64,000 nucleotides of DNA from Heterotrichella gracilis (Eukaryota; Sar; Xanthophyceae; Tribonematales; Xanthonemataceae), in NCBI GenBank assembly GCA_032358255.1, contig JAULBX010014648.1, positions 31,165-95,164 of the forward strand, in the 5' to 3' direction. Positions 1 to 64,000 of this stretch are shown here, one piece after another. A program made the position numbers and the translations under genes. Within the stretch, counting starts at the first letter, position 1. Every line of letters starts with the position of its first letter. A model generated the notes under the pieces. The model searched no databases, was not told where the DNA came from, and saw only the letters and a list, made by a program, of their open reading frames with translations.

Positions 1-3000
1 GGTGCAATGGGACACAAATGGGTCTTACCGGAATATGTGCCAGCCCCATGTCTGGTACGTTGCGTTGCTGGTTACTTTGTACAGGATGAACAGGCTCTCA
101 ACAGTCTCCGGCCGCAGAAGATTGTGTGCATCCTGCACAAGCAGAAACACACCACGTAATTAACAAGATGATGGTGGCATCTAATCCAGCCCGGCAACCA
201 TCGAGATGTCGCCACATCAGCCACTCATGCTATGTAGGTATAGGCTCGTTGCTGACACATGCCCCTCGCCACCAGCACCATCACTTGCCTGGGGTTTGAT
301 GTAGAAGTCCCCACCCCCCACATCCGCATCATGGTGCTTGGGGAAGTCCCCCGTGGCCGTTGTCTGGAAGAACACAATCTCAGGCGCCAGGCCGCTGGGG
401 GTGCGCCGGTAGAACTCGTAGCAGGTGTGCATCAGCATCTCAGCCACCGCCAGGTCATCGGGCTCACCGGCGCGCGCGGTGCTGATGCCGTGGTGGTGCC
501 CCAGCGCAAACAGGCCTGTGCAGGGGGCGGATGGGGTGTTGAGGGGATGAGCAGGACAATCCGGCTGTTGAAGGCCAAGCATGTGTCATTTAGAGCTGCA
601 TGCATTGCTGCTGCTGTTGCCAGTGAATACAGGTATAAGCTTGATGGTGCACTGCCGCTGCAGCCTCCGTGACGCTCAGGCAGGCAGCCAGTGCTGCAGG
701 GCGGCCAATAATGACGTCAGGGGCGCAGGGCGCATGCTGGGGGCCAAGGGCCACAGGGAGAAAAGGAACACGCAGATAATGCCGATATATTACTTGTGTA
801 GTGTGCCTTTATAAAATTATCTGGCATATGTCACAAAGTCCAGCACTTACTTCCAATACTTCCAGGATATTCTAAAATCTAAATTACACCAATAAGCGTT
901 TTTCACAGTTGAAACTCATTGGATGCGCCGGGGGGGGGGGGGGCATCCCGGTGCATGCCAACACATACGGCAGGGGGCAGACCTGCATCCTGCGCCCTGC
1001 ATGGTGGGCCAGGCACCCATTGTGGACAGGCAGGGACAAACCTAATGGGGGATGAGTAATTCAAATGCATGATGCATGCAACCCGGAGCGCCATTTCCCC
1101 CACCAACCTGGCAGGAAGCACACCAAATGGTCCATCTTGTGCATCTTGGTCCACGTGTCAGGCGGGCCCTGCCCCTGCAGCTCGGCCACGTACAGCAGCC
1201 GGTCCTTCACGCTGTGCTGCAGCATGTGGGTGCGCACCGCTCCCATGGCATCAACGTACATCCTGCGCAAAGGGGTGCGAATGGGAAACTGTGTGGTGCA
1301 CCAAGCCCTGGCAGCGAGGCATATGAGTGAGCGTGGTCACGTCACTCTGGTCACATCACTGCGCCTCATGTGCCGGGTGGCAAAGTCCCATCGGAAAGGA
1401 GGTATGAAAATTGAGGAGGTGCAGCTCCTCCTGTAAGCGCTTGCCCACTCACCTGAGCAACTCCTTGTCCTTCTTTCCCCCCAGCAGGTACTGTTTGAGC
1501 AGGTACTCATAGTAGCTATCCCCCCTGGCCCCCAGCGTCACTGCAGCGGCCTCGTCAAATGCACCGGAGGATGGGTCCAGGAAGATGGGCAGAAGTGGCT
1601 GGTGATGGGAGGAGACCCACTCGTCAACGTGGGTGATCACTCGCCGCGCGGGGTCAGCCATGTCGGCGCGCCCTGCAGGGAACAGGGGGGTGGGTACGCC
1701 AGATGACATGGCAGCGCATGTGAGCAATTGAGCAACCATGAATGTGTGCGCATGTTTGACTGTGCGAAGATTGGTGCCGTGGTGCTTAAAAAATCTTAAA
1801 TTCCCTTGAGACCCAATCATTGCAGGACCTCCTTCGATGAAGGCATCTTGTGTTGCTGTCATGCACGACTCCACATGCAGGCCACCCTGACTCAATCCGC
1901 CGCCCAAGCTCTTGTGTGCATGTGCCCAGGCATCATCCTACCATGCGCCCACATTGGACCAGGCATGGACCCCCTGAGCCCTTGCACCACATGCACCCAC
2001 GTGGCTCCCTGCACAGCCCCCCGCACCTGCCACCCTGGCCAGGTAGCTGTACTCCAGGTTAAGGCTAGTGGCCTCGGAGGTGCTGCTGAAGCCAGACCAC
2101 TTGGGACCGTGTGCCACATGGGTGCCCAGGTTGACGTCGGACATGGGCAGGCCGCTGGATGTGTTGAATGCGGGGGTGAGGCGCAGGCCCAGCTCCAGCG
2201 CCTTGAACAGGAACAGGCGGTCGCCCCCGGTGAGGTGGAAGGCGGACAGCAGGCCACCCAACACGCGGATGGTGGTCTCAAACAGGTTCACGTCAACGTC
2301 CTAGGGAAGGGGTGGGGGTTGGAGGGTTGGGGGGGGAGATGCCACATGTGTGCGTAGGGCTAGATTGGGGTTGGTTAGGCACTGGGAAGCCTGGAAGGCG
2401 CTGCAAGGGTGCACCAGCCAAGGCCACATACATGCGCGGTGTGCTGCAGTGGTCATGGCATGCACCCCTGCAGTCCGCGTGCATCCATGTTGTGCCTGCC
2501 CACAATGCCCGACAATGTATGCCCCACATGTGCTCCCAACCCCATCCCATGCCTCAGCATCACCAATGCATGCCTCAGTCTTGCTTCATCCAGTCTCATG
2601 CCGGCACAGGCCGAGCGTGTCCGCATCACTTGCCGTGCCCTTCCCCTCCCTTTCCTTCCTCTTCCCCTTCCCTCCTCCCTCACCTGGTCCAGCTGTATGC
2701 TGCTGGCCACCCATCGCCGCGCCTCCTGGAACTCCTCCTGCAGCCCCATGACCAGCAGCGTGTCCAGCGAATCCACCAGCGTCAGGCCAAGGTTGAACCA
2801 CCGGTGGCTGCTGTTGGTCAGGGGCTCAAGCTCGTCATCGCCCCACGCGTACTCCCTGGGGTGTAGGGGGGGCATAGATTAGGGGGACCAAGGTGAAGCC
2901 ACTACGTGCTTCAAGCATGTGGTGAGGTGAATGAGGTGCAACGGGACAGGTGCGCAATGCGCCTGGCATGGGTGGCGGCGCATGGCCTGGCATGGTGGAG

Positions 3001-3129
3001 GGTGCAGGTCATGGTCCCATCCCTCGTCTGGCAATGGTGTGCAGTGCGCCTGCCGCACCTGTAGCCCTTCCACGCCCATCGCACAGCGTCCCGCACCCGC
3101 TCTTGCCGTTCTTCGTTGTTCACCACACA
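1..3129 (-). CDS. GH47 class I alpha-1,2-mannosidase (ER MNS3-like), 3' end cut by window
   Basis: Family role: trimming of alpha-1,2-linked mannose from N-glycans in the ER or early Golgi. Exons read on the minus strand: 3129-3059, 2855-2684, 2300-2027, 1672-1453, 1262-1108, 515-289 and 132-29, all agreeing in phase. GH47 signatures follow in order: EYAWGDDEL, then [51 protein letters not shown] and [13 protein letters not shown]. The conserved acidic residues of [15 protein letters not shown] and RPETVES are kept. The MNS3-type [13 protein letters not shown] block suggests the plant MNS3 subgroup. The intron after residue Q at 289 starts with GC (CAG|GCAAGT), not GT. The C-terminus lies beyond base 1. 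The N-terminus is unresolved: open frames at 3270-3690 may hold earlier exons with an anchor, but I could not choose a frame. ALG12 lies divergently to the right. Confidence 0.9.
930..943. repeat. Poly-G run of 14 bases
   Basis: An uninterrupted G tract inside an intron of the GH47 gene. It is C-rich on the coding strand but too far from an acceptor to be its pyrimidine tract. Length is likely to vary or be mis-sequenced. Confidence 0.8.
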
Positions 3130-4687
3130 CTGCAGCACATCATCTGCATGCGCAACATAGAGAGCCATTTGGTACCGCTATATAAACTGGAAGACTATTC
3201 GTGGCTTGGTCTAGACTGCCAATGCAATGCCTGCCTAGTTGCCAGGTTTGGACCCAGCCGCTGCTTACCCGGGGTGCAAGTGGTGTTGTCCTCGCAAATC
3301 CTGCTCCGCCTGCAGCGCAAACTGTCGTCTGGAGCTGCAAACAGCGGCGGTAGCGGGTCCAGCACCAGCGCTGGAAGAGCAGGGTTGTCATACCTGCACA
3401 GCGCAGCAAGAGCATAAGCACGCTTGCACCGGCAGGTTGCTGATGTGTGCAACACACGCGCTGGAGTGAGGATTGTGCAGCGCTAGGGCTGGTACACTGG
3501 TGCCTAGTGCACACAGGCATTACTAGTGCTGCTAGTGTGGCTGCAGCAGCTGGGAGGTAGTTGACGCACGTGTACGGCTCGTCCAGTGGGTTGTGCCTGT
3601 GGCGCATGGCTGTCAGGCGGTGCCTCACTGCTGCATACTTCTGTGTGGCGTTCAGTAGGATGGAAGGGGCGATACAGGACCATACCGCCAAACCTGCAAG
3701 GCAGGGACGGGTCAGTCTTGAGGGGCACGGTGGAAGCGCTGAACACGCTGTGTGGCAGGCAGTGGTACTGTTGTGGATGACTGGCAGTGCAACTAGACAA
3801 GCTGGACCACCAAGTTGGGATCACAAGAGCTTCTGTGCATCACTCACATATTAGCACGAATATTAGGAAACGCTGCAAGTCTGGGTTTGTCATGGCCCGA
3901 CGTGGGGCCCCGCTCGGGCTTCACGTCCTGCAGGCTTGGCCGTGTCCCATCGCCAGGAAATCCACTAGTACCCCTGGTTGCAGCAGGTTGTCTCCACCGG
4001 GGCACCCTGCCCTACTCGAGTACACTGATCAGGCTTCAATCGTGGACCTAGATCACCATTGACGACAGTGTCCTCCAGTCGTGCTCTTGTTCGTGCAGCA
4101 CAGCACAATCGATCCCATAACGTCGAAAAATATGAGTTCTTGTGTTTCAAGTGTCTTTAGTGTCGTCGTTGATGATCAGGTCACCGCATGTTTTCCAAGG
4201 CTATGCATGCATTGTGGTGCGGTTGAGTTGCACACCCACCTTGTCCCGAATACAACTCAATATACCTACATGCACGCTCAAAATATTCTGCAGTACCTAA
4301 CATGCGCCGCTGATCTTCTCTGTGTCGGCACGACAGGGTCGTAAGAACACCGCGCCTTCTCACCTTCAGACAGCTGCCTGTGCCCTTTTAGAGGGTTTAG
4401 GCCATCGTTGGGGTTGGGTTGGACCCACCTGCAACGGGAAGCTGGTATACCCTGCAATTGCAACGACTTCACCTCAATTTATTCATGTCAGAGTTGAGCT
4501 AGCTTTGGACTCCAGTAATGAGGGTGGTTTGTCTGTATGCATTGCTGTTAAGCGAGGAATAATTGCATGCATGCATTCACTGACCAGTTTGCACTCGACT
4601 GGGTGGTTAAGGGTTGAGTTGTATCAAGTAAGATGCCTAGTTAACGCTAACAAGCTGAGACGCGGGGGCTGATTTGGAGTCTCTATC
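3130..4687. other. Region between the divergent GH47 and ALG12 genes
   Basis: No complete gene is recognised. The left half (3200-3850) has several open minus-strand frames that may contain the missing first exons of the GH47 gene, for example a segment with KYAAVRHRL in one frame. The right half should hold the promoter and leader of ALG12. One CATGCATG octamer lies at 4566-4573. I see no clear TATA box. Confidence 0.5.
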
Positions 4688-7600
4688 ATGGCGTCAGACA
4701 AGCATGTTTATGGTACACTCATCCGCTCATCTGCTTTTATCAAACTCCCACTGCCAAAATAATCAAGTTTCTACAAGCCCAATTGACCTGTCATAACACT
4801 TTGTAACGTTGCCACCCAGTGCACACAGCTGTTTCCAGCCCATAACCACTTGTGCAGAGCAGCTCCCTTGTGTGGCAGGTGCCTGGGCGCTGTTCCTGTT
4901 GGCCACCTACCTCCACCTGCTGGCCGCCCCCTACACCAAGGTGGAAGAGAGCTTCAACCTGCAGGCGGTGCACGACCTGCTGTACCACACCACACACCTG
5001 GACAGCTATGACCACCTGGCCTTCCCAGGGGTGGTGCCTAGGACCTTTGCAGGTGGGTGGGCGCAGGAACAGTCGTGCCAAGCATAAGAGTCAAGTTCTG
5101 GTTGCAACCTGGTTACAAACAACATATCATCAGTGCCAACCTGAGCAGCCATAGCTGGGCTAGGCAGCGTGCACTGCTTGGTAACCGGTAAGTATCCCGC
5201 AGGGCCGGTCAACTGCCACTGGAACGTGTTTTATTCATACAAGAAGTATGAGTTAACTACTACCCACCCTGATCTACATTTCCTGCTAAATAGCATCATT
5301 TTGAGAATGGCCATGCTGCTGGTGGTGCAGGCGCCCTGGTACTGGCTGGCGCCTCTGCCCCCCTGGTGTCACTGGCTGGTGCGTGGGGCTGCAGCAAGCT
5401 GGTCAGCCTGTACATCGTGAGGGCGGTGCTGGTGAGGCCCTGTACCCGTGAGGCATCAAGCGCATGTCATGCATGTGCCATGGAAACTATGACCAGGCAC
5501 GAGGTCAATCATGCACATGGGGTGCAGATGGGGAGGGACATGGGGTCAGTCATACCCACAGGGTAATTGCGCTCCTTGTAGAGATAGAACCTTCATGGGC
5601 TGCAATATCATGCCATGCACACTAGTTTAGACAGCATATCTACCATTGCCCAGCAGCCATGCATGACAGTCGGGGTCTCCCCAGTCATCACCCACCCCCA
5701 CTGCGCCATGCAGGCCACCCTCACCTCCCTGTGCATGCTCCGTCTGGCCCTGGCGGTGCGCACCCGCTTGGGCACCCACACCGCCGTGGCCTTCCTGGTC
5801 ATCAGTGCCGCGCAGTTCCACCTCCCCTTCTATGCATCGCGGCCCTTGCCCAACACCTTTGCGCTGGGACTCACATGCCTGGCACTGGCAGACTGGGTGA
5901 CGGGGCGATCAGTGGCCCGGGCGGTGGTCCTGCTAACATTCACTACGGTGGGTGCTGTGGGGTGGGGGGGTGTGTGGTGGTGGGGCTGCTAAATTTCACA
6001 ATGCCGAGGGGGTGGGGGGATGCACGCTATTGATGTTGCCCGTTGTTTGGGTTGGGATGGTGGTGGGTGGTGGGTGCATCAGATGTCCAAGCTGATGCTG
6101 TGCCTAGGTGTCCATTGGTGGATGTGGCCGGCATACGACAGTGGCCAGCCATATACATCTGGGTGCCTCAAAGAGCATTTGGTCATAAAATATCCTGGTC
6201 ATGAATCTGCCTCTGATGCCTGGCTAGCCTGGTCCCAATTTGGTTGCCGTCAGCATTGCGCAACCCTCCCCACTACCTGCAGGTGGTGTTGCGCTGTGAC
6301 GTGGTGATTCTTCTGGGGCTTGTGGGCCTCGAGCTGGTGCTCAGTCGCAAGGTGACACTCACGGGAGGGGTGCTGCTGGGCATAGGCAGCGTGTTGGCCA
6401 GCTTGGCGCTGTCGGTGGGCATTGACTCGTGGTTCTGGCGCCGCTGGCTGTGGCCCGAGGGGGAGGTGCTCTGGTTCAACACGGCTCTCAACAAGTGAGC
6501 AGCTGGCCTGACTTGGCAGGGTGACGAATCATCTTTTTCATCAGTTGACTCTCTCATGCATGCCATCAGAAATCATGCACAGCAGCTGGTGGATTCCGGG
6601 GCATCGAGGCAAATGCCAAACGCCAAATTCAGGTCGAAACTTACATTAATACTGCCAAATAAGAGGAGCCGTGTGTCAATTCAATCAACCATTAATTTCC
6701 CCCTATATTATTTTATTCATGTTCATGCAGGAGTGTGGATTGGGGCATCATGCCATGGCACTGGTACTGGACTTCTGCCCTGCCACGCGCACTCCTGGGG
6801 GCTGCCCTGCTGGCACCACTTGGTGTGGCTGTTGAGCGGCGGGTGCGGCCACAGGCGCTGGTGGCGGTGCTCTTTGTCGCGCTCTATTCAAATCTGGGGC
6901 ACAAGGAGGTGGGCAGCAGGGGAAAGGGGATTGCTCAGGCATCAATATGGTTCTGATCAAAGGCCTAATCGGGCAGACGCTTTCAATTTCGATTGCTTTT
7001 CAATTTCGGGCTGCCTGAGTCACTGTGGTACAATGGTGGTCTCTGGGTTTTGTACCATGGGACTCTGCGCAATCTGACAGGTTGGCTATTTTGCCGCAGG
7101 TCCGCTTCCTGTTCCCTGTGCTACCCCTGTTCAACATCTGTGCTGCATGTGGCATTGGTCGCCTGTACCTCAGCCGCCACAAACCTGGGCAGAGGCTGGC
7201 GTTCTTGCTCTCCCTTGCGCTCCTGGCTGCCACAGCAGCTGCCAGCGCCATCATGCTGTGGGCCTCGGCGCACAACTACCCAGGCGGGTATGCCATGCGC
7301 CAGCTGCATCACCTGGAGACGCCTCACACGGCAGCACTGTGTGGTGGAGGTACATGGGGGACTGCTGGGCATCGGCCGCTGTCGGTGCATGTGGGTGTGT
7401 TTCCCGCCATGACTGGTGTTTCCCGCTTCACGGAGCTGCCATCCCCTTGGACATACTCCAAGGTGAGAATCACCGTATGGTTAATTTGCGTCTGGAGTAA
7501 CATGGTGCTGGAGAGGTATTTACCTTATTAAGGGGCCATGTGTGTGTTCAGCTGGTTAGGTGGGTATCAGCATTAAAATGTGTGGCACGCCAGACGACCC

Positions 7601-8141
7601 ACTAGGCTGAGGCCAATTATAGTTTAAAACGCATTAGCACAGCACAGTTCTATTCGAACATTTTACTGTGGCTTTCGCTAGGACTTCATTGTATGGCATG
7701 CAACTCACGTGTCCATCGTGTGCTGTGTGCAGGAGGAAGGGCTGCAACTTGCAGAGCTTCAAGCAGGAAGTTTTACTTACCTACTAACATCAGAGCAAAA
7801 AGTGCCAGGGTGAGGAGTATATGCATGCCTTGCATATGCCATGAATATGCCATGCATATGTTTTGCTTTCTATTAATGTCTGTGCTGCTGCCTGCCCGAT
7901 TAGGCTGGCGGTATCACACCTGCAACATCATCCACATCATGTCCAAAACGCTCTTGTGCCTTGACAGCAGATGTTGCCGCTCTTGTGCAGGTACCATGTG
8001 ATAGGGTATGCTGAAGGGTTCTCGAGATTTCATCTGATTAGAAATGTGCGCGAGCTGCTGCGGCGCTCCATGCACCTGCAGCTGCCTCTGGACATGGCGC
8101 GCACACAGCAGGTATTCATCCACAAGCAGGGCTGGAGCTGA
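4688..8141 (+). CDS. ALG12: ALG12, dolichyl-P-Man alpha-1,6-mannosyltransferase (GT22)
   Basis: Family role: adds the eighth mannose, alpha-1,6-linked, to the dolichol-linked N-glycan precursor in the ER lumen. Exons: 4688-4712, 4879-5052, 5331-5431, 5714-5947, 6283-6494, 6731-6908, 7100-7462, 7733-7809 and 7991-8141; all phases agree. The hallmark [16 protein letters not shown], then [14 protein letters not shown], lies in exon 2. Later exons give QFHLPFY and RPLPNTFAL, then FNTALNKSVDWG, the PWHWYW segment, and YPGGYAM with a C-terminal [10 protein letters not shown]. Hydrophobic segments throughout fit a multi-pass membrane protein. The start is inferred: a 25-base first exon (MASDKHVY plus one base) joins exon 2 in phase and gives an N-terminus about as short as in plant ALG12. 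A TTG-initiated frame at 4809 is the less likely alternative. The reading at 7335-7400 is kept open without an intron, though a small one could be hidden there. Confidence 0.92.
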
Positions 8142-9148
8142 TATTATCAGCGTTCTGCAGCAGTATTCGCCTGAAACTCTTGCGATTTGATATGCAATTA
8201 ATTGTTGTCAGGTAGCAGCTGCCACAGCGGCGGTTGGAAATGCTCTATATGTCCATGCCAGATAGTGTGTGTACACGTCTGGCATGGGACTTGGTTGACT
8301 CATGCAATGATCACAGTCTGCAACTTGCTGTGACAGCCTATGCTGCCAGCACTGATAGTATCCTGCCCGGCAGTTAAGTTATCAGGTGGGTTACCCAGCG
8401 CCAGAATGGCACGTGCAGCTGCCAAAGATTATCAGGGCCCATCAGCTCAGCAAGCTCTTGGCCTCAGCGGTTGCTCCCAGCAATGTCACAAGTCAATGAA
8501 TCCAACGAATATATTTTTGCAGCGACTGCCAATGGCATGATTTCTGTCACAGTAGAACAGATGATGATTCAATGAACATACGGTATATGACACAAATGCA
8601 TTATAAGGAATGCGTACGGCCATTTTGAATCATCATCATCGTCATCACGATGGCTACTTGTCAATAATATTAGTAAATAGCATGCCGCATTTGGTAGCAA
8701 GCTTGCCACGGCATATACATATATACTATGGCAGTATTGCCTAGCTAAGAAATACGCATGCGACAATGGGTACCCAAGGTTTCAACTACTAGCAAGTTGC
8801 TATAAATGTCCTGACTTTTCTGCGGCCAAGCAGTCCATTGCAATGCACTGCAGTCATGACTGCTTGCACTGCACGGCAATCCCATGTGATATTGCATCCC
8901 AAGGCAAGTACCCTGGGCCAGCTAACGTAATATGATATCGTCATCAGCGGTGCCCCAATAGCTGTAAGCACTGCAGTACATGTCTGTACCACCCCAGGTG
9001 TGTTTCAAATCCTGCCATAAAAAATTTTTTCTCGTAGATTCACCAAGTGCTCTGCAGGCTAGGGCCGCGGCTGACCACTGGGAGCCAACTCTTGACATAT
9101 TGGTATAATCCCAGCGCACAGTTGCCCAAAGCAGAATCCAGCTAGACC
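8142..9148. other. Intergenic region between convergent ALG12 and ubiquitin-like gene
   Basis: Contains the 3' ends of both neighbours. It is fairly AT-rich, with a short ATC/GTC run near 8628-8650. No conserved coding segment, RNA gene or mobile element was recognised. Confidence 0.5.
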
Positions 9149-10085
9149 TCACTTGGTCGTGGGGATGGTGGCCATGTACATGCCTGTTGTCTCACCGCAA
9201 GTACCAAACTTCACGTTTGTCCTGCGACAGCATATTAATCAGTGTCAATTGAAGAGAATAGAGGTGCAATGGTTACAGGGGCAGATCTAGCAACCAGTAC
9301 AGTGCCACAGAATACTCGTATGTGTTGCAATCCTTTTCTTGTTTCTCTAACAGTATTAAATTGATGGCTGCAACTGCTTAAGCACAACCATTGAAAAATC
9401 GTCTTGCAAACACACAAACTGTTCCTGCCAGTGCTTGCTCTTGTGGATTTGCGGTAGACAAACTGCGGGTGGAGAGCTTGCGTACCTCTTGTCCCCAACC
9501 ATGAGCATGTTGATTCCAGCAAGCAGCAGGCGCTGGGATGGGACAGGGATGCCTGTGACCTTCTCCAGCTTGGCCTTGACCTCGTGGACGGGTGTCTCGG
9601 GCTCAATATCAATTGTCACCTCATTACCGCAGGGCAAGTGGTTGGTCATCAGCTTCACCTGCATTCGCGGGGGTAGGCTACAGTAAATTGGCCGCGCTTT
9701 GCATGGGTTGGATAAAACTGTATTCCAGAGACCCTGCTATCCCACCTTGGTTGGCTTTCCTCCCCTCATCTCCAGCACGAGGTCAATGTGAGAATGGTTT
9801 TGAACCTCGCAATCCCCCAGGCTGCTTTGCGCAGCCAGGATCTTAGAGCCGTGCATAAGCACCTGCTCCGATGTCGCAACACCTTCCTGAACCTGTTTTC
9901 ACGTGAGACCAAAAAAGTTTTACAGCTCTATCAGTGCCACAAGAGTGTAGCCCAATGATGTTTGCAGTGGGATGCAGTTGCCTGTGTTTTACCTGGATGA
10001 GGCTCTTCAGATGACTGACGGTGTCTGTAGGCTCTACATTGTACAGGGTGCTAGCACCGTTGAGGTTCCTCACAAATAGCTGCAT
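9149..10085 (-). CDS. Tandem ubiquitin-like protein, about 159 aa
   Basis: Four exons (10085-9993, 9886-9746, 9658-9486, 9221-9149) join in phase to 159 residues. Residues 1-75 form a ubiquitin-like fold: MQLFVRNLNG at the start, then an SLIQEGV segment, and LVLEMRGG, which parallels ubiquitin's LVLRLRGG. The di-glycine is followed directly by KPTK and a second ubiquitin-like segment (VKLMTNHL, then VHEVKAKLEKVTGIP and QRLLLAG). The second domain stops after VGDKR with an unrelated 23-residue tail ending PTTK, so it lacks a C-terminal beta strand and Gly-Gly. The order recalls FAT10 or processed ubiquitin fusions. If a protease cuts after RGG, the first domain could be a conjugatable modifier; otherwise the protein is a scaffold. 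An upstream in-frame Met (near 10130) is possible, but MQLF matches ubiquitin starts. The function is inferred from the fold only. Confidence 0.8.
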
Positions 10086-11273
10086 TTTACAGGGTTGCAA
10101 GGAACCCAACTCCTTCCAAACCTGCATCACAACAACCCCCTCGGTTGTTTGTTACACCCGCACTATACTGGAGTGTTGCAGGCTTGATTGTGTATCTGCA
10201 CGCAAGCAAACAACCTGCAACAACTGGAGATAGAGCTATAACAGGTTAAGCGGCCATGATTCCATTCCGTCACTGGGGACGTATCGAGGTGGGGATCGCC
10301 CAACAAATACCCACGGCACGCCACAGGAATAGCGGGCTGGTTAATAGCTTACCCGCAACAAGCGATGTATTTCTACTACGTGTGCTGAATTCCACCTTCG
10401 ACCTGCAGAAAGCACACGCGGTATGAAACGGTGAACAAGCTTTTCCAACATGCCGATGAACATGCGGGCGGAACATGTGCGCGGGCGAAGACCCGTGTGT
10501 ACAAGTAATAACCCCATGACGATACAACATCGTATCCACCGCTACTTGTGTCCTGGTTTCCTCGGGTGGCGCATGCATGCATATGAGCGAGGAGCGTTGG
10601 AACGGCACCTCTGGGGGCCATGCAGCGGTTGAGCAGTTCACACCATGTTGCAACCCCACCACACCTGTAAAGATCGACTTCTTGTCAAATTAGCCCAACG
10701 TCGCCGCACTTGGCCTGCTAGTTCAGGTTAAAGTACACTTTGGCAGTTGATGTTGGGGAAGGAGCGTCAACTTGCGAGGTGTATTTTACAGTTTGGTAAA
10801 AGGGAGTGTACATGCCCAACATTGCAATGTCCCATTCTAGGCCTTAGTCCCTGTGAGCAATAGCGTGCTCGCCTGGCATACAAACACATAAGCCATCAGT
10901 GTTAAGGCCTACTATCGAACTCTAGGCAACTCTGCCAACCATGGAAAAAGACATCCTTGCATTTACACTTGAGGCTGCAACACCATGGCCACCTCAACCC
11001 GCCAGGCATAAAAGTGTCATAGCCTTTTGCAAGGCGTTGTGGCAGCTTGCCGCTTGCCTACTGTCCTACTATCTCAAATGTGTGTGCAGCACCCCGTGCA
11101 CCTACCCAGCAGGAGAAGGGACTACTATTGCAAGGCACTGTCGTACAAATAGCGTTCGCAGCAGCATTAGCAGCAGCGTTTGTACACTGAGAAAAGGGGA
11201 ACAGTCATACACCACCATAAAGTTTGTATATAAAAGGTATGACAGTGTGTGGTGTGGTGACAACCTGCCCTCT
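10086..11273. other. Intergenic region upstream of the ubiquitin-like gene
   Basis: Lies between the start of the ubiquitin-like gene and the end of the CCCH gene, both on the minus strand. Open frames at 10270-10662 show no family resemblance or codon signal that I trust. One CATGCATG octamer is at 10572-10579. Nothing else was recognised. Confidence 0.45.
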
Positions 11274-11834
11274 CTAATAGCTTGACAGGGCGTCAAGAAC
11301 GTCCCAGGCATCGTCCTCCCAAGGTTTCACTCCTTGACACATAAGCTCGTTCACTTCGTCACATGTGAAGCCATAGTTTTGTTCCCTTTCCTCCAATTCT
11401 TCCAGGAAGCGCCGGCTGGTCAGTGCAGTCAGTAGTCTCCCCATGTCCTGCTGTTGCGCCCGCCTGGAGGTTTTTTTTGCTGACTGTTTCTTTGCAGTTT
11501 TGGACGGCTGGGTGCTGTTGCTGGTTGTGGGGTTTTCTCCTGCTTCTCCTAGAGGGTGGCTGGCAGCAGCGCCACTGGCAGCAGTGACACTGGCAGCCAC
11601 TTTAGCACTTGCAGCCCCTTCCACACTGGGATCGGTGTTTGGCACAATGCTGTGTGAAAACCAGCACTTATCACCATATGGGCAGGCCCCAGCTGCAAAG
11701 TTACGACAAGGAACTGTTGGGTTGCTGATCACACCAGAGAAGCTTGTGTGAGAAAACCGGCAACTGTCCCCGTATCGACAGCGCCCTTGTTGGAAGAACT
11801 TGCATGGAGCAGGTCCGAACATGGTGTCGGACAT
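11274..11834 (-). CDS. Two-finger CCCH zinc-finger protein, 186 aa, intronless
   Basis: A single open frame. Two tandem fingers lie near the N-terminus: residues about 11-29 (starts CKFFQQGRC, ends CRFSH) and about 43-61 (starts CRNFAAGAC, ends CWFSH), both C-X7-C-X5-C-X3-H. This spacing occurs in makorin-like and other RNA-binding CCCH proteins. An Ala/Ser/Thr-rich low-complexity linker follows, then a basic stretch (KTAKKQSAKKTSRR) that could be a nuclear signal, then an acidic C-terminal region with FLEELEERE and a DDAWDVLDAL motif that may be a short binding helix. A role in RNA binding or decay is likely from the family but the target is unknown. It is the only gene in the window clearly lacking introns, which raises the possibility of a retrocopy. 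Confidence 0.85.
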   Translation of the reverse strand: MSDTMFGPAPCKFFQQGRCRYGDSCRFSHTSFSGVISNPTVPCRNFAAGACPYGDKCWFSHSIVPNTDPSVEGAASAKVAASVTAASGAAASHPLGEAGENPTTSNSTQPSKTAKKQSAKKTSRRAQQQDMGRLLTALTSRRFLEELEEREQNYGFTCDEVNELMCQGVKPWEDDAWDVLDALSSY

Positions 11835-12973
11835 AGAATAGAACGGCAGGGTGCAAGCGGCAAATATGATGGCTTCTGCAGTGCTTGTATACCAACCGGC
11901 AGCTTGTGACCACGTTGGTTTTGCCAGCAGCCTCTGCTATTATAAATAGCAGTGAGCTTGACGGCTCCTTGTAAAACCAATGTTATAAAACCTCCGTAAC
12001 CACCTAAAAACAGTCGTGGGTACCCGCACACATACAACGGGTGCTGACTTGGCTGGTCCAGTTCAGCTAACTCTATAAAGCCAAACGGTTGACTAAAATG
12101 GTGGTCTATATACCTGCGGCGGTTTGAAAACGTAAACGTTGCGCATGTTTATAAGTGCAAGAATTTACAAGGTATTTGCTCACTTCCTCCACTGTCTGCA
12201 CGAAAGGTTGAGGAGTTGCTCGGTAGCCTCTACTGTGTGGGCACTGCCGCTGAAAGATGCATGCATGCATTGGCGTAATTGCGCATGCATTGTGGCATGC
12301 TTGCACGGATATCACGAGGCAAATATATATTCTCCTCCAGTGTGAGTGGAGTCGACATTACGTAGAGTCCAATCTTGCTGGTAATACCTGATGCATGACA
12401 ACCATGGTTCTGACCTGTGGGGCAGGTTGGTCCAGCCATTGCCATGCAGCAGCAAACACACCGCTGCAGGTTTAATGCCTTCTTTACACCGGACTTGCGC
12501 CACAGGTTGACTTTTACACCTCAAATCACAAACTTTACCCGAGCCCACTCAAATTCTGAAACCGGTGACGATACACTGTAGACAAATGACCCAAACCAAA
12601 ACCGAGCAATAAAATAGAGCTAAGTTCAACCTGTACCACTCTCTGACCCTTTGGTGATGATATATACACAGGGTACAGACAAAGCGTTCTCAACCCTATC
12701 ACAGAGGTGTCTTCATACTACAGATGCCTTCACGCAGATCGCCCACACTACCCCCGGCCACCAGTGTAAATGACGAGTATACACCTCAGTGTAACTGCAG
12801 GTCTATATGACCACACACCATGAAGCCTATGGCGACACCAGCGTATGTTGCACTCAAAAAAGCAACACTGCCGTATAGTCCACACCACGTTGACTGCACC
12901 AGCCTGCTGGCACTCAAGAGTAGCCTAGCTGGCTTCACTCAGGCACCGCCGCCACCCCCGCCACCCCCCCCCC
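11835..12973. other. Intergenic region between CCCH and TIM17 genes
   Basis: Upstream of the CCCH gene and downstream of TIM17. Contains the TATA-bearing inverted repeat at 11934-11952, a CATGCATG octamer at 12260-12267 and a C-rich run at 12950-12973 just after the TIM17 stop. No coding segment was recognised. Confidence 0.5.
11934..11952. promoter_or_regulatory. Inverted repeat containing a TATA-like element, upstream of CCCH gene
   Basis: Two perfect 8-base arms (CTGCTATT / AATAGCAG) flank ATA, about 100 bases upstream of the CCCH start codon. Read on the minus strand, the centre gives TATTTATA. It could be a TATA box or simply a chance palindrome; no transcription start is known. Confidence 0.3.
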
Positions 12974-14363
12974 TTATCGTGCCCGGAAGCCGCTGTCAGC
13001 CTGCAGGTCTGCCGGGATTGGCGGCGCAGAGAACCTGTCGGTCTCGGTGAGGTCAGTCGGCCGTGCATCCTCCTGCAGCACAGCGCACAGCTGTCAACAA
13101 GGCCTGTCGCCTCCTACCGCATGCAAGTCACACAATACGCCATCTCCTCAGGTATGTAACATGTGGCACTGTGCTGTGCTGACCCCGCTGCTCTTGTTCC
13201 ACGAGGTTCACCATGCGCACCTTCTTCTCGCCCCTGCCCAACCACGAGGGGAACCAGCTGCCTCCCGAGGTGCTGCCAGCGGGTTCAGGTGTGCTTGCCT
13301 CTGTCACGGGCTCAAGCACGGGTGTCGCAGGTAGGACAGGCGCAGGCATGGCAGGGCCTGGTCCGGCTTGCCCTGGCATACCCGACACATCCATGATGGG
13401 TGTGGGGGGCGGGGCAGTCATGCGCGTCAGCAAGATGCCCAGGCCCTCAATCATGGCCTGCAGTAAAAGAGATTTTAAGTGGGAGGGGGCACCACATGCA
13501 GACAGTGTGGAATGCTTGAGACACTGAAGAAACAGGTGTGGATTTCCCCCCCTGGTATGCACGCCCAAACTGCGTGGCAGGTGTATGCCAGCAATTGCCA
13601 CTAAGGAGCGAGAGGACATGGGTCATTACCAGTAGGACTCCCCCGAATGCTGCTGATTTGGCAGCAGAGCGCATCCCTGTTCGTAGCTGCAGGAACCCGC
13701 CTGTCAGTGCGCCGGCTGTGATAGAGTTCCAAGGATCCTCCTGTCGTGACAAAGGACAGTTAGAAAAGGTACCCATCCAATTGAAAAGAGCACGTCGCAT
13801 TAAAACACTCCACAATCAGCACGGCATTGCGCTAGTGGCCATACACTACTACCCGAGGACATCTAGCCCCGATCGCCATGTATGCATGCATATGTGCCAA
13901 GTTCGCAAACCCACGCCAGACACACCAAGTGGTTGGTGCTGCAAACTTTGGTGCTATTGAAGTTTGCATGGTGCTCAAGTCACCCCCAAAGTTCGTTGTA
14001 GGCAGAACTTTACCTTTCGCCTGACAGCCACCAGGGTGCAATCAAATGCTGAAAACAGCCCTCCCCATACAGCAAAGCTCCCCCCTATTCTTGGTGCTTC
14101 TCTCCTGATTGCCTGAGGACAACAAATTACCAGATCTGTCAGCAACGAGCAGTAAGTGCAGGCTTGCGGGTTGCTGCTGCGGCATGTGGGGGGGGTACCT
14201 CAATCCCGCCGTGAAACCTTGCCCCAGAAGGCGAGTTCTTCATGCCTCGCAACAAGTGCCAGATGCCACCTCCCACAGCTCCCATGCCAAAAGCTCCACC
14301 TATATCGTCCAATATTCTATCTGGGCAAGGCTCCCGGCCGTGATCAACATTGGCTCGAGCCAT
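12974..14363 (-). CDS. TIM17: TIM17, inner-membrane protein import subunit, 236 aa
   Basis: Core subunit of the mitochondrial TIM23 presequence translocase. Five exons (14363-14199, 14112-14014, 13740-13630, 13457-13221, 13072-12974) join in phase to 236 residues. Diagnostic blocks: [23 protein letters not shown], here read as REPCPDRIL then [72 protein letters not shown]; and [10 protein letters not shown]. Four hydrophobic Gly-rich helices are expected. The C-terminal extension, Pro/Met/Ala-rich with SWFPSWLG, then EKKED and DRFSAPPIP, parallels plant TIM17-2, where a similar W-F and APPVP tail occurs. This homology supports splicing at 13221 (GEKK|EDAR) instead of reading on to the stop at 13128. 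MARANVDHG is the first Met before the conserved REPCPDRIL. Confidence 0.93.
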
Positions 14364-15641
14364 GGCTGTGCACCCAACTGCGGGGTGCGCGTGTAGCTGG
14401 GTATTGTTGGACTGCCAATACGGACTTTATCTTGCAAGGCCACACCTGTGTGCCTGTTCAACAGCCTTTCAAGCACTCTCAAAGAAATCAACAGAGCAAA
14501 CGGGTAGCACCAAGCACGGATGTCAAGCCAAGGCCAGAAGGGTGCGGGCTGGTTGATGAGCGTGTAAGTTTGCGCGACATACACGTCTGAGCAACGCGTT
14601 ATGCAAAATAGAGTTGGTTTGCTGCGATAGCAGGCTGCTTTTGTTCCTGGGTTCTATGTGTTTGCGGGCACTTGGCCGCCTTAGTCACTAAAGTGAGGGA
14701 TGAGATCAACAGTGAACGGGGACGTTTTTGTGCTGACAAAGGAAGAAGCTAGGGTGGGGCAGAATATCGATTTATTCTGCAGAGCTGATACCGTAGCCGA
14801 TGCTAGACCCCCAGGTGCAAGCCTGAACCTGCTGAGGCTTTGGATCCATCGATGGGCTCACACCATGGCATGACATGCCACAGGGGGTCATTGACAACCG
14901 GTATTTGTTGGAACAATCGTTCACTCTTTTCATTAATTAACAACGATTTCACATGATTTTTCATGTCCATCAATTTTACCTGCCGCAGCTCCTCCTAAGT
15001 CTAATTAATTCCCCCCTGCGGTGTTCCCGGCTGAGGGAGGGTTGTCTAGCGTCACACAGTGCAAGGCAATGGCCCATGGGGAGGGCTGAGGTCACGAGGA
15101 TAACTTCCAGAACGAAAGGAAAGGCCCACAGCAAAAATCCTGCAGATAGTTGGGGTTGAAGAGGCAGCAGCCAGACAGCTGCCCATTATTTGTATGTGTG
15201 TTTTCATCACCCATACCAGACGTGTAAACAGGTTTTGGTTCGTTACAGAAATAGACGTGGATATAGTACACAACAGCACAGCAACAAAACCCGTGCCTAG
15301 CAGTAGTACTAGGTGTATGGCACAGCTGACAAATGGGTCCAAAACATGTCCGTTTGCACTTGTGTAACACTGGCGCATTCCCCCAAATTGACCCCAGCAG
15401 AGTGGCACAAACCTACGATTAATACAGGGCAGCTGATGATAGCAATTGCGATATACAAGGAATACAGAGGGCTTCATGAGGTGCAGGGAGGCTGGCAAGA
15501 TACGTCCTCTAGATGCAGCACAGTGTTGTGGATTCCTTCCCAGTGCACCCTCGACACCAGTGCACGCTGGGACTACCAACTACCATCCTGCTGCACCTGC
15601 CAACGCGCTCCTGCCTGGCGGGTGCTGTCGCGGCCCCCACC
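14364..15641. other. Intergenic region between TIM17 and the WDR26-like gene
   Basis: Holds the TIM17 promoter side and the WDR26-like 3' end. Open frames on both strands (for example 15052-15579 minus) show no family resemblance. No repeats of note were found. Confidence 0.45.
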
Positions 15642-18600
15642 TCACAACTCGTCAGGCACTGACCAAATGTGGATTGACTTGTCGTCTGACGCAGTCGCCA
15701 TCATCTGGTGGTCAACTGGGTTCCAGCTGACAGCATTCACAGTCCCTGAGTGGCCCTCCAGCACGGCAATCAGCTCTTCGGTATCTCGATGCCACACGTA
15801 CACCTGCAGCAAAGGCAGGTGGTTTGATCTTGTAGGGTTCCCGGGTGCCTTGTGCAGGTGCTGCAATTAAATGTACCATCCCGCACACTACACTTTGCAA
15901 CATGTGAGATGTCAAGGTCCAACCAACCATCCATACAGCCCCGTTTGGTATAAGGCTACGCTGACCACACCATTTGGGACAACCAGGTGACCTCCAAGTT
16001 CGAGGGGTACTACCATAAAAAAAAAACTGAATGGCAAATGGAGGAGCAACTGGGGTGTACTGCCTGGCATGCATGGTCATTCTTTCTTCCCCCCACGGCG
16101 CCAAAGGTCAAACGCGTGGTCTTGCGAACAGGGCATGCGGCATGCAGCAGGCACTGCCAGCAGTCCAAGGCCAGCCAATGCGCCACCCACCCACCTTGCA
16201 GTCCTCTGACCCCGAGGCCACAAACGCGTTGTTGTAGCCGCCAAAGCAGGAGCGCAGCACGTAGCGTCCCTGGCGCTCCTGCGGCCCTCGGTACCTACAG
16301 CCGAAGCCATATGGTGAGCTTATGCCCTGCACACCCACCTCATTCCACCTAAAGTGCAGTTGCAGACAACCACCATTGGCGCGTCAGGTCAACATGGACC
16401 ATCATGAACGCAGAACAGCATGCTTCAGTCTATGCCCACCCAATCCCACTCTTGACCATCCCTGTAAGGCCCTGGTGCATGCCCCGGCTCCATTACCTGT
16501 GCACCGGTGACGAGGGCAGCGCCTGCCCCACGGGCGCCATGTCCCACATGTGTATGTGCTGGTTGAGCAGGTTGACCAGCACGTGCTTGCTGTCGGGTGA
16601 CAGCGTGATGGAGCGGATGGAGCTGTCCTCAGTGAAGGCAGACTCACTCGGGTCTTGGAGGCCGTACACACGCACCTGGGGGTTGAAATGGGTGGAGGTT
16701 ACACGGCCCTAGGGGGTCGGGTGGCGTGGATGGTGGATGTTCAGTGACACACACATCACTTGGGATGTGTGTGTGTATGTGGGGCTGATTAGGGACAAAG
16801 TGCAGAATGCGGACCTGCATTGATGCAACACCAGTGAATAAATACCATGCAATTACAAGGCATTGCCAGGTATAATTGATGCCCATGCCTTCAACCAGCA
16901 TTCCTGGGCGAGAAACCAATCTCGCCCTTCGCCTACTTCCCCTGCCCACTCTCACGACAAGCACCCCCACTCCCTAACCCCCCCTGCCTGCCCACCTTAC
17001 GCTCCTTGTTGTCCGCCACTGTGCTCAGCAGGCGCTTGCCGTCAGCAGTCACCGCAAGGTCGTGGATGCGGTGCCCAGGCCAGGACCGCAGCTGCTGACC
17101 ATCAATGTCCCATAGCACCTGGCGCCAGGCAGCGGGGCGAGTCAAGAGGAAAGGAGTAGCAATCGGGTTTCAACGCCTCAGATCACAGTTTTTCATCTCG
17201 GATGGTGAAACCCCGCCATTTTCTGCCAATTTGTGAGTAAACTACCCAGGCATATTGCTGCACAAAATGATGCTGTGGCATCCATGCCACACTGTGCATG
17301 TGTTTGTTTGTGGCTTGAGTCATAAGCAGCGTACCATCTGCTTGTCCAGCCCGCCTGACACCAACTGCCGTGAATCCGGCAGCCACGCCACTGCAGTGAC
17401 GTGGTCTGTGTGGTGCTTGATGGTGCGCACGCAGCGGCCGGTGGAGGGGTCCCACAGCTTGAGGAGGTTGTCGTTGCCTGGGAGGGATTTGGGAGGGGGT
17501 GTGAGAAGGGTGGTTATGCACAACTGTGTGGCACCAGACACCCCACAGGTTCCAGTGAGCCCTGACCCTACATTGAGAGCTGCCTGGGAAGCAAAATCTA
17601 CGTTGAGAGCTGACTGACAAAGCAAAATGCATGCGCGCAAACCCATAGGCGAACTTGGATAGCTCTATTGGCATAGATTGGGGCACCATTCAGTGCAGCC
17701 AGCCACGCATTACCATGCCATGCACCTGTCAATGAAGTTGTGCTATGTGTCACTGTGCTTCCCCCACCCAGTGTCTCTTGGACTATCCTATCGCCCGTCC
17801 ACCTCCCCCCCCCCACACCCCCTATCCGCACCGCATGTGGCTAGCATCTCGTCGTCCGGCGACCATGCCAAAAAGGCAATCTCCTTGGTGTGGCCCGCCA
17901 GCGTGTGCCGCCGCACCACCTCCCTCCGCCCGCGCACCTCCCAGATGATGGCGGTGCAGTCCTTGCTGGCACTGGCCAGCCACCGGCCGCTGTGCGAGAA
18001 CTGCAGGTGCCACACCTCGTCGCGGTGCCCAGTCACAACCTGCACACGCCAGCCGGGGTAAGCGCTAGGTAAATGATATGTGGAAAATGAATATTATTAT
18101 TATTATTAATAATAGTTATTATTTGCTGACGAATCATATTCAGTGACAAAATTTGCAAATATTTAGCAAGTATGGCTCCTGATCTATTACATTTTCCTCT
18201 TTATTTCCCCAAATGTCAATGATTGGGCGTTACAACATGAGACAGTCCACCGACAACGGTGCACAGTTTGGGAGCAGGGGTTGAAGGCCCCTGGAAGATG
18301 CTGGGGGAGCACGCACAGGTATTGCTTACAAGCAACATTCTGTGCGGTGTGCAGTACATTTTGATGCTGGACCAGTGCTGCATGTGCACTCCATAAAGCG
18401 CAGTGTACTGAAGATGCATCAGCACGAGCAGCAATCCACACTATGCACTATCCATGCGCGCACAAGATTCATCAGTTGTTAAAACACACCGCACATTGAC
18501 CGCCTGGTAGCACTTGCCCAGCGTGCAGCCATGACAGCCCACGCAATTGCATGCAACCCCTGCCCCCCTGCTCACCTGCGTGGTGACTGACGGCACCTGC

Positions 18601-20240
18601 TCCCGCCCGCACGCGTAGTCCCGCAGCAGCGACACGCGCACCTGCTGGCTGTTGCGGAACAGGCAGCGCGACAGCTGGCTATCCACCGCCTGCTCAACCA
18701 GCTCCTCCAGGCGGCCCTCGGGGACCATCACCTCGGGGGGGATGGCCGCCTGCAATGATGGTGGCCGGACGGGGCGTGATGCCAAGGGGTCTATAATGCA
18801 GGTGCTGGATTACTCAAGTGGCGGTGGGTGCGCCAGCATGTGCACTATGGCAATGGATGCAGTAAGGGCTGTGCAGGTGGAGTGAAGCTATGGAAGACCA
18901 GTCGACAAATACATGCATTTCTTTGCCATCACACTGCCCAGTGTCACCGACTTGCCCCACCAGCAGACACCCCACCCACCCCCATATACGCCAATATCAC
19001 CCCAATACGCCAATATCACCCCACCCCCATCTCTCACCGTGCCCCGCCCTCCCCCAATGCCCCAGCTCCACCATATCTGCCACCATACCCCGCCAAAACC
19101 ACCCACCCCGCCACCCCCTCGCACCTGCAGCGCCACCAGCAGCTTGCGCCTGGCCGCCGCGGGCGCGCCTGGCCACTCCAGGTGCGCCTGCAGGTCCTCC
19201 TTGCCGCTGAACAGTATGCACCCGGCAAGCTGCTGCAGGCGCTGGCGCCGCACACCCAGGGCCGCAAGCTCGCTGCGTAGGCAGTGCAGGGCTACTGCGG
19301 TGTCGCTGCTCTCAAGGGCCTGTGGGTGCAAGGGAGGGGGAGGGGGGGGATTGAAGGGTGGTGGCAATTCCGGGGTGCGATAGCTGCAATTGCAAAGGAG
19401 GCTGTGTGAGTGCAGGCTGATGGCGGTGACACCACTCTCAAGGGCCTGGGTGTGTGGTGGTGGGTATGTGATGGTGGCAGTGACAGCCTGGACGAGTGCA
19501 ATAGCAAGGACATTGTGGAACACTATTTAGTGAGCAGCCTGCACATAAGGTTTGTGAGTAGAAAAGCGGGCAAACTACTATCTGCGTGTGGATACGTGTG
19601 TGTGGGTACGAGGAGTTCAGCAGGTATTTGGCAGAGGTGCAGGCCACAGTGAAGTACAGGCCCAAAGAAACTGGACGTATCAGTTGTGTGGTTTCTGTGT
19701 ACCTTTTCACTTTCGAGCACCAACAGGCGCCCTGAGACAGCTTTCTCGGATCTTTATGCTGGGTTGTGTGGACACCACATGCATGCATATCCGCACCTCG
19801 AGGAACTTTTGCTCCAGCACCAGGAATTGCGCCTCGGTGCGCTTCTCCTCGCTGACCACGGGGAGTGTCGACAGAAGTTTCACGGCCACGTCCCAATCCC
19901 CTGCCAAGATAGCAGCGCGGAACTTGTTGACAGACGCTGACTGGAACGTGACACCAGACTCCTTCTCCAGCAGCTCAGCAACGTTCTTAAAGCCCATATT
20001 GATAAGCGCCTGCTCGATGACGCGGATGTATTCGCCCCTGTTTATCCATTCCTTGCTCCCTACGAACCAAGGGTGGGAACCATGGCTGTGCGAGGTGCTC
20101 CCATTGGCGTGGCCCTCGGCAAGGGGCGTCCCATTCTGCATGCTGCTTGCCTCTCCTAGTCGAGGTTTCTTCCTGGCATGGCTTTCACACTCGGCCGGGT
20201 CAATGTTCAGCCCGGCGCTCGCCTCTGCATCTACATCCAT
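15642..20240 (-). CDS. WDR26/GID7-like LisH-CTLH-WD40 protein, 575 aa
   Basis: Family role: WDR26, like yeast Gid7, is a subunit of the CTLH/GID E3 ubiquitin ligase, promoting its assembly or recruiting substrate. Nine exons (20240-19797, 19319-19125, 18749-18576, 18039-17832, 17477-17335, 17118-16996, 16675-16497, 16294-16195, 15803-15642) join in phase. Order: a polar, possibly nuclear N-terminus (KKPR); LisH at about residues 62-97 ([15 protein letters not shown], then ELLEKESGV); CTLH at about 100-150 ([17 protein letters not shown]); a helical linker; then WD40 repeats from about residue 290 to the end ([68 protein letters not shown], ending [10 protein letters not shown]). Length matches plant WDR26 (about 590). 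An aborted copy of the start of exon 2 sits in the preceding intron (19388-19449). Confidence 0.92.
18091..18120. repeat. ATT microsatellite in WDR26-like intron
   Basis: An AT-only run of ATT/AAT units in the intron between the third and fourth coding exons of the WDR26-like gene; probably length-variable. Confidence 0.75.
19388..19449 (-). pseudogene. Partial duplicate of WDR26-like exon 2 (decoy exon)
   Basis: Reading the minus strand, an acceptor CCCAG is followed by [13 protein letters not shown], closely matching the real exon 2 start, [13 protein letters not shown], which begins at 19319. The similarity includes the acceptor and about 40 bases and then decays. The copy lies about 125 bases upstream in the same intron. 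It has a usable 3' splice site but no matching donor, so it is probably a degenerate tandem duplication; alternative splicing into it would truncate the CTLH region. Confidence 0.6.
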
Positions 20241-21643
20241 ACTCTCCGGAGTGCCACATTTAGGTTTTCTTACACTCTGTAGAAATCTTCGCGCACTTCA
20301 ACCTCGCCCCAATGGTGTCATGCAAACAGGGCGGGTGGCTCTAAACCACTTGCAAAGAACGGAGCACGTATAGAGCACGGTCACCCAGCTTGACAAGATG
20401 AGCACAGTCATCCAATTGAACTTGATGTTGGGCTTCCAAACCGAGGGATAAAGGCTTGTGTCGACACAAACAGCTTGCAAGCCCCAGCGCGGAGAGCCCG
20501 GTGGAGCCCGGCCAAAGCCCGGCATGGACCGGCCGCATCATCGCCTCTCGGGCATCCCTTGTGTCGCTTTGCGCTGGTTTGCAGCACCGTTAGGGCAATC
20601 GGAACCGCTCGGGAGCAGCTACCCAACTCTGGTTACGATACACATCGTAGCTTGCAGTGGCATGTGCAGCACCTTCTTGCCCATTTGGAGCCCGCATATA
20701 TGTGAAAGTCATGCCCATTTGCTGTCCATGCATGCATGCGGGCTTGAGCGCCTATGCGAGCAACAGTACCAACAGCGGAGCAGTGGTGGGATGCTCTTTA
20801 GCAGGAGCAAAAGAGATACACTCCGAAACCGAACACAATTGAAGAGTAGCGCACGCCGCTGCCTTGGATCGTCCGAGAGACCGCCCAGCCAGACCCACCA
20901 CCACTTGGCCAGGTGACCAGTGCAGGCAGTGTCTTCAAGCCAGGTGACAAGCTTGTCCACGGCACATGGGCATGCTGTTATCTAGCCCTTACCAACCATG
21001 TTCTTCTAGCTTGAAACCGTGCAAGCTTATTTTGTTGGTGGCCTGCTGGTACTAGCTAGTGCCCTTGGAAGCTCTCCTGCACCTCACTCCTTGGGTTCGC
21101 AACAACAGGCCAAGTGACCCTTGCCTATGCTGTGGCACATAAGCACGCATTTTCCAGCTTCTAGAATACGCGCTTACATAAGAGGGAGTTTGGTGGCAGT
21201 TTTTTCTGGCTTTTTGGCTCGTCCTAGACCAAGAGGGGACAGGTTCGGGAGGTGGACTGTGAGCCTAGTCCCTACCTTTGTTCCGTAAGTTTGGTGGAAA
21301 AGCAAGCCCTTACCAACCCATGCTTTATGTGTGCTTGCTGTGCACAGTTGGCGGGCAGTATTGCGCCCCACTGCCCCGTGCACCGCTGCACCCATAATTC
21401 TGCGGACCAGGCGAGTCCTCATGGACCCCGAGGGGTGGCCTACTCAATCTGCGCTGTCCCCTCTCAGGAACAATAATGCACCACAATATGCGAAGAGAGC
21501 GCTGGCCACGAACATGCAGCCTGTCCTGACCACCTAGCACTATGAGGAGGGCAGCACACACAGCGGGATTACTCATAGGGAGGCAGCTGCAGGGCCGTTC
21601 CATCCTCAGCCACAAAAATGCTATCCCCATCTGCACACGCATC
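20241..21643. other. Region between the divergent WDR26-like and VPS62-like genes
   Basis: Should contain promoters for both neighbours. Two overlapping CATGCATG octamers lie at 20727-20738. A weak minus-strand candidate gene at 21174-21422 is listed separately. Otherwise nothing was recognised. Confidence 0.45.
21174..21422 (-). CDS. Hypothetical small basic ORF, 82 aa
   Basis: I do not recognise a family. The frame runs from MRTRLVRRIMGA to ATKLPLM. The first 30 residues are Arg-rich, lack acidic residues and contain an RQLCTAS segment, as in a mitochondrial presequence; the rest is Lys/Leu-rich with HLPNLSPLGLG. Both a full single exon and a spliced version (a GTAAGG motif follows codon ~37) are possible. 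It lies divergent from the VPS62-like gene. It could also be a chance ORF. Confidence 0.3.
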   Translation of the reverse strand: MRTRLVRRIMGAAVHGAVGRNTARQLCTASTHKAWVGKGLLFHQTYGTKVGTRLTVHLPNLSPLGLGRAKKPEKTATKLPLM

Positions 21644-24600
21644 ATGCTTACCTGGTGGGTGGTGTGGCTGCTGGCCACCGCCTCCAGGACTGAAGCACAG
21701 ACGGTGGATGACAGCTCCCTCCCCTCCTCCTCCTGGCGCCGCACTCCCCCTGGCGCACACTCCTGCAGCATGGCACCCCCCTCAAGGGAGTTCAACTACC
21801 CGCTTCTCGATTGCCCGCCGGCCCCTCATGCCACACTGGACCAGGTGCAACACAGGAATTGAAGGGGAAATCGTATGCAGGTCTGTCATGCGTTGGAATG
21901 GGAGATTTGCTCACATGTAATTACCCCGCAGCTGTTTGACATTTTGAACGGTTGTAAAAGCATGGATGTGATGTCGACCCCACAACCATGCCCAAGGCTC
22001 TGTTTAATTCACCCTTGTTTCCCCTCAACAACCGTGGCGCAGGTGCGTGAGGCTGCCTGGCGCGTGGCACCCATTGTGCACATGCACCCGCTGGAGACGG
22101 TGAGCATGGCAGACCCTGCAGGCTTTTTCAAAGCTGCCAAACTTCACTACTGGTATGACGGGCGCATTGCGGAATCAGCGGCAGACGATTGGCGGCAGGC
22201 GCTGCAGGGTGCGTAGATTAGGCCTTGGTTCTGTACACAATCTTAGGCCATGTAATTACTCTTAGTGTGAGCCAGTCGCGTGGCGGGGGCATCCCATATC
22301 GCAGGTGATCAAGTATAGTTTGTGGCTGTAATGTACTGGCTGAGCTGAACGTGATCCGCTATGGCAATCAGTACCTTGTTGGCATCAGAACAGCTTCCAT
22401 TACCCCTACATGGGTGCATGCAGGTGATGCAATGCGCCGCATGGCCGCTGCTGACAGCATGCTGTCGGTCCTTGACAAGGGGAATGCAGCGCAATTGCTG
22501 AAAGGGGATGGGTATGATGCAAATGGGACCTCCAATGCCAAGGTGTACTATACTGTGCATGACGACGAGGGCAGGGCAAACTACTGGGTGTTTGATTTTC
22601 ACCTCTTCTACCCGTAAGTGACCCACTGAGTTTTGGCTGCATGCATGGCATCACGTGGTGTGCAGTCACAGTAGCAATTGTCAAAAATATACTGACGTTG
22701 TTTTCAAAATTTGGCTTATCTGGCCATGATATTTTTTGGTGATGATGCAATTTCGAACTGAAGTTACAACTCAATCTGGGCAGGCAATCCTATACTGTAG
22801 TCCCTTTCATTGCCAACGCCATGCCCGTAGGCTGAACGGCTGCTCCCAGCCCACTGTATGCTTGGCGTCTTCTTCCCCTCCTTCTTCCCCTTCTTCCCCT
22901 TCTTCTCCCTCCCCCCTCTCCTATGACTGCGCGGACCTCCAGCTGTGCCCCGCTGGGCGTCACGAGGTTGACTGGGAGCGCGTGAGCGTGATGACGTGCA
23001 AGGCGGAGCCAACCATTGCCCGCCGGGTGGTGTACAGGTGAGGGGAGTATGGTGCTGGTGCAGGAGAGGGGGTGCATGGGGGTGAGGCCACGGGGATAGC
23101 TGCCTTATTCATTTGTAAACTTGTTCATTTTTTCCTGAAACTATGAATATAACATATTGTGCAGTGCACTGAGACCCTACAAGTTTGTCGTGGAATGTCT
23201 ATTACAAGTATTTCACATTTGACCATGTGCAATGATAGCTGCAAAGTGCATCTAAGCAGTCAGGCTGTTTACATTGCCTGGTGCCATGTTGCAGCCAGCA
23301 CTCCACAGGGGAGATACTGGACTGTGACAAAGGGGAGTGCCCCATGGAAGGCACACACCCAGTGTCATACGCAGCGCTGGAGAGCCACGCGCAGTACCCA
23401 CACGCCAGCAACCGCCACGTGTACCGGATCTATCGCGAGCCCCTCATCCCCAACCTTGATGGCATCTACCTTGTGGACCGCACGGAGAAAGACCCCAGGG
23501 GAGCCAAGCGCTTTGTGCCCAGCGCCAGCAATGTGGTTCAACTCCCGGCACCAGGGGATGTGGGTCCTGACTCTGAGTTAGCGTGGACGCTGTATAATGG
23601 CTACTGGGGAGGGATGCCATGGATCTGGCAGCTGACCCAGGGTCTGAGCTGTTTTGGGGTGGAGCATGATGGGGTCCTGGGGTCAGGTGGGAGCTCTTGC
23701 TGCCTGATGCATGGCAATATGATAGCATTTTTATTATGGGTAATTGCAATTGATACATGGGTTCGTGTATATGCATGCAGGCGCCGTTCACTGTTTATTT
23801 CCTGCACCATGCTGGTGATGCACACATATTACTGTGCCAGGGAAATGCTATCATGCGTTTTTTGCAGCGTCAGGACCTATCACAGTTCATGTTTTGCAAC
23901 CCCATGAAACGAATTTTCCCATTGCAGAGCATCTGGTTCGTGAGCGCTGCCCCCCTGACTCCACTGCCTACCGTCTGGCGCGCCTCATGCATGGCGCCCA
24001 CGTGCCCCTCCCCAACGCACAAGTCTCCCTCTCCCAACTTGACCTCCTGTTGCTCCCCTTGATCAAGCTGCTGCCCGGCATAGACATGAGCCACCAGCCC
24101 ATCCGGGGCCCATGGATGAAGAAGTATGCGCACAGCTACCCGGGTATTGAGGGCGCCAGTGGGCTGTACCCAGGGGGGCACAACACAACAGAGCTGACGT
24201 GCCCAGGAGAGCGCAGTACACTGCCCTTGGTGGGAGTGTCTGAAAGGTACATGCAATACTCCTGCCGCAATGTCAAGAGTCTGCCTTCAAGCGACTGCAT
24301 GCAAATGTTTGCAACACTGTCACCATGGGGCATTCAATGCAATACGCATGCACATGTCGCATTCAGACGTGGCTGACAGCTGTTGCATGTGTGTTGCCGC
24401 AGTGTGGCCGACAGCATTTCCTCCCCTCCTGCTGCTGGCACAGCTATACACCACCTTGTGCTCCTCATGGCCCTGGTATCCGCCACCGCCCTGGCCGCAG
24501 CGCTGGTGCATGTGCTGGTGGCATGTGCAGCAGCCAGGAGCACATCCAAGCCCTACCAACAGCTGTCGGCACCATCGCCACCAGCCAACTCTGCAGGCAC

Positions 24601-26414
24601 GTACACCAGACTTTGGCAGGGGCATTTAATGAATTCTTGAACATGAACATGCGTTGAGCGTCCGTGCTGCGTGTTAGTTGCAAAGTCGCTTTGCAAGCAT
24701 GGTTGTGTTTGGCACCGGCTGGTGAAACGTGCCGCATTTGCTTTTTATGGTCTGCTGCCACTGACTCAGTGTGTGTCGATGAACACACTGCTGATCACTG
24801 GCATGTATATTGGTACACCTCAATATCATACAATCTGTAGTATAATAGAATTGCCAGTCACAAACATAATTTAACAAATGTTTTGTTGCAGAATCCTCCA
24901 TCTCCACCCAACCCAGCACTCCCCTGGACCCGCACCTGCACCTGTCAAACAGTTCAGAGAGCAGCGCACTAGACCTGGGCGAACACACAAGCATGCCCCC
25001 GGTGGCCCGCTCAAGCAGCTGGACCACCGCCACACACCGCCTGGGGGCAATTAAGGCCGCCATCCGCCAAGCCCTGCTCAAGCCCTCCGCCTCCCCCTGC
25101 CCCCCTGATCCTGAGTCGCTCCCCTTGAGGTCAATGTCAACATTCTCCGACACCCTCCTTGGGGCCTGTGAGGTGGAACCTGCCCCTCGTGTGCGTGTGC
25201 TGGTGCCGGCAATGCTGAGGCGGTGTGTGAGCCTCCAAACAGACACTGCAGGGAGGACTACTTCAGCACAGACTGGCGCAGCCCCCAAGTCTGCGCCACC
25301 CCCCACCCATCCTGTGGACATCACCACCAGCCAGCGCCCTGACAACCCGGCTGGCAGCGGAGACGTTGACATGCTGATCTCCCCTTGCACGCCCCTCCGC
25401 CTCACCTCCCTGGTGCCACCCTCTCGTGTGGTTCATTCGAGCACACACCTTGGTCAACCCAAGCGTGCACTCTACCAAGATGACACAGCTGAAGATGGCA
25501 CGGTGGACACTGAGTGCAAGGAGAGACTGTCTCCATCAGACAAATGGTGCCTTGCCAAGCAGCTATATTCGCCAAGACCGCCAAGTCAGCCAGCTGGGGG
25601 CAGCCAGGCGCTGCATAGGTACAGGGGCATACTCATGATGGCAGCGCTAGCTATTACCCTTGTAGGGTATTGGTTGGTGTGGCGGGGAGGCTCGCTGCTG
25701 ACGTGGCAGGTGCAGGCTGGCGCATCGCTGGCGCTGTCAGCATTCCCAGGGGAGGAAGAGGAGGGAACAACACCAGGGAGGGTGCTTTTTGTGGGCCAGA
25801 GTGGCTCGCTGGCATGGGACAGCGCAAGGCGCGCCTTTTCGGTTGCAATGCTTGGCATGGCCCTGTTACACGGCATGGTGATCCTGGGGGCTGGGGTTGC
25901 TGTGTGGTGCCAAGCGCTGCCAGCCACAGTGGCGCCTGGGGGCCGTGTGCGGCGCCAATCAGCGCAGCAGCATGCAGGAAAGACCTGTCATGTGGGTGGT
26001 GTGAAGGCGATGCTGTCAGCGGCGCTGCCACCCCTAGCAGCCTTGGTGATTGCACTCACTGGCATGCTGGCTGCGGTCCTCCTGGTGCTGGGTCTGGCTG
26101 TGGTGGTGGTGAGGCAGGCGGTGCTGGCGGGCTGTGGTGCGCTGTTCTCCACAAGCGTGGAAGCGCTGGCGCTGTCCAGCGTGTGTGTGGACATGCAGGG
26201 ATGGGGCGGGAAAATGCACTGTGCTGCACACGCGCTGCCATTGTGCCAGGCATGGCAACGTGCTGCCGGGTGGTGGATAACGATAGGGGCGGCAGGGCTG
26301 GTGCTGGGGCATGTGCTGGTCATCCTTGCGTTTGCAACACAGCGGCCTGCCAGGGGGCGTGCAGTGGGGGCTCAGAGCCCTGCCAAGGATCAAATCCATG
26401 GCGGTGGTTTCTGA
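21644..26414 (+). CDS. VPS62/DUF946-like secretory-pathway membrane protein, about 1,020 aa
   Basis: Exons: 21644-21844, 22043-22208, 22434-22613, about 22940-23037, 23295-23686, 23928-24246, 24403-24596 and 24892-26414. The N-terminus is a signal peptide (MLTWWVVWLLATAS, then RTEAQ). The VPS62 family core is visible: KVYYTVHDD with NYWVFDFHLFYP, then HEVDWERVSV, YRSQHSTGE and SHAQYPHAS, and later NGYWGG. The family's role is poorly known (yeast Vps62 affects vacuolar sorting). After the core come a hydrophobic helix near 24450-24530 and a long Ser/Pro/Thr-rich region. Four further membrane segments are encoded at about 25625-25690, 25830-25910, 26010-26120 and 26270-26340. The start of exon 4 is unresolved, because no AG gives the right frame before YDCADLQL. 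The exon 7/8 junction fits phase only with a GC donor at 24597. The C-terminal membrane module is not typical of the family, so two genes joined by mistake cannot be excluded. Confidence 0.75.
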
Positions 26415-27830
26415 GTTGATGGTTGATGAGTCTCAGAGTCTGCAACGTATATGGACCAGTATACACTGTATTAAGTTGTACAGTAGGGCTCTGGGCTCCT
26501 GCATTTTCCTAATTTTGTGAGTTGTTATTTGCATTTAGTTTTAAGTACCCCTTAATTATTGACGGCAGTTCGTCACTGTGGCATGTGCACACTCCAAATC
26601 GCCAACCGATTTTTCTCAATTCAGACAAACCAACTTTTTGAATCGGTTGTGAAAACTGATTGAAATTTGGGCTGCACTGTGCAGCTTGCCACAAGGGTAT
26701 ACATCTTGGAAAGTTTATAAGTTGTTTGCCAACCCGCATGGGCCATCGTATTGCGGCATGACAATGTCACCAGTACTGTGACAATGTCATCCATTAAATG
26801 TCAAATTTTGACAAATATTTCCAAGTTACACCAGGTGAGTTGGCCAAGGTGAACTGGTCCAGTGTTCAAGAGACACCCGGGTAATTGGTGGCCGCCATCA
26901 TGTCATGTCATTGATGATGCTGGCCAATTAGTGATCTGCCACCTTCGAAGTCAAACAAAGAAAAGAGCCAATAAGTTGCACATACCTATGCGTCGCAACC
27001 GTTACGGTACCCGCGGGTGTCACTTAATCCCAGGTACTTTGGGTTCCCTCCCCCCCCCCCTGTTTCGCCGTAGATAACAAAGGTTTAACCCTTCCATCAC
27101 AGATAATAACCAATGTTCACACAAAACGGCCACAGCCGGAATGCTTCCAATAATGCCCAAATTGAAACACCAACCGGCTGTCAGTCGAGTCACACTGCTG
27201 TGTCACACAGTGCGCAAAAAAACAATGTTAAGTATCTGCACACACCGCTAGGACTGCAAAGCTACTGCTCCCATACTTGCTCTTCTCAAAAGGTCCTTGA
27301 CAAGATGCACAGCACAGCACCTGTGTGGCACCCCTGAAGGACACACATGGTGTGATGGAGCACAGCTGGCTGAATACATGTCCAATGTGAGTTGGTGGCG
27401 CAAAGTTAAAATCGAACATCAGGCATATCAACAGGTATAAACTGCAACACGCCTGTACTTACTGATGCAATGAAGCCTAGGTAGCATGGCTCTCTATGCA
27501 GAGCTACACAAAAAATACAGTGGATAAGGACTACATGTACACAATGTGGTGTCCGCCCTACTATCATACAGGGTACAACGTGCAATGCACTTCAGAATGC
27601 ACCAGATGTCCCAAACCCATCCCAAAGCTGCACATGTCGAACAGGTGACTCATGCACACACCCACATAAGTATGAAAAAACAAGGAATTTATTCCCGTGA
27701 CATGAGCAATTTCAGTCCCATTGTCAGAGATGCCCACGATCTTGCCATCTCCCAACCTAGAAACCTCCAAAACTGTACAACATGCCTCCACGCATACATC
27801 CACATCCCAGAAGCCTTCCGCACTCCAAAT
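26415..27830. other. Intergenic region between convergent VPS62-like and Ycf45-like genes
   Basis: Contains both 3' ends. An inverted repeat with 9-base arms (CAACCGATT at 26603-26611, AATCGGTTG at 26641-26649) could form a hairpin with a 29-base loop. A C-run lies at 27050-27060. No coding segment was recognised. Confidence 0.45.
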
Positions 27831-30800
27831 TCAGTGGCCGCGGCGCGGGTTTATCGCTGGGCGGCGCTTTGACTTGCGCGTGCCGGTGCCGTTGACCAGG
27901 TTGAACGGCGAGCGGCGTCCAAGCATAAGCGGGTCCACTGAGGTGTACCCATTCAGGGCAAGCTCAGCCAGGGCGTCCTGCGCAACCATGCTTCCCGTCA
28001 GAGCAATGGACAGTCATGCATCCCAGTCAGTAGTGGGGTGGCCATGTGACACAGGCAAGCTGCCACCGTGACCACTACATGGTGCAGATTTGGAGAGGAA
28101 ACAACTTTTGTTTTCATCAACTGATCCTGGACATAAGATGATGCAATTGTGAATTATTGCGGCGGGCTTTGTACCATTAGTATGTAACTACTGTTTACTT
28201 CAGAACTATTTAGGGTACGCTCAGCCCAAGGGCCTGTGGGGCCAGGGCCAGTGCACCCACCTTGTCCGGCACGCCCCTCAGCTTTGCCGCCCATGCGTAG
28301 GTGTTGTTCTCCTCCATGTCATACCCCTGGAACCCCGACAGCGATGGCAGGCCCACGTCATCCAGGTTGTCTGCAGAGTCGGTGATGGGCGAGCTGGTCT
28401 CCTCCACGCGGTCGTACCTGCGCTGCTCAACCACAACCTTCTTGGTGGGGGGGTCGCGGCGGCGCACCTGCAGGCAAGGGGAGGAGGCATGTGGAGGGAC
28501 GGGGTTACATGGACAGGGGAGGTGGAAGGATTCAGGGGGTTTGTCATCAGTGGACATTTTTATCGTTTCCTCATGAGACAATTGACTTCCGTAAACTCTT
28601 CCAGTGTTGAGATAATGGGCATTTTTACAGGGGCCAATGTGTATGTTGCAACATCTCCTCGTGATCCTGAGTAGGATTTAAATATTTATAAAATTCATTA
28701 TTTAAAAATATTAACAATTTGAAAAATGAGTAAGGTACAAAGGCGGTGTTCCACTTGCCCCCACCTGCACCATGGGCGTCTTCCCGTGCAGCAGGCAGTC
28801 CACGCTGTCCTCCACCCAGTGGGTCACCCAGAAGGCGCGCTCACGCATCTCAATGAGCAGCGGGAAGGTGGGGGGCGCCTTGCGCTCAAGCACACTCTTC
28901 TGCGTGCCGCGTATCCGTGCCTCCTCGTCACCTGGGGGGGGGGGAGGGGGGCAAATACCATTCACAATCCAAGCAGACTCTCTTCCTTATCAAAGAGCGC
29001 GCTTTCAGAGGTGGAGTACGAGCCGCAAGTGCCACTTCTGGCCAGATACATGCATGCTTTCCGAGGGGGTGGCATTGATTTGACAGCCATACCCAACAGC
29101 CTGGCACTGCCTGTAGTGCACGCATCAAGGCGCCGATGCAACACCCCTCCCTTGACCACATGGCAGCGTACCGAGTGTGACTGATTGGATGCCCCCAACC
29201 AGGTCTGTGAGAGTGGGGTTCTTGATGAGGTTCTCCAGCAGCTGCCCGTGTGCAGTGCCAATGAGCTGCACGCCGCGCTCGGCAATGGTGCGGCAGGCAA
29301 GCGCCTCGGCCTCTGTGCCAATCTCATCCACAATCACCACCTCGGGCATGTGGTTCTCAATAGCCTCAATCTGGGGTTGGGACGGATTGGGAACACTTCA
29401 ATGCCTGGTTCTCAAATACAAGGCAATGAAAATTCCATGATGATTCCCACCAGCACCAACTTACATAGCTGCTTGTATGTGCATGTCATTTGAGATGAGC
29501 TGCCCAGGTACTGCATGCACAGGAAACACTCTAGATGGTGCTGCAATAGCAGTGTGCTCACCATGATGTGGTGCTGGGAGGAGGGGTTGGGCACTTGCAT
29601 GCGCCGCGCCCCGCCTATTGCAGGGTGTGGCACATCGCCGTCGCCCCCAATTTCATTTGATGTGTCGATGATGACCACCCGCTTCTTGAGGTCATCCGCC
29701 AGCACACGCGCCATCTCGCGGATGACAGTGGTCTTGCCCACACCGGGGCGGCCAAGGAACAGGATAGAGTTGGGCACTGCACAGGCAACAAGGGTGAGCT
29801 GCAAGCCTATAGGTCCTAGCTCAACTGCCAACACAGCCCATGCTGTGGCGCGTGATGCGCTGCCGAGTGTGGCATGTGATGGATGCGCATGTGGGTGGCA
29901 TGCATGTTTGACCTGGCAGCATGATCCAGCAGACCCAAAGCGCACAGTGCCATATTCCTCCATGTTCATGCCAAGGTGCATGAAGTGGCCAATTCAGCGT
30001 TCATTCACCAGCCAACACAGTGCGGCAGGGGCTACGCACCATCCAGTAAGTCGCGGATCATGTCGATGTGGCCAGTCACTGCGCGGCCCACGCGGCAGGT
30101 AAGGCCCACCACTGCGCCCTTGCGGTTGCGGATGGCGGAGATGCGGTGCAGGGTGCCGGGGATGCCCGCCCTGTTGTCACCACCAAACTCACCCACTGCC
30201 CGCTCGGCACCCATGAGGTCCTCTCGGGTCACCTGGACACCACAAGCTCCATCAGGGCCTAGGCAGGCATGGACTTCTGCAAGCCACAGGGAAAATCGCA
30301 ACAGGTAAGATCAAGGATTGGCTGCGGCTTGTGCGCAGGTGTGCCACATACCTCGCCCTCTCTCAGGTATTCCCCACCCCTGCCTCCAAGAAATCGAGCC
30401 TCCGGCCTCCTCCCCAGGTCAAGGACGACCTGCAAAGCATGGCGTTAAATATTAGGTAGATGGTATCTATGCATAATTGTGTGTGAAACCATCATCCCAC
30501 TTGCTTAACCTGAAGCACAGTGTATTTGATGGTGACAGCTGGCTAATACTGCCAGAAATTTAAAAAGCGCCTCCAACACCAGCAGCGGAGTTGGTTTACC
30601 TCCAGCAAGTTGGCTCTTTCGGAGTGGTGAGCCAGGGGCTGCTGGATGTCTTTGGGCAGCATCTGCGCACATAAACGTGATTCAACACAAGCGTGGGCGC
30701 CAGTGGCTCGAAGAGTTTCCCAGCTGGGCATTAGGGTTTTCATGACACCATGACCCTTGAGACTGGCAGGTGATGACCAGAGTGTATTGCAAAACAGCCC

Positions 30801-31484
30801 ACCAGAACAGATATATTTGCAGAAAAACCCTAAGATCCAGCACCTCGGCAATGAACCGGGGACTGAGTCGGTACACTATGCCATGCATGGCATACGAAGT
30901 GTGGTCAATCTTCGGTCAATCTTCCATTACCCGGGACTGAGTCGGGGGATCACATGGTGCCAGGCCTCACCTGAAGCAGGGCGTCCAGGTCATCACGGAC
31001 AAACACTGAACCATCCTCCTCGCTGAGCAGCCCGTCAGCTGCATTGGAGAGGCAAGGTGCGATAAGTATCTTTTCCACGCACATATCATCATCCGGACGA
31101 TGGCATGTGGGCATATCATCAACATTGGTGACACTCTTGGCACATAGGAAGCCATCAGCCACAAGCACAAAGCAACTCACCAATGTCCGCTCCACTGGCT
31201 GGTTCCTCGCTGTCTTCAACTGCCTTAGCAAGGAGGCCCCTGCCCCTGCTGCCTGTCACTGACTTGCATGCAGATGATCCGACGAAGGGTATGGGATGAT
31301 GGGTTGACAGCCTGACGCGACTTGTGACAGAGCTTGCAGAAGCACCACGCGTCGTCTGCGAGCTGCGATAACAGGGTTTGTTAACAGCGTGTATATGCCG
31401 GTCATACGTGCAGGGTATTTGAACTTGATACCCCAGGCATGGCACAAGACAACGCATGGAACTTACCCTGGCCGCCTGGTACAA
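27831..31484 (-). CDS. Ycf45/SPD1-like plastid P-loop ATPase
   Basis: Family: Ycf45 of algal plastids and nuclear SPD1 (SEEDLING PLASTID DEVELOPMENT 1) of plants, related to SpoIIIAA; biochemical role unclear, needed for early plastid development in Arabidopsis. Exons: 31484-31181, 31038-30971, 30662-30600, 30429-30352, 30232-30040, 29776-29562, about 29390-29172, 28931-28765, 28467-28261 and 27977-27831. Ser/Arg-rich residues before [10 protein letters not shown] look like a plastid transit peptide. Walker A is GRPGVGKTT, followed by [12 protein letters not shown], a [13 protein letters not shown] stretch, the Walker-B-like [24 protein letters not shown] and [14 protein letters not shown]. 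The C-terminal part is basic ([13 protein letters not shown]). I do not clearly see an R3H domain, which plant members are often said to have. The start could also be the second Met (MRCLVPCLG). Confidence 0.85.
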
Positions 31485-32233
31485 GGCACAGTGAAGGAAC
31501 CCATCGTCAAGGCGAAGGAAAAAGAGTTTGCGTCAAGCTTTGTTCGTAGGATGACAACGTATATGTTGGCAGATGTTGGTACTGCAGTGACTTTCAAACT
31601 TCAAAAAAAAAGTCTCAACAACGTAGCAGTGAGAGTATTGGCAGCGACATACCAACGAAAAGCTTCAACTTGAGGTTCAAGAGAGCGTTGTGACAGCCCT
31701 GGGCGAATCACCCACAAGTAACAGTGTTGCCTAAAGGCAACACAAGGTCGTTAGGACAGCCAGTCAGCAGGCAGCCAAGGCGTAGCAGGCAGCGTGTACA
31801 GGGCCCGATATTCTTGTGTGGCAAACCAATGTTCTAGGTGCAAGGACAGTTCTTATATACAAGCGCGTCTTAGGCAAGCGTTATTTTACCTTGCGACACA
31901 CTTTGCAGCGCTACTCCACGAACATACTGTGTTGGGTCCATACCCAATGCATGCATGCATGTGGTCGCATGCATCTGTGGAAGGCTTACGTGATGGCCTC
32001 CACCTCACCTCCACCTCCACATGCACTTAATAGGTGGCTTATGAGCTGTGCAACAATTTAGCTGTCTTATCAGTCTACTGAAGTTGTTTAAACTGCAGTT
32101 TTTCAGGGTTCCAGCAGCAGCAGCAGGCTAGAGCTGGGAAGATAGCTAGTCAGTCTGGGCCAAATTTGAATGCTATTTTTCTTCTCAATTGCCCTGCTGG
32201 AGCGCTTGTAACCAGCTATTCAAACACAGCAAC
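31485..32233. other. Region between the divergent Ycf45-like and SurE genes
   Basis: Shared upstream region. Two overlapping CATGCATG octamers lie at 31950-31961, about 280 bases before the SurE start. No coding segment was recognised. Confidence 0.45.
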
Positions 32234-34171
32234 ATGAATAGTTTCCGGGTGCTGGTAAGCAACGACGATGGGGTTGGCGCGCCAGGGCTGTTAGCAATGG
32301 CAGCTGCGCTCCAACAATCTGGTGTTTGCTTCTTGGTGTGTGGCCCGGCTGGCGAGCGGTCTGCACAAAGCCACGCCATCACCATGGGCAAGCCCATGGT
32401 TGCTGTGCCTATCCTGGTTGATGGTGCTGAGGAGGCCTTCGCGGTGGAGGGCACCCCTGCGGACTCGGTGATGCTCGCACTCAACAGCAGCCTGCTACAG
32501 GTGTGGCTCAGCTGCAATGCAACCTGAACATTGCTGTAGGCTGTGGGCTGTGCAGCAGCAGTGGGGGAATACTGAACCTGGGGCCACTCCTGCATGCTCA
32601 CACCCCAGGCAAGCTCCCAGGGTGCAGGGGGTGACACTTGATGGTACTGTCAGCAATTTACTTACCCAGCCACGAGTTGTTGACGATGTCAAAAGTGGTT
32701 TGGTGCAGGACCCTCGCTGCGACCTCGTGCTTTCAGGGATCAACAGGGGTGACAACCTGGGCCTTCACGTCATCTACTCTGGAACTGTTGGAGCAGCAAG
32801 GGAGGCCGCGTGCAAGGTGACTGTGGATCAGGTTCACAAGACTTTTTTTATGAGTCATTGGCCTTTGCGCCCCCCGTTTTAGTAGACCAGCCACCCCCTC
32901 CCTCCAACCCCATTTCTCGGACAGTACATCAGCTGTCCCCCGCCACTTCCATTGGCCGAGCACCCTTTCATGGCCCGATGAAGGCCCAATCATTGTGGAT
33001 CAGCACAGTTTGTGAAAGCATTACTGGCATACCACTGGCACTAGCAATGCCGAGCACAATAAGGATTGAATTTGTTGATTTGTGCAGGGGCTTCCATCCA
33101 TAGCTTGCTCATTGGACAGCCACGCAGCGCGGTCGATACCAGAGTATGAGGTTGCCGCATCGCTTATAGTACCAATCGTCAAGGTACGCATCCAGTGCCA
33201 CATTGGAGTAACCAGGCTATGTTTTACACTGCTTCATCTTGCTCATAATGCATTCAATTTGCAGATCGAAGCATTGGCAGGCAGCCAAGTTCTAATTTTC
33301 ATGCAAAACTCCCAATGCAGTCTTTGCTAGGACTCCTGCCTGGAACCGACAATCAGCTGGCAGCATTTGGAGGGAAAATAATCAATGTCAACATCCCTGA
33401 TGCCCCACTGTCGGAGGTGAAAGGGTACTACCTTGCGCATCAAGGTGCAGCATGCCAGTACCCACTCTTTGTTGAAGCAAGCGAGACTGAGCACTTGCCA
33501 ACTGTCCACAAAGACGTTGAAGCCATGGCTCACCACGAGGGGATTGCTGGCGCACGGGTGTTCAGAAACAAGCTTGGAGAGTACAAGGGGTAAGTGCTGT
33601 GCACCTGCATACATGAAGCATTGTTCAACCAGAACCAGTGATTGATCCATGTACTAGCTTCTGCAGCTACCAAGGTGGTGTCCTTATGTCCTGCTGCATG
33701 GCTTGCAGGGACGATACCCACGGCAGTGACAGCTGGGCCTGCCGAAGTGGCTGGGTCAGTGTCACGCTTCTTGGTCTGTCATCTGATATTGCTATCACAG
33801 AGGTGAGGTGGAATCCCCCCTGCCTTTGTTTTGCATCATGTAGCCGGGGGCATATTGGCCCCAATGTGGCATTACATTACATTACATGCATGCCCCCGAA
33901 GGGATGCATCCACCGACAGTAGCCAAACGCCAGGCACTCCTGTCCAACACAATTCGCATACTGGCAATGAGTTGGGAAACAGTGATCTGGATTGAAGGTT
34001 CAGAAACAATGTGGGGTTGTACAGGTCACGCAAGATGCAGAGAACGGAGTTGTTCCAGTGCTGATCAACGTGCTGAAAGCTGCAGCAGATCACTTGAATC
34101 CGATTGTCATGCCGGTTCATGAACAGGCGCGTTTCATGTTTGGGGGACCCGGCATGCAGCAATCTTGTTGA
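32234..34171 (+). CDS. SurE-type 5'/3'-nucleotidase/phosphatase, 326 aa
   Basis: Family role: metal-dependent removal of phosphate from nucleoside monophosphates and short polyphosphates. Exons: 32234-32500, 32709-32816, 33088-33183, 33321-33589, 33709-33802 and 34025-34171; all phases agree. The N-terminus [14 protein letters not shown] carries the metal-binding NDDG with GAPGL following. Other SurE blocks: [39 protein letters not shown] (metal-binding Asn), [21 protein letters not shown] and the GWVSVT segment. Starting at MNSF matches the family, which begins within a few residues of the first beta strand; no targeting peptide is seen on this choice, but an upstream in-frame extension without a Met exists. 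The C-terminal exon ([13 protein letters not shown]) is lineage-specific in sequence. Confidence 0.9.
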
Positions 34172-35196
34172 GGCACCGCCTTTCAAGGTACTGTGTCAAA
34201 CTTCCTGTAGCGGCACCCTGTGGGTATTGACGGCTACCGTAATCAGTGTTGTCAGCAGCCAAAGCAGGGTCTGGTACTGTCATTGGGTCCAATGGTAGGG
34301 AAACAGTGGACAGAAGGGCAACGCTCTTTTCTTCGCTCAATCCTCTTCCTTAACCAACGCGCCTGTTCAAGGACAGGCTGCGTAGATAATTATAAATTTA
34401 TTTTGTCATGGGGTCCATGCCGCTGCCTGTTGCCACAGTGAGTGGCAGGTTTGCAGATGCGGTGCATCGATTGTGTCAAACGCTGTTGTAAACGCTGAGC
34501 TGCAAATCATGAACTTCCAGATAGACACGCACCATTCCAACGCCAATTCTGTATTTGCTGGGTTAAGGGGCAAGTAGTGCAAAACACACCAAGTTCAAAC
34601 CAGAACCAGAACCCCCAGCCTAGAATGGGATTATCCCCGACTTCATCCCCAGCCTGCATGGGGACATTGCGAACTTGAAAATCGATAGCCCTGCAAAGTT
34701 CCCGCCTTGGCCAGAGGTATGTAACAGACACGTTTCTCAACGTTTGAACTCTAGGTTGCCCAACTTGTGAATTTCGTCCTTTAAGGTTGCTTAGAGTTCG
34801 TGCTCTCCGTGGCATGCAACCCCAACGTCGTTACCTGGTTTAACACTGGGAGCCGTTCCGTAGTGGCCCACTAGCTTGGACTTTTCGTGGGGACTTCTCT
34901 CAACTGCTATGGCATGACCCTGGGTTGTGGTGGACTACTGGTGTCCTTGTTATCACGTTAAATCTGGGTAACCTTAGGCTTCGTTGAGCGACAGTCGCTG
35001 GACTGGGCAACCGACAGTGACACCTGAAGGGCAAGGTTTCGTGTGTGTGGGTTAGGAACGTTCTGAGGGGTTCAAAACTCAGGTAAACTATGATAGCATG
35101 CTGCATGGGTGTCCCAGGCTTCAAGCTTCTCGATAGGTGACAGCACACAGCTGAGCTGTGTGTCCCTGCTGTTGAACTGAGCAACTTGTGTGGACA
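34172..35196. other. Region between SurE and the SNF2-B3 gene
   Basis: Should contain the SurE 3' end and the promoter and first exon(s) of the SNF2-B3 gene. The first coding exon I can follow (35197) needs two preceding bases, so an upstream exon with a start codon lies here. A short frame beginning MNFQIDTHH near 34511 is one unsupported candidate. Confidence 0.4.
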
Positions 35197-38100
35197 GGGA
35201 AGTCAAGGCTGACCTGCTGAGCACCACTGCCCCTGGCCTTCACGCTTGTGGGCCCACATCACAGTGCCCACACCAGGATGATTCTGATGAGCCCTGCCTA
35301 GACAAAGAGCACGACGCTGGCGGTGTCATAATGACTTGCGATGCTGGGGCCATGCTCCTGCAAAGCCTGCATGAGCAATCTCCTGAAGTGTCCCCTGACA
35401 GAATGGCAAACCGCCTGGCTATGGTACGCTGCTGTTATTAGCCTGGTGGCATTTGAACTTCCTCTTCTGTAGTGGTGCATGTTGTGGCTTGCGCATTCAT
35501 TGTCAGGTCTGACCAGCCTTGTAGCCATGGTGCCAGCGCAACATGGGCAGCTACAGAGCCATGGCAGGCTATGCTGTAGCTTGATGCTTGTCGCGTGTGG
35601 GTGGTCCCCTTTTTCTGCAAGTCATCTCTTAAACCATGTAGCCCAGACAACGCCATTGACCCAATGCCAGTCCTTGCCAATTCAAAATTCTGGGAACCTA
35701 TTCCACACCCTGCTTGAGGGTGGCATGACACGCGGCAAAACCTGCACTGCACTGTCAGCAAGAACTAAATCCCAAACCCTGTGCAAGTAACTGCTATGTG
35801 GTCCAGGAGCGTTTGGCACAACATTCAAACTGACAACGTGTTAATTGCTGCTGGTGGCCATGCAGGCTGTGGATATAATACTCGAGGATGCCACCCAACC
35901 AGCAGACGTTGCGCAAATTCAAGCTACAATGCTGAAAAGGTAATCCTTGACAATACTGCCACTATGATAGAACAGCAGGTGTTGACATAGTGCTTTGGGT
36001 GATCACGCCACTAATGCCACAAAACAAAGTAAAACCAAGGCCCTTGCTTCTCTCTGATGCAGCGTTCTACACAAGCAAATCGTGCAAATGCCTCTAGCGG
36101 GTCAGAATGTTTCAAGCAGTGGCTTGAGGTATGCTGCGTCAGTGTTGGAGCTGCATACCATAAGCCAGGGATTGCTTCAAGACAACCGTTTGCCCAGCCA
36201 GCACCCCCAGCATGACGTGGTGCTGCAGCAGATTGCCACAGCACTCGCCCAGGCTCACTGTGGGCGCATGATGGAGCTAGGGGAACAGCCCCAGCTGTGG
36301 GCTTTGGCGGTGGCAACACACCATGCCATAAGTGCCAAGGCGGAAACAGACAAGGCAATAAAAAGAGAGGTTGCATCCCACTACAGCCAGCAGCATGGGA
36401 GTCCAGTGGGTGACAGGTGTGCTGACAATTATGCTGTCAAACCCAAAGTCTCGTAGCCTTAGTTTGAATTGCACATTATCAGAGGTGCATATCATCAAAG
36501 GTGCATGCTTTCATTTGGCGCAAACTGCTACAGAGCTTGTAAATGAGCGTGTGTGGGAATGCCAGCCTCAATCTTACCCCTATGGCATTTTCCTGTGCAA
36601 GGGTTGTCCGCTGGAAGCCACGCCCGCCAGCAGCATCGAGCATCAAACACATGCAATGTGTGAGCAGCGCTATCCAGATGGTGAGCGAGAAAATGTGCCA
36701 GAGCCCAAGTTTGAGCACCCTGCTAGCTGGCTCCTGCACAATCTCGTCAGCGCCTGTCATCCATGGGCTGGTGCAACACTGCTTGACCAAACCTGACGAC
36801 ATGGGTGCTTCCATTGAGCATCTATTACACCACTGTGCTGAGGTGAGTCCTCAATAATGGAATTTCATTACCTGAAGCGCTGCATGGGATCGATCCACTG
36901 CGGCAGGCCTTTATGCCCTGTTCTCAAAACGAGTTCAAAAGAGGGGCAATACCATTTTTGGCCCATTGTTGCAGGATGGCTCAGGGACTGCAGTGCAGCA
37001 GCTTTTACTTGAAGGCTGCCACCAGGCATTGCCAGAGCCCTCGCAGTCAAGGTACATTGACGTGTTTCCTTTGCACCTTGTGTGGCTGTGTGTTGCAGCT
37101 CCTACCCGCTGACACCATGTGTCTGTCTTGCTGCAGGCAACCCACCACCCTGCAGGAGCTGATCCAGTCCAAGGTGAACAAGGCAGCACCGTTGGTACGG
37201 TGCCTGCAGGACAAGCTGTCGCATGACACATTAGGGGGCAACAGGTAATGAGAATGTCTCAACCTCTTTTGGAACAAGTATTTTGCTTGAATATTGGTCA
37301 TTATTCAGAAACAGCTGTGCCTACAAGAATGCAATACCAACACTTCTTTCTCTTAAATTTATTCAAATTGATTTGCACTTCAAATATTGTTGAACAAACA
37401 GGGCCACGACTGATGAGCAAGCTCAAGTGCATGCACATGCTGGCAGCGCTGATAATGGCCTCTCCGCACCTGCCAACAATGACCCTCGCCAGGGTAGCAG
37501 TGGCCGCCAGTCACCTTGCAAGGGTCGGAGGAGGAGAACTGGTTGCAGCATGGTGAAGTACAGCATACGCACCGTGTCGTGTGCAGCTGCATCATTCAGC
37601 AAGGAGGTAGGGATACACCAAAATCCATGCTCTTGCACAGGCATCTGTTGAAAGCATCGTGATCTTACAGGAGCCAAACTTATTGTCACTCACAGGCTTT
37701 AAAATTGCTGCCTGTTTGCTCAGGTGTTCATTCCAACCACCTTGACCAGGAGGCTTGACAGGTCGCTGCGGAATGCTGGAGTCATGGAGGTGCATGGTAA
37801 AGCTGAAGCGGCCGCCAGAATTGCCAGGTGTGACACATGTAGGAAACGAATTGCATATTTGATGATTTTTATGTTGAAGCAGCTGTCAGTGTGAAGTATA
37901 CTCGGCAGCGATGATTTGTGGTGGCTGTATAAAGATGGGCATGACTGACCCGCCACACACTACTCATGCTTGCAGGGAAAAGGCTCTGCAAGAGCGCCTG
38001 GAGGCACTAAAATCCAGCAACATGGATGAGTACCTGCGCCTGGTGCAATCCAACAAGAACTCTGTGGTGCACAAGCTGCTCGCCAAGACAGACCTCTGCT

Positions 38101-41100
38101 TGCGCAACCTAGCTGCCAAGCTCAAGACAGTGTGCCAAGCTGCAGCGCTGAGATTGGAGGCAACAGTCACCCAGGGCAATGCTGCACCGCCAGAAGGTGA
38201 GCAATAAGGCGTACTCACAAGCGGTCACCCAGGGGCACTACTATATTCCTCTCCTATATTCTGTGGATAGTGCACACAACAAAGGGCATACGCAACTGTG
38301 TCACACACACACGGTCTTCACCTGGCTATAACAATGCTCCACTGGTCTGTGTACATGCAGCAGGGGCTGGTGGCCTGGCTGAGAGTAACAAGGAATGGAA
38401 TGACCTGACCAGTCAAATGCAAGCAAGCATTGACCAGCAGCCAGAGCTGCTGAAAGGTGGAGAGCTGCGGGACTACCAGATGAAGGTAATGGTGCACTGC
38501 GGTTGCTAGCATGCTGTACCCAATGAGCTTCAGGTACACTGACATGCATGCCCAGGTAAGGTGCATCCACCAACTGTGGCCACAAGCTATGCAAAGCTAT
38601 GCCTCACTGGATTGGGCATTGCCGTGACACAAGCCAATATGCGCAGGGTTTGCGCTGGATGGTCTGGTTATATGGAAATGGGCTGAATGGAATCCTGGCA
38701 GATGAGATGGGGCTTGGGAAGACAATCCAGGTACCTCCAATGCTTTCCAGTTGCCAAGTCATTGACTTGCATGGTCACACCATCCTTGCAATCTTGATGA
38801 TGTGTCACAAAGCCTTGGCAAGTGGCTGCAGGCCTGTTACCTGGTCCAGAAACCCTAAATGACTAACCCCTAAACCCTAACGCAGGTCATTGCCCTGGTG
38901 TCGTACCTGGTAGAAGTACGGAATGTTGACCGGCCATTCCTGATCATCGTCCCCTCTTCGGTGATCGCAAATTGGGAGAGGGAGGTGGCGCAGTGGGCCC
39001 CAGAGCTGGAAATGGTTGCCTACAAGGGCAATGCCGACACAAGAACCAGCATATTTGAGACAAAAGTACGGGCTGGTGTCTGGGGTGCATATTTTCACTG
39101 ATTGCAACACTAGCAACAAAAAACCAAGGGTTTGATGAATTGCAGTGTCCAATTTATCCGCCAATGTTGCTGATGTCTTTGCGGTTGTTGCAGATTGCGA
39201 GAAAGGCGCCCAATATAATTCTGACGAGTTACGAATTGCTGATGGGCAAGAATGACCGGCCTCGCCTGGCTCGCCTGCAGTATGCATACATCATTGTCGA
39301 CGAGGGCCACCGCCTCAAGAACTCAGGATGCAAACTCAACAATGAGCTGAAGTTGTACAGTGCTGGCAATAGATTGCTGCTGACAGGTGAGCAGAAAAAG
39401 ACTTCTACCTTTCCAGTTCATTAGGCCCAATTTTGCAGCTGATGCTACAATTACCTAGGGTCAGTGCGTAACTGGTTGCAATATCTATTGATAATGATGC
39501 GATGCATATCTATGATTTGCAGGAACCCCATTGCAGAACAACATGAAGGAATTGTGGTCACTGCTCAATTTCCTCATGCCAACTCTGTTCACATCAGCAG
39601 AAGATTTCCAGGACTGGTGAGTACTGCTTGAAATTGACCTGATCTACTGGCAATATTAATTTAATCTGACAAATAATGTAACGTTGGCAGCTGCCACAAT
39701 TTATATATGATAGCACCGTATCTTACGACATTGTGCGCTTTCAAAGTATATGCACTGCAATTTGTTTTTTTGTATTTGGTAGGTTTGGCCAAGATGGCAC
39801 CAATTCCAATGGAGAAGCTGGCCTAGATGAGGAATCAGCCCTGCTAGTGACCAGCCGCCTGCACACCGTCCTTCGGCCATTTATGCTCAGGAGGCTGAAG
39901 GAGAGTGTGGCGTCTGAACTACCCCAGAAGGTGCGTGCAGCTGTGCGGCAAAGGGCCAAGAAAGGAAACCAGAGGGGGAACAGTAGCCTGCAGTTGCAAC
40001 GCCGCCTGTTTGACAGATCAATCCCCTCCCTGCTGATGCACTCCTTCTTGCCACAACATTTCATTATGGTAATTATAGTATAATGCTTACCCCAGTCACC
40101 ATGGCTGACAGTATTGCGCAACCCCTAGGTGGAGCACCTCATTCCATGCCAGCCATCAGCATACCAGCTGGCCCTGACCAAGCTGATTGAGCACGAGCTG
40201 AGGGGCAATGGCCAGAAGGGCAGCGCTGAGGGTTCCAGCAGGGTGCTCAAGGGGATCAACAATACTGTCATGGAGCTGCGCAACATAGCAAACCACCCGA
40301 TGATCAGGTCAGACTGGCAGCATTGCTGATGCCAACTGTTGCCCAGTATCTTTTAATTATGCCTGATGCATCAAGAAGCTGTATACTTTGCAGCAAATTC
40401 AGAGCACAGGCAGTTTGCTCAATGTGTTGAAGTATTACGATTGCGTTGCAGTCGCTTGCATCCTGAGCACGGTGAGATGAGCCTGCCAAAGCACCACCTA
40501 CCAGCCACGCTGCGACTGTGTGGCAAGATGCAGGTCCTCGACCGCATTCTGACTGCACTGCATGCCACTGGACACAAGGCAAGTTGATTAAACTTAGTCT
40601 GCTGTGCTAATTGGTTGAATACATTGTTGGTCAGTACTTGTATGCGTGGCCAGATACAAGGGTAAAACATAATGTGCTAATTTGTTGATTGCATTCAGAG
40701 TATGGCAATACTTGTATGCGTCGCCACATAAGTGGTTAAACCATTCTGTGCTGCTCTGCCACATCAGGTGCTGTTGTTCTGCACCATGACGCGTGCTCTG
40801 GATGTCATTGAGGAGTACTTGGAATGGCGCGGGTTCAGTTCGCTGAGACTAGATGGCTCCACTGCCAGTGCAGAGCGGGGAGAGCTGGTGGAAAGGTTCA
40901 ACGATCCAGGTATGGTGTTGTGGAAGCTGTGGAGTGAAGCGAGCAGCTGATCAACTTTATAAAGATATATCTTTACCTTTTCTATACAATACATTTTTTC
41001 AGATCTCTCAACCTCATTGGCATGTGTTGATGTGGGCTTCCCTGGCAACAGACACTACGCTCTTACTCTGTTTATAATCACTGCAGAGGGCGGTGCTTTC

Positions 41101-44100
41101 ATTTTCCTCCTCAGCCTGCGAGCTGGTGGGGTGGGGCTGAACCTTCAGGCGGCTGACACAGTGATCATGTTTGACACCGACTGGAACCCCCAGATTGACC
41201 TCCAGGCCCAAGCTCGTGAGTTTTCTGTATTTTGGTTTTAGTGCCTACAAGGAAAGCCATCAGTTGCATGCACAAAATACAAAATAAATATTTGTTTTGC
41301 AGGTGCTCACAGGCTGGGACAGAAACGAGAGGTAAGAGATTTTCTGACTTGGCTTCTGCCATGCTGTGTGATAGCATGTGCCCTTGCGCAGTTCTGTCTG
41401 CGGCATGACTGATTGATCTCCACTGGCATTAATAACTAGTTTGATGTAGAATTAGTGTTGGCTGCACAATGCATATGGACTCTGTGTGTGATTTTATTTG
41501 TGATTCAGGTCCTTGTTCTTCGGCTCCAAACAGTTGGAAGCATTGAGGAACACATTTACCGGGTGGCTCAGGACAAGCGCAAGCTGGCTGATACCACCAT
41601 CACAGGTGCATAGTTGAAACTCAGTGCTGATTCAGAAACAGCTTTGCCATGGAGCCACAATACAGGAAGAATTGCAGTTTTTGACCTGCCATGCTAATGC
41701 CAACAGCGTATGTGCAGGGGGTTTCTTTGATGGCAAAACCAGTGCGGATGAGAGAAGGACGTTCCTGCTTGACATCATCCGCTCAGGTTCAAACATGCAA
41801 GAAGCTGCAGAGTCAATCAGCAGTGAACAGGCAAGACACAACAGGCTTGACTCCTTTGTTTGCTGCTTGATTGTAAAACATCAATCACGTTTGATCAAAC
41901 CTCGTTACTTGGCATTGTCATCTGCTCACTGATGGGATAAATGTTTCTGCAGCTCCACCGACTTTTAGCAAGGGGGGAGCATGAGCTGACTGTATTTCAA
42001 AAGGAGGTAGGGACATTGCACATGGTTTCTAGGTTTGACTTCAGCAGTTGGAAGCGTACATGTGCAGTGCCTGTAGTGCCACCCGCAAAGCACCAGTGTT
42101 GCTGTGATTGTTTACTGGCAAATGACCATGGCTCTGTCATAACAGAGTGCAGGAGAATCTGGCCGGATGGCCAGCCATGATGACATTGCCCCCCTGTTAG
42201 AGGAGGTCAACGCTGCACTCCTGGTGAAGCAAGATGATGAGGGCAAGGAGTATGGAAGGGGCAAACGCCGTGCCTTGGAAGCTGGAGCTGCTGCGCCAAA
42301 TGCGGAAATCCAACGCAAAAGGTAGAGATGGCTAGGGCTGCTTTATAACATCACTGACATCCCATTGGCATTGGAGACATAGCAGCACATGCACGCGTGC
42401 AGTAGTTTGATCCCCCTTTGTTTGCTGTGGCCAATGCTTACGAAACCATGGCCACGCAGGAGAAATACCACAGAGAAGGATGTCAAGACTGGCATGCCTC
42501 GCAAGGCAAAGACCAAGGCTGTTGCGGACGATGACAAAGAGCAGCAGCAGCCAGCATGCGCTGAGCAGCAACCCTGTGTGCCAGCAGCCAACTCTACACC
42601 TGATGATCATCCAGACCATGAGTTGCTGGCGCATGTGGGTGCGTGCACAGATGTGCCCACACAATTGCCTCTGGGTGTGGCAATTGCCACCATCGAGCCT
42701 GACCCCACGGCAGCAGCTGATACTAGCAGCTTTGACAGCCCTGAGCCGGGCCGCCAGATCCTGCCAGCGTTCCAGCCGGGGAGCGTACCACCAGCCACAC
42801 CCAAGGTGTCTGCAGGCACAGGTATGCTCAGACAGCAATCCAGTACTGAATATGCATGTCAGATTGGCAGCTAGCAGCTGCTGCATATCACTGACAGTAT
42901 GTCTGGTTGTAACTGGTTTGGTCAATGACATTGTATGCATGAAATTACAATGACATTTTGCAGTGCATACCATACTGTTGTTATAAGGGTACCTCCTTTT
43001 GCTGTGTTTAAGGTGTTATTGGGTTGCGCAACTCAGGATCAACAAACTCCGTCCAAATCCTTTCTTTCTCCTGCCCCTGATCAGCACCTACTTTTTTTGC
43101 AGCTTTCCAGCCACTGGTGTGCAGCCTGGCCCCTTCCAGTGAGCCAAATCCTTTGCAGCATGCTGTCAATAGCATTATATTGCCTCAGGTTCAGATCAGC
43201 CCAATTCTGCAGCTCACCCCTGCCGGGGTGGAAGCCATCATTGATTCCTGCATGCAACTGACCATCCGGGGGCTCACGCATTCGCTCCCAGCTAGCCCTG
43301 GCACAGTCGCCGAACCAGACGCACAGGGTCCTGCGCAACAGCTTCCAGAGCCTGTCAGCAGCTATGACACCCTCAGCGGTGATGTGGTGGACCCCCAGGC
43401 AATCCCTGAGACTGACAGCGTGGTGCAGCAGCAAGACCGGCTCTGCCTTGATGCTGTGTATTGCACGGGAGCTCATGGCCAGCTGCAGCCCGACCACCTG
43501 ATCCAACTCACTTTTGAGGCTGTGCCCAGTCAGAATGTGTTGCCGGAAGATCAGCTGCCGGTAAATGATGCTTCCCCACATCAAGGCGAGGAGACGGTAC
43601 ACACAGTGGGTTTTGAACGGCTGCAGCGTGCGCATCCCATTCTCCCTGTGGAACAGCATCAATCCAGGCTTGATGCGGTGATGAATAGCCTGGATCACGT
43701 GGAGGATGAACAGCCTAGCCCTGCTTGTGGTACATCTGCTGTCAACAGTGTAGGGGATGCTGACATACAGGAATCGTACCTTGATGCAGTGGTAGTGGGG
43801 AACCAGCCATCCAGCGAGGCTGACGGCACCAATTCACAGCCTGGCAGCCAACTCGGTACAGATCTCCCCCGAGCTCAGTCAGGTCTGGAAACAGCTGTGG
43901 ACACAGCCAAACAACAAATCATTGCAGCGCCAGAGTGCGATATAGCCAACCTCGGATGTACCGCCCAGGGTGTTGACTGCCCACCAGCAGGATGCTGTGT
44001 GAGCAACACACTGTGGCTCTCGGGCTCGGAGCAAACACTGGGGCTCTCAGGCGCTGGGCCAGGGCTTGAAGCACTGCCCACTGAACCAATCATGCCATCA

Positions 44101-47100
44101 GCCTCACCCCAGGCAATCACTTGTCCTGAGGTGCTGTCCATGGAGCAGGAAATTGCAGCATCAGCTGCCCCTGAAGCAGCCTGTGCGCCCAGCCCTGCCA
44201 GATCTGCCGAGCCCTGCAGCATGCCAGCTCATGCAGTGGACGCGCCTTGCAGTGCAGCAGTAAGCGTATGCACCATCGACCCGGTCCTGCAGCCGGATGC
44301 CAGCGCACTGGATCAGGATTTGCTGCAACCAGCTGATGCGCTTCAAGCAGGTTCAGGCCAGCACCCCGGTCAAACTGAACCCCAATGCCAATCTGGTCAG
44401 CCTATCGAGGTTGCACCACTGGGACAGCCTATGGATGGGAATGGCAGCCACTCACTCGCAGTGGATGGGCAGGTATGTGGGCATGGCACAAAGGGTGCTG
44501 GAGGATGAGCATACCTTTAATAAGTATCTGTGGCTAGCCATCTGGTAATCGTATCACGTTTTCAATCATCCTCCCTAATGGCTGCAAGCTGATAACTGTT
44601 CCATACCTGCGCTTTGGTAAGGGAATTTTGGGATGTGTGCATGTCCATGACATGGACCTTATCTTGCCAAGACTAAGGGTATGCTTATGTGCACTCTGCA
44701 GGGTGCTGGGCAGCCGACTGTGAGCATCAAGCTGGGGTCACAGGCCCGCAAGCGGGTGGGCATCAAACGAGCTGACGCGCGGCTACTAGGCCTGCTGCAC
44801 CCCACTCTGATGCTTGACTCAGGAACCGCGCATGAGCCCATCACTCTGCGCAACGTGGACAGCAACTGCGGTGCGCAAGTGACCTTCTACTGCAATGGGT
44901 TGCATGGGACATTCAGGCTCACCACAGGTTGGCCGGAGTTTATCAAGGAGATGCAGATTGAGGATGGCGACATTGTGGTTTTCTGGCCAATCTGCGGTGA
45001 AGTGCTGCAGCGCACCCTGCCATTCCGGTATGTATGTGCTCGGACTTTATATAAATTGAATTGAATTTTCGAAAATGCTTGTCAGATTATGGGTGTACGG
45101 TGACATTGTGAAGGTTAGCTCTGCAGCTAATCAAGACTGTATATCATGTGTCAGTATGTGTGCATTTGTCAACATGCAACTGGAATCCATGAAAAGGACT
45201 TAGTTGTAGGAACAACCTGTACGCCACTACATTCATGACAACAGGTTGGGGTACAGAGCCTGCAGCAAGCGATTTTGCCTTGCTGGTGCAGGGTTCTGAG
45301 GGGTGAGCACCTGAACATGGACCACCTGCTGGCTGTTCTTGAGCTAGACGTGCAGAGCATGGAGGCTACGGGGCACCCCCTGCCGGAAACCAATGGGCTG
45401 GACATCATTGCAGCCTGCATTGATGGTGGCAACCAGCCACCTGCAAGCCCGGTGGCAGCGGCTGCAGCGGCGTTGCAGGACAATCCTGTGATGCAAGGGG
45501 CGCACCAGCCAGCAGCAGCTTGCGCCTCTGCATCAGCCATCACCAAGCAGTGCAAGACTGGCCGGTTCCGCATGTCATTCACGTAAGTCACCTTGGTTAA
45601 TAACCAATGGTTATACATGGAAGAGCACCATAGCCAGCAGCATCTTGGATTACCATGCAGTGTGAAGCATTGGTGTATATACTCGTCATATGGTACAGGG
45701 GCCAAGGTTGAACTGGCATGTCTCCTGGCAATGATGGTTGTGGTTTATGTAGGCGGCCTGAGTCACAGCAGCTGGGGCTGGTGCAGCCAGGCAGTAAGGA
45801 GAGCACCAGCTCGCTGCTCCAGCTCACAGAGCTGACATCAGGGGTAACAAAGGTACCTTTGTATGCACAGGTGGCATGGTAGCCTATATGTTGTTGATGG
45901 CGCAACATTCACACTGCAGCATGTTCTTTGCCAAATATATGGAGCTGATCACTGGTTGTTGGTACATTATATTGCATTATAATGTGATGTTTGTGCAATG
46001 GTGTTTTGGCAAAAGAGTGGAAGCATTCTGTTTTGCAGGAGGTGGTATTCGTCGCAGACCGCCACCACGGGCACAGGCTGGCATCTGGGTGGGGGGCGTT
46101 TGTGAAAGCCTGTGGCATTGCTGGAGGCAGCATTCTGGAGTTCTTCCCAGTAGAACAGGGAAATGCGGCACCCGTGCCTGAGGAGGGTAGTGTGATCTTG
46201 AACTGCCGGTGAGTAGCATCCCTGTGGTTCTGTCCTGGTGCCTGTCATGCCTGGCTGGACAGCTGAACAGCACCATTGTGAGAAATGATCACGCACCAAC
46301 AATTTACTGTTATTTCTACACCGCAGGGTCGTCAATGGGAAGCGGTCTAAAGGTGGGGGAGTTCCTGGGGATTTCAACCAGCCTGAGGTTCTTGGGAACC
46401 AACCTGAGGATCCTGGGGACCAGCTTGAGGATCCTGGGGACCAGCCTGAGGATCCTGGGGAGCCCAGCCAGCCTGAGAATACACCACCACCCGAGCTGGT
46501 CCAGCCAACCCCATTAGGTGGATCTGCGGTGGATGCAGGCTTCAGCCAAGAAGCGGCTGTTGATCAGCATGGGCAGCCGTCACAGCCTGTAACGTTGCTG
46601 CCACAGCACCCAGGTACCACAACGGGTCCTGAAACGTTGCTATGCAGCTGCGCACCCCTTCAGATGGAAAATGCATGGGTTTGTCTGACACATGCAGATA
46701 CAATGGCACGCTTTAGGTCTAAACTTGGCTATCATGATGACATATTTTACATACATGAGTACAAGGACAGCTAACAGTGCATTTTGCTGCAGGGCCGCTG
46801 TCCTTCCTCGCACCAGAATCGGATGCCACCTTCTCGCCTATGGCCAGCATCGTGTACGGCAAGGCCCATGAGGGGCGCGCCTCCCTGCGCCGCGCTGATG
46901 CAGTGGCCCTGCTGCTGGTGTCCCACAAGCCCACCAACGTGAAGAAGGCTGCCAAGTACTCAGAGGACATCCTGCTGGAGGAGGCTCAGCTGGGGGTCAG
47001 CAAGGTGGGAGTAATATTTTTTATTTTTTGTACTGGCAGCAAGCGGTTTGCTGAGATGCCATGCAGATGTGTAGTGCCAGCCTGGCACCTGGCACTGCCA

Positions 47101-48811
47101 GGTGGAGTTGGGCTTTGAACTTCACTGCTGGGTTTGCATGTGGGTCAGCAGTGCGCTGTGACATTGCCGTGGTTAATTTACATATGCTGCGCTGGGTCCT
47201 TTGTCATCCTGCACAGTGCACATTGTAAAAAGCCCATATTTTGATGTGATTGGATGAACCAAGCCCAAGTGACAGTAAAATTCGTGTTGAATTGCGCAGA
47301 TTGGTAGCTTGTACGTGGACGCATCCCATGGCAACTACCGCCTGTTTACATGCTGGAATGACTTCATAGAGGAGTGTGGTGTAGCCCACGGGGACGTCAT
47401 TGAGTTCGGCAAATGCAGGGAGGTGACCAACAATGGTCAGCAGATGAAGCACCTACCTGTCAGGTATGCCTGGGCATTGTCTGTTGCTCGCAATAAATGT
47501 GAACTGTGCTGTTGTATATGCTGATTACTAAATTGCCAAGTATCTGATGATATTTCAATTTGAGACTGATCTCAGAGGCTGGTGATGGCAGCATGTTGCA
47601 GACAATCTTTCATTGCACTACACATCCCACTAGCTACGGCATGTTGTTCATCCACACTAATTGCGCCAACCAATGTTATCTGGCTACGATTGGTCATATG
47701 CCATAGTAACATTTTCTGCTGTCTCCAGTATGCGAGACTTATTTTCTCACTCTATTTGTCATGACATTGTGGACTTAGTGTTATGTGTGCCCTTCAGGGG
47801 CGCACAAGGCAATAAGCCGATGACGGCTGGGAATGCCTTTTGTTTGTTTGTTTGTTTGTAACAGACATGATTACGTCGGGTGGCTTCTTATTGCAGGGTG
47901 GTCAAGCAGGGCGCTGCAGCAGTCACCCCCAAGCCTGCTTCTGCGCCCAAACCGTCAGGTGTCAGCAAGTCAACCCCTGTGCCCAAGAGGAAGCAGCCTG
48001 ATGGTGCTCGTGACAGCCTGCAGAACCCACGCAAAGCACAAAAAACAGCAGCAGCTGACAAGCATGAATCCCCAGTGCCCAAGGCTGCGCTATCCAACAC
48101 CAGGCCAGTAGCCCGAAACAGCATCAATGGCCCAGTGCTGGGGCAAGCCAACCACACCCTGGCGCTGGACAGCCATGCCTCACCTCCAGCGCATGAGGAG
48201 GCAGCACCTGTGCTCCCAACCCCTGGCCCAGCCCAGCCGAGTGCAGCCCTGCCAACTCCCCGCACAGCATGCCTTGTGTCTGCTGAGAAGGCGTACACTC
48301 CCCAGGGGATGGTGGTGCCCATTGTGCTGGTGGACGAGCTCAACTTCTGGCCCAAGGTGGGTGGATGCAGGCACAGCCGTGCAGAGGGTTGGTAGTACCT
48401 CCCTTGTGGCGGGGCAGCTGACTTATCACCTGCACCTTACAGCCGTTCAATGTGTTGCTGCATTGCGCCACAGCGTACACCCACCTGCCGGTGGGTGCAC
48501 ATGCTCTCATGCAGTATTGCACTGTGCAGCAGCTGAGCAGAACTTGGCTTTCCAATTTACTGTGCATGTCCTTGTTCATGCAGGGCTTGTCTTCATCCCA
48601 GCAGCCGGCGGCCACCCTCCCCTCCCCTGCCCAGCCCCGCCAGCTTCCGCAGCCGCCATGCGAAGCCCTGTTGTCTCAGGGTGTGGTCCTGCCTGCCCCT
48701 GGCAGTGGCACCTCCACGCTTGAGCTGGTGCCTGTGTGCAGCGGTGAGCAGGCGGAGCAGGCGCTGCGCAACTGGCCATTGAACAAGAAGCAGCGCACGG
48801 AGCAGGCATGA
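35197..48811 (+). CDS. SYD-type SNF2 chromatin-remodelling ATPase fused to three B3-like domains (about 2,500 aa)
   Basis: Family role: ATP-driven nucleosome remodelling, as in SWI/SNF complexes. I can trace 37 exons; from 36063 to 48811 every junction agrees in phase. Residue numbers count from 35197. A long unrecognised N-terminus (about 1-490); a post-HSA-like helix, [18 protein letters not shown] (about 500); then the ATPase core: [11 protein letters not shown] (motif I, about 630), [23 protein letters not shown] (motif II), [45 protein letters not shown] and [18 protein letters not shown] and QAQARAHR, then [13 protein letters not shown], match Arabidopsis SYD better than BRM. After a 460-residue disordered acidic exon (43103-44472) come three B3-like domains: 44702-45027, about 45530-46208 and 46793-47463. 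The end is Pro/Ala-rich with a basic KNKKQR-like tail. Introns after 40578 and 41830 appear to be GC-AG. The first exons (35197-35939) are tentative. Confidence 0.85.
38849..38885. repeat. Telomere-like CCCTAAA repeats at a 3' splice site
   Basis: Three or more CCCTAAA-like units end one base before the CGCAG acceptor of the exon starting at 38886 in the SNF2 gene. The complement is TTTAGGG, the plant-type telomere repeat. The run forms the region where the pyrimidine tract is expected. Confidence 0.75.
44702..47463 (+). other. Three B3-like DNA-binding domains in the SNF2 gene
   Basis: Domain 1: [14 protein letters not shown], then [23 protein letters not shown] and IEDGDIVVF. Domain 2: GRFRMSF, then [25 protein letters not shown] and GGSILEFF. 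Domain 3: [15 protein letters not shown], then [26 protein letters not shown] and AHGDVIEF. Each pairs an early GR-x-x-x-hydrophobic strand with a G(or C)W-x-x-F segment and a GD/GS-hydrophobic-x-F strand, the layout of plant B3 domains. The three copies are diverged, so the triplication is old. Known B3 domains bind DNA, often RY or auxin-response elements; target is unknown here. Confidence 0.75.
46376..46459. repeat. Four 21-base coding repeats (QPEDPGD-type)
   Basis: Four tandem units of 21 bases within an exon between the second and third B3-like domains encode [21 protein letters not shown] and QPEDPGE. Multiples of three keep the frame; copy number is likely to vary between strains. 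Confidence 0.9.
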
Positions 48812-49709
48812 CGGGGCCACTGCAGTAATACTATCAGCCAACACAGATTAGAAGCTGCTGCCTGCAAGCCGCTTGAAATGACTTTTTAGGAGAAATTCTT
48901 GTGACAGTTTGTCCGCAAGTACTCGAGGCTGCCTTTTAGGGGTTACAGTGCTTCAAATAAGCTAGCAGTGGAACTTCCTTCAGGGCAGCGATGCGCAGAT
49001 AATATGCATCACTTAATGCGGCAATGTAGTGCAGTCATTGTACATGCATCATGCAAGCACAATGTTCAATAGATTAAATCAGTACTGTCGGGTGTCTGGC
49101 CGTGTTCATCACAATGCCATCTCTATCAGGCTCTCCCAATTATTAGTACGTATAAATAATAATATTATACCATATATGGTATTTGTGCACATGTACTGCG
49201 CCATTCTTGGTGCACTGTGCAGCGTACTGTGATGGCGCAGTTTCTTATAGTGTGCAATATTCAACAGGGAGTGTGCATGTTTCTCGGGGTGAAAATTTTG
49301 GCAAATGGATTTGGAAAGCCGACTGCAGCGGCTCCAGCAAGATCCTGTCACCATGATTGAAGATGTAACATATTATATAATGCGCCATTGGCAATCAATG
49401 TATGCCCACACACTTTGCATTGCCAATAGCAACCCCGCAGCCTGCAGCAGTTTAATCGATCGGAGGTTAACACACCAAACAGCTGGTGCAGGGTTTTCCT
49501 GGTTGCCCTACCCCTAGGGCGAGATCTCCCCGTTTCACACCCTGTGCCGCTCCCCCCCTTGTTTGCATGCATTGGCGAGAAACAAACCAGCCTACAAAAC
49601 ACTGGCGGTTGCAACCAGCTCGCCAGCTTGTTGTCTCGCTATTTACATCACCACTACAGTCTTGCAGCCGGCTTTGGCTTTCGTGCAAACCTACTCACAC
49701 TCCGTAGCA
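48812..49709. other. Intergenic region between the SNF2-B3 and Pro-Gln-tail genes
   Basis: Contains the 3' end of the SNF2-B3 gene and the upstream region of the next gene. A short palindrome, ACCATATATGGT, lies at about 49169-49180. Nothing else was recognised. Confidence 0.45.
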
Positions 49710-51783
49710 ATGGCTCCCTTCTCCTCCCTCTCCTCCCGCCCCCCATTCTCTACTGGCGGTGGTGCCACAGGCATCACCAAGACCAAGACAGGGCTGTGCA
49801 TGAAGCGCCGCGGCGACGTGAACCCCCTGCTGGCCAGCATCGGGTTGAAGAGCGCGCTGGTGAGTCGGTTGTCCGTGTTCGGCAGGAACGATGAGCCTTG
49901 CCATCCTCGCTGCAGCTGCCTGTATCCTTTCATTCCATCTGGTCAAAGCCTTGCAGCAATCACCGAAGAGGAAGAGAGCGGAGTTACTATTGTGTTTTTT
50001 CTATGTAGTATTTCTTGTTACTCAAACGGCCGTTGCCTCCAGGAGTCCATCTGCACCGTGTCAGTTCAAACCTCCAGTGGCATGCACAGATCGGGTTCGC
50101 GGGAGTTTAGCCAGGACCGGTTGCTAGCTAGCGCAGCGGCCACTAGCTTAGTTGCACGTCACAAGTCTCGGTCAAATTAGTCTTACGCAGTCTTTTTAAT
50201 CCCCTTTCTGGTGCAGCAAGCTGCCGTTGACCGTGCGCATTCGTTTGGAGTTGCAGAGGTTGACCTCACGATGGCAACCAGCAAGAGCCTGCACCGTTGA
50301 GGTTGCTACTACCTTGTCTAGTTGTGGCAGCTACCACGGATTGGTTTGCACTCGTAACTTAGAAATAGACGTCAGCAGTGCCTGGCCAATGCTCAAGGTC
50401 ATGTACACACATCCTGGCTAATCCTTGTGCAGGGTATTGTGCAGCAGCTCCTGCTTCAACAACTGGCTTGTTGCATCATATTGTGACTAACCAGCCCCTT
50501 ACAATGTTTATTTGCTTACAAGTTGTGTTGTGTGACCCCTGCCTTGTGTTGCGCAGGACGTGGACATGGCTGCTGCGAGGAGGCAGGCCAGTGGCTACAT
50601 CGCCATCCACGACCTGACCCCTCGCAACATGTGTGCAGCGAAAGCATCTTTGAGGCTGCTGGTGCTTTCAGAGGCAAGGGCGGCGGCCAAGTCAGAGCCA
50701 CCCTCCCTCGTCACACGAGTCACTCCCCTGGCCCCTCACCAGGTCAGGAGGATGGTGGACGTCCTTGCCCAGGAGACAGGCACTCCTGCTCCTGCACCCA
50801 TGGGTCCTCGCAAGAGGCGTCAGGCAGTGCCCCTGCCCTCCATCCCGGTACGTTCGCATTGATTGAAGTGGCATAACATTGCAACTGCTTGATTGCAACG
50901 ACTGTTGGCATTTGGCATCAGCCACGACAGACAGTGCCGGCATCACAACCACTGTTATGCTGCTCCTGTTGCACTGTTTTGGCACCGCACCCTTTGTCCC
51001 GCCATTCCTGACGCAGGAATGCACCTAGCAGTTAGCTCGTCTGGCTTATCTGGCTGCACATTTATGCACAATACCACTATTCCTTGCTGTTCCAGGAGGG
51101 CAGAGCGGTGTGTTACACCCTTGATGGGTGCAACGCAAGGAGGGGAGGGCTTCTGGCGCAGCGGCAGGGGGCCGACTCGGCGCGCAGGCCTTCACCTCCA
51201 GTGGGTGGGGTGCGCCCCTGGCGCTAGCTGGGTGGGCTAGCTCTGGCGGCAGCCACCTCATCCATGGTGAAAGAGTAAGTCTTGCACTGCTTTGCTCATA
51301 TCTGTGTGGAATATGTTGCTGCATCATCCCCACCCCCTCCCCTCTAATTTGTGTAGATGCTGCGCAGGGTTTGGTACTAACGTGTGTCTTGCAGGCCCAC
51401 TTTTCAGCAGAGGTACAGGGCGTTATGAGCATCAGGCTCGGTAGGTTGCCCTGCCTGGGGATGATCAAATCACTGGCTGCCTGCTGCTGTCGTTTTGCGC
51501 AACTCTGCTATCCTTGCCATCATGGCAATGGAATTTATAATTGATCACGTTGCGCACTGTTGTTTGTGCAGGGTTTTGTCTGCATGTCCCACCATGCGGT
51601 GTACACGTGTTGCTGCAGCTAGTAGTGGTTATTATTGTACATCAAGCATGTAAATGTAACTTGATTCCGTAGGTGAGTGCCGTCACCAAGTTTATGAAGA
51701 ACCCAGAGCCACAGCCACAGCCACAGCCACAGCCGCAGCCGCAGCCGCAGCCACAGCCACAGCCACAGCCACAGCCACAGTAA
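49710..51783 (+). CDS. Unknown basic protein with Pro-Gln repeat tail, about 228 aa
   Basis: I do not recognise a family. A phase-consistent model uses 49710-49859, 50557-50847, 51096-51209, an 18-base exon 51395-51412 and 51673-51783. The N-terminus (MAPFSSLSSRPPFSTGGGA, then KRRGDVNPLLASIGL) could be a transit peptide. The middle exon is rich in Arg/Ala with RRMVDVLAQETG and a PMGPRKRRQAVPL basic patch that may be a nuclear signal. The last exon gives VSAVTKFMKNPE followed by twelve Pro-Gln pairs. The third exon and the tiny fourth exon are the weakest parts, and other splicings are possible. Good internal donors and acceptors support a real gene. Confidence 0.5.
51709..51780. repeat. Twelve CCACAG/CCGCAG hexamers coding Pro-Gln
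   Basis: A 72-base hexamer array immediately before the TAA stop at 51781. In frame it encodes twelve Pro-Gln pairs; CCA/CCG alternation in the third base shows partial decay of the array. Confidence 0.85.
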
Positions 51784-53200
51784 GAATGCTTGATACCTGT
51801 ACCGACATCACCCCTACTGACATACTGACGTTTCCTCGTGTGCCCCCAACCCATTCTGACCCTGCGCCTGGCTGTTGTGGTGAGGGTACCTCCGCCTGGT
51901 GTCCCGCGTGCGGGCCCAGGTGGGGCAGGGGCATTGTGCCTCTGCTACAGCAGCTGTTCAGTGCAAACTGGGTGAGGGGTGAAGCCACACAGTCAGCGCA
52001 GGTGACGGGCCACGTGGCTTTCCCGAAAGGGGCCCCTGGTCTAAGCTGCCAGCCATGTGTGTTCACGCCACATCCAAAGCTTACTGATGAGGTCCCATGG
52101 CGGGGGCCGAAACCAACTTGAGTGCGCTTAAATATACAACCAGAAAAATGCTACATGGTAATGAATTACCGTAATTACGGCGTAAATAGCTGGGATCCCT
52201 CACAGACTACCAGGTGCACCCGGCCGTCCGACAATGATTGTCACACCAAATGACCCTGATAATATAAAAACATTATGCCGGCCTGGCCTGGCCCACATAT
52301 TGTAGTCTTTGTAAGACTATAGCTTGTCTTTGCCAGGTCAGGTGTGGGTGTGCCAGAAAGAAAGACCTTTGCGGGAAAGCACAAAGGCAGAGTGAGCCAT
52401 TATGGATTTCAAATGGGTAGCTGCTATCTAAATATGAATCATGCCCGGCCCCAATCTTTTGACACATTGAGCATTCCCGGTACAGTACGTAGGTACTTCA
52501 GCAAGTTGAAACGGACCACTGTCAATCAACTTCAAACTTCTTCTACCATACCATACGCCATGGTTGAACCCTTGCACCTTGAACCCTTGTGGTGAGATTA
52601 TCATGATCATGATAATCAGCAGATGATTGCCCTACTGCCAACTGCAATCATCGATGAAATCCAATCACTGATTGGCAACCCAACTTAGCGGTCAGTAACT
52701 GTATGGTAACCGTTACCGTACCGTACTTTCCCCTCTGCGTATTTCATCCAATCGTTAGCGTTCCTATAATAGTTGCATCCATTGCTACAGCCGGGAGTAA
52801 TTACAGTACTGCACGTGATGCGTGATCAACCGTGAATAATATTATTCTGGTCCAAAGCGTCTGAGAGATTCTGGTCCAACATTATTTGGTGCATCAACAG
52901 ACTGCCAACAGATGCCTTGTGTGGAGCAACCAGCCTGGAACAGATGCATTCCTTAAATTCACCATGACAAATGCAAACCAAACAGGCACACGACCTACAC
53001 AACTCTGCCTTCAAAATCAAATCCCATGGATGGCAAAACAGCACCACCCAGGGTTGGCTCCACCTCCCGCAAGATGGTCAAACATACCCATATACGCACA
53101 CCCCAGGCGCCTTACATGGCTACTTCATGCGTGTCGCTCATGTGAACGGGTCGCCTCCTTTCCCCCCCTCTCCTCCCTCCCCTTCCCACTCCCCTGCCCG
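51784..53200. other. Intergenic region between convergent Pro-Gln-tail and SERGT1-like genes
   Basis: Contains both 3' ends. It is AT-richer than its surroundings and holds several short palindromes (CCGTAATTACGG near 52170, and the 22-base one at 52596). No coding segment was recognised. Confidence 0.45.
52596..52617. repeat. Perfect 22-base palindrome
   Basis: GATTATCATGA followed by its exact reverse complement, with a TGATCA centre and no spacer. It could extrude as a hairpin or bind a dimeric factor; it lies in an intergenic region far from either start codon. Confidence 0.85.
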
Positions 53201-56200
53201 CTACACCGCCTGTTTCATGTGTGTGATCGGCCGCAGGGTGATAGGTGCAGAGGAAGGCCCCATGCCCCCTTGCCGCCTGCCCCTTCCCCCCGTGCGCGGC
53301 AGCAGCATTAGGAACAGCACCACGATGCTCACCCACATCACAAGGCCTGCACAAGGGGGGCCCACAAGCGTCAGCTGAAAACAGGATTGCCGAACACACT
53401 CATTGCTAGGAACATTTCTGAGCTCTACCCTATCCGCTGTGTGTGATCGTGCATAATCACCCCCCTGTACCCTGCACGCACCACAGGCCAGCCACTATAC
53501 CATAATACCATAAAGATGCAATACCCTGCCCCCTCCACCCCCTACAACCCTCCGGTCCCCTCCCCCCTCACCTATGAACCCCAGGTTGTGCCAGAACACT
53601 GGTGTGGGGTGGTCGCTGGGCCCCCTCCCGTGCTGTATGGTGACGTGCTCCTCGTGCACCACACCGTGCTGGTCCGCATGCAGCACGCGCTCCACGTCGC
53701 CGCCCACGGTAGCGCTGATGGTTGTGTTGAGCGTGGGTGCGTATGTCTTCTTGTATGCGTGCCCCTGCATGGCCATCTGGATGCAGTCCCGCACCTGCAA
53801 CGGGACGGGTGAGGGTGGGCCATTGTGCGTGAAGAGGCGAACGAGTCATGCCATATCGAGACGCCCTTTATAACCGTTCATAGAAATACGGTTTAGGGTT
53901 TGCAAAGAAATCAGCTATGAAAAGCTATGATTTTGACATGATAATTTGGATAATTTTGTTTTGGTATTTACATATAAAATCTTGTAATCTTGTAATATAA
54001 TAAACTAAAATATTTCTTAAAAGAAGGTTAAAGTAATGACTTTAGAAGCCAAATATTCAGACATTCTGCTATACTGCCAATGTGGGTCACCACGATGTGT
54101 GCCCCCCTTTCATTGCACTGCATTTGATCAGGACATGCACACCCGCCACAACAGGGGTCAGCACCCCTGCCCACCTGTCACGTGACACCTGAGCCACCCC
54201 CCTCCACAACCCCACCTCCACCCCCACGCACCTCCTGTGGCTTGAGCAGCACGTTGGTGGTGCACGCCTTCTTCAGACGCCGCGTGCGCCCGTCAGCCAG
54301 GCTGTGCAGCCCCCCCGCTATGCGGTCCCGCAGCGCCCACAGCCTCCCGCTGGGTCGAAACACCCCCTCGGCTTGCTCGTGGCTCTTGAGGCTGGGTGCG
54401 CCCCCGTTGTCCTCGCCCCCTTTCCCCCCCTTGGCGGCGGTGGTGGGGGGGGCGGTGGTGGTGAGGTCGGGGATCTTGATGAGCGACCGAACCTTGAGCG
54501 CGTCGGATCCAGGCTGGGGCAAGGGGAGTGGGGAGTAAGCGATGGGGTAGTGTCATGCAGCATGGTAAGGTGTATCTTATAAGGGACCGACGTATGCAAA
54601 GGGCGGCTGTGCACCTTGAGAGTGGTTGGCGCATGCAATGAATTTGTGAGCAAATGTGATGAAGTACCGTATGCACTATAGCCAGGGTTCTGTGCAAGAA
54701 TGATATTTCTTGCTGGGCAATGCACGCCCACTTGTGTGTGCCCGCCTGTTCCCATGCGCCACCACTCACGCAGCGTGGTACACCCAGTGCTGCACGCAGC
54801 ACCGGAGCGTCACCCATCCAGCCCCCATCCTACCTTGTCTCCTTTCCCCCCCTGGGCATCCACGCTGTCCCTCCCCCTCCCCTGCTCATGCGTCCCCTGT
54901 ATCTTCCCCCCCTTGCCGCTCTTGAACAGCTCAGCGGCATCAGCGCTGCGCGAGTGGCCCAGGCGCTTGGTGCACACGCCGCACGAGGGGCGGCAGTGCG
55001 CGCGCATGTACCCCACGTTCTTCTCGCACTCACCGGCCTTGGCCCACTGGGGGCACCGTTTCTGCAACAGTAGGGGAGATATCGGTGACCACTGGTGTGG
55101 AAGAGGGTATTGAAAGGGTTGATGCACGGCCGTTTTGAGGAGGCGTGTTCGTGCCAGCCATATGCGACACGTGCATGCACACTCTAACAATTAAGCCCCT
55201 AATCACCTTTATTTCTTGGTACTGCTATAAATATTTCTTTCATAGAAAACCATGTACATTATGGGTATGAGAAATATATGAAACATGTATAAAACAAAGT
55301 GTAAAACCGTTTTGAAATATTACCTAAAAGCAATTCCATGTTGGTAATGGACATAACGTGCACTTTTAAATACCCCCTGGCCCCTCCCGCTTCCTTTGCA
55401 CTCACATCCATATCGTGGCAGGTGTCAATGTCCTGCTCAGCCAGCCCCGCCAGCGCATCATCCAGTGCGCGGCTGATGTCATGGGCGCGGGCACACTCGC
55501 GCTGCAGCTCGGGTGATGCTGTGCAGTGCCCTTCGTGGTACAGGCACAGCGCCTCGTTGAGGGTGGCGGGCACCTCAATGGACAGGAGGTCGCGCATAAG
55601 CTCCTGGCCCTGCGGGAGGAGGGGTTTAGGGTTTAGGGTTCAGGGTAGCAGGTTGCGCATCAGCTCCTGGCCCTGCAGGAGGAGGGTTTAGGGTTTAGGG
55701 TTTAGGGCGCAGGTCACGCGTATGCTCCTGGCCCTGCGGGAGGAAGGGAGGGGGGAGGGGCAAGGGATTTGATACAGGGATCAACTGAACTCTTCCGCCG
55801 GTATGACTTCGTGGGTGCGGGGGAATGGGGTGGGGACGCATGTGTGTGGGGGTTGATGCGCTTTCACGTCTGCCCCTGGTCCAAGATATACCACAGTGGA
55901 TCAATGCCCACACCCTCAAGGTACCAGCACCGCTGCCGCATGACCGCCCCCACCTTCACTGCGCCCTGACACCCAACCTGGTGTCCTACCACCCACCTCG
56001 GTCTTGAAGGAGCTTGGGTGCGGCGGGTGCTTGAACAGCCCGCCATCTGATCTGGAGGTGTTGAGGTCCCAGGGGGGGCACTGCGTGGGGTCAAACTGGA
56101 AGAACCAGTGCTTGTCAAACTCGTACTCCGACCCGCCTTCCACTTTGAAATGCAGGCCATAGTGCAGCACCTTGGGCATCTCTGTGACACACACAAACGC

Positions 56201-57904
56201 ACACACAGGTCAGCACCAGGAGCCGGGTGGTGGATGGGTGCAGGGTGTGCGGGTGCTTGGTGCATGGGCCATTGGGTGTGTAGTAGAGGTTGATGGAAGC
56301 GTGCATGGGTGCATGGTGAAAGGGTGATGGCAAAATGGGCTTGCAGCGGAGGGTTGATGGGTAATTGGTGAAGTGGTTATGGTGTGGATGAATGTGTGGC
56401 GCAGGGTCAATGGCATCCATGGGCCCACACCACGGTGCTCTGGAACAAGTTGATGGATCATTGCGATTCAGAGTAAGAATTATAAGTATAACATTGCTGG
56501 ATCATTGAGAACAGGCCATGCACCGGCGCTCGCATCCCAGGGTTTGCATCTGGCTGAGCACAGCTGCATGATTCCCACACCCCTCACCCACACAGGCGTG
56601 TACCAGGCATGGCACTGCGGCCCCACCTCTGCACCCATTGCCACCGATGCGCAACCCTAAGCAAACCCTACCTACTGGCAGATACCCCGGGTACAGCATG
56701 GCGCCAGGTGGCGTGTCGTGCCAGATGCCTGCCTTGGCTGCCCCGAAAGCGTATCCATACATCTCTGATATCCATGGCTTGTCTCCCGGGTGGGTGGCGT
56801 ACACGTCACCGGACAGGTGCCAGGCCTGAGATGGAGGGGGAGAGGGTTGAGGTTCAAGAGGTGCAACTGGCTGGAACGCGTGGGGGAGGGGAGACGTGTG
56901 TGTGTGCTTATGGCATGCTGATAGGAGGGTGCGCATGCGGGTGGCAGGAATCATGCACCCGCTGCCCTGAGACCCTGGGCTAACGTCAAGGTGCATGCAG
57001 ATGGACATGTGGATGCTGTACCTGTGTGCCTCAAGGTGGGTGCAGAACAGGTGTGTGGTGCAGACCAAGGGTTTTGACTCGTTTGACTAGCTGCTAGATG
57101 CAAACTTCTGCAGAGCAGCTAGTGTGGGATGTTGATACTCTTGCACACAACCAAATTGTGACCAAGGTAGTACCCATGTGAATAGGCGGTACTCATGCGT
57201 GCAGTGCAGCGCTGCGTGTGTTTGCCCTACTGCTGAGCCCTGCCGGTACGCACCTCTGGGTCAAAGCGCACGTCCTCGGTGTACTTGAGCCACAGGGGGG
57301 CAAGCACCTCCAGATCCGTGCGCAGCATCATGGTGAACCCCCCCACCATGTCCGCTTTCCTCCCAAAGGGCCCCGCCCGCGAGTCGTTGCGCTTGGCGAT
57401 CTCGGGTATGTGGATGTCAGCTAGCTCGTTTGACACCCCCTTCATGTACCCGAAGAAGGCTGAGATGGCCTTGCCGCGCTCCAGACCCAGTTCCTCTGGA
57501 ATGAAAGGCTCCCGCATGATCATGTCAGCATCCACCACCAGGATGACGTCCTCTGTGGGCTTGACGTCTTGCAGCCAGTGCATCACAGCGCCAGGCTTGT
57601 TGTAGGCTGAGTACACGTCGCCTGACCGAGGGTGGACGGTGTATGAAGGGGCGATGTATGTGGGCATGAGGTCTGTGTGGGGGTACTTTTTCCTCTGCTC
57701 CTCTGTGCAACTCATGAGGCGGGTGAAGGGACCTGGTTGGCCAGACTTTTTGTGGCTGTAGTACATGCCGATGGACTGCCAGCTGAAGTAGATGGTGCAC
57801 TCTGTGGTGATTACTGTGTGCACTGTGAGCTTTGCTGCAGCTGAGCAGACCAGCAGCAGCAAAACTGCTGCCCAAGGTAACGTTGGAGTCATACTGTGCT
57901 GCAT
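53201..57904 (-). CDS. SERGT1/SGT1-like peptidyl-serine alpha-galactosyltransferase, 690 aa
   Basis: Family role (GT96): attaches galactose to serine of hydroxyproline-rich glycoproteins such as extensins, in the ER/Golgi. Eight exons (57904-57254, 56825-56672, 56181-55997, 55609-55406, 55061-54834, 54513-54232, 53794-53572, 53346-53201) join in phase. A signal peptide (WAAVLLLLVCSAAA) precedes the family hallmark HTVITTECTIYFSWQ. Later come PGPFTRLMSC, a DxD-type VVDADMIMREPF, FGYMKGV, a GKADMVGGF-like stretch (here RKADMVGGF), SGDVYATHPGDKPWISEMYGYAFGA (split across fewer residues here), and PKVLHYGLHF. An ShKT-like six-Cys motif (CPQWAKAGECEKN, then CRPSCGVC) follows at 54960-55060. A single membrane helix (MWVSIVVLFLMLL) lies near the C-terminus, giving type I topology as in Chlamydomonas SGT1. 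Exon 4's start is embedded in a triplicated segment with telomere-like repeats. Confidence 0.88.
55587..55745. repeat. Three tandem copies of an exon boundary separated by TTTAGGG tracts
   Basis: The segment AGGTCGCGCATAAGCTCCTG with CCCTGCGGGAGGA after it appears three times, about 62 bases apart (anchors at 55601, 55664 and 55725). Copy 1 contains the real start of SERGT1-like exon 4; copies 2 and 3 lie in the upstream intron. Between copies are TTTAGGG runs (55621-55646 and 55682-55708), the plant-type telomere unit. Copies 2 and 3 keep potential acceptor AGs. Confidence 0.85.
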
Positions 57905-58782
57905 CGTGAAGCCCGCTACCCACCACGGGAAGGAGACTGTTTCTAAATCAGCCAGGAAGCGTCATCAGCTGTATTGCAAGTTTAACAGGAGCCTGTTTGA
58001 ACCCTGCTACCTCGCAGTCTGGCGCTAGTGGCTGCCATCAGCTTCGTGGCTGGTCTCGGTTGGGTACCGTGGATCCAGATGGAGGTACACATGCACCAGA
58101 GTAACGAAACAGAGAGGATTCAGATCTGGGCGCAGGCCCTTACAATAGAAAGTAACAAGTATCGTTCAAACTGGCAGCATCGTGCGGTGTTGTGTACCCC
58201 GCACGTGCGTCGTGGACGGATTGCTCTCTTGCATGCGTTCAGTGCACGACGGAAACCACCTTGACATGAAGTACTGCGTCAGTAGGCAAAGGTTGACATC
58301 TATTGCGCTACTAAACCCCTTACTTGAACAGCAGGTTCCAGCTTATTGCAACTGGAGTCTGTCGCGAACCTGCCGGTGCGCAAATGCATGCATATGCGGT
58401 TCACCCCCGTTTTTCAGGAACTTGCATCGTATGCATGCATCCTGCAAAAAACGTTATAAACCCCAGTTGCTCCATAACAAACTATCACATACACCCAGAG
58501 TATGGTTCAGTGTCTCACCCTTTTGCGCAGGTACTGTTGCGAGTCTGTTTCACGGTTGTTTGTGACGTGCATGCACTATTGCTGCCACAAAACAACCCAG
58601 CGTTGAACTGGTTCGTTTGTATTTACGTCCACGAGTGAAGGGACTAGAGGCTTCCGACCTTGCACACCACAAAGCGTACAACCCAAACTGTTGCTCAATC
58701 TGTGTCCTGTCTGGCATCGCATCCAGTTACTCATCCAGTACTCATTCTACATGCCGATCCCGGCTGCGCCCGGACCACAATA
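57905..58782. other. Region between the divergent SERGT1-like and ADCK1-like genes
   Basis: Shared promoter region. Two TGCATGCA octamers lie near 58383 and 58431, between the genes. No coding segment or clear TATA box was recognised. Confidence 0.45.
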
Positions 58783-61700
58783 ATGAGAGGAGCACGGCTG
58801 GGAGCAGCCATATCACGACTAAGAAACCATTGGGCTCACAGTTCCTGCACAGCCCAAGCGGCAACGGCCTCCACGGTAGCTGCATCGCAGGCAGCCCAAC
58901 AGGGATCGAGATGGCTGCTGCGTGGCCTGTTATTAACCCCACCCATAGGCATCGGCGGATCGATATGGGCTTCAGAGGACCCACAGAAAGCAGCGAGGGT
59001 GGCTTTTCACCTTCCCATCCGGCTGGCCAGAGATGTCGCTGCAGCCACCTCAATCATCTATGGTATGGCCTCACTAGCAGTTGCTTTACCACACAGTCGC
59101 TCTAATTTGCTTGCGCCGATACCCACAAGGTACAGTCAACACTGCACTGACCCGCACACTCTCAGCGGCCCGGGGCCATCTGCTCAAAACATTACATTTT
59201 TAGGTCGCCATGGTTTCGACATGGCTCGCATGTTACCTTGGAGAGCACGCAATGCCATCCCTCTAATGGCCCAGGAACTTGCCGGGTTTTTATGGATCCT
59301 GGACCATGCATGAACAGGTGACATGCCCCCTGTCGGATGCAGACTATGAGACCTCCCTTAAGGGTCTGGAGGGCGATGCACTGGATGCAGCCCGCAAGGC
59401 GTGCCACCAGCGCTCCGCGGATCGCCTGCTGCGCCTGTGCTTTGCAAACGGGGGGGTGTACATCAAATTGGCACAGCACGTGGGACAGCTGGTGAGCGCT
59501 TCAACTTATGTCCTGCATTACAAGCAGCATTTGGGCTTCAGGGGACTAGCAGAATCCGCGATCGGGGGAAGTGAATGAAGATTTATGCAGACTGCATGGG
59601 TTGGCAATTCATGGCGCTGTGCATGGCTTGCTGCAATGCATATATGGCGTTGGCCTTCCCCGCCCCCAACTAACCCTGGACCCCATGGCTTCTTAAAGCC
59701 CTGCCCCTCCTAAATCTAACCCCCCTTTGCCATCCACCACCTAAGTAACTACCTAGAAAAGTAAAAACTTTGTTGCATTACTAACCAACTAATTGACCAC
59801 AGGACCACGTCCTCCCTGAGGAGTACGTGACCACCATGCGCACGCACTCGCTAGACCGCTGCCCCGTGTCAACCTACGACCAGGTGCGCGGGGTGGTGCA
59901 GCAGGACCTGGGCCAGCCGCCTGAGGTGCTGTTTGCAAGCTTTGAGAAACAGCCAATCGCAAGCGCGTCGCTCGCACAGGTGAGGGGTGGGGGGGTTGCA
60001 GTGGGGGTGGGAATGTGGGGATGGCAGGGAAGACGAGGCAAGGGATTGGGAGGGATACGGTGGGGGACACAGGGGCAATGTGATGGGTACAGGGGACAGG
60101 ATGATACAGGGGCGAGGAGGCCATGGGATTTTACCATGGGGTGTACAGGCAATCTTGTGAGATTTTTAATACGTTAAATGGATTGTGGGTGGCCAGTTAT
60201 AGTGCATCGTCCGCCCCCTCTTGTGCGCAACATGTGAAGTCTGAATAAATAATTTTATGTCCCCCTTCCCACCCACCCCTTGCCCCAGGTGCACGTTGCG
60301 GTGGGCCACGATGGGCGCCAGCTGGCAGTGAAGGTGCAGCATGCGGGCCTGCGGGAGCTGTCAGATGCCGACATCGCCACTGTGGAGATGATGGTGAAGG
60401 GTGTGCGCTGGGCCTTCCCCGACTTCAACTACACCTGGCTCATTGATGAGGTCAAGGAGAATCTGCCAAATGTAAGTAAAAGGGATCAGGATCGAGGTCA
60501 CATATATTATTTAATTAGTTTTCCAAATGTTACAGATTTAATAAGGAATAAAAAATCAAAATGTACCTTAATTGTGAGTCACAATAATTTCCAGTATTTT
60601 CTCTACCTTTTTATCAGTTAAATGCAATGAAGGCATTGGGGAGTTATTACGATGCAGGTTGGTGTACACCGTCACTGCTGTAGAGCATGCATTGTGGTCC
60701 AACGCCCCACCGCGCATCTCCACGGCGCATCCCCGCCACATTTCCACTGCCTTGGCGTTACCAAGACCACATGCCGCTTCCTGCCTTGACAGGCATCTGT
60801 GCACTACACTGGGGCAATCCCAATCTCCAATATTTCTGAGCCTTCCCAAGATCAATTTCCTGAGACTGCCATGGGGCCCACCTGCACCGCCAACCTGGCT
60901 TTGCCCCCTTTGCGTTAGTGTGTGGCTGGGTTGCCCTTTACCATCTATAACGATACCCCAATCCTTCACATGTGCGCCTATCCCAGGAGCTAGTTACCCT
61001 GCTGCCACCCACTGCGACGCCCCGCTAATTCCCACATTCCACCCCTCTCAGGAGCTCAATTTTCTCTCTGAAGCCGCCAACGGCCGCCGCTGCGCCGCCA
61101 ACCTTGCTTCGCCCCGCTCCCGCGTGGTTGGGCGGGTGGTGGTGCCCCAGACCCTGCCCCACCTCACCTCCCCGCGTGTGCTGACCATGGAGTTCATGCA
61201 AGGGGTGAAGGTCACGGACAGGGAGGCGCTGCACAGGCTGGGCATACGGCCACAGGCGGTGGCACAGCTCGTGAGCGAGACGTTCAATGTAAGTGGGGAA
61301 AGTGCAGGGCTTGATCCGTCACTTCATTATTTTTGGGTGAGTTTTCTACGTCATGCCATGATTCCATGTGGTTTATTATGTGATGACATCTTGATGAAAG
61401 CCCGCTGCATGTTGGTGTGGACTCAGGCATCTTTTGTGGCGAGAGGTTGAAATTTGCATACATAACAGAGCTGAAGTCTGACAGAATATTAAAAACTAAA
61501 ACAACTTCTGTCACCGCGCCTATCGCCCTGCCCTCCTGCATGACCCAATGCCTCCCCTCGCGCGCAGGAGATGATATTCATCCACGGGGACGTGCACTGC
61601 GACCCGCACGCCGCCAACATGTTGGTGCGCCCACTGGCAGGTGGCGCGTTCCAGCTGGTGCTGCTAGACCACGGGCTGTACCGGCGCATAGACGATGAGT

Positions 61701-62845
61701 TCCGGTTCGAGTATGCTGCCCTGTGGCGGGCGCTCATCTTTGCTGACAAGGATGGCATTAAGCGGCACAGCGAGAGCATGAATGCGGGGGAGATGTACCC
61801 GCTGTTTGCAGCCATGCTCACTGTGCGGCCATGGGACAAGGTGGGTGGCAGGATGTGGGGTAGGGCGGGGGGGTGATGCCATGGGGTATTTTGACGGCGT
61901 ACAATGCAACGGCGGCAAGTTTTCATTGTGCACGCATGTATGTGGAGTTTGGCCTCGTACTGTTGCCTCTGATTGCTGCATGCTAATTGACACCAGAAGA
62001 AAATGGCAGGAATGCTATGGATGCATCCATATGTTGCAAGATCGAGCGCCAGTCATGTGCTTACCCCCAGCCCTGCAGGGCCCTGCTGCTCCAGTAACCG
62101 CAGTCCAGAGTAATAATGATTGGTGTATTTCTATCCATGATCAATCACTGGGCAATTAATCACTCCAATTGCATTACTCCCCAGATCACCGACAGCAGCT
62201 ACGATCACCTGGACATACCCTCCTCTGACCACCAGCGAGACGTCATACGCGGCTACGCGGCGCAATACGCACGCGAGATCAGCGAGCTGCTGCTGCGCAT
62301 GCCCCCCGCGCTGCTGCTGCTGCTCAAGACAAACGACTGCCTGAGGGCGGTGGACGGGGCGCTGGGACAGGTGCGGATAGTCCCAGGGAGGGTCCCCAAG
62401 GGCCAAATGAATGCAACTCGTACCCTACATCCTAGGGCATCGTTCTAGCACCCTTGGGGGCGTGACCTTGGCACTTGTGGCCAAATGCGGTGTTGATTCC
62501 ACGCGCGGTTCATGTTGTCAGCCACCAATCCGCTGCCCGTAGTTGACGGATCATATTGCAGTTTCAGCAAGAAAACCCATCCCTTCATCTCCCCCCCTTG
62601 CACTGCAGCCGGTCAACACCTTCATCATCACAGCCAGGGAGTGCACACGAGCCCTAGCGGAGGCGCGCCTGGCATCCCACCCCGGCTTGGCCTCACGGCT
62701 GGCGGTGGTGGGTGAGGCTGTGCACGTGGAGGTGCGGGTGGCGGCCATGCAGCTGGCGGCGTGGCTGGCGGGGGTGAAGCGGAGGCTGCGGGGGGTGGTG
62801 TGGTGGCTGCGGGGGTGGGGGGGAAGGGCGTGTGTGGCGGGGTAG
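58783..62845 (+). CDS. ADCK1-type UbiB/ABC1 atypical kinase, 573 aa
   Basis: Family role: UbiB-family protein, linked to coenzyme Q or lipid homeostasis, usually in mitochondria or plastids. Eight exons (58783-59062, 59343-59491, 59803-59979, 60289-60471, 61052-61288, 61568-61840, 62185-62370, 62609-62845) join in phase. The N-terminus (MRGARLGAAISRLRNHW) is Arg-rich and acid-free, like a mitochondrial presequence. Conserved blocks: DYETSLKGL, GGVYIKLAQHVGQL, DHVLPEEYV, PIASASLAQVH, LAVKVQH (ATP-site Lys), NFLSEAAN, TMEFMQGVKV, FIHGDVHCDPHAANMLV and LLDHGL (the DFG equivalent). Most ADCK1 proteins have KVGQ in the KxGQ motif and HCDPHPGN in the catalytic loop; here these read KLAQ and HCDPHAAN. 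The C-terminus is Gly/Trp/Arg-rich and lineage-specific. Confidence 0.9.
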
Positions 62846-64000
62846 CGCCAGGTTGGCATCTAAGACTAGTTGCAAATGCATGCAACCACTGACCCTTGTT
62901 GCTAGCTTGACAGCACGCGGGTATTGAAAGGTTTGAGTTGACTGCTGCTTTCATTGCTATTTGCGTGCTCATGTGGTATTGGTATCCAAATTGCGTAGTT
63001 GAGGGTGCGTGCTTGATTGCTTTTACGACATGTCACCTGGGGGGACGGGATAGCTTATTTGCTACTGTGACATTGCGCCATGCTGGGAAATTCCCATTCA
63101 ATGGCAGCCATTGGCATAAACACCGTAGCAGTTGAGGATGGACAATATTGAGATCTCTCAACGTGAACACTGTTTTAAACCTATACATTCATGACCTTTC
63201 AATTTTTAAATTCAACTTGTTAGTTGATCAGATACCAGGACTCGCTAGTTCAACTTAGCTGACCCTGGTGCCCTGGTGCGAGTCAGTGGCCCCTCAACTA
63301 CGTCTTTGTGCGTCCCCTTTCTTTCTTTCTTTCTTTCTGACTCCGAATCAAGCGGGTTTCATAACAATCATGGTATAATCATTTCTGATCCTCTGAGTCA
63401 GGATCAGGCTGGTCAGCTGGCTGCCAAGAGTGCTAAGCTCAACTCACAATGACCCAGCTTGCAAAAAAGGGAATGCTGTAACGCATGATTCTTTTCAGGG
63501 ATATCAATGTAGCTTGTCAGACGGATGGTCACCACGTCTGAGCTATAAAACCATGACCCTAACCCACGGCAGCTACTGTACCCGTCAGTGGACATGTGCA
63601 AGCCTTCAGTATGGACATGCACACGCACATGCACACAGCACAACACATCCATGTGCATCTGTTAAAGGCATGCTGACGCTGAAAAACAATCCATTGCCCA
63701 ACGAAGGTTGCAACTTTTTTCGCACTTTATGCAGACAGCCTATATTCCCCAGCGTCAAAAAAAGCGGTCACGAGGCCAGGAAAAAATACTTATGTTGGGT
63801 CTTAAAAAGTCGTACACAGTGCCTCCTTCAAAATCTGCATCAGCCAGTAACACAGTGTGGCTTGCAGCCGCATCCCGCTGTCCCGCCAACATCCAGGGGG
63901 CACCTAAGTAAGTATTTGCTTTTCAGCTTTGAAGCCAGGTTAGCATGTCTGGGTATGCCTCACCCCAGTCCTAGAGCCAAGGCTTAACTGACACTGTTTC
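62846..64000. other. Right-hand end without a recognised gene
   Basis: Holds the ADCK1-like 3' end. A TTTC microsatellite lies at 63317-63338. A 185-codon plus frame at 63430-63987 has no family resemblance and reads through a CACATG-rich run; I do not call it. A gene may begin or end beyond the window. Confidence 0.45.
63317..63338. repeat. TTTC microsatellite
   Basis: About five CTTT units in an intergenic region. Confidence 0.85.

Follow-up and report, generated by a model that had tools for sequence, protein, structure and literature searches.

B3 is a plant DNA-binding domain that normally resides in separate proteins. Its fold is a seven-stranded pseudo-barrel with two helices, and it contacts DNA through an N-arm and a C-arm. 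REM proteins have several B3 domains in tandem, and REM-type proteins are not known to carry an ATPase. Among the chromatin-remodelling ATPases, land-plant SYD (SPLAYED) has a long C-terminal extension, and the QLQ domain is not obligatory in SYD.

The two kinds of protein are known to work together. The middle region of MONOPTEROS/ARF5, an Arabidopsis B3 factor, serves to recruit BRM or SYD, as described in PMC10690734, which places B3 factor and SYD-type ATPase jointly at target genes. For plant Snf2-subfamily members, a supplementary-figure legend (PMC3842944) lists bromodomain, QLQ, and HSA in addition to the ATPase region. According to excerpts of PMC11685440, ARF-type B3 is restricted to streptophytes, while REM-clade B3 is present in chlorophytes.

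The locus described here, from a trebouxiophyte-like green alga, lies in a window of 64,000 nt, the whole stretch of DNA that was analysed. It is best explained as one gene for one protein of ~2,416 residues, roughly 250 kDa when judged by length, in which a SYD/SMARCA-type ATPase is followed by a linker and three B3-like domains. We consider this reading likely, and a real and lineage-restricted fusion is probable. The predicted protein resembles the MONOPTEROS/ARF5 system in pairing B3 with a SYD-type ATPase and differs from it in that the Arabidopsis partners are two proteins acting in trans. It resembles the REM-type proteins in its row of several divergent B3 domains.

Gene model and the Snf2 ATPase

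The gene has been rebuilt as 35 exons on the + strand (35331-48811; 2,416 codons, from the ATG at 35331 to a TGA ending at 48811). Phase agrees at 34 of 34 junctions, which bears out the earlier note's statement for 36063 to 48811, and the Snf2 core, the low-complexity exon at 43103-44472 and the three B3-like domains were all found where that note had placed them, in one reading chain. Exactly one forward frame is open in 27 of the 35 exons. The introns are GT-AG (n = 32) or GC-AG (n = 2, after exons 17 and 22), with a median length of 164 nt. The splice sites were not all fixed blindly: five sites read by eye (donors of exons 3, 29, and 31; acceptors of exons 24 and 28) were swapped for nearby alternatives because the phase was broken or GT was missing. 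The donors and acceptors at the key junctions 24|25, 25|26, and 26|27 were kept as first read. Two earlier boundaries have changed. Exon 28 now starts at 45292. Translation probably begins at the ATG at 35331, although exon 1 could instead open at the acceptor 35198, which is at most an exon start. TGTAA, listed last below, is the usual poly(A) signal of green algae and a putative one here.

35331..37827, + strand: exons 1-8, N-terminal region of ~396 aa without a recognised domain (phase chain)
35331-35423, 35866-35939, 36063-36416, 36668-36842, + strand: exons 1-4 (phase chain)
36975-37051, 37137-37244, 37402-37606, 37724-37827, + strand: exons 5-8 (phase chain)
37976..42006, + strand: exons 9-23, two-lobed Snf2 ATPase plus the conserved segment that follows it (Pfam, PDB, homologues)
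42146..42321, + strand: exon 24, last part of the conserved SYD core, containing a GRGKR motif (phase chain, homologue comparison)
42322..42459, + strand: intron 24, the critical intron, 138 nt (splice-site scores)
42460..42821, + strand: exon 25, linker, basic at first (19 protein letters, omitted here) and then of low complexity (open frame, periodicity)
43103..44472, + strand: exon 26, linker of 457 residues with a net charge of -49 (phase chain, periodicity, splice-site ranks)
44702..45027, + strand: exon 27, B3 domain 1 (Pfam B3, 28.2 bits, E 1.9e-6)
45292..45582, + strand: exon 28, spacer whose last residues likely start B3 domain 2 (phase chain)
45753..45852, + strand: exon 29, first half of B3 domain 2 (phase chain, donor score)
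46039..46208, + strand: exon 30, second half of B3 domain 2 (alignment to B3 domain 1)
46327..46613, + strand: exon 31, spacer that includes a tandem repeat of 21 nt (7 residues) (phase chain)
46793-47004, 47300-47463, + strand: exons 32 and 33, B3-like domain 3 (alignment to B3 domain 1)
47897-48356, 48584-48811, + strand: exons 34 and 35, proline-rich C-terminal tail and stop, net charge +9 (phase chain)
49364..49368, + strand: first TGTAA 3' of the TGA (motif position only)

The sequence identifies the front part as a SYD/SMARCA-type Snf2 ATPase. Pfam finds SNF2-rel_dom (1.3e-80) and Helicase_C (1.3e-24), and both lobes are present with Walker A (DEMGLGKT), DEGH, and the C-lobe motifs. The best PDB chain is BRG1 (2.5e-154). 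By PDB ranking and best homologues, which do not amount to a tree, the ATPase is nearer to BRG1/SNF2/STH1 and SYD than to ISWI, CHD, or INO80. It is 59% identical to Micractinium P0001, and the GRGKR motif of exon 24 recurs in P0001, P0004, and P0005. HSA and QLQ give no Pfam match at E<=1 in the N-terminal 600 aa. The SnAC domain gives none at that threshold either, yet the BRG1 alignment reaches residue 562 of the 564-residue query; in Micractinium P0001 SnAC is also weak (Pfam E 0.056).

B3-like domains of the tail

The joined tail passes the Pfam B3 threshold, scoring 43.7 bits where 30.1 is required. Taken singly, the domains fall under the cut-off: domain 1 slightly, domain 2 with E of just 0.031, and domain 3 has no match. 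Domain 1 against the PDB returns B3 proteins in 4 of 4 matches at E<=10, while domains 2 and 3 alone return 4 and 2 weak unrelated phmmer matches and no B3. When the three repeats are combined in a profile, the best PDB matches are NGA1, RAV1, and TEM1 (E 0.003-0.009), followed by At1g16640 in fourth place (E 0.53) and then eight antibody chains (E > 1). By hhalign, the profile also matches this genome's other four B3 loci (P 8e-6, probability 83.5%).

The repeats are homologous to one another. Domains 2 and 3 align to domain 1 with z of 14.8 and 21.5, repeat against repeat the z range is 13.5-21.5 with 0 of 2000 shuffles reaching it in each case, and 0 of 26 control pieces exceed z 4. Every repeat is followed by an intron at a matching place and phase (R|VLRG, R|VVNG, R|VVKQ), a match that includes the exon 28 acceptor, itself picked among alternatives. 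Within domain 2, the exon 29 donor at 45852 (leave-one-out score 7.51) is favoured over 45843 (0.22). As homology, judged from these alignments, the B3 assignment is solid. But the second half of the fold is the only half that is recognisable: Pfam aligns profile positions 37-83 of 101, and the PDB matches also miss the N-arm half. Of the domain and structure checks that the earlier note had called for at 44702-47463, the joined-tail Pfam and profile matches favour B3, and the AlphaFold model of domain 1 (four window-exon rows) reached a pLDDT of 38.2, so low that it was not used.

Within a real fusion, the B3-like domains could have lost DNA binding and act as protein contacts or as a scaffold of the complex, which we regard as possible though less likely than retained binding. 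The divergent first half of the fold, the weak or missing Pfam matches of domains 2 and 3 alone, and a net charge of only 0 to +2 are in keeping with such a loss. Against it, the fold-core residues W77, F80, G89, and F94 (domain 1 numbering) are identical in all three domains; the acidic D following G89 is present in domains 1 and 3 only.

Intron 24, the linker and the join

The join depends on splicing, and intron 24 is its weak link because its donor scores fourth lowest of 34 in leave-one-out scoring and retention meets an in-frame TAG (42323-42325) directly after the donor. The earlier claim that the reading runs on without a stop therefore holds if the intron is spliced and fails if it is retained. 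The acceptor is 17th lowest of 34. With matrices trained on the gene's other 31 introns, the donors of introns 24, 25, and 26 rank 10, 2, and 1 among 471 candidates in 42000-45100, and the acceptors rank 4, 1, and 3 among 226. With the older version of exon 29, the intron 24 donor ranked 12. An immediate TAG beside a below-average donor would also make a natural switch, in which retention gives a B3-less SYD, removal gives the fusion, and both are made. Such alternative splicing is compatible with the fusion, and we hold it to be rather unlikely.

Downstream of this intron, exons 25 and 26 together form a 578-residue low-complexity acidic linker; in exon 26 A, P, Q, and S are abundant and lysine is almost absent. 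Exon 25 is needed because the frame breaks if it, or exons 25 and 26 together, are skipped. Of 2000 base shuffles, none left exon 26 open and 99 left exon 25 open, and 3-base periodicity has p 3e-15 in exon 26 and 8e-6 in exon 25. From intron 23 on, periodicity in the introns has p > 0.05 in 10 of 12, the exceptions being introns 24 (0.039) and 34 (0.028). Both exons are GC-rich relative to their introns (exon 25, GC 0.59). Their codon log-odds are weak (0.10 and 0.06 bits per codon) compared with the unseen exons 24 and 27 (0.46 and 0.39) and with the ATPase exons that served as the training set (0.28-0.83). Among the reverse frames of exon 26, one reaches 0.18 but contains 8 stops, and synonymous-codon scoring did not separate the coding frames from the other frames.

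Two tandem genes could also produce this arrangement, with the ATPase ending at the TAG and a separate three-B3 factor starting at an ATG at 42389, 42434, or 42494 (in or just before exon 25) or at 43252 (exon 26). The stop adjoins the weak donor, the conserved SYD core finishes just 5' of it, a TGTAA lies at 42908, and tails or neighbours vary among orthologues at this place. The algal orthologues P0001, P0004, P0005, and P0006 end in unrelated domains, and some of these tails are probably merged gene models; the place therefore invites false joins, and caution is due. However, the region's best splice sites tie exons 25, 26, and 27 together, so a second coding sequence would need a start no more than about 170 nt from the stop, unless exon 25 is a chance frame, against which its shuffle count and periodicity speak. 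In two green algae, colinear monocistronic ORFs have median spacings of 2,518 and 3,415 nt in the data excerpted from PMC11291117, and the first TGTAA 3' of the TAG is intronic, located between exons 25 and 26. We judge separate genes to be unlikely.

A bicistronic mRNA that keeps intron 24, with the ATPase as ORF 1 and the B3 protein as ORF 2 reached by leaky scanning, is very improbable. Bicistronic loci of this kind are known in green algae, with support for the mechanism, and their median spacings of 40 and 183 nt (excerpts of PMC11291117) are like the 63-168 nt from the stop to the in-frame ATGs at 42389-42494. But the same excerpts give ORF 1 medians of 291 and 357 nt, against 3,285 nt here, and this ORF 1 has 81 ATG triplets in all frames, at odds with leaky scanning and with the short, ATG-poor first ORF of the green-algal cases. 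Both the tandem-gene and the bicistronic readings fit less well than the fusion. An assembly gap is no source of the join, as the window contains 0 N, although a gapless misassembly may remain, and a genome search found no second copy of the ATPase or the B3 tail elsewhere in this genome.

Homologues and a possible self-targeting remodeller

ATPase homologues have been judged by precomputed domains in 120 listed matches of 7,989 found. The listed land-plant matches are mostly 54-56% identical in the ATPase core and are called SYD wherever a remodeller subfamily is named, the others having generic names. The alga's protein is also like plant SYD in its long C-terminal extension, as in Klebsormidium P0013. 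Among the differences, many listed plant SYD matches carry SnAC (PF14619), for which the alga's protein shows no Pfam match at E<=1, and B3 (PF02362) occurs in 0 of the 120, which agrees, as does the legend in PMC3842944, with the earlier note that plant SYD/BRM carry no B3. Searches with the tail found no free-standing relatives (408-1298 aa) among 7998 scored candidates at E<=10 and no fused relatives (1109-3528 aa; residues 1270-1405) among 227; both use shared 5-residue words, which distant relatives could escape. The orthologue with the same domain order that the earlier note had proposed to look for did not appear in the homologue or tail searches, and listings from searches of open-access papers showed no B3-Snf2 protein.

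With intron 24 spliced out of the mature mRNA, the fusion protein would work as follows. The B3 array would bind DNA, perhaps sequence-specifically by several weak contacts, and the presumably flexible acidic linker would extend its range; the ATPase, or a SWI/SNF complex built on it, could in this way be brought to chosen sites by B3 domains acting in cis and not by a separate recruiter. Of the earlier interpretation, the ATPase-B3 fusion stands as the best reading of the DNA. Sequence-specific self-targeting is something we infer, because recognition of the B3 fold is limited to its second half, the pLDDT is 38, and a same-order orthologue was not found. If true, recruiter and remodeller would be held within one chain, and the locus would be a natural experiment on SWI/SNF targeting in which nucleosome movement should be predictable from where the B3 array binds, with no need for a partner protein. 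It would also be a domain-fusion link, pointing in evolutionary terms to the partnership of B3 and SYD that is known to operate in trans in Arabidopsis.

A broader proposal, which we hold to be improbable, is that green-algal SYD-type ATPases repeatedly captured sequence-specific DNA-binding domains from plant transcription factors on their C-terminal tails and became self-targeting remodellers, while in land plants the recruiter and the ATPase stayed separate. Its cases would be the B3 domains of this locus, the GATA fingers of Chlorella vulgaris, and AP2-like stretches in Edaphochlamys P0054, where the AP2 assignment has been rejected at a Pfam E of only 0.08. The Chlorella vulgaris SYD-like protein P0005 is close in layout, with a SYD-type ATPase followed by a tail with a DNA-binding transcription-factor zinc finger. 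It differs in having GATA instead of B3, and its gene model, a prediction, could be a merged one; the GATA match in its tail covers three stretches (Pfam, 7.1e-18).

Exon chain and the join between ATPase and tail

The exon chain was reconstructed manually from splice sites and open frames in contig C148, which contains the window; the genome searched comprises 68.5 Mb in 903 contigs. The gene has 35 exons and 2,416 codons, from the start ATG at 35331 to the final base of the TGA at 48811. Five sites chosen by eye, which broke the phase or lacked a GT, were replaced with adjacent alternatives (donors of exons 3, 29, and 31; acceptors of exons 24 and 28), while the splice sites of the three junctions carrying the fusion are unchanged from the first reading. 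The rebuilt chain bears out the earlier statement that all junctions from 36063 to 48811 agree in phase, with consistent phase at 34 of 34. The introns are GT-AG in 32 cases and GC-AG in two, the latter at 40579 and 41831 (after exons 17 and 22), both inside the ATPase part. Pfam matched five of the ten window ORFs submitted to it, including the SurE domain of the upstream neighbour, which lies on the same strand as the fusion gene:

32234-32503, + strand, SurE domain at the gene start (2.5e-19)
11277-11936, - strand, CCCH zinc fingers
2456-2878, - strand, glycosyl hydrolase 47
19710-20297, - strand, WDR26-type LisH
57230-57961, - strand, hydroxyproline O-arabinosyltransferase

Exon 26 (43103-44472) is genuine coding sequence, because its open frame was equalled in none of 2000 shuffles and it shows 3-base periodicity (p 3e-15). 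The periodicity of exon 25 (42460-42821) is also clear (p 8e-6), but an equally long open frame arises in 99 of 2000 shuffles, so openness by itself does not prove this exon. Splice sites were scored between 42000 and 45100 with matrices trained without introns 24-26. The donors of introns 25 and 26 rank 2 and 1 of 471 and their acceptors 1 and 3 of 226; for intron 24, the acceptor ranks 4 of 226 and the donor 10 of 471, or 12 in another scoring. The frame is lost if exon 25 is skipped, alone or together with exon 26. On the other hand, exons 25 and 26 have barely positive codon log-odds, one reverse frame of exon 26 outscores the forward frame but contains eight stops, and synonymous-codon scoring did not tell coding frames from others. 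From the in-phase chain and the top-ranked sites of introns 25 and 26, the ATPase and the tail domains are probably one fused gene product, as the earlier note had claimed; the feature itself is real.

Three other readings, whose odds overlap since they are not mutually exclusive, concern the same join. In a leave-one-out comparison of the 34 introns, only three donors score below that of intron 24, whose acceptor is the 17th lowest, and retention of this intron stops the frame at the TAG at 42323-42325. Regulated retention, giving a plain SYD isoform alongside the fusion, is conceivable, though we consider it somewhat unlikely. If the same TAG instead ended an ATPase gene followed by a separate B3 gene, a stop, a 3' end, a promoter, and a 5' end would have to fit within ~170 nt, or the genes would overlap, or exon 25 would have to be dismissed. 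A sequence scan from the TAG up to 42908 found no TGTAA, which we take to be the green-algal poly(A) signal. The ~170 nt available also compares poorly with the median spacing of colinear monocistronic ORFs given in one study, 2,518 nt in Auxenochlorella and 3,415 nt in Chlamydomonas (PMC11291117), and two tandem genes are improbable. Lastly, the ATPase and the B3 protein could be the first and second ORFs of a bicistronic mRNA. That study treats such mRNAs as established biology in green algae, but the first ORFs it describes are short, with medians of 291 and 357 nt, and are combined with leaky scanning (PMC11291117). Here, the first ORF would be 3,285 nt long with 81 ATG triplets, which makes this reading very improbable.

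The ATPase and the tails of its relatives

In the front part of the exon chain, Pfam identifies SNF2-rel_dom (1.3e-80) and Helicase_C (1.3e-24). Among solved structures, BRG1, STH1, and SNF2 rank at the top, followed by DDM1, ISWI, INO80, and CHD. The best-scoring relatives, including those of Micractinium, Coccomyxa, Chlorella, and Elliptochloris, share 57-59% identity, which marks the host as a green alga, most probably a trebouxiophyte; the land-plant matches listed are SYD wherever a subfamily is named, many names being generic or incomplete. By eye, core conservation with P0001 (Micractinium), P0005 (Chlorella vulgaris), and P0004 (another algal orthologue) reaches the GRGKR motif in exon 24. 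No second copy of this ATPase was found in the genome, where other Snf2 loci, including those on contigs C903 and C75, match piecewise at 36-63%. Pfam detected no QLQ, HSA, SnAC, or bromodomain in the parts scanned, from which exons 34-35 were left out.

The precomputed domains of the ATPase homologues listed (the best 120 of 7,989) include PF02362 in 0 of 120, in agreement with the earlier view that plant SYD/BRM proteins carry no B3 domain. A Pfam rescan of P0001, P0005, and P0054 (Edaphochlamys debaryana), three of six full sequences retrieved, gave no B3 match at E<=1. Searches for B3 tail homologues returned none among free-standing (408-1298 aa) or fused (1109-3528 aa) proteins. An orthologue with the same order of ATPase and B3, for which the earlier note had suggested looking, is absent from the listed homologues and the tail searches, and no description of this architecture was found in the open-access literature searched.

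Instead of B3, the tail of the Micractinium orthologue carries DUF5054, and that of Elliptochloris carries PF01494 (presumably an oxidoreductase that binds FAD) and PF01545 (presumably for cation efflux); part of the Coccomyxa tail resembles, by eye, the Elliptochloris oxidoreductase. The chief ground for caution on the fusion is that some of these tails look like adjoining genes that annotation has merged. The Chlorella vulgaris protein (P0005, 1534 aa) combines a SYD-like ATPase with a predicted tail of GATA zinc fingers; if its model is not a merger of two genes, it is a second remodeller that carries a domain of transcription factors. The tail of P0054 (3222 aa) has AP2-like stretches, one at E 0.08 only, and a motif repeated by eye, one copy of which was scanned and had no Pfam match. 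The GATA tail and the weak AP2-like stretch could instead mean that such domain captures recur.

B3 ancestry of the tail

Exon 27 (44702-45027) scores 28.2 bits (E 1.9e-6) against the Pfam B3 profile, just below the cut-off of 30.1, while exons 27-33 joined reach 43.7 bits, above it. The only four PDB matches of exon 27 at E<=10 are all B3 proteins (NGA1, TEM1, RAV1, and At1g16640; E 0.02-0.78). Domain 2 by itself gives E 0.031 and domain 3 no Pfam match; singly, neither matches a B3 structure in the PDB. Pairwise comparison of the three domains gives z of 14.8, 21.5, and 13.5 (0 of 2000 shuffles each), with none of 26 control pieces from the same protein above z 4, and by this sequence comparison they are homologous to each other. 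A profile of the three finds NGA1 (0.0026), RAV1 (0.0038), and TEM1 (0.0088); its 12 PDB matches at E<=10 comprise four B3 proteins and eight antibody chains with E >1.

Four further B3-like loci of the genome, on C200, C846, C60, and C24, each fall singly under the curated cut-off. Their joint profile matches LEC2 at 8.3e-11, which serves as a check only since the loci were preselected by the B3 model, and matches the three tail domains with P 8e-6 and probability 83.5%. The top-scoring locus is a B3 ORF on the minus strand of L031 (4409-5173; E 4.2e-5, under the curated cut-off).

B3 ancestry of the tail is thus well supported by profile similarity. The Pfam and PDB matches span the second half of the B3 fold; the first half, which includes the DNA-contacting N-arm, has no recognisable similarity, and the AlphaFold model of domain 1 has a pLDDT of 38, so the support is for ancestry and not for DNA binding. 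Of the three B3 domains claimed earlier, the homology therefore stands, but only the second half of the fold is recognisable. A 21-nt tandem repeat (46377-46460) in exon 31, between domains 2 and 3, encodes a 7-residue repeat of the type QPEDPGD.

Proposed working of the fused protein

The domains and their order are read directly in the DNA. The ATPase would move or evict nucleosomes within a SWI/SNF complex. Linker exons 25-26 encode 578 residues, with a net charge of -49 in the exon-26 part; judged from composition alone, the linker is probably disordered. It would extend the protein's reach, perhaps with a role similar to that of an activation domain, while the B3 array, if it binds DNA, would anchor the protein at chosen sites. 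The earlier note had proposed a self-targeting remodeller: the B3 homology holds, whereas the targeting role is one that we infer and regard as plausible.

According to PMC11685440, B3 domains occur only in green plants, with REM- and ABI3/HSL-like types in chlorophytes and the ARF and RAV types in streptophytes only. In Arabidopsis, the B3 factor MONOPTEROS/ARF5 is described as recruiting BRM or SYD via its middle region (PMC10690734). There the partners act in trans, whereas here ATPase and B3 would share one chain.
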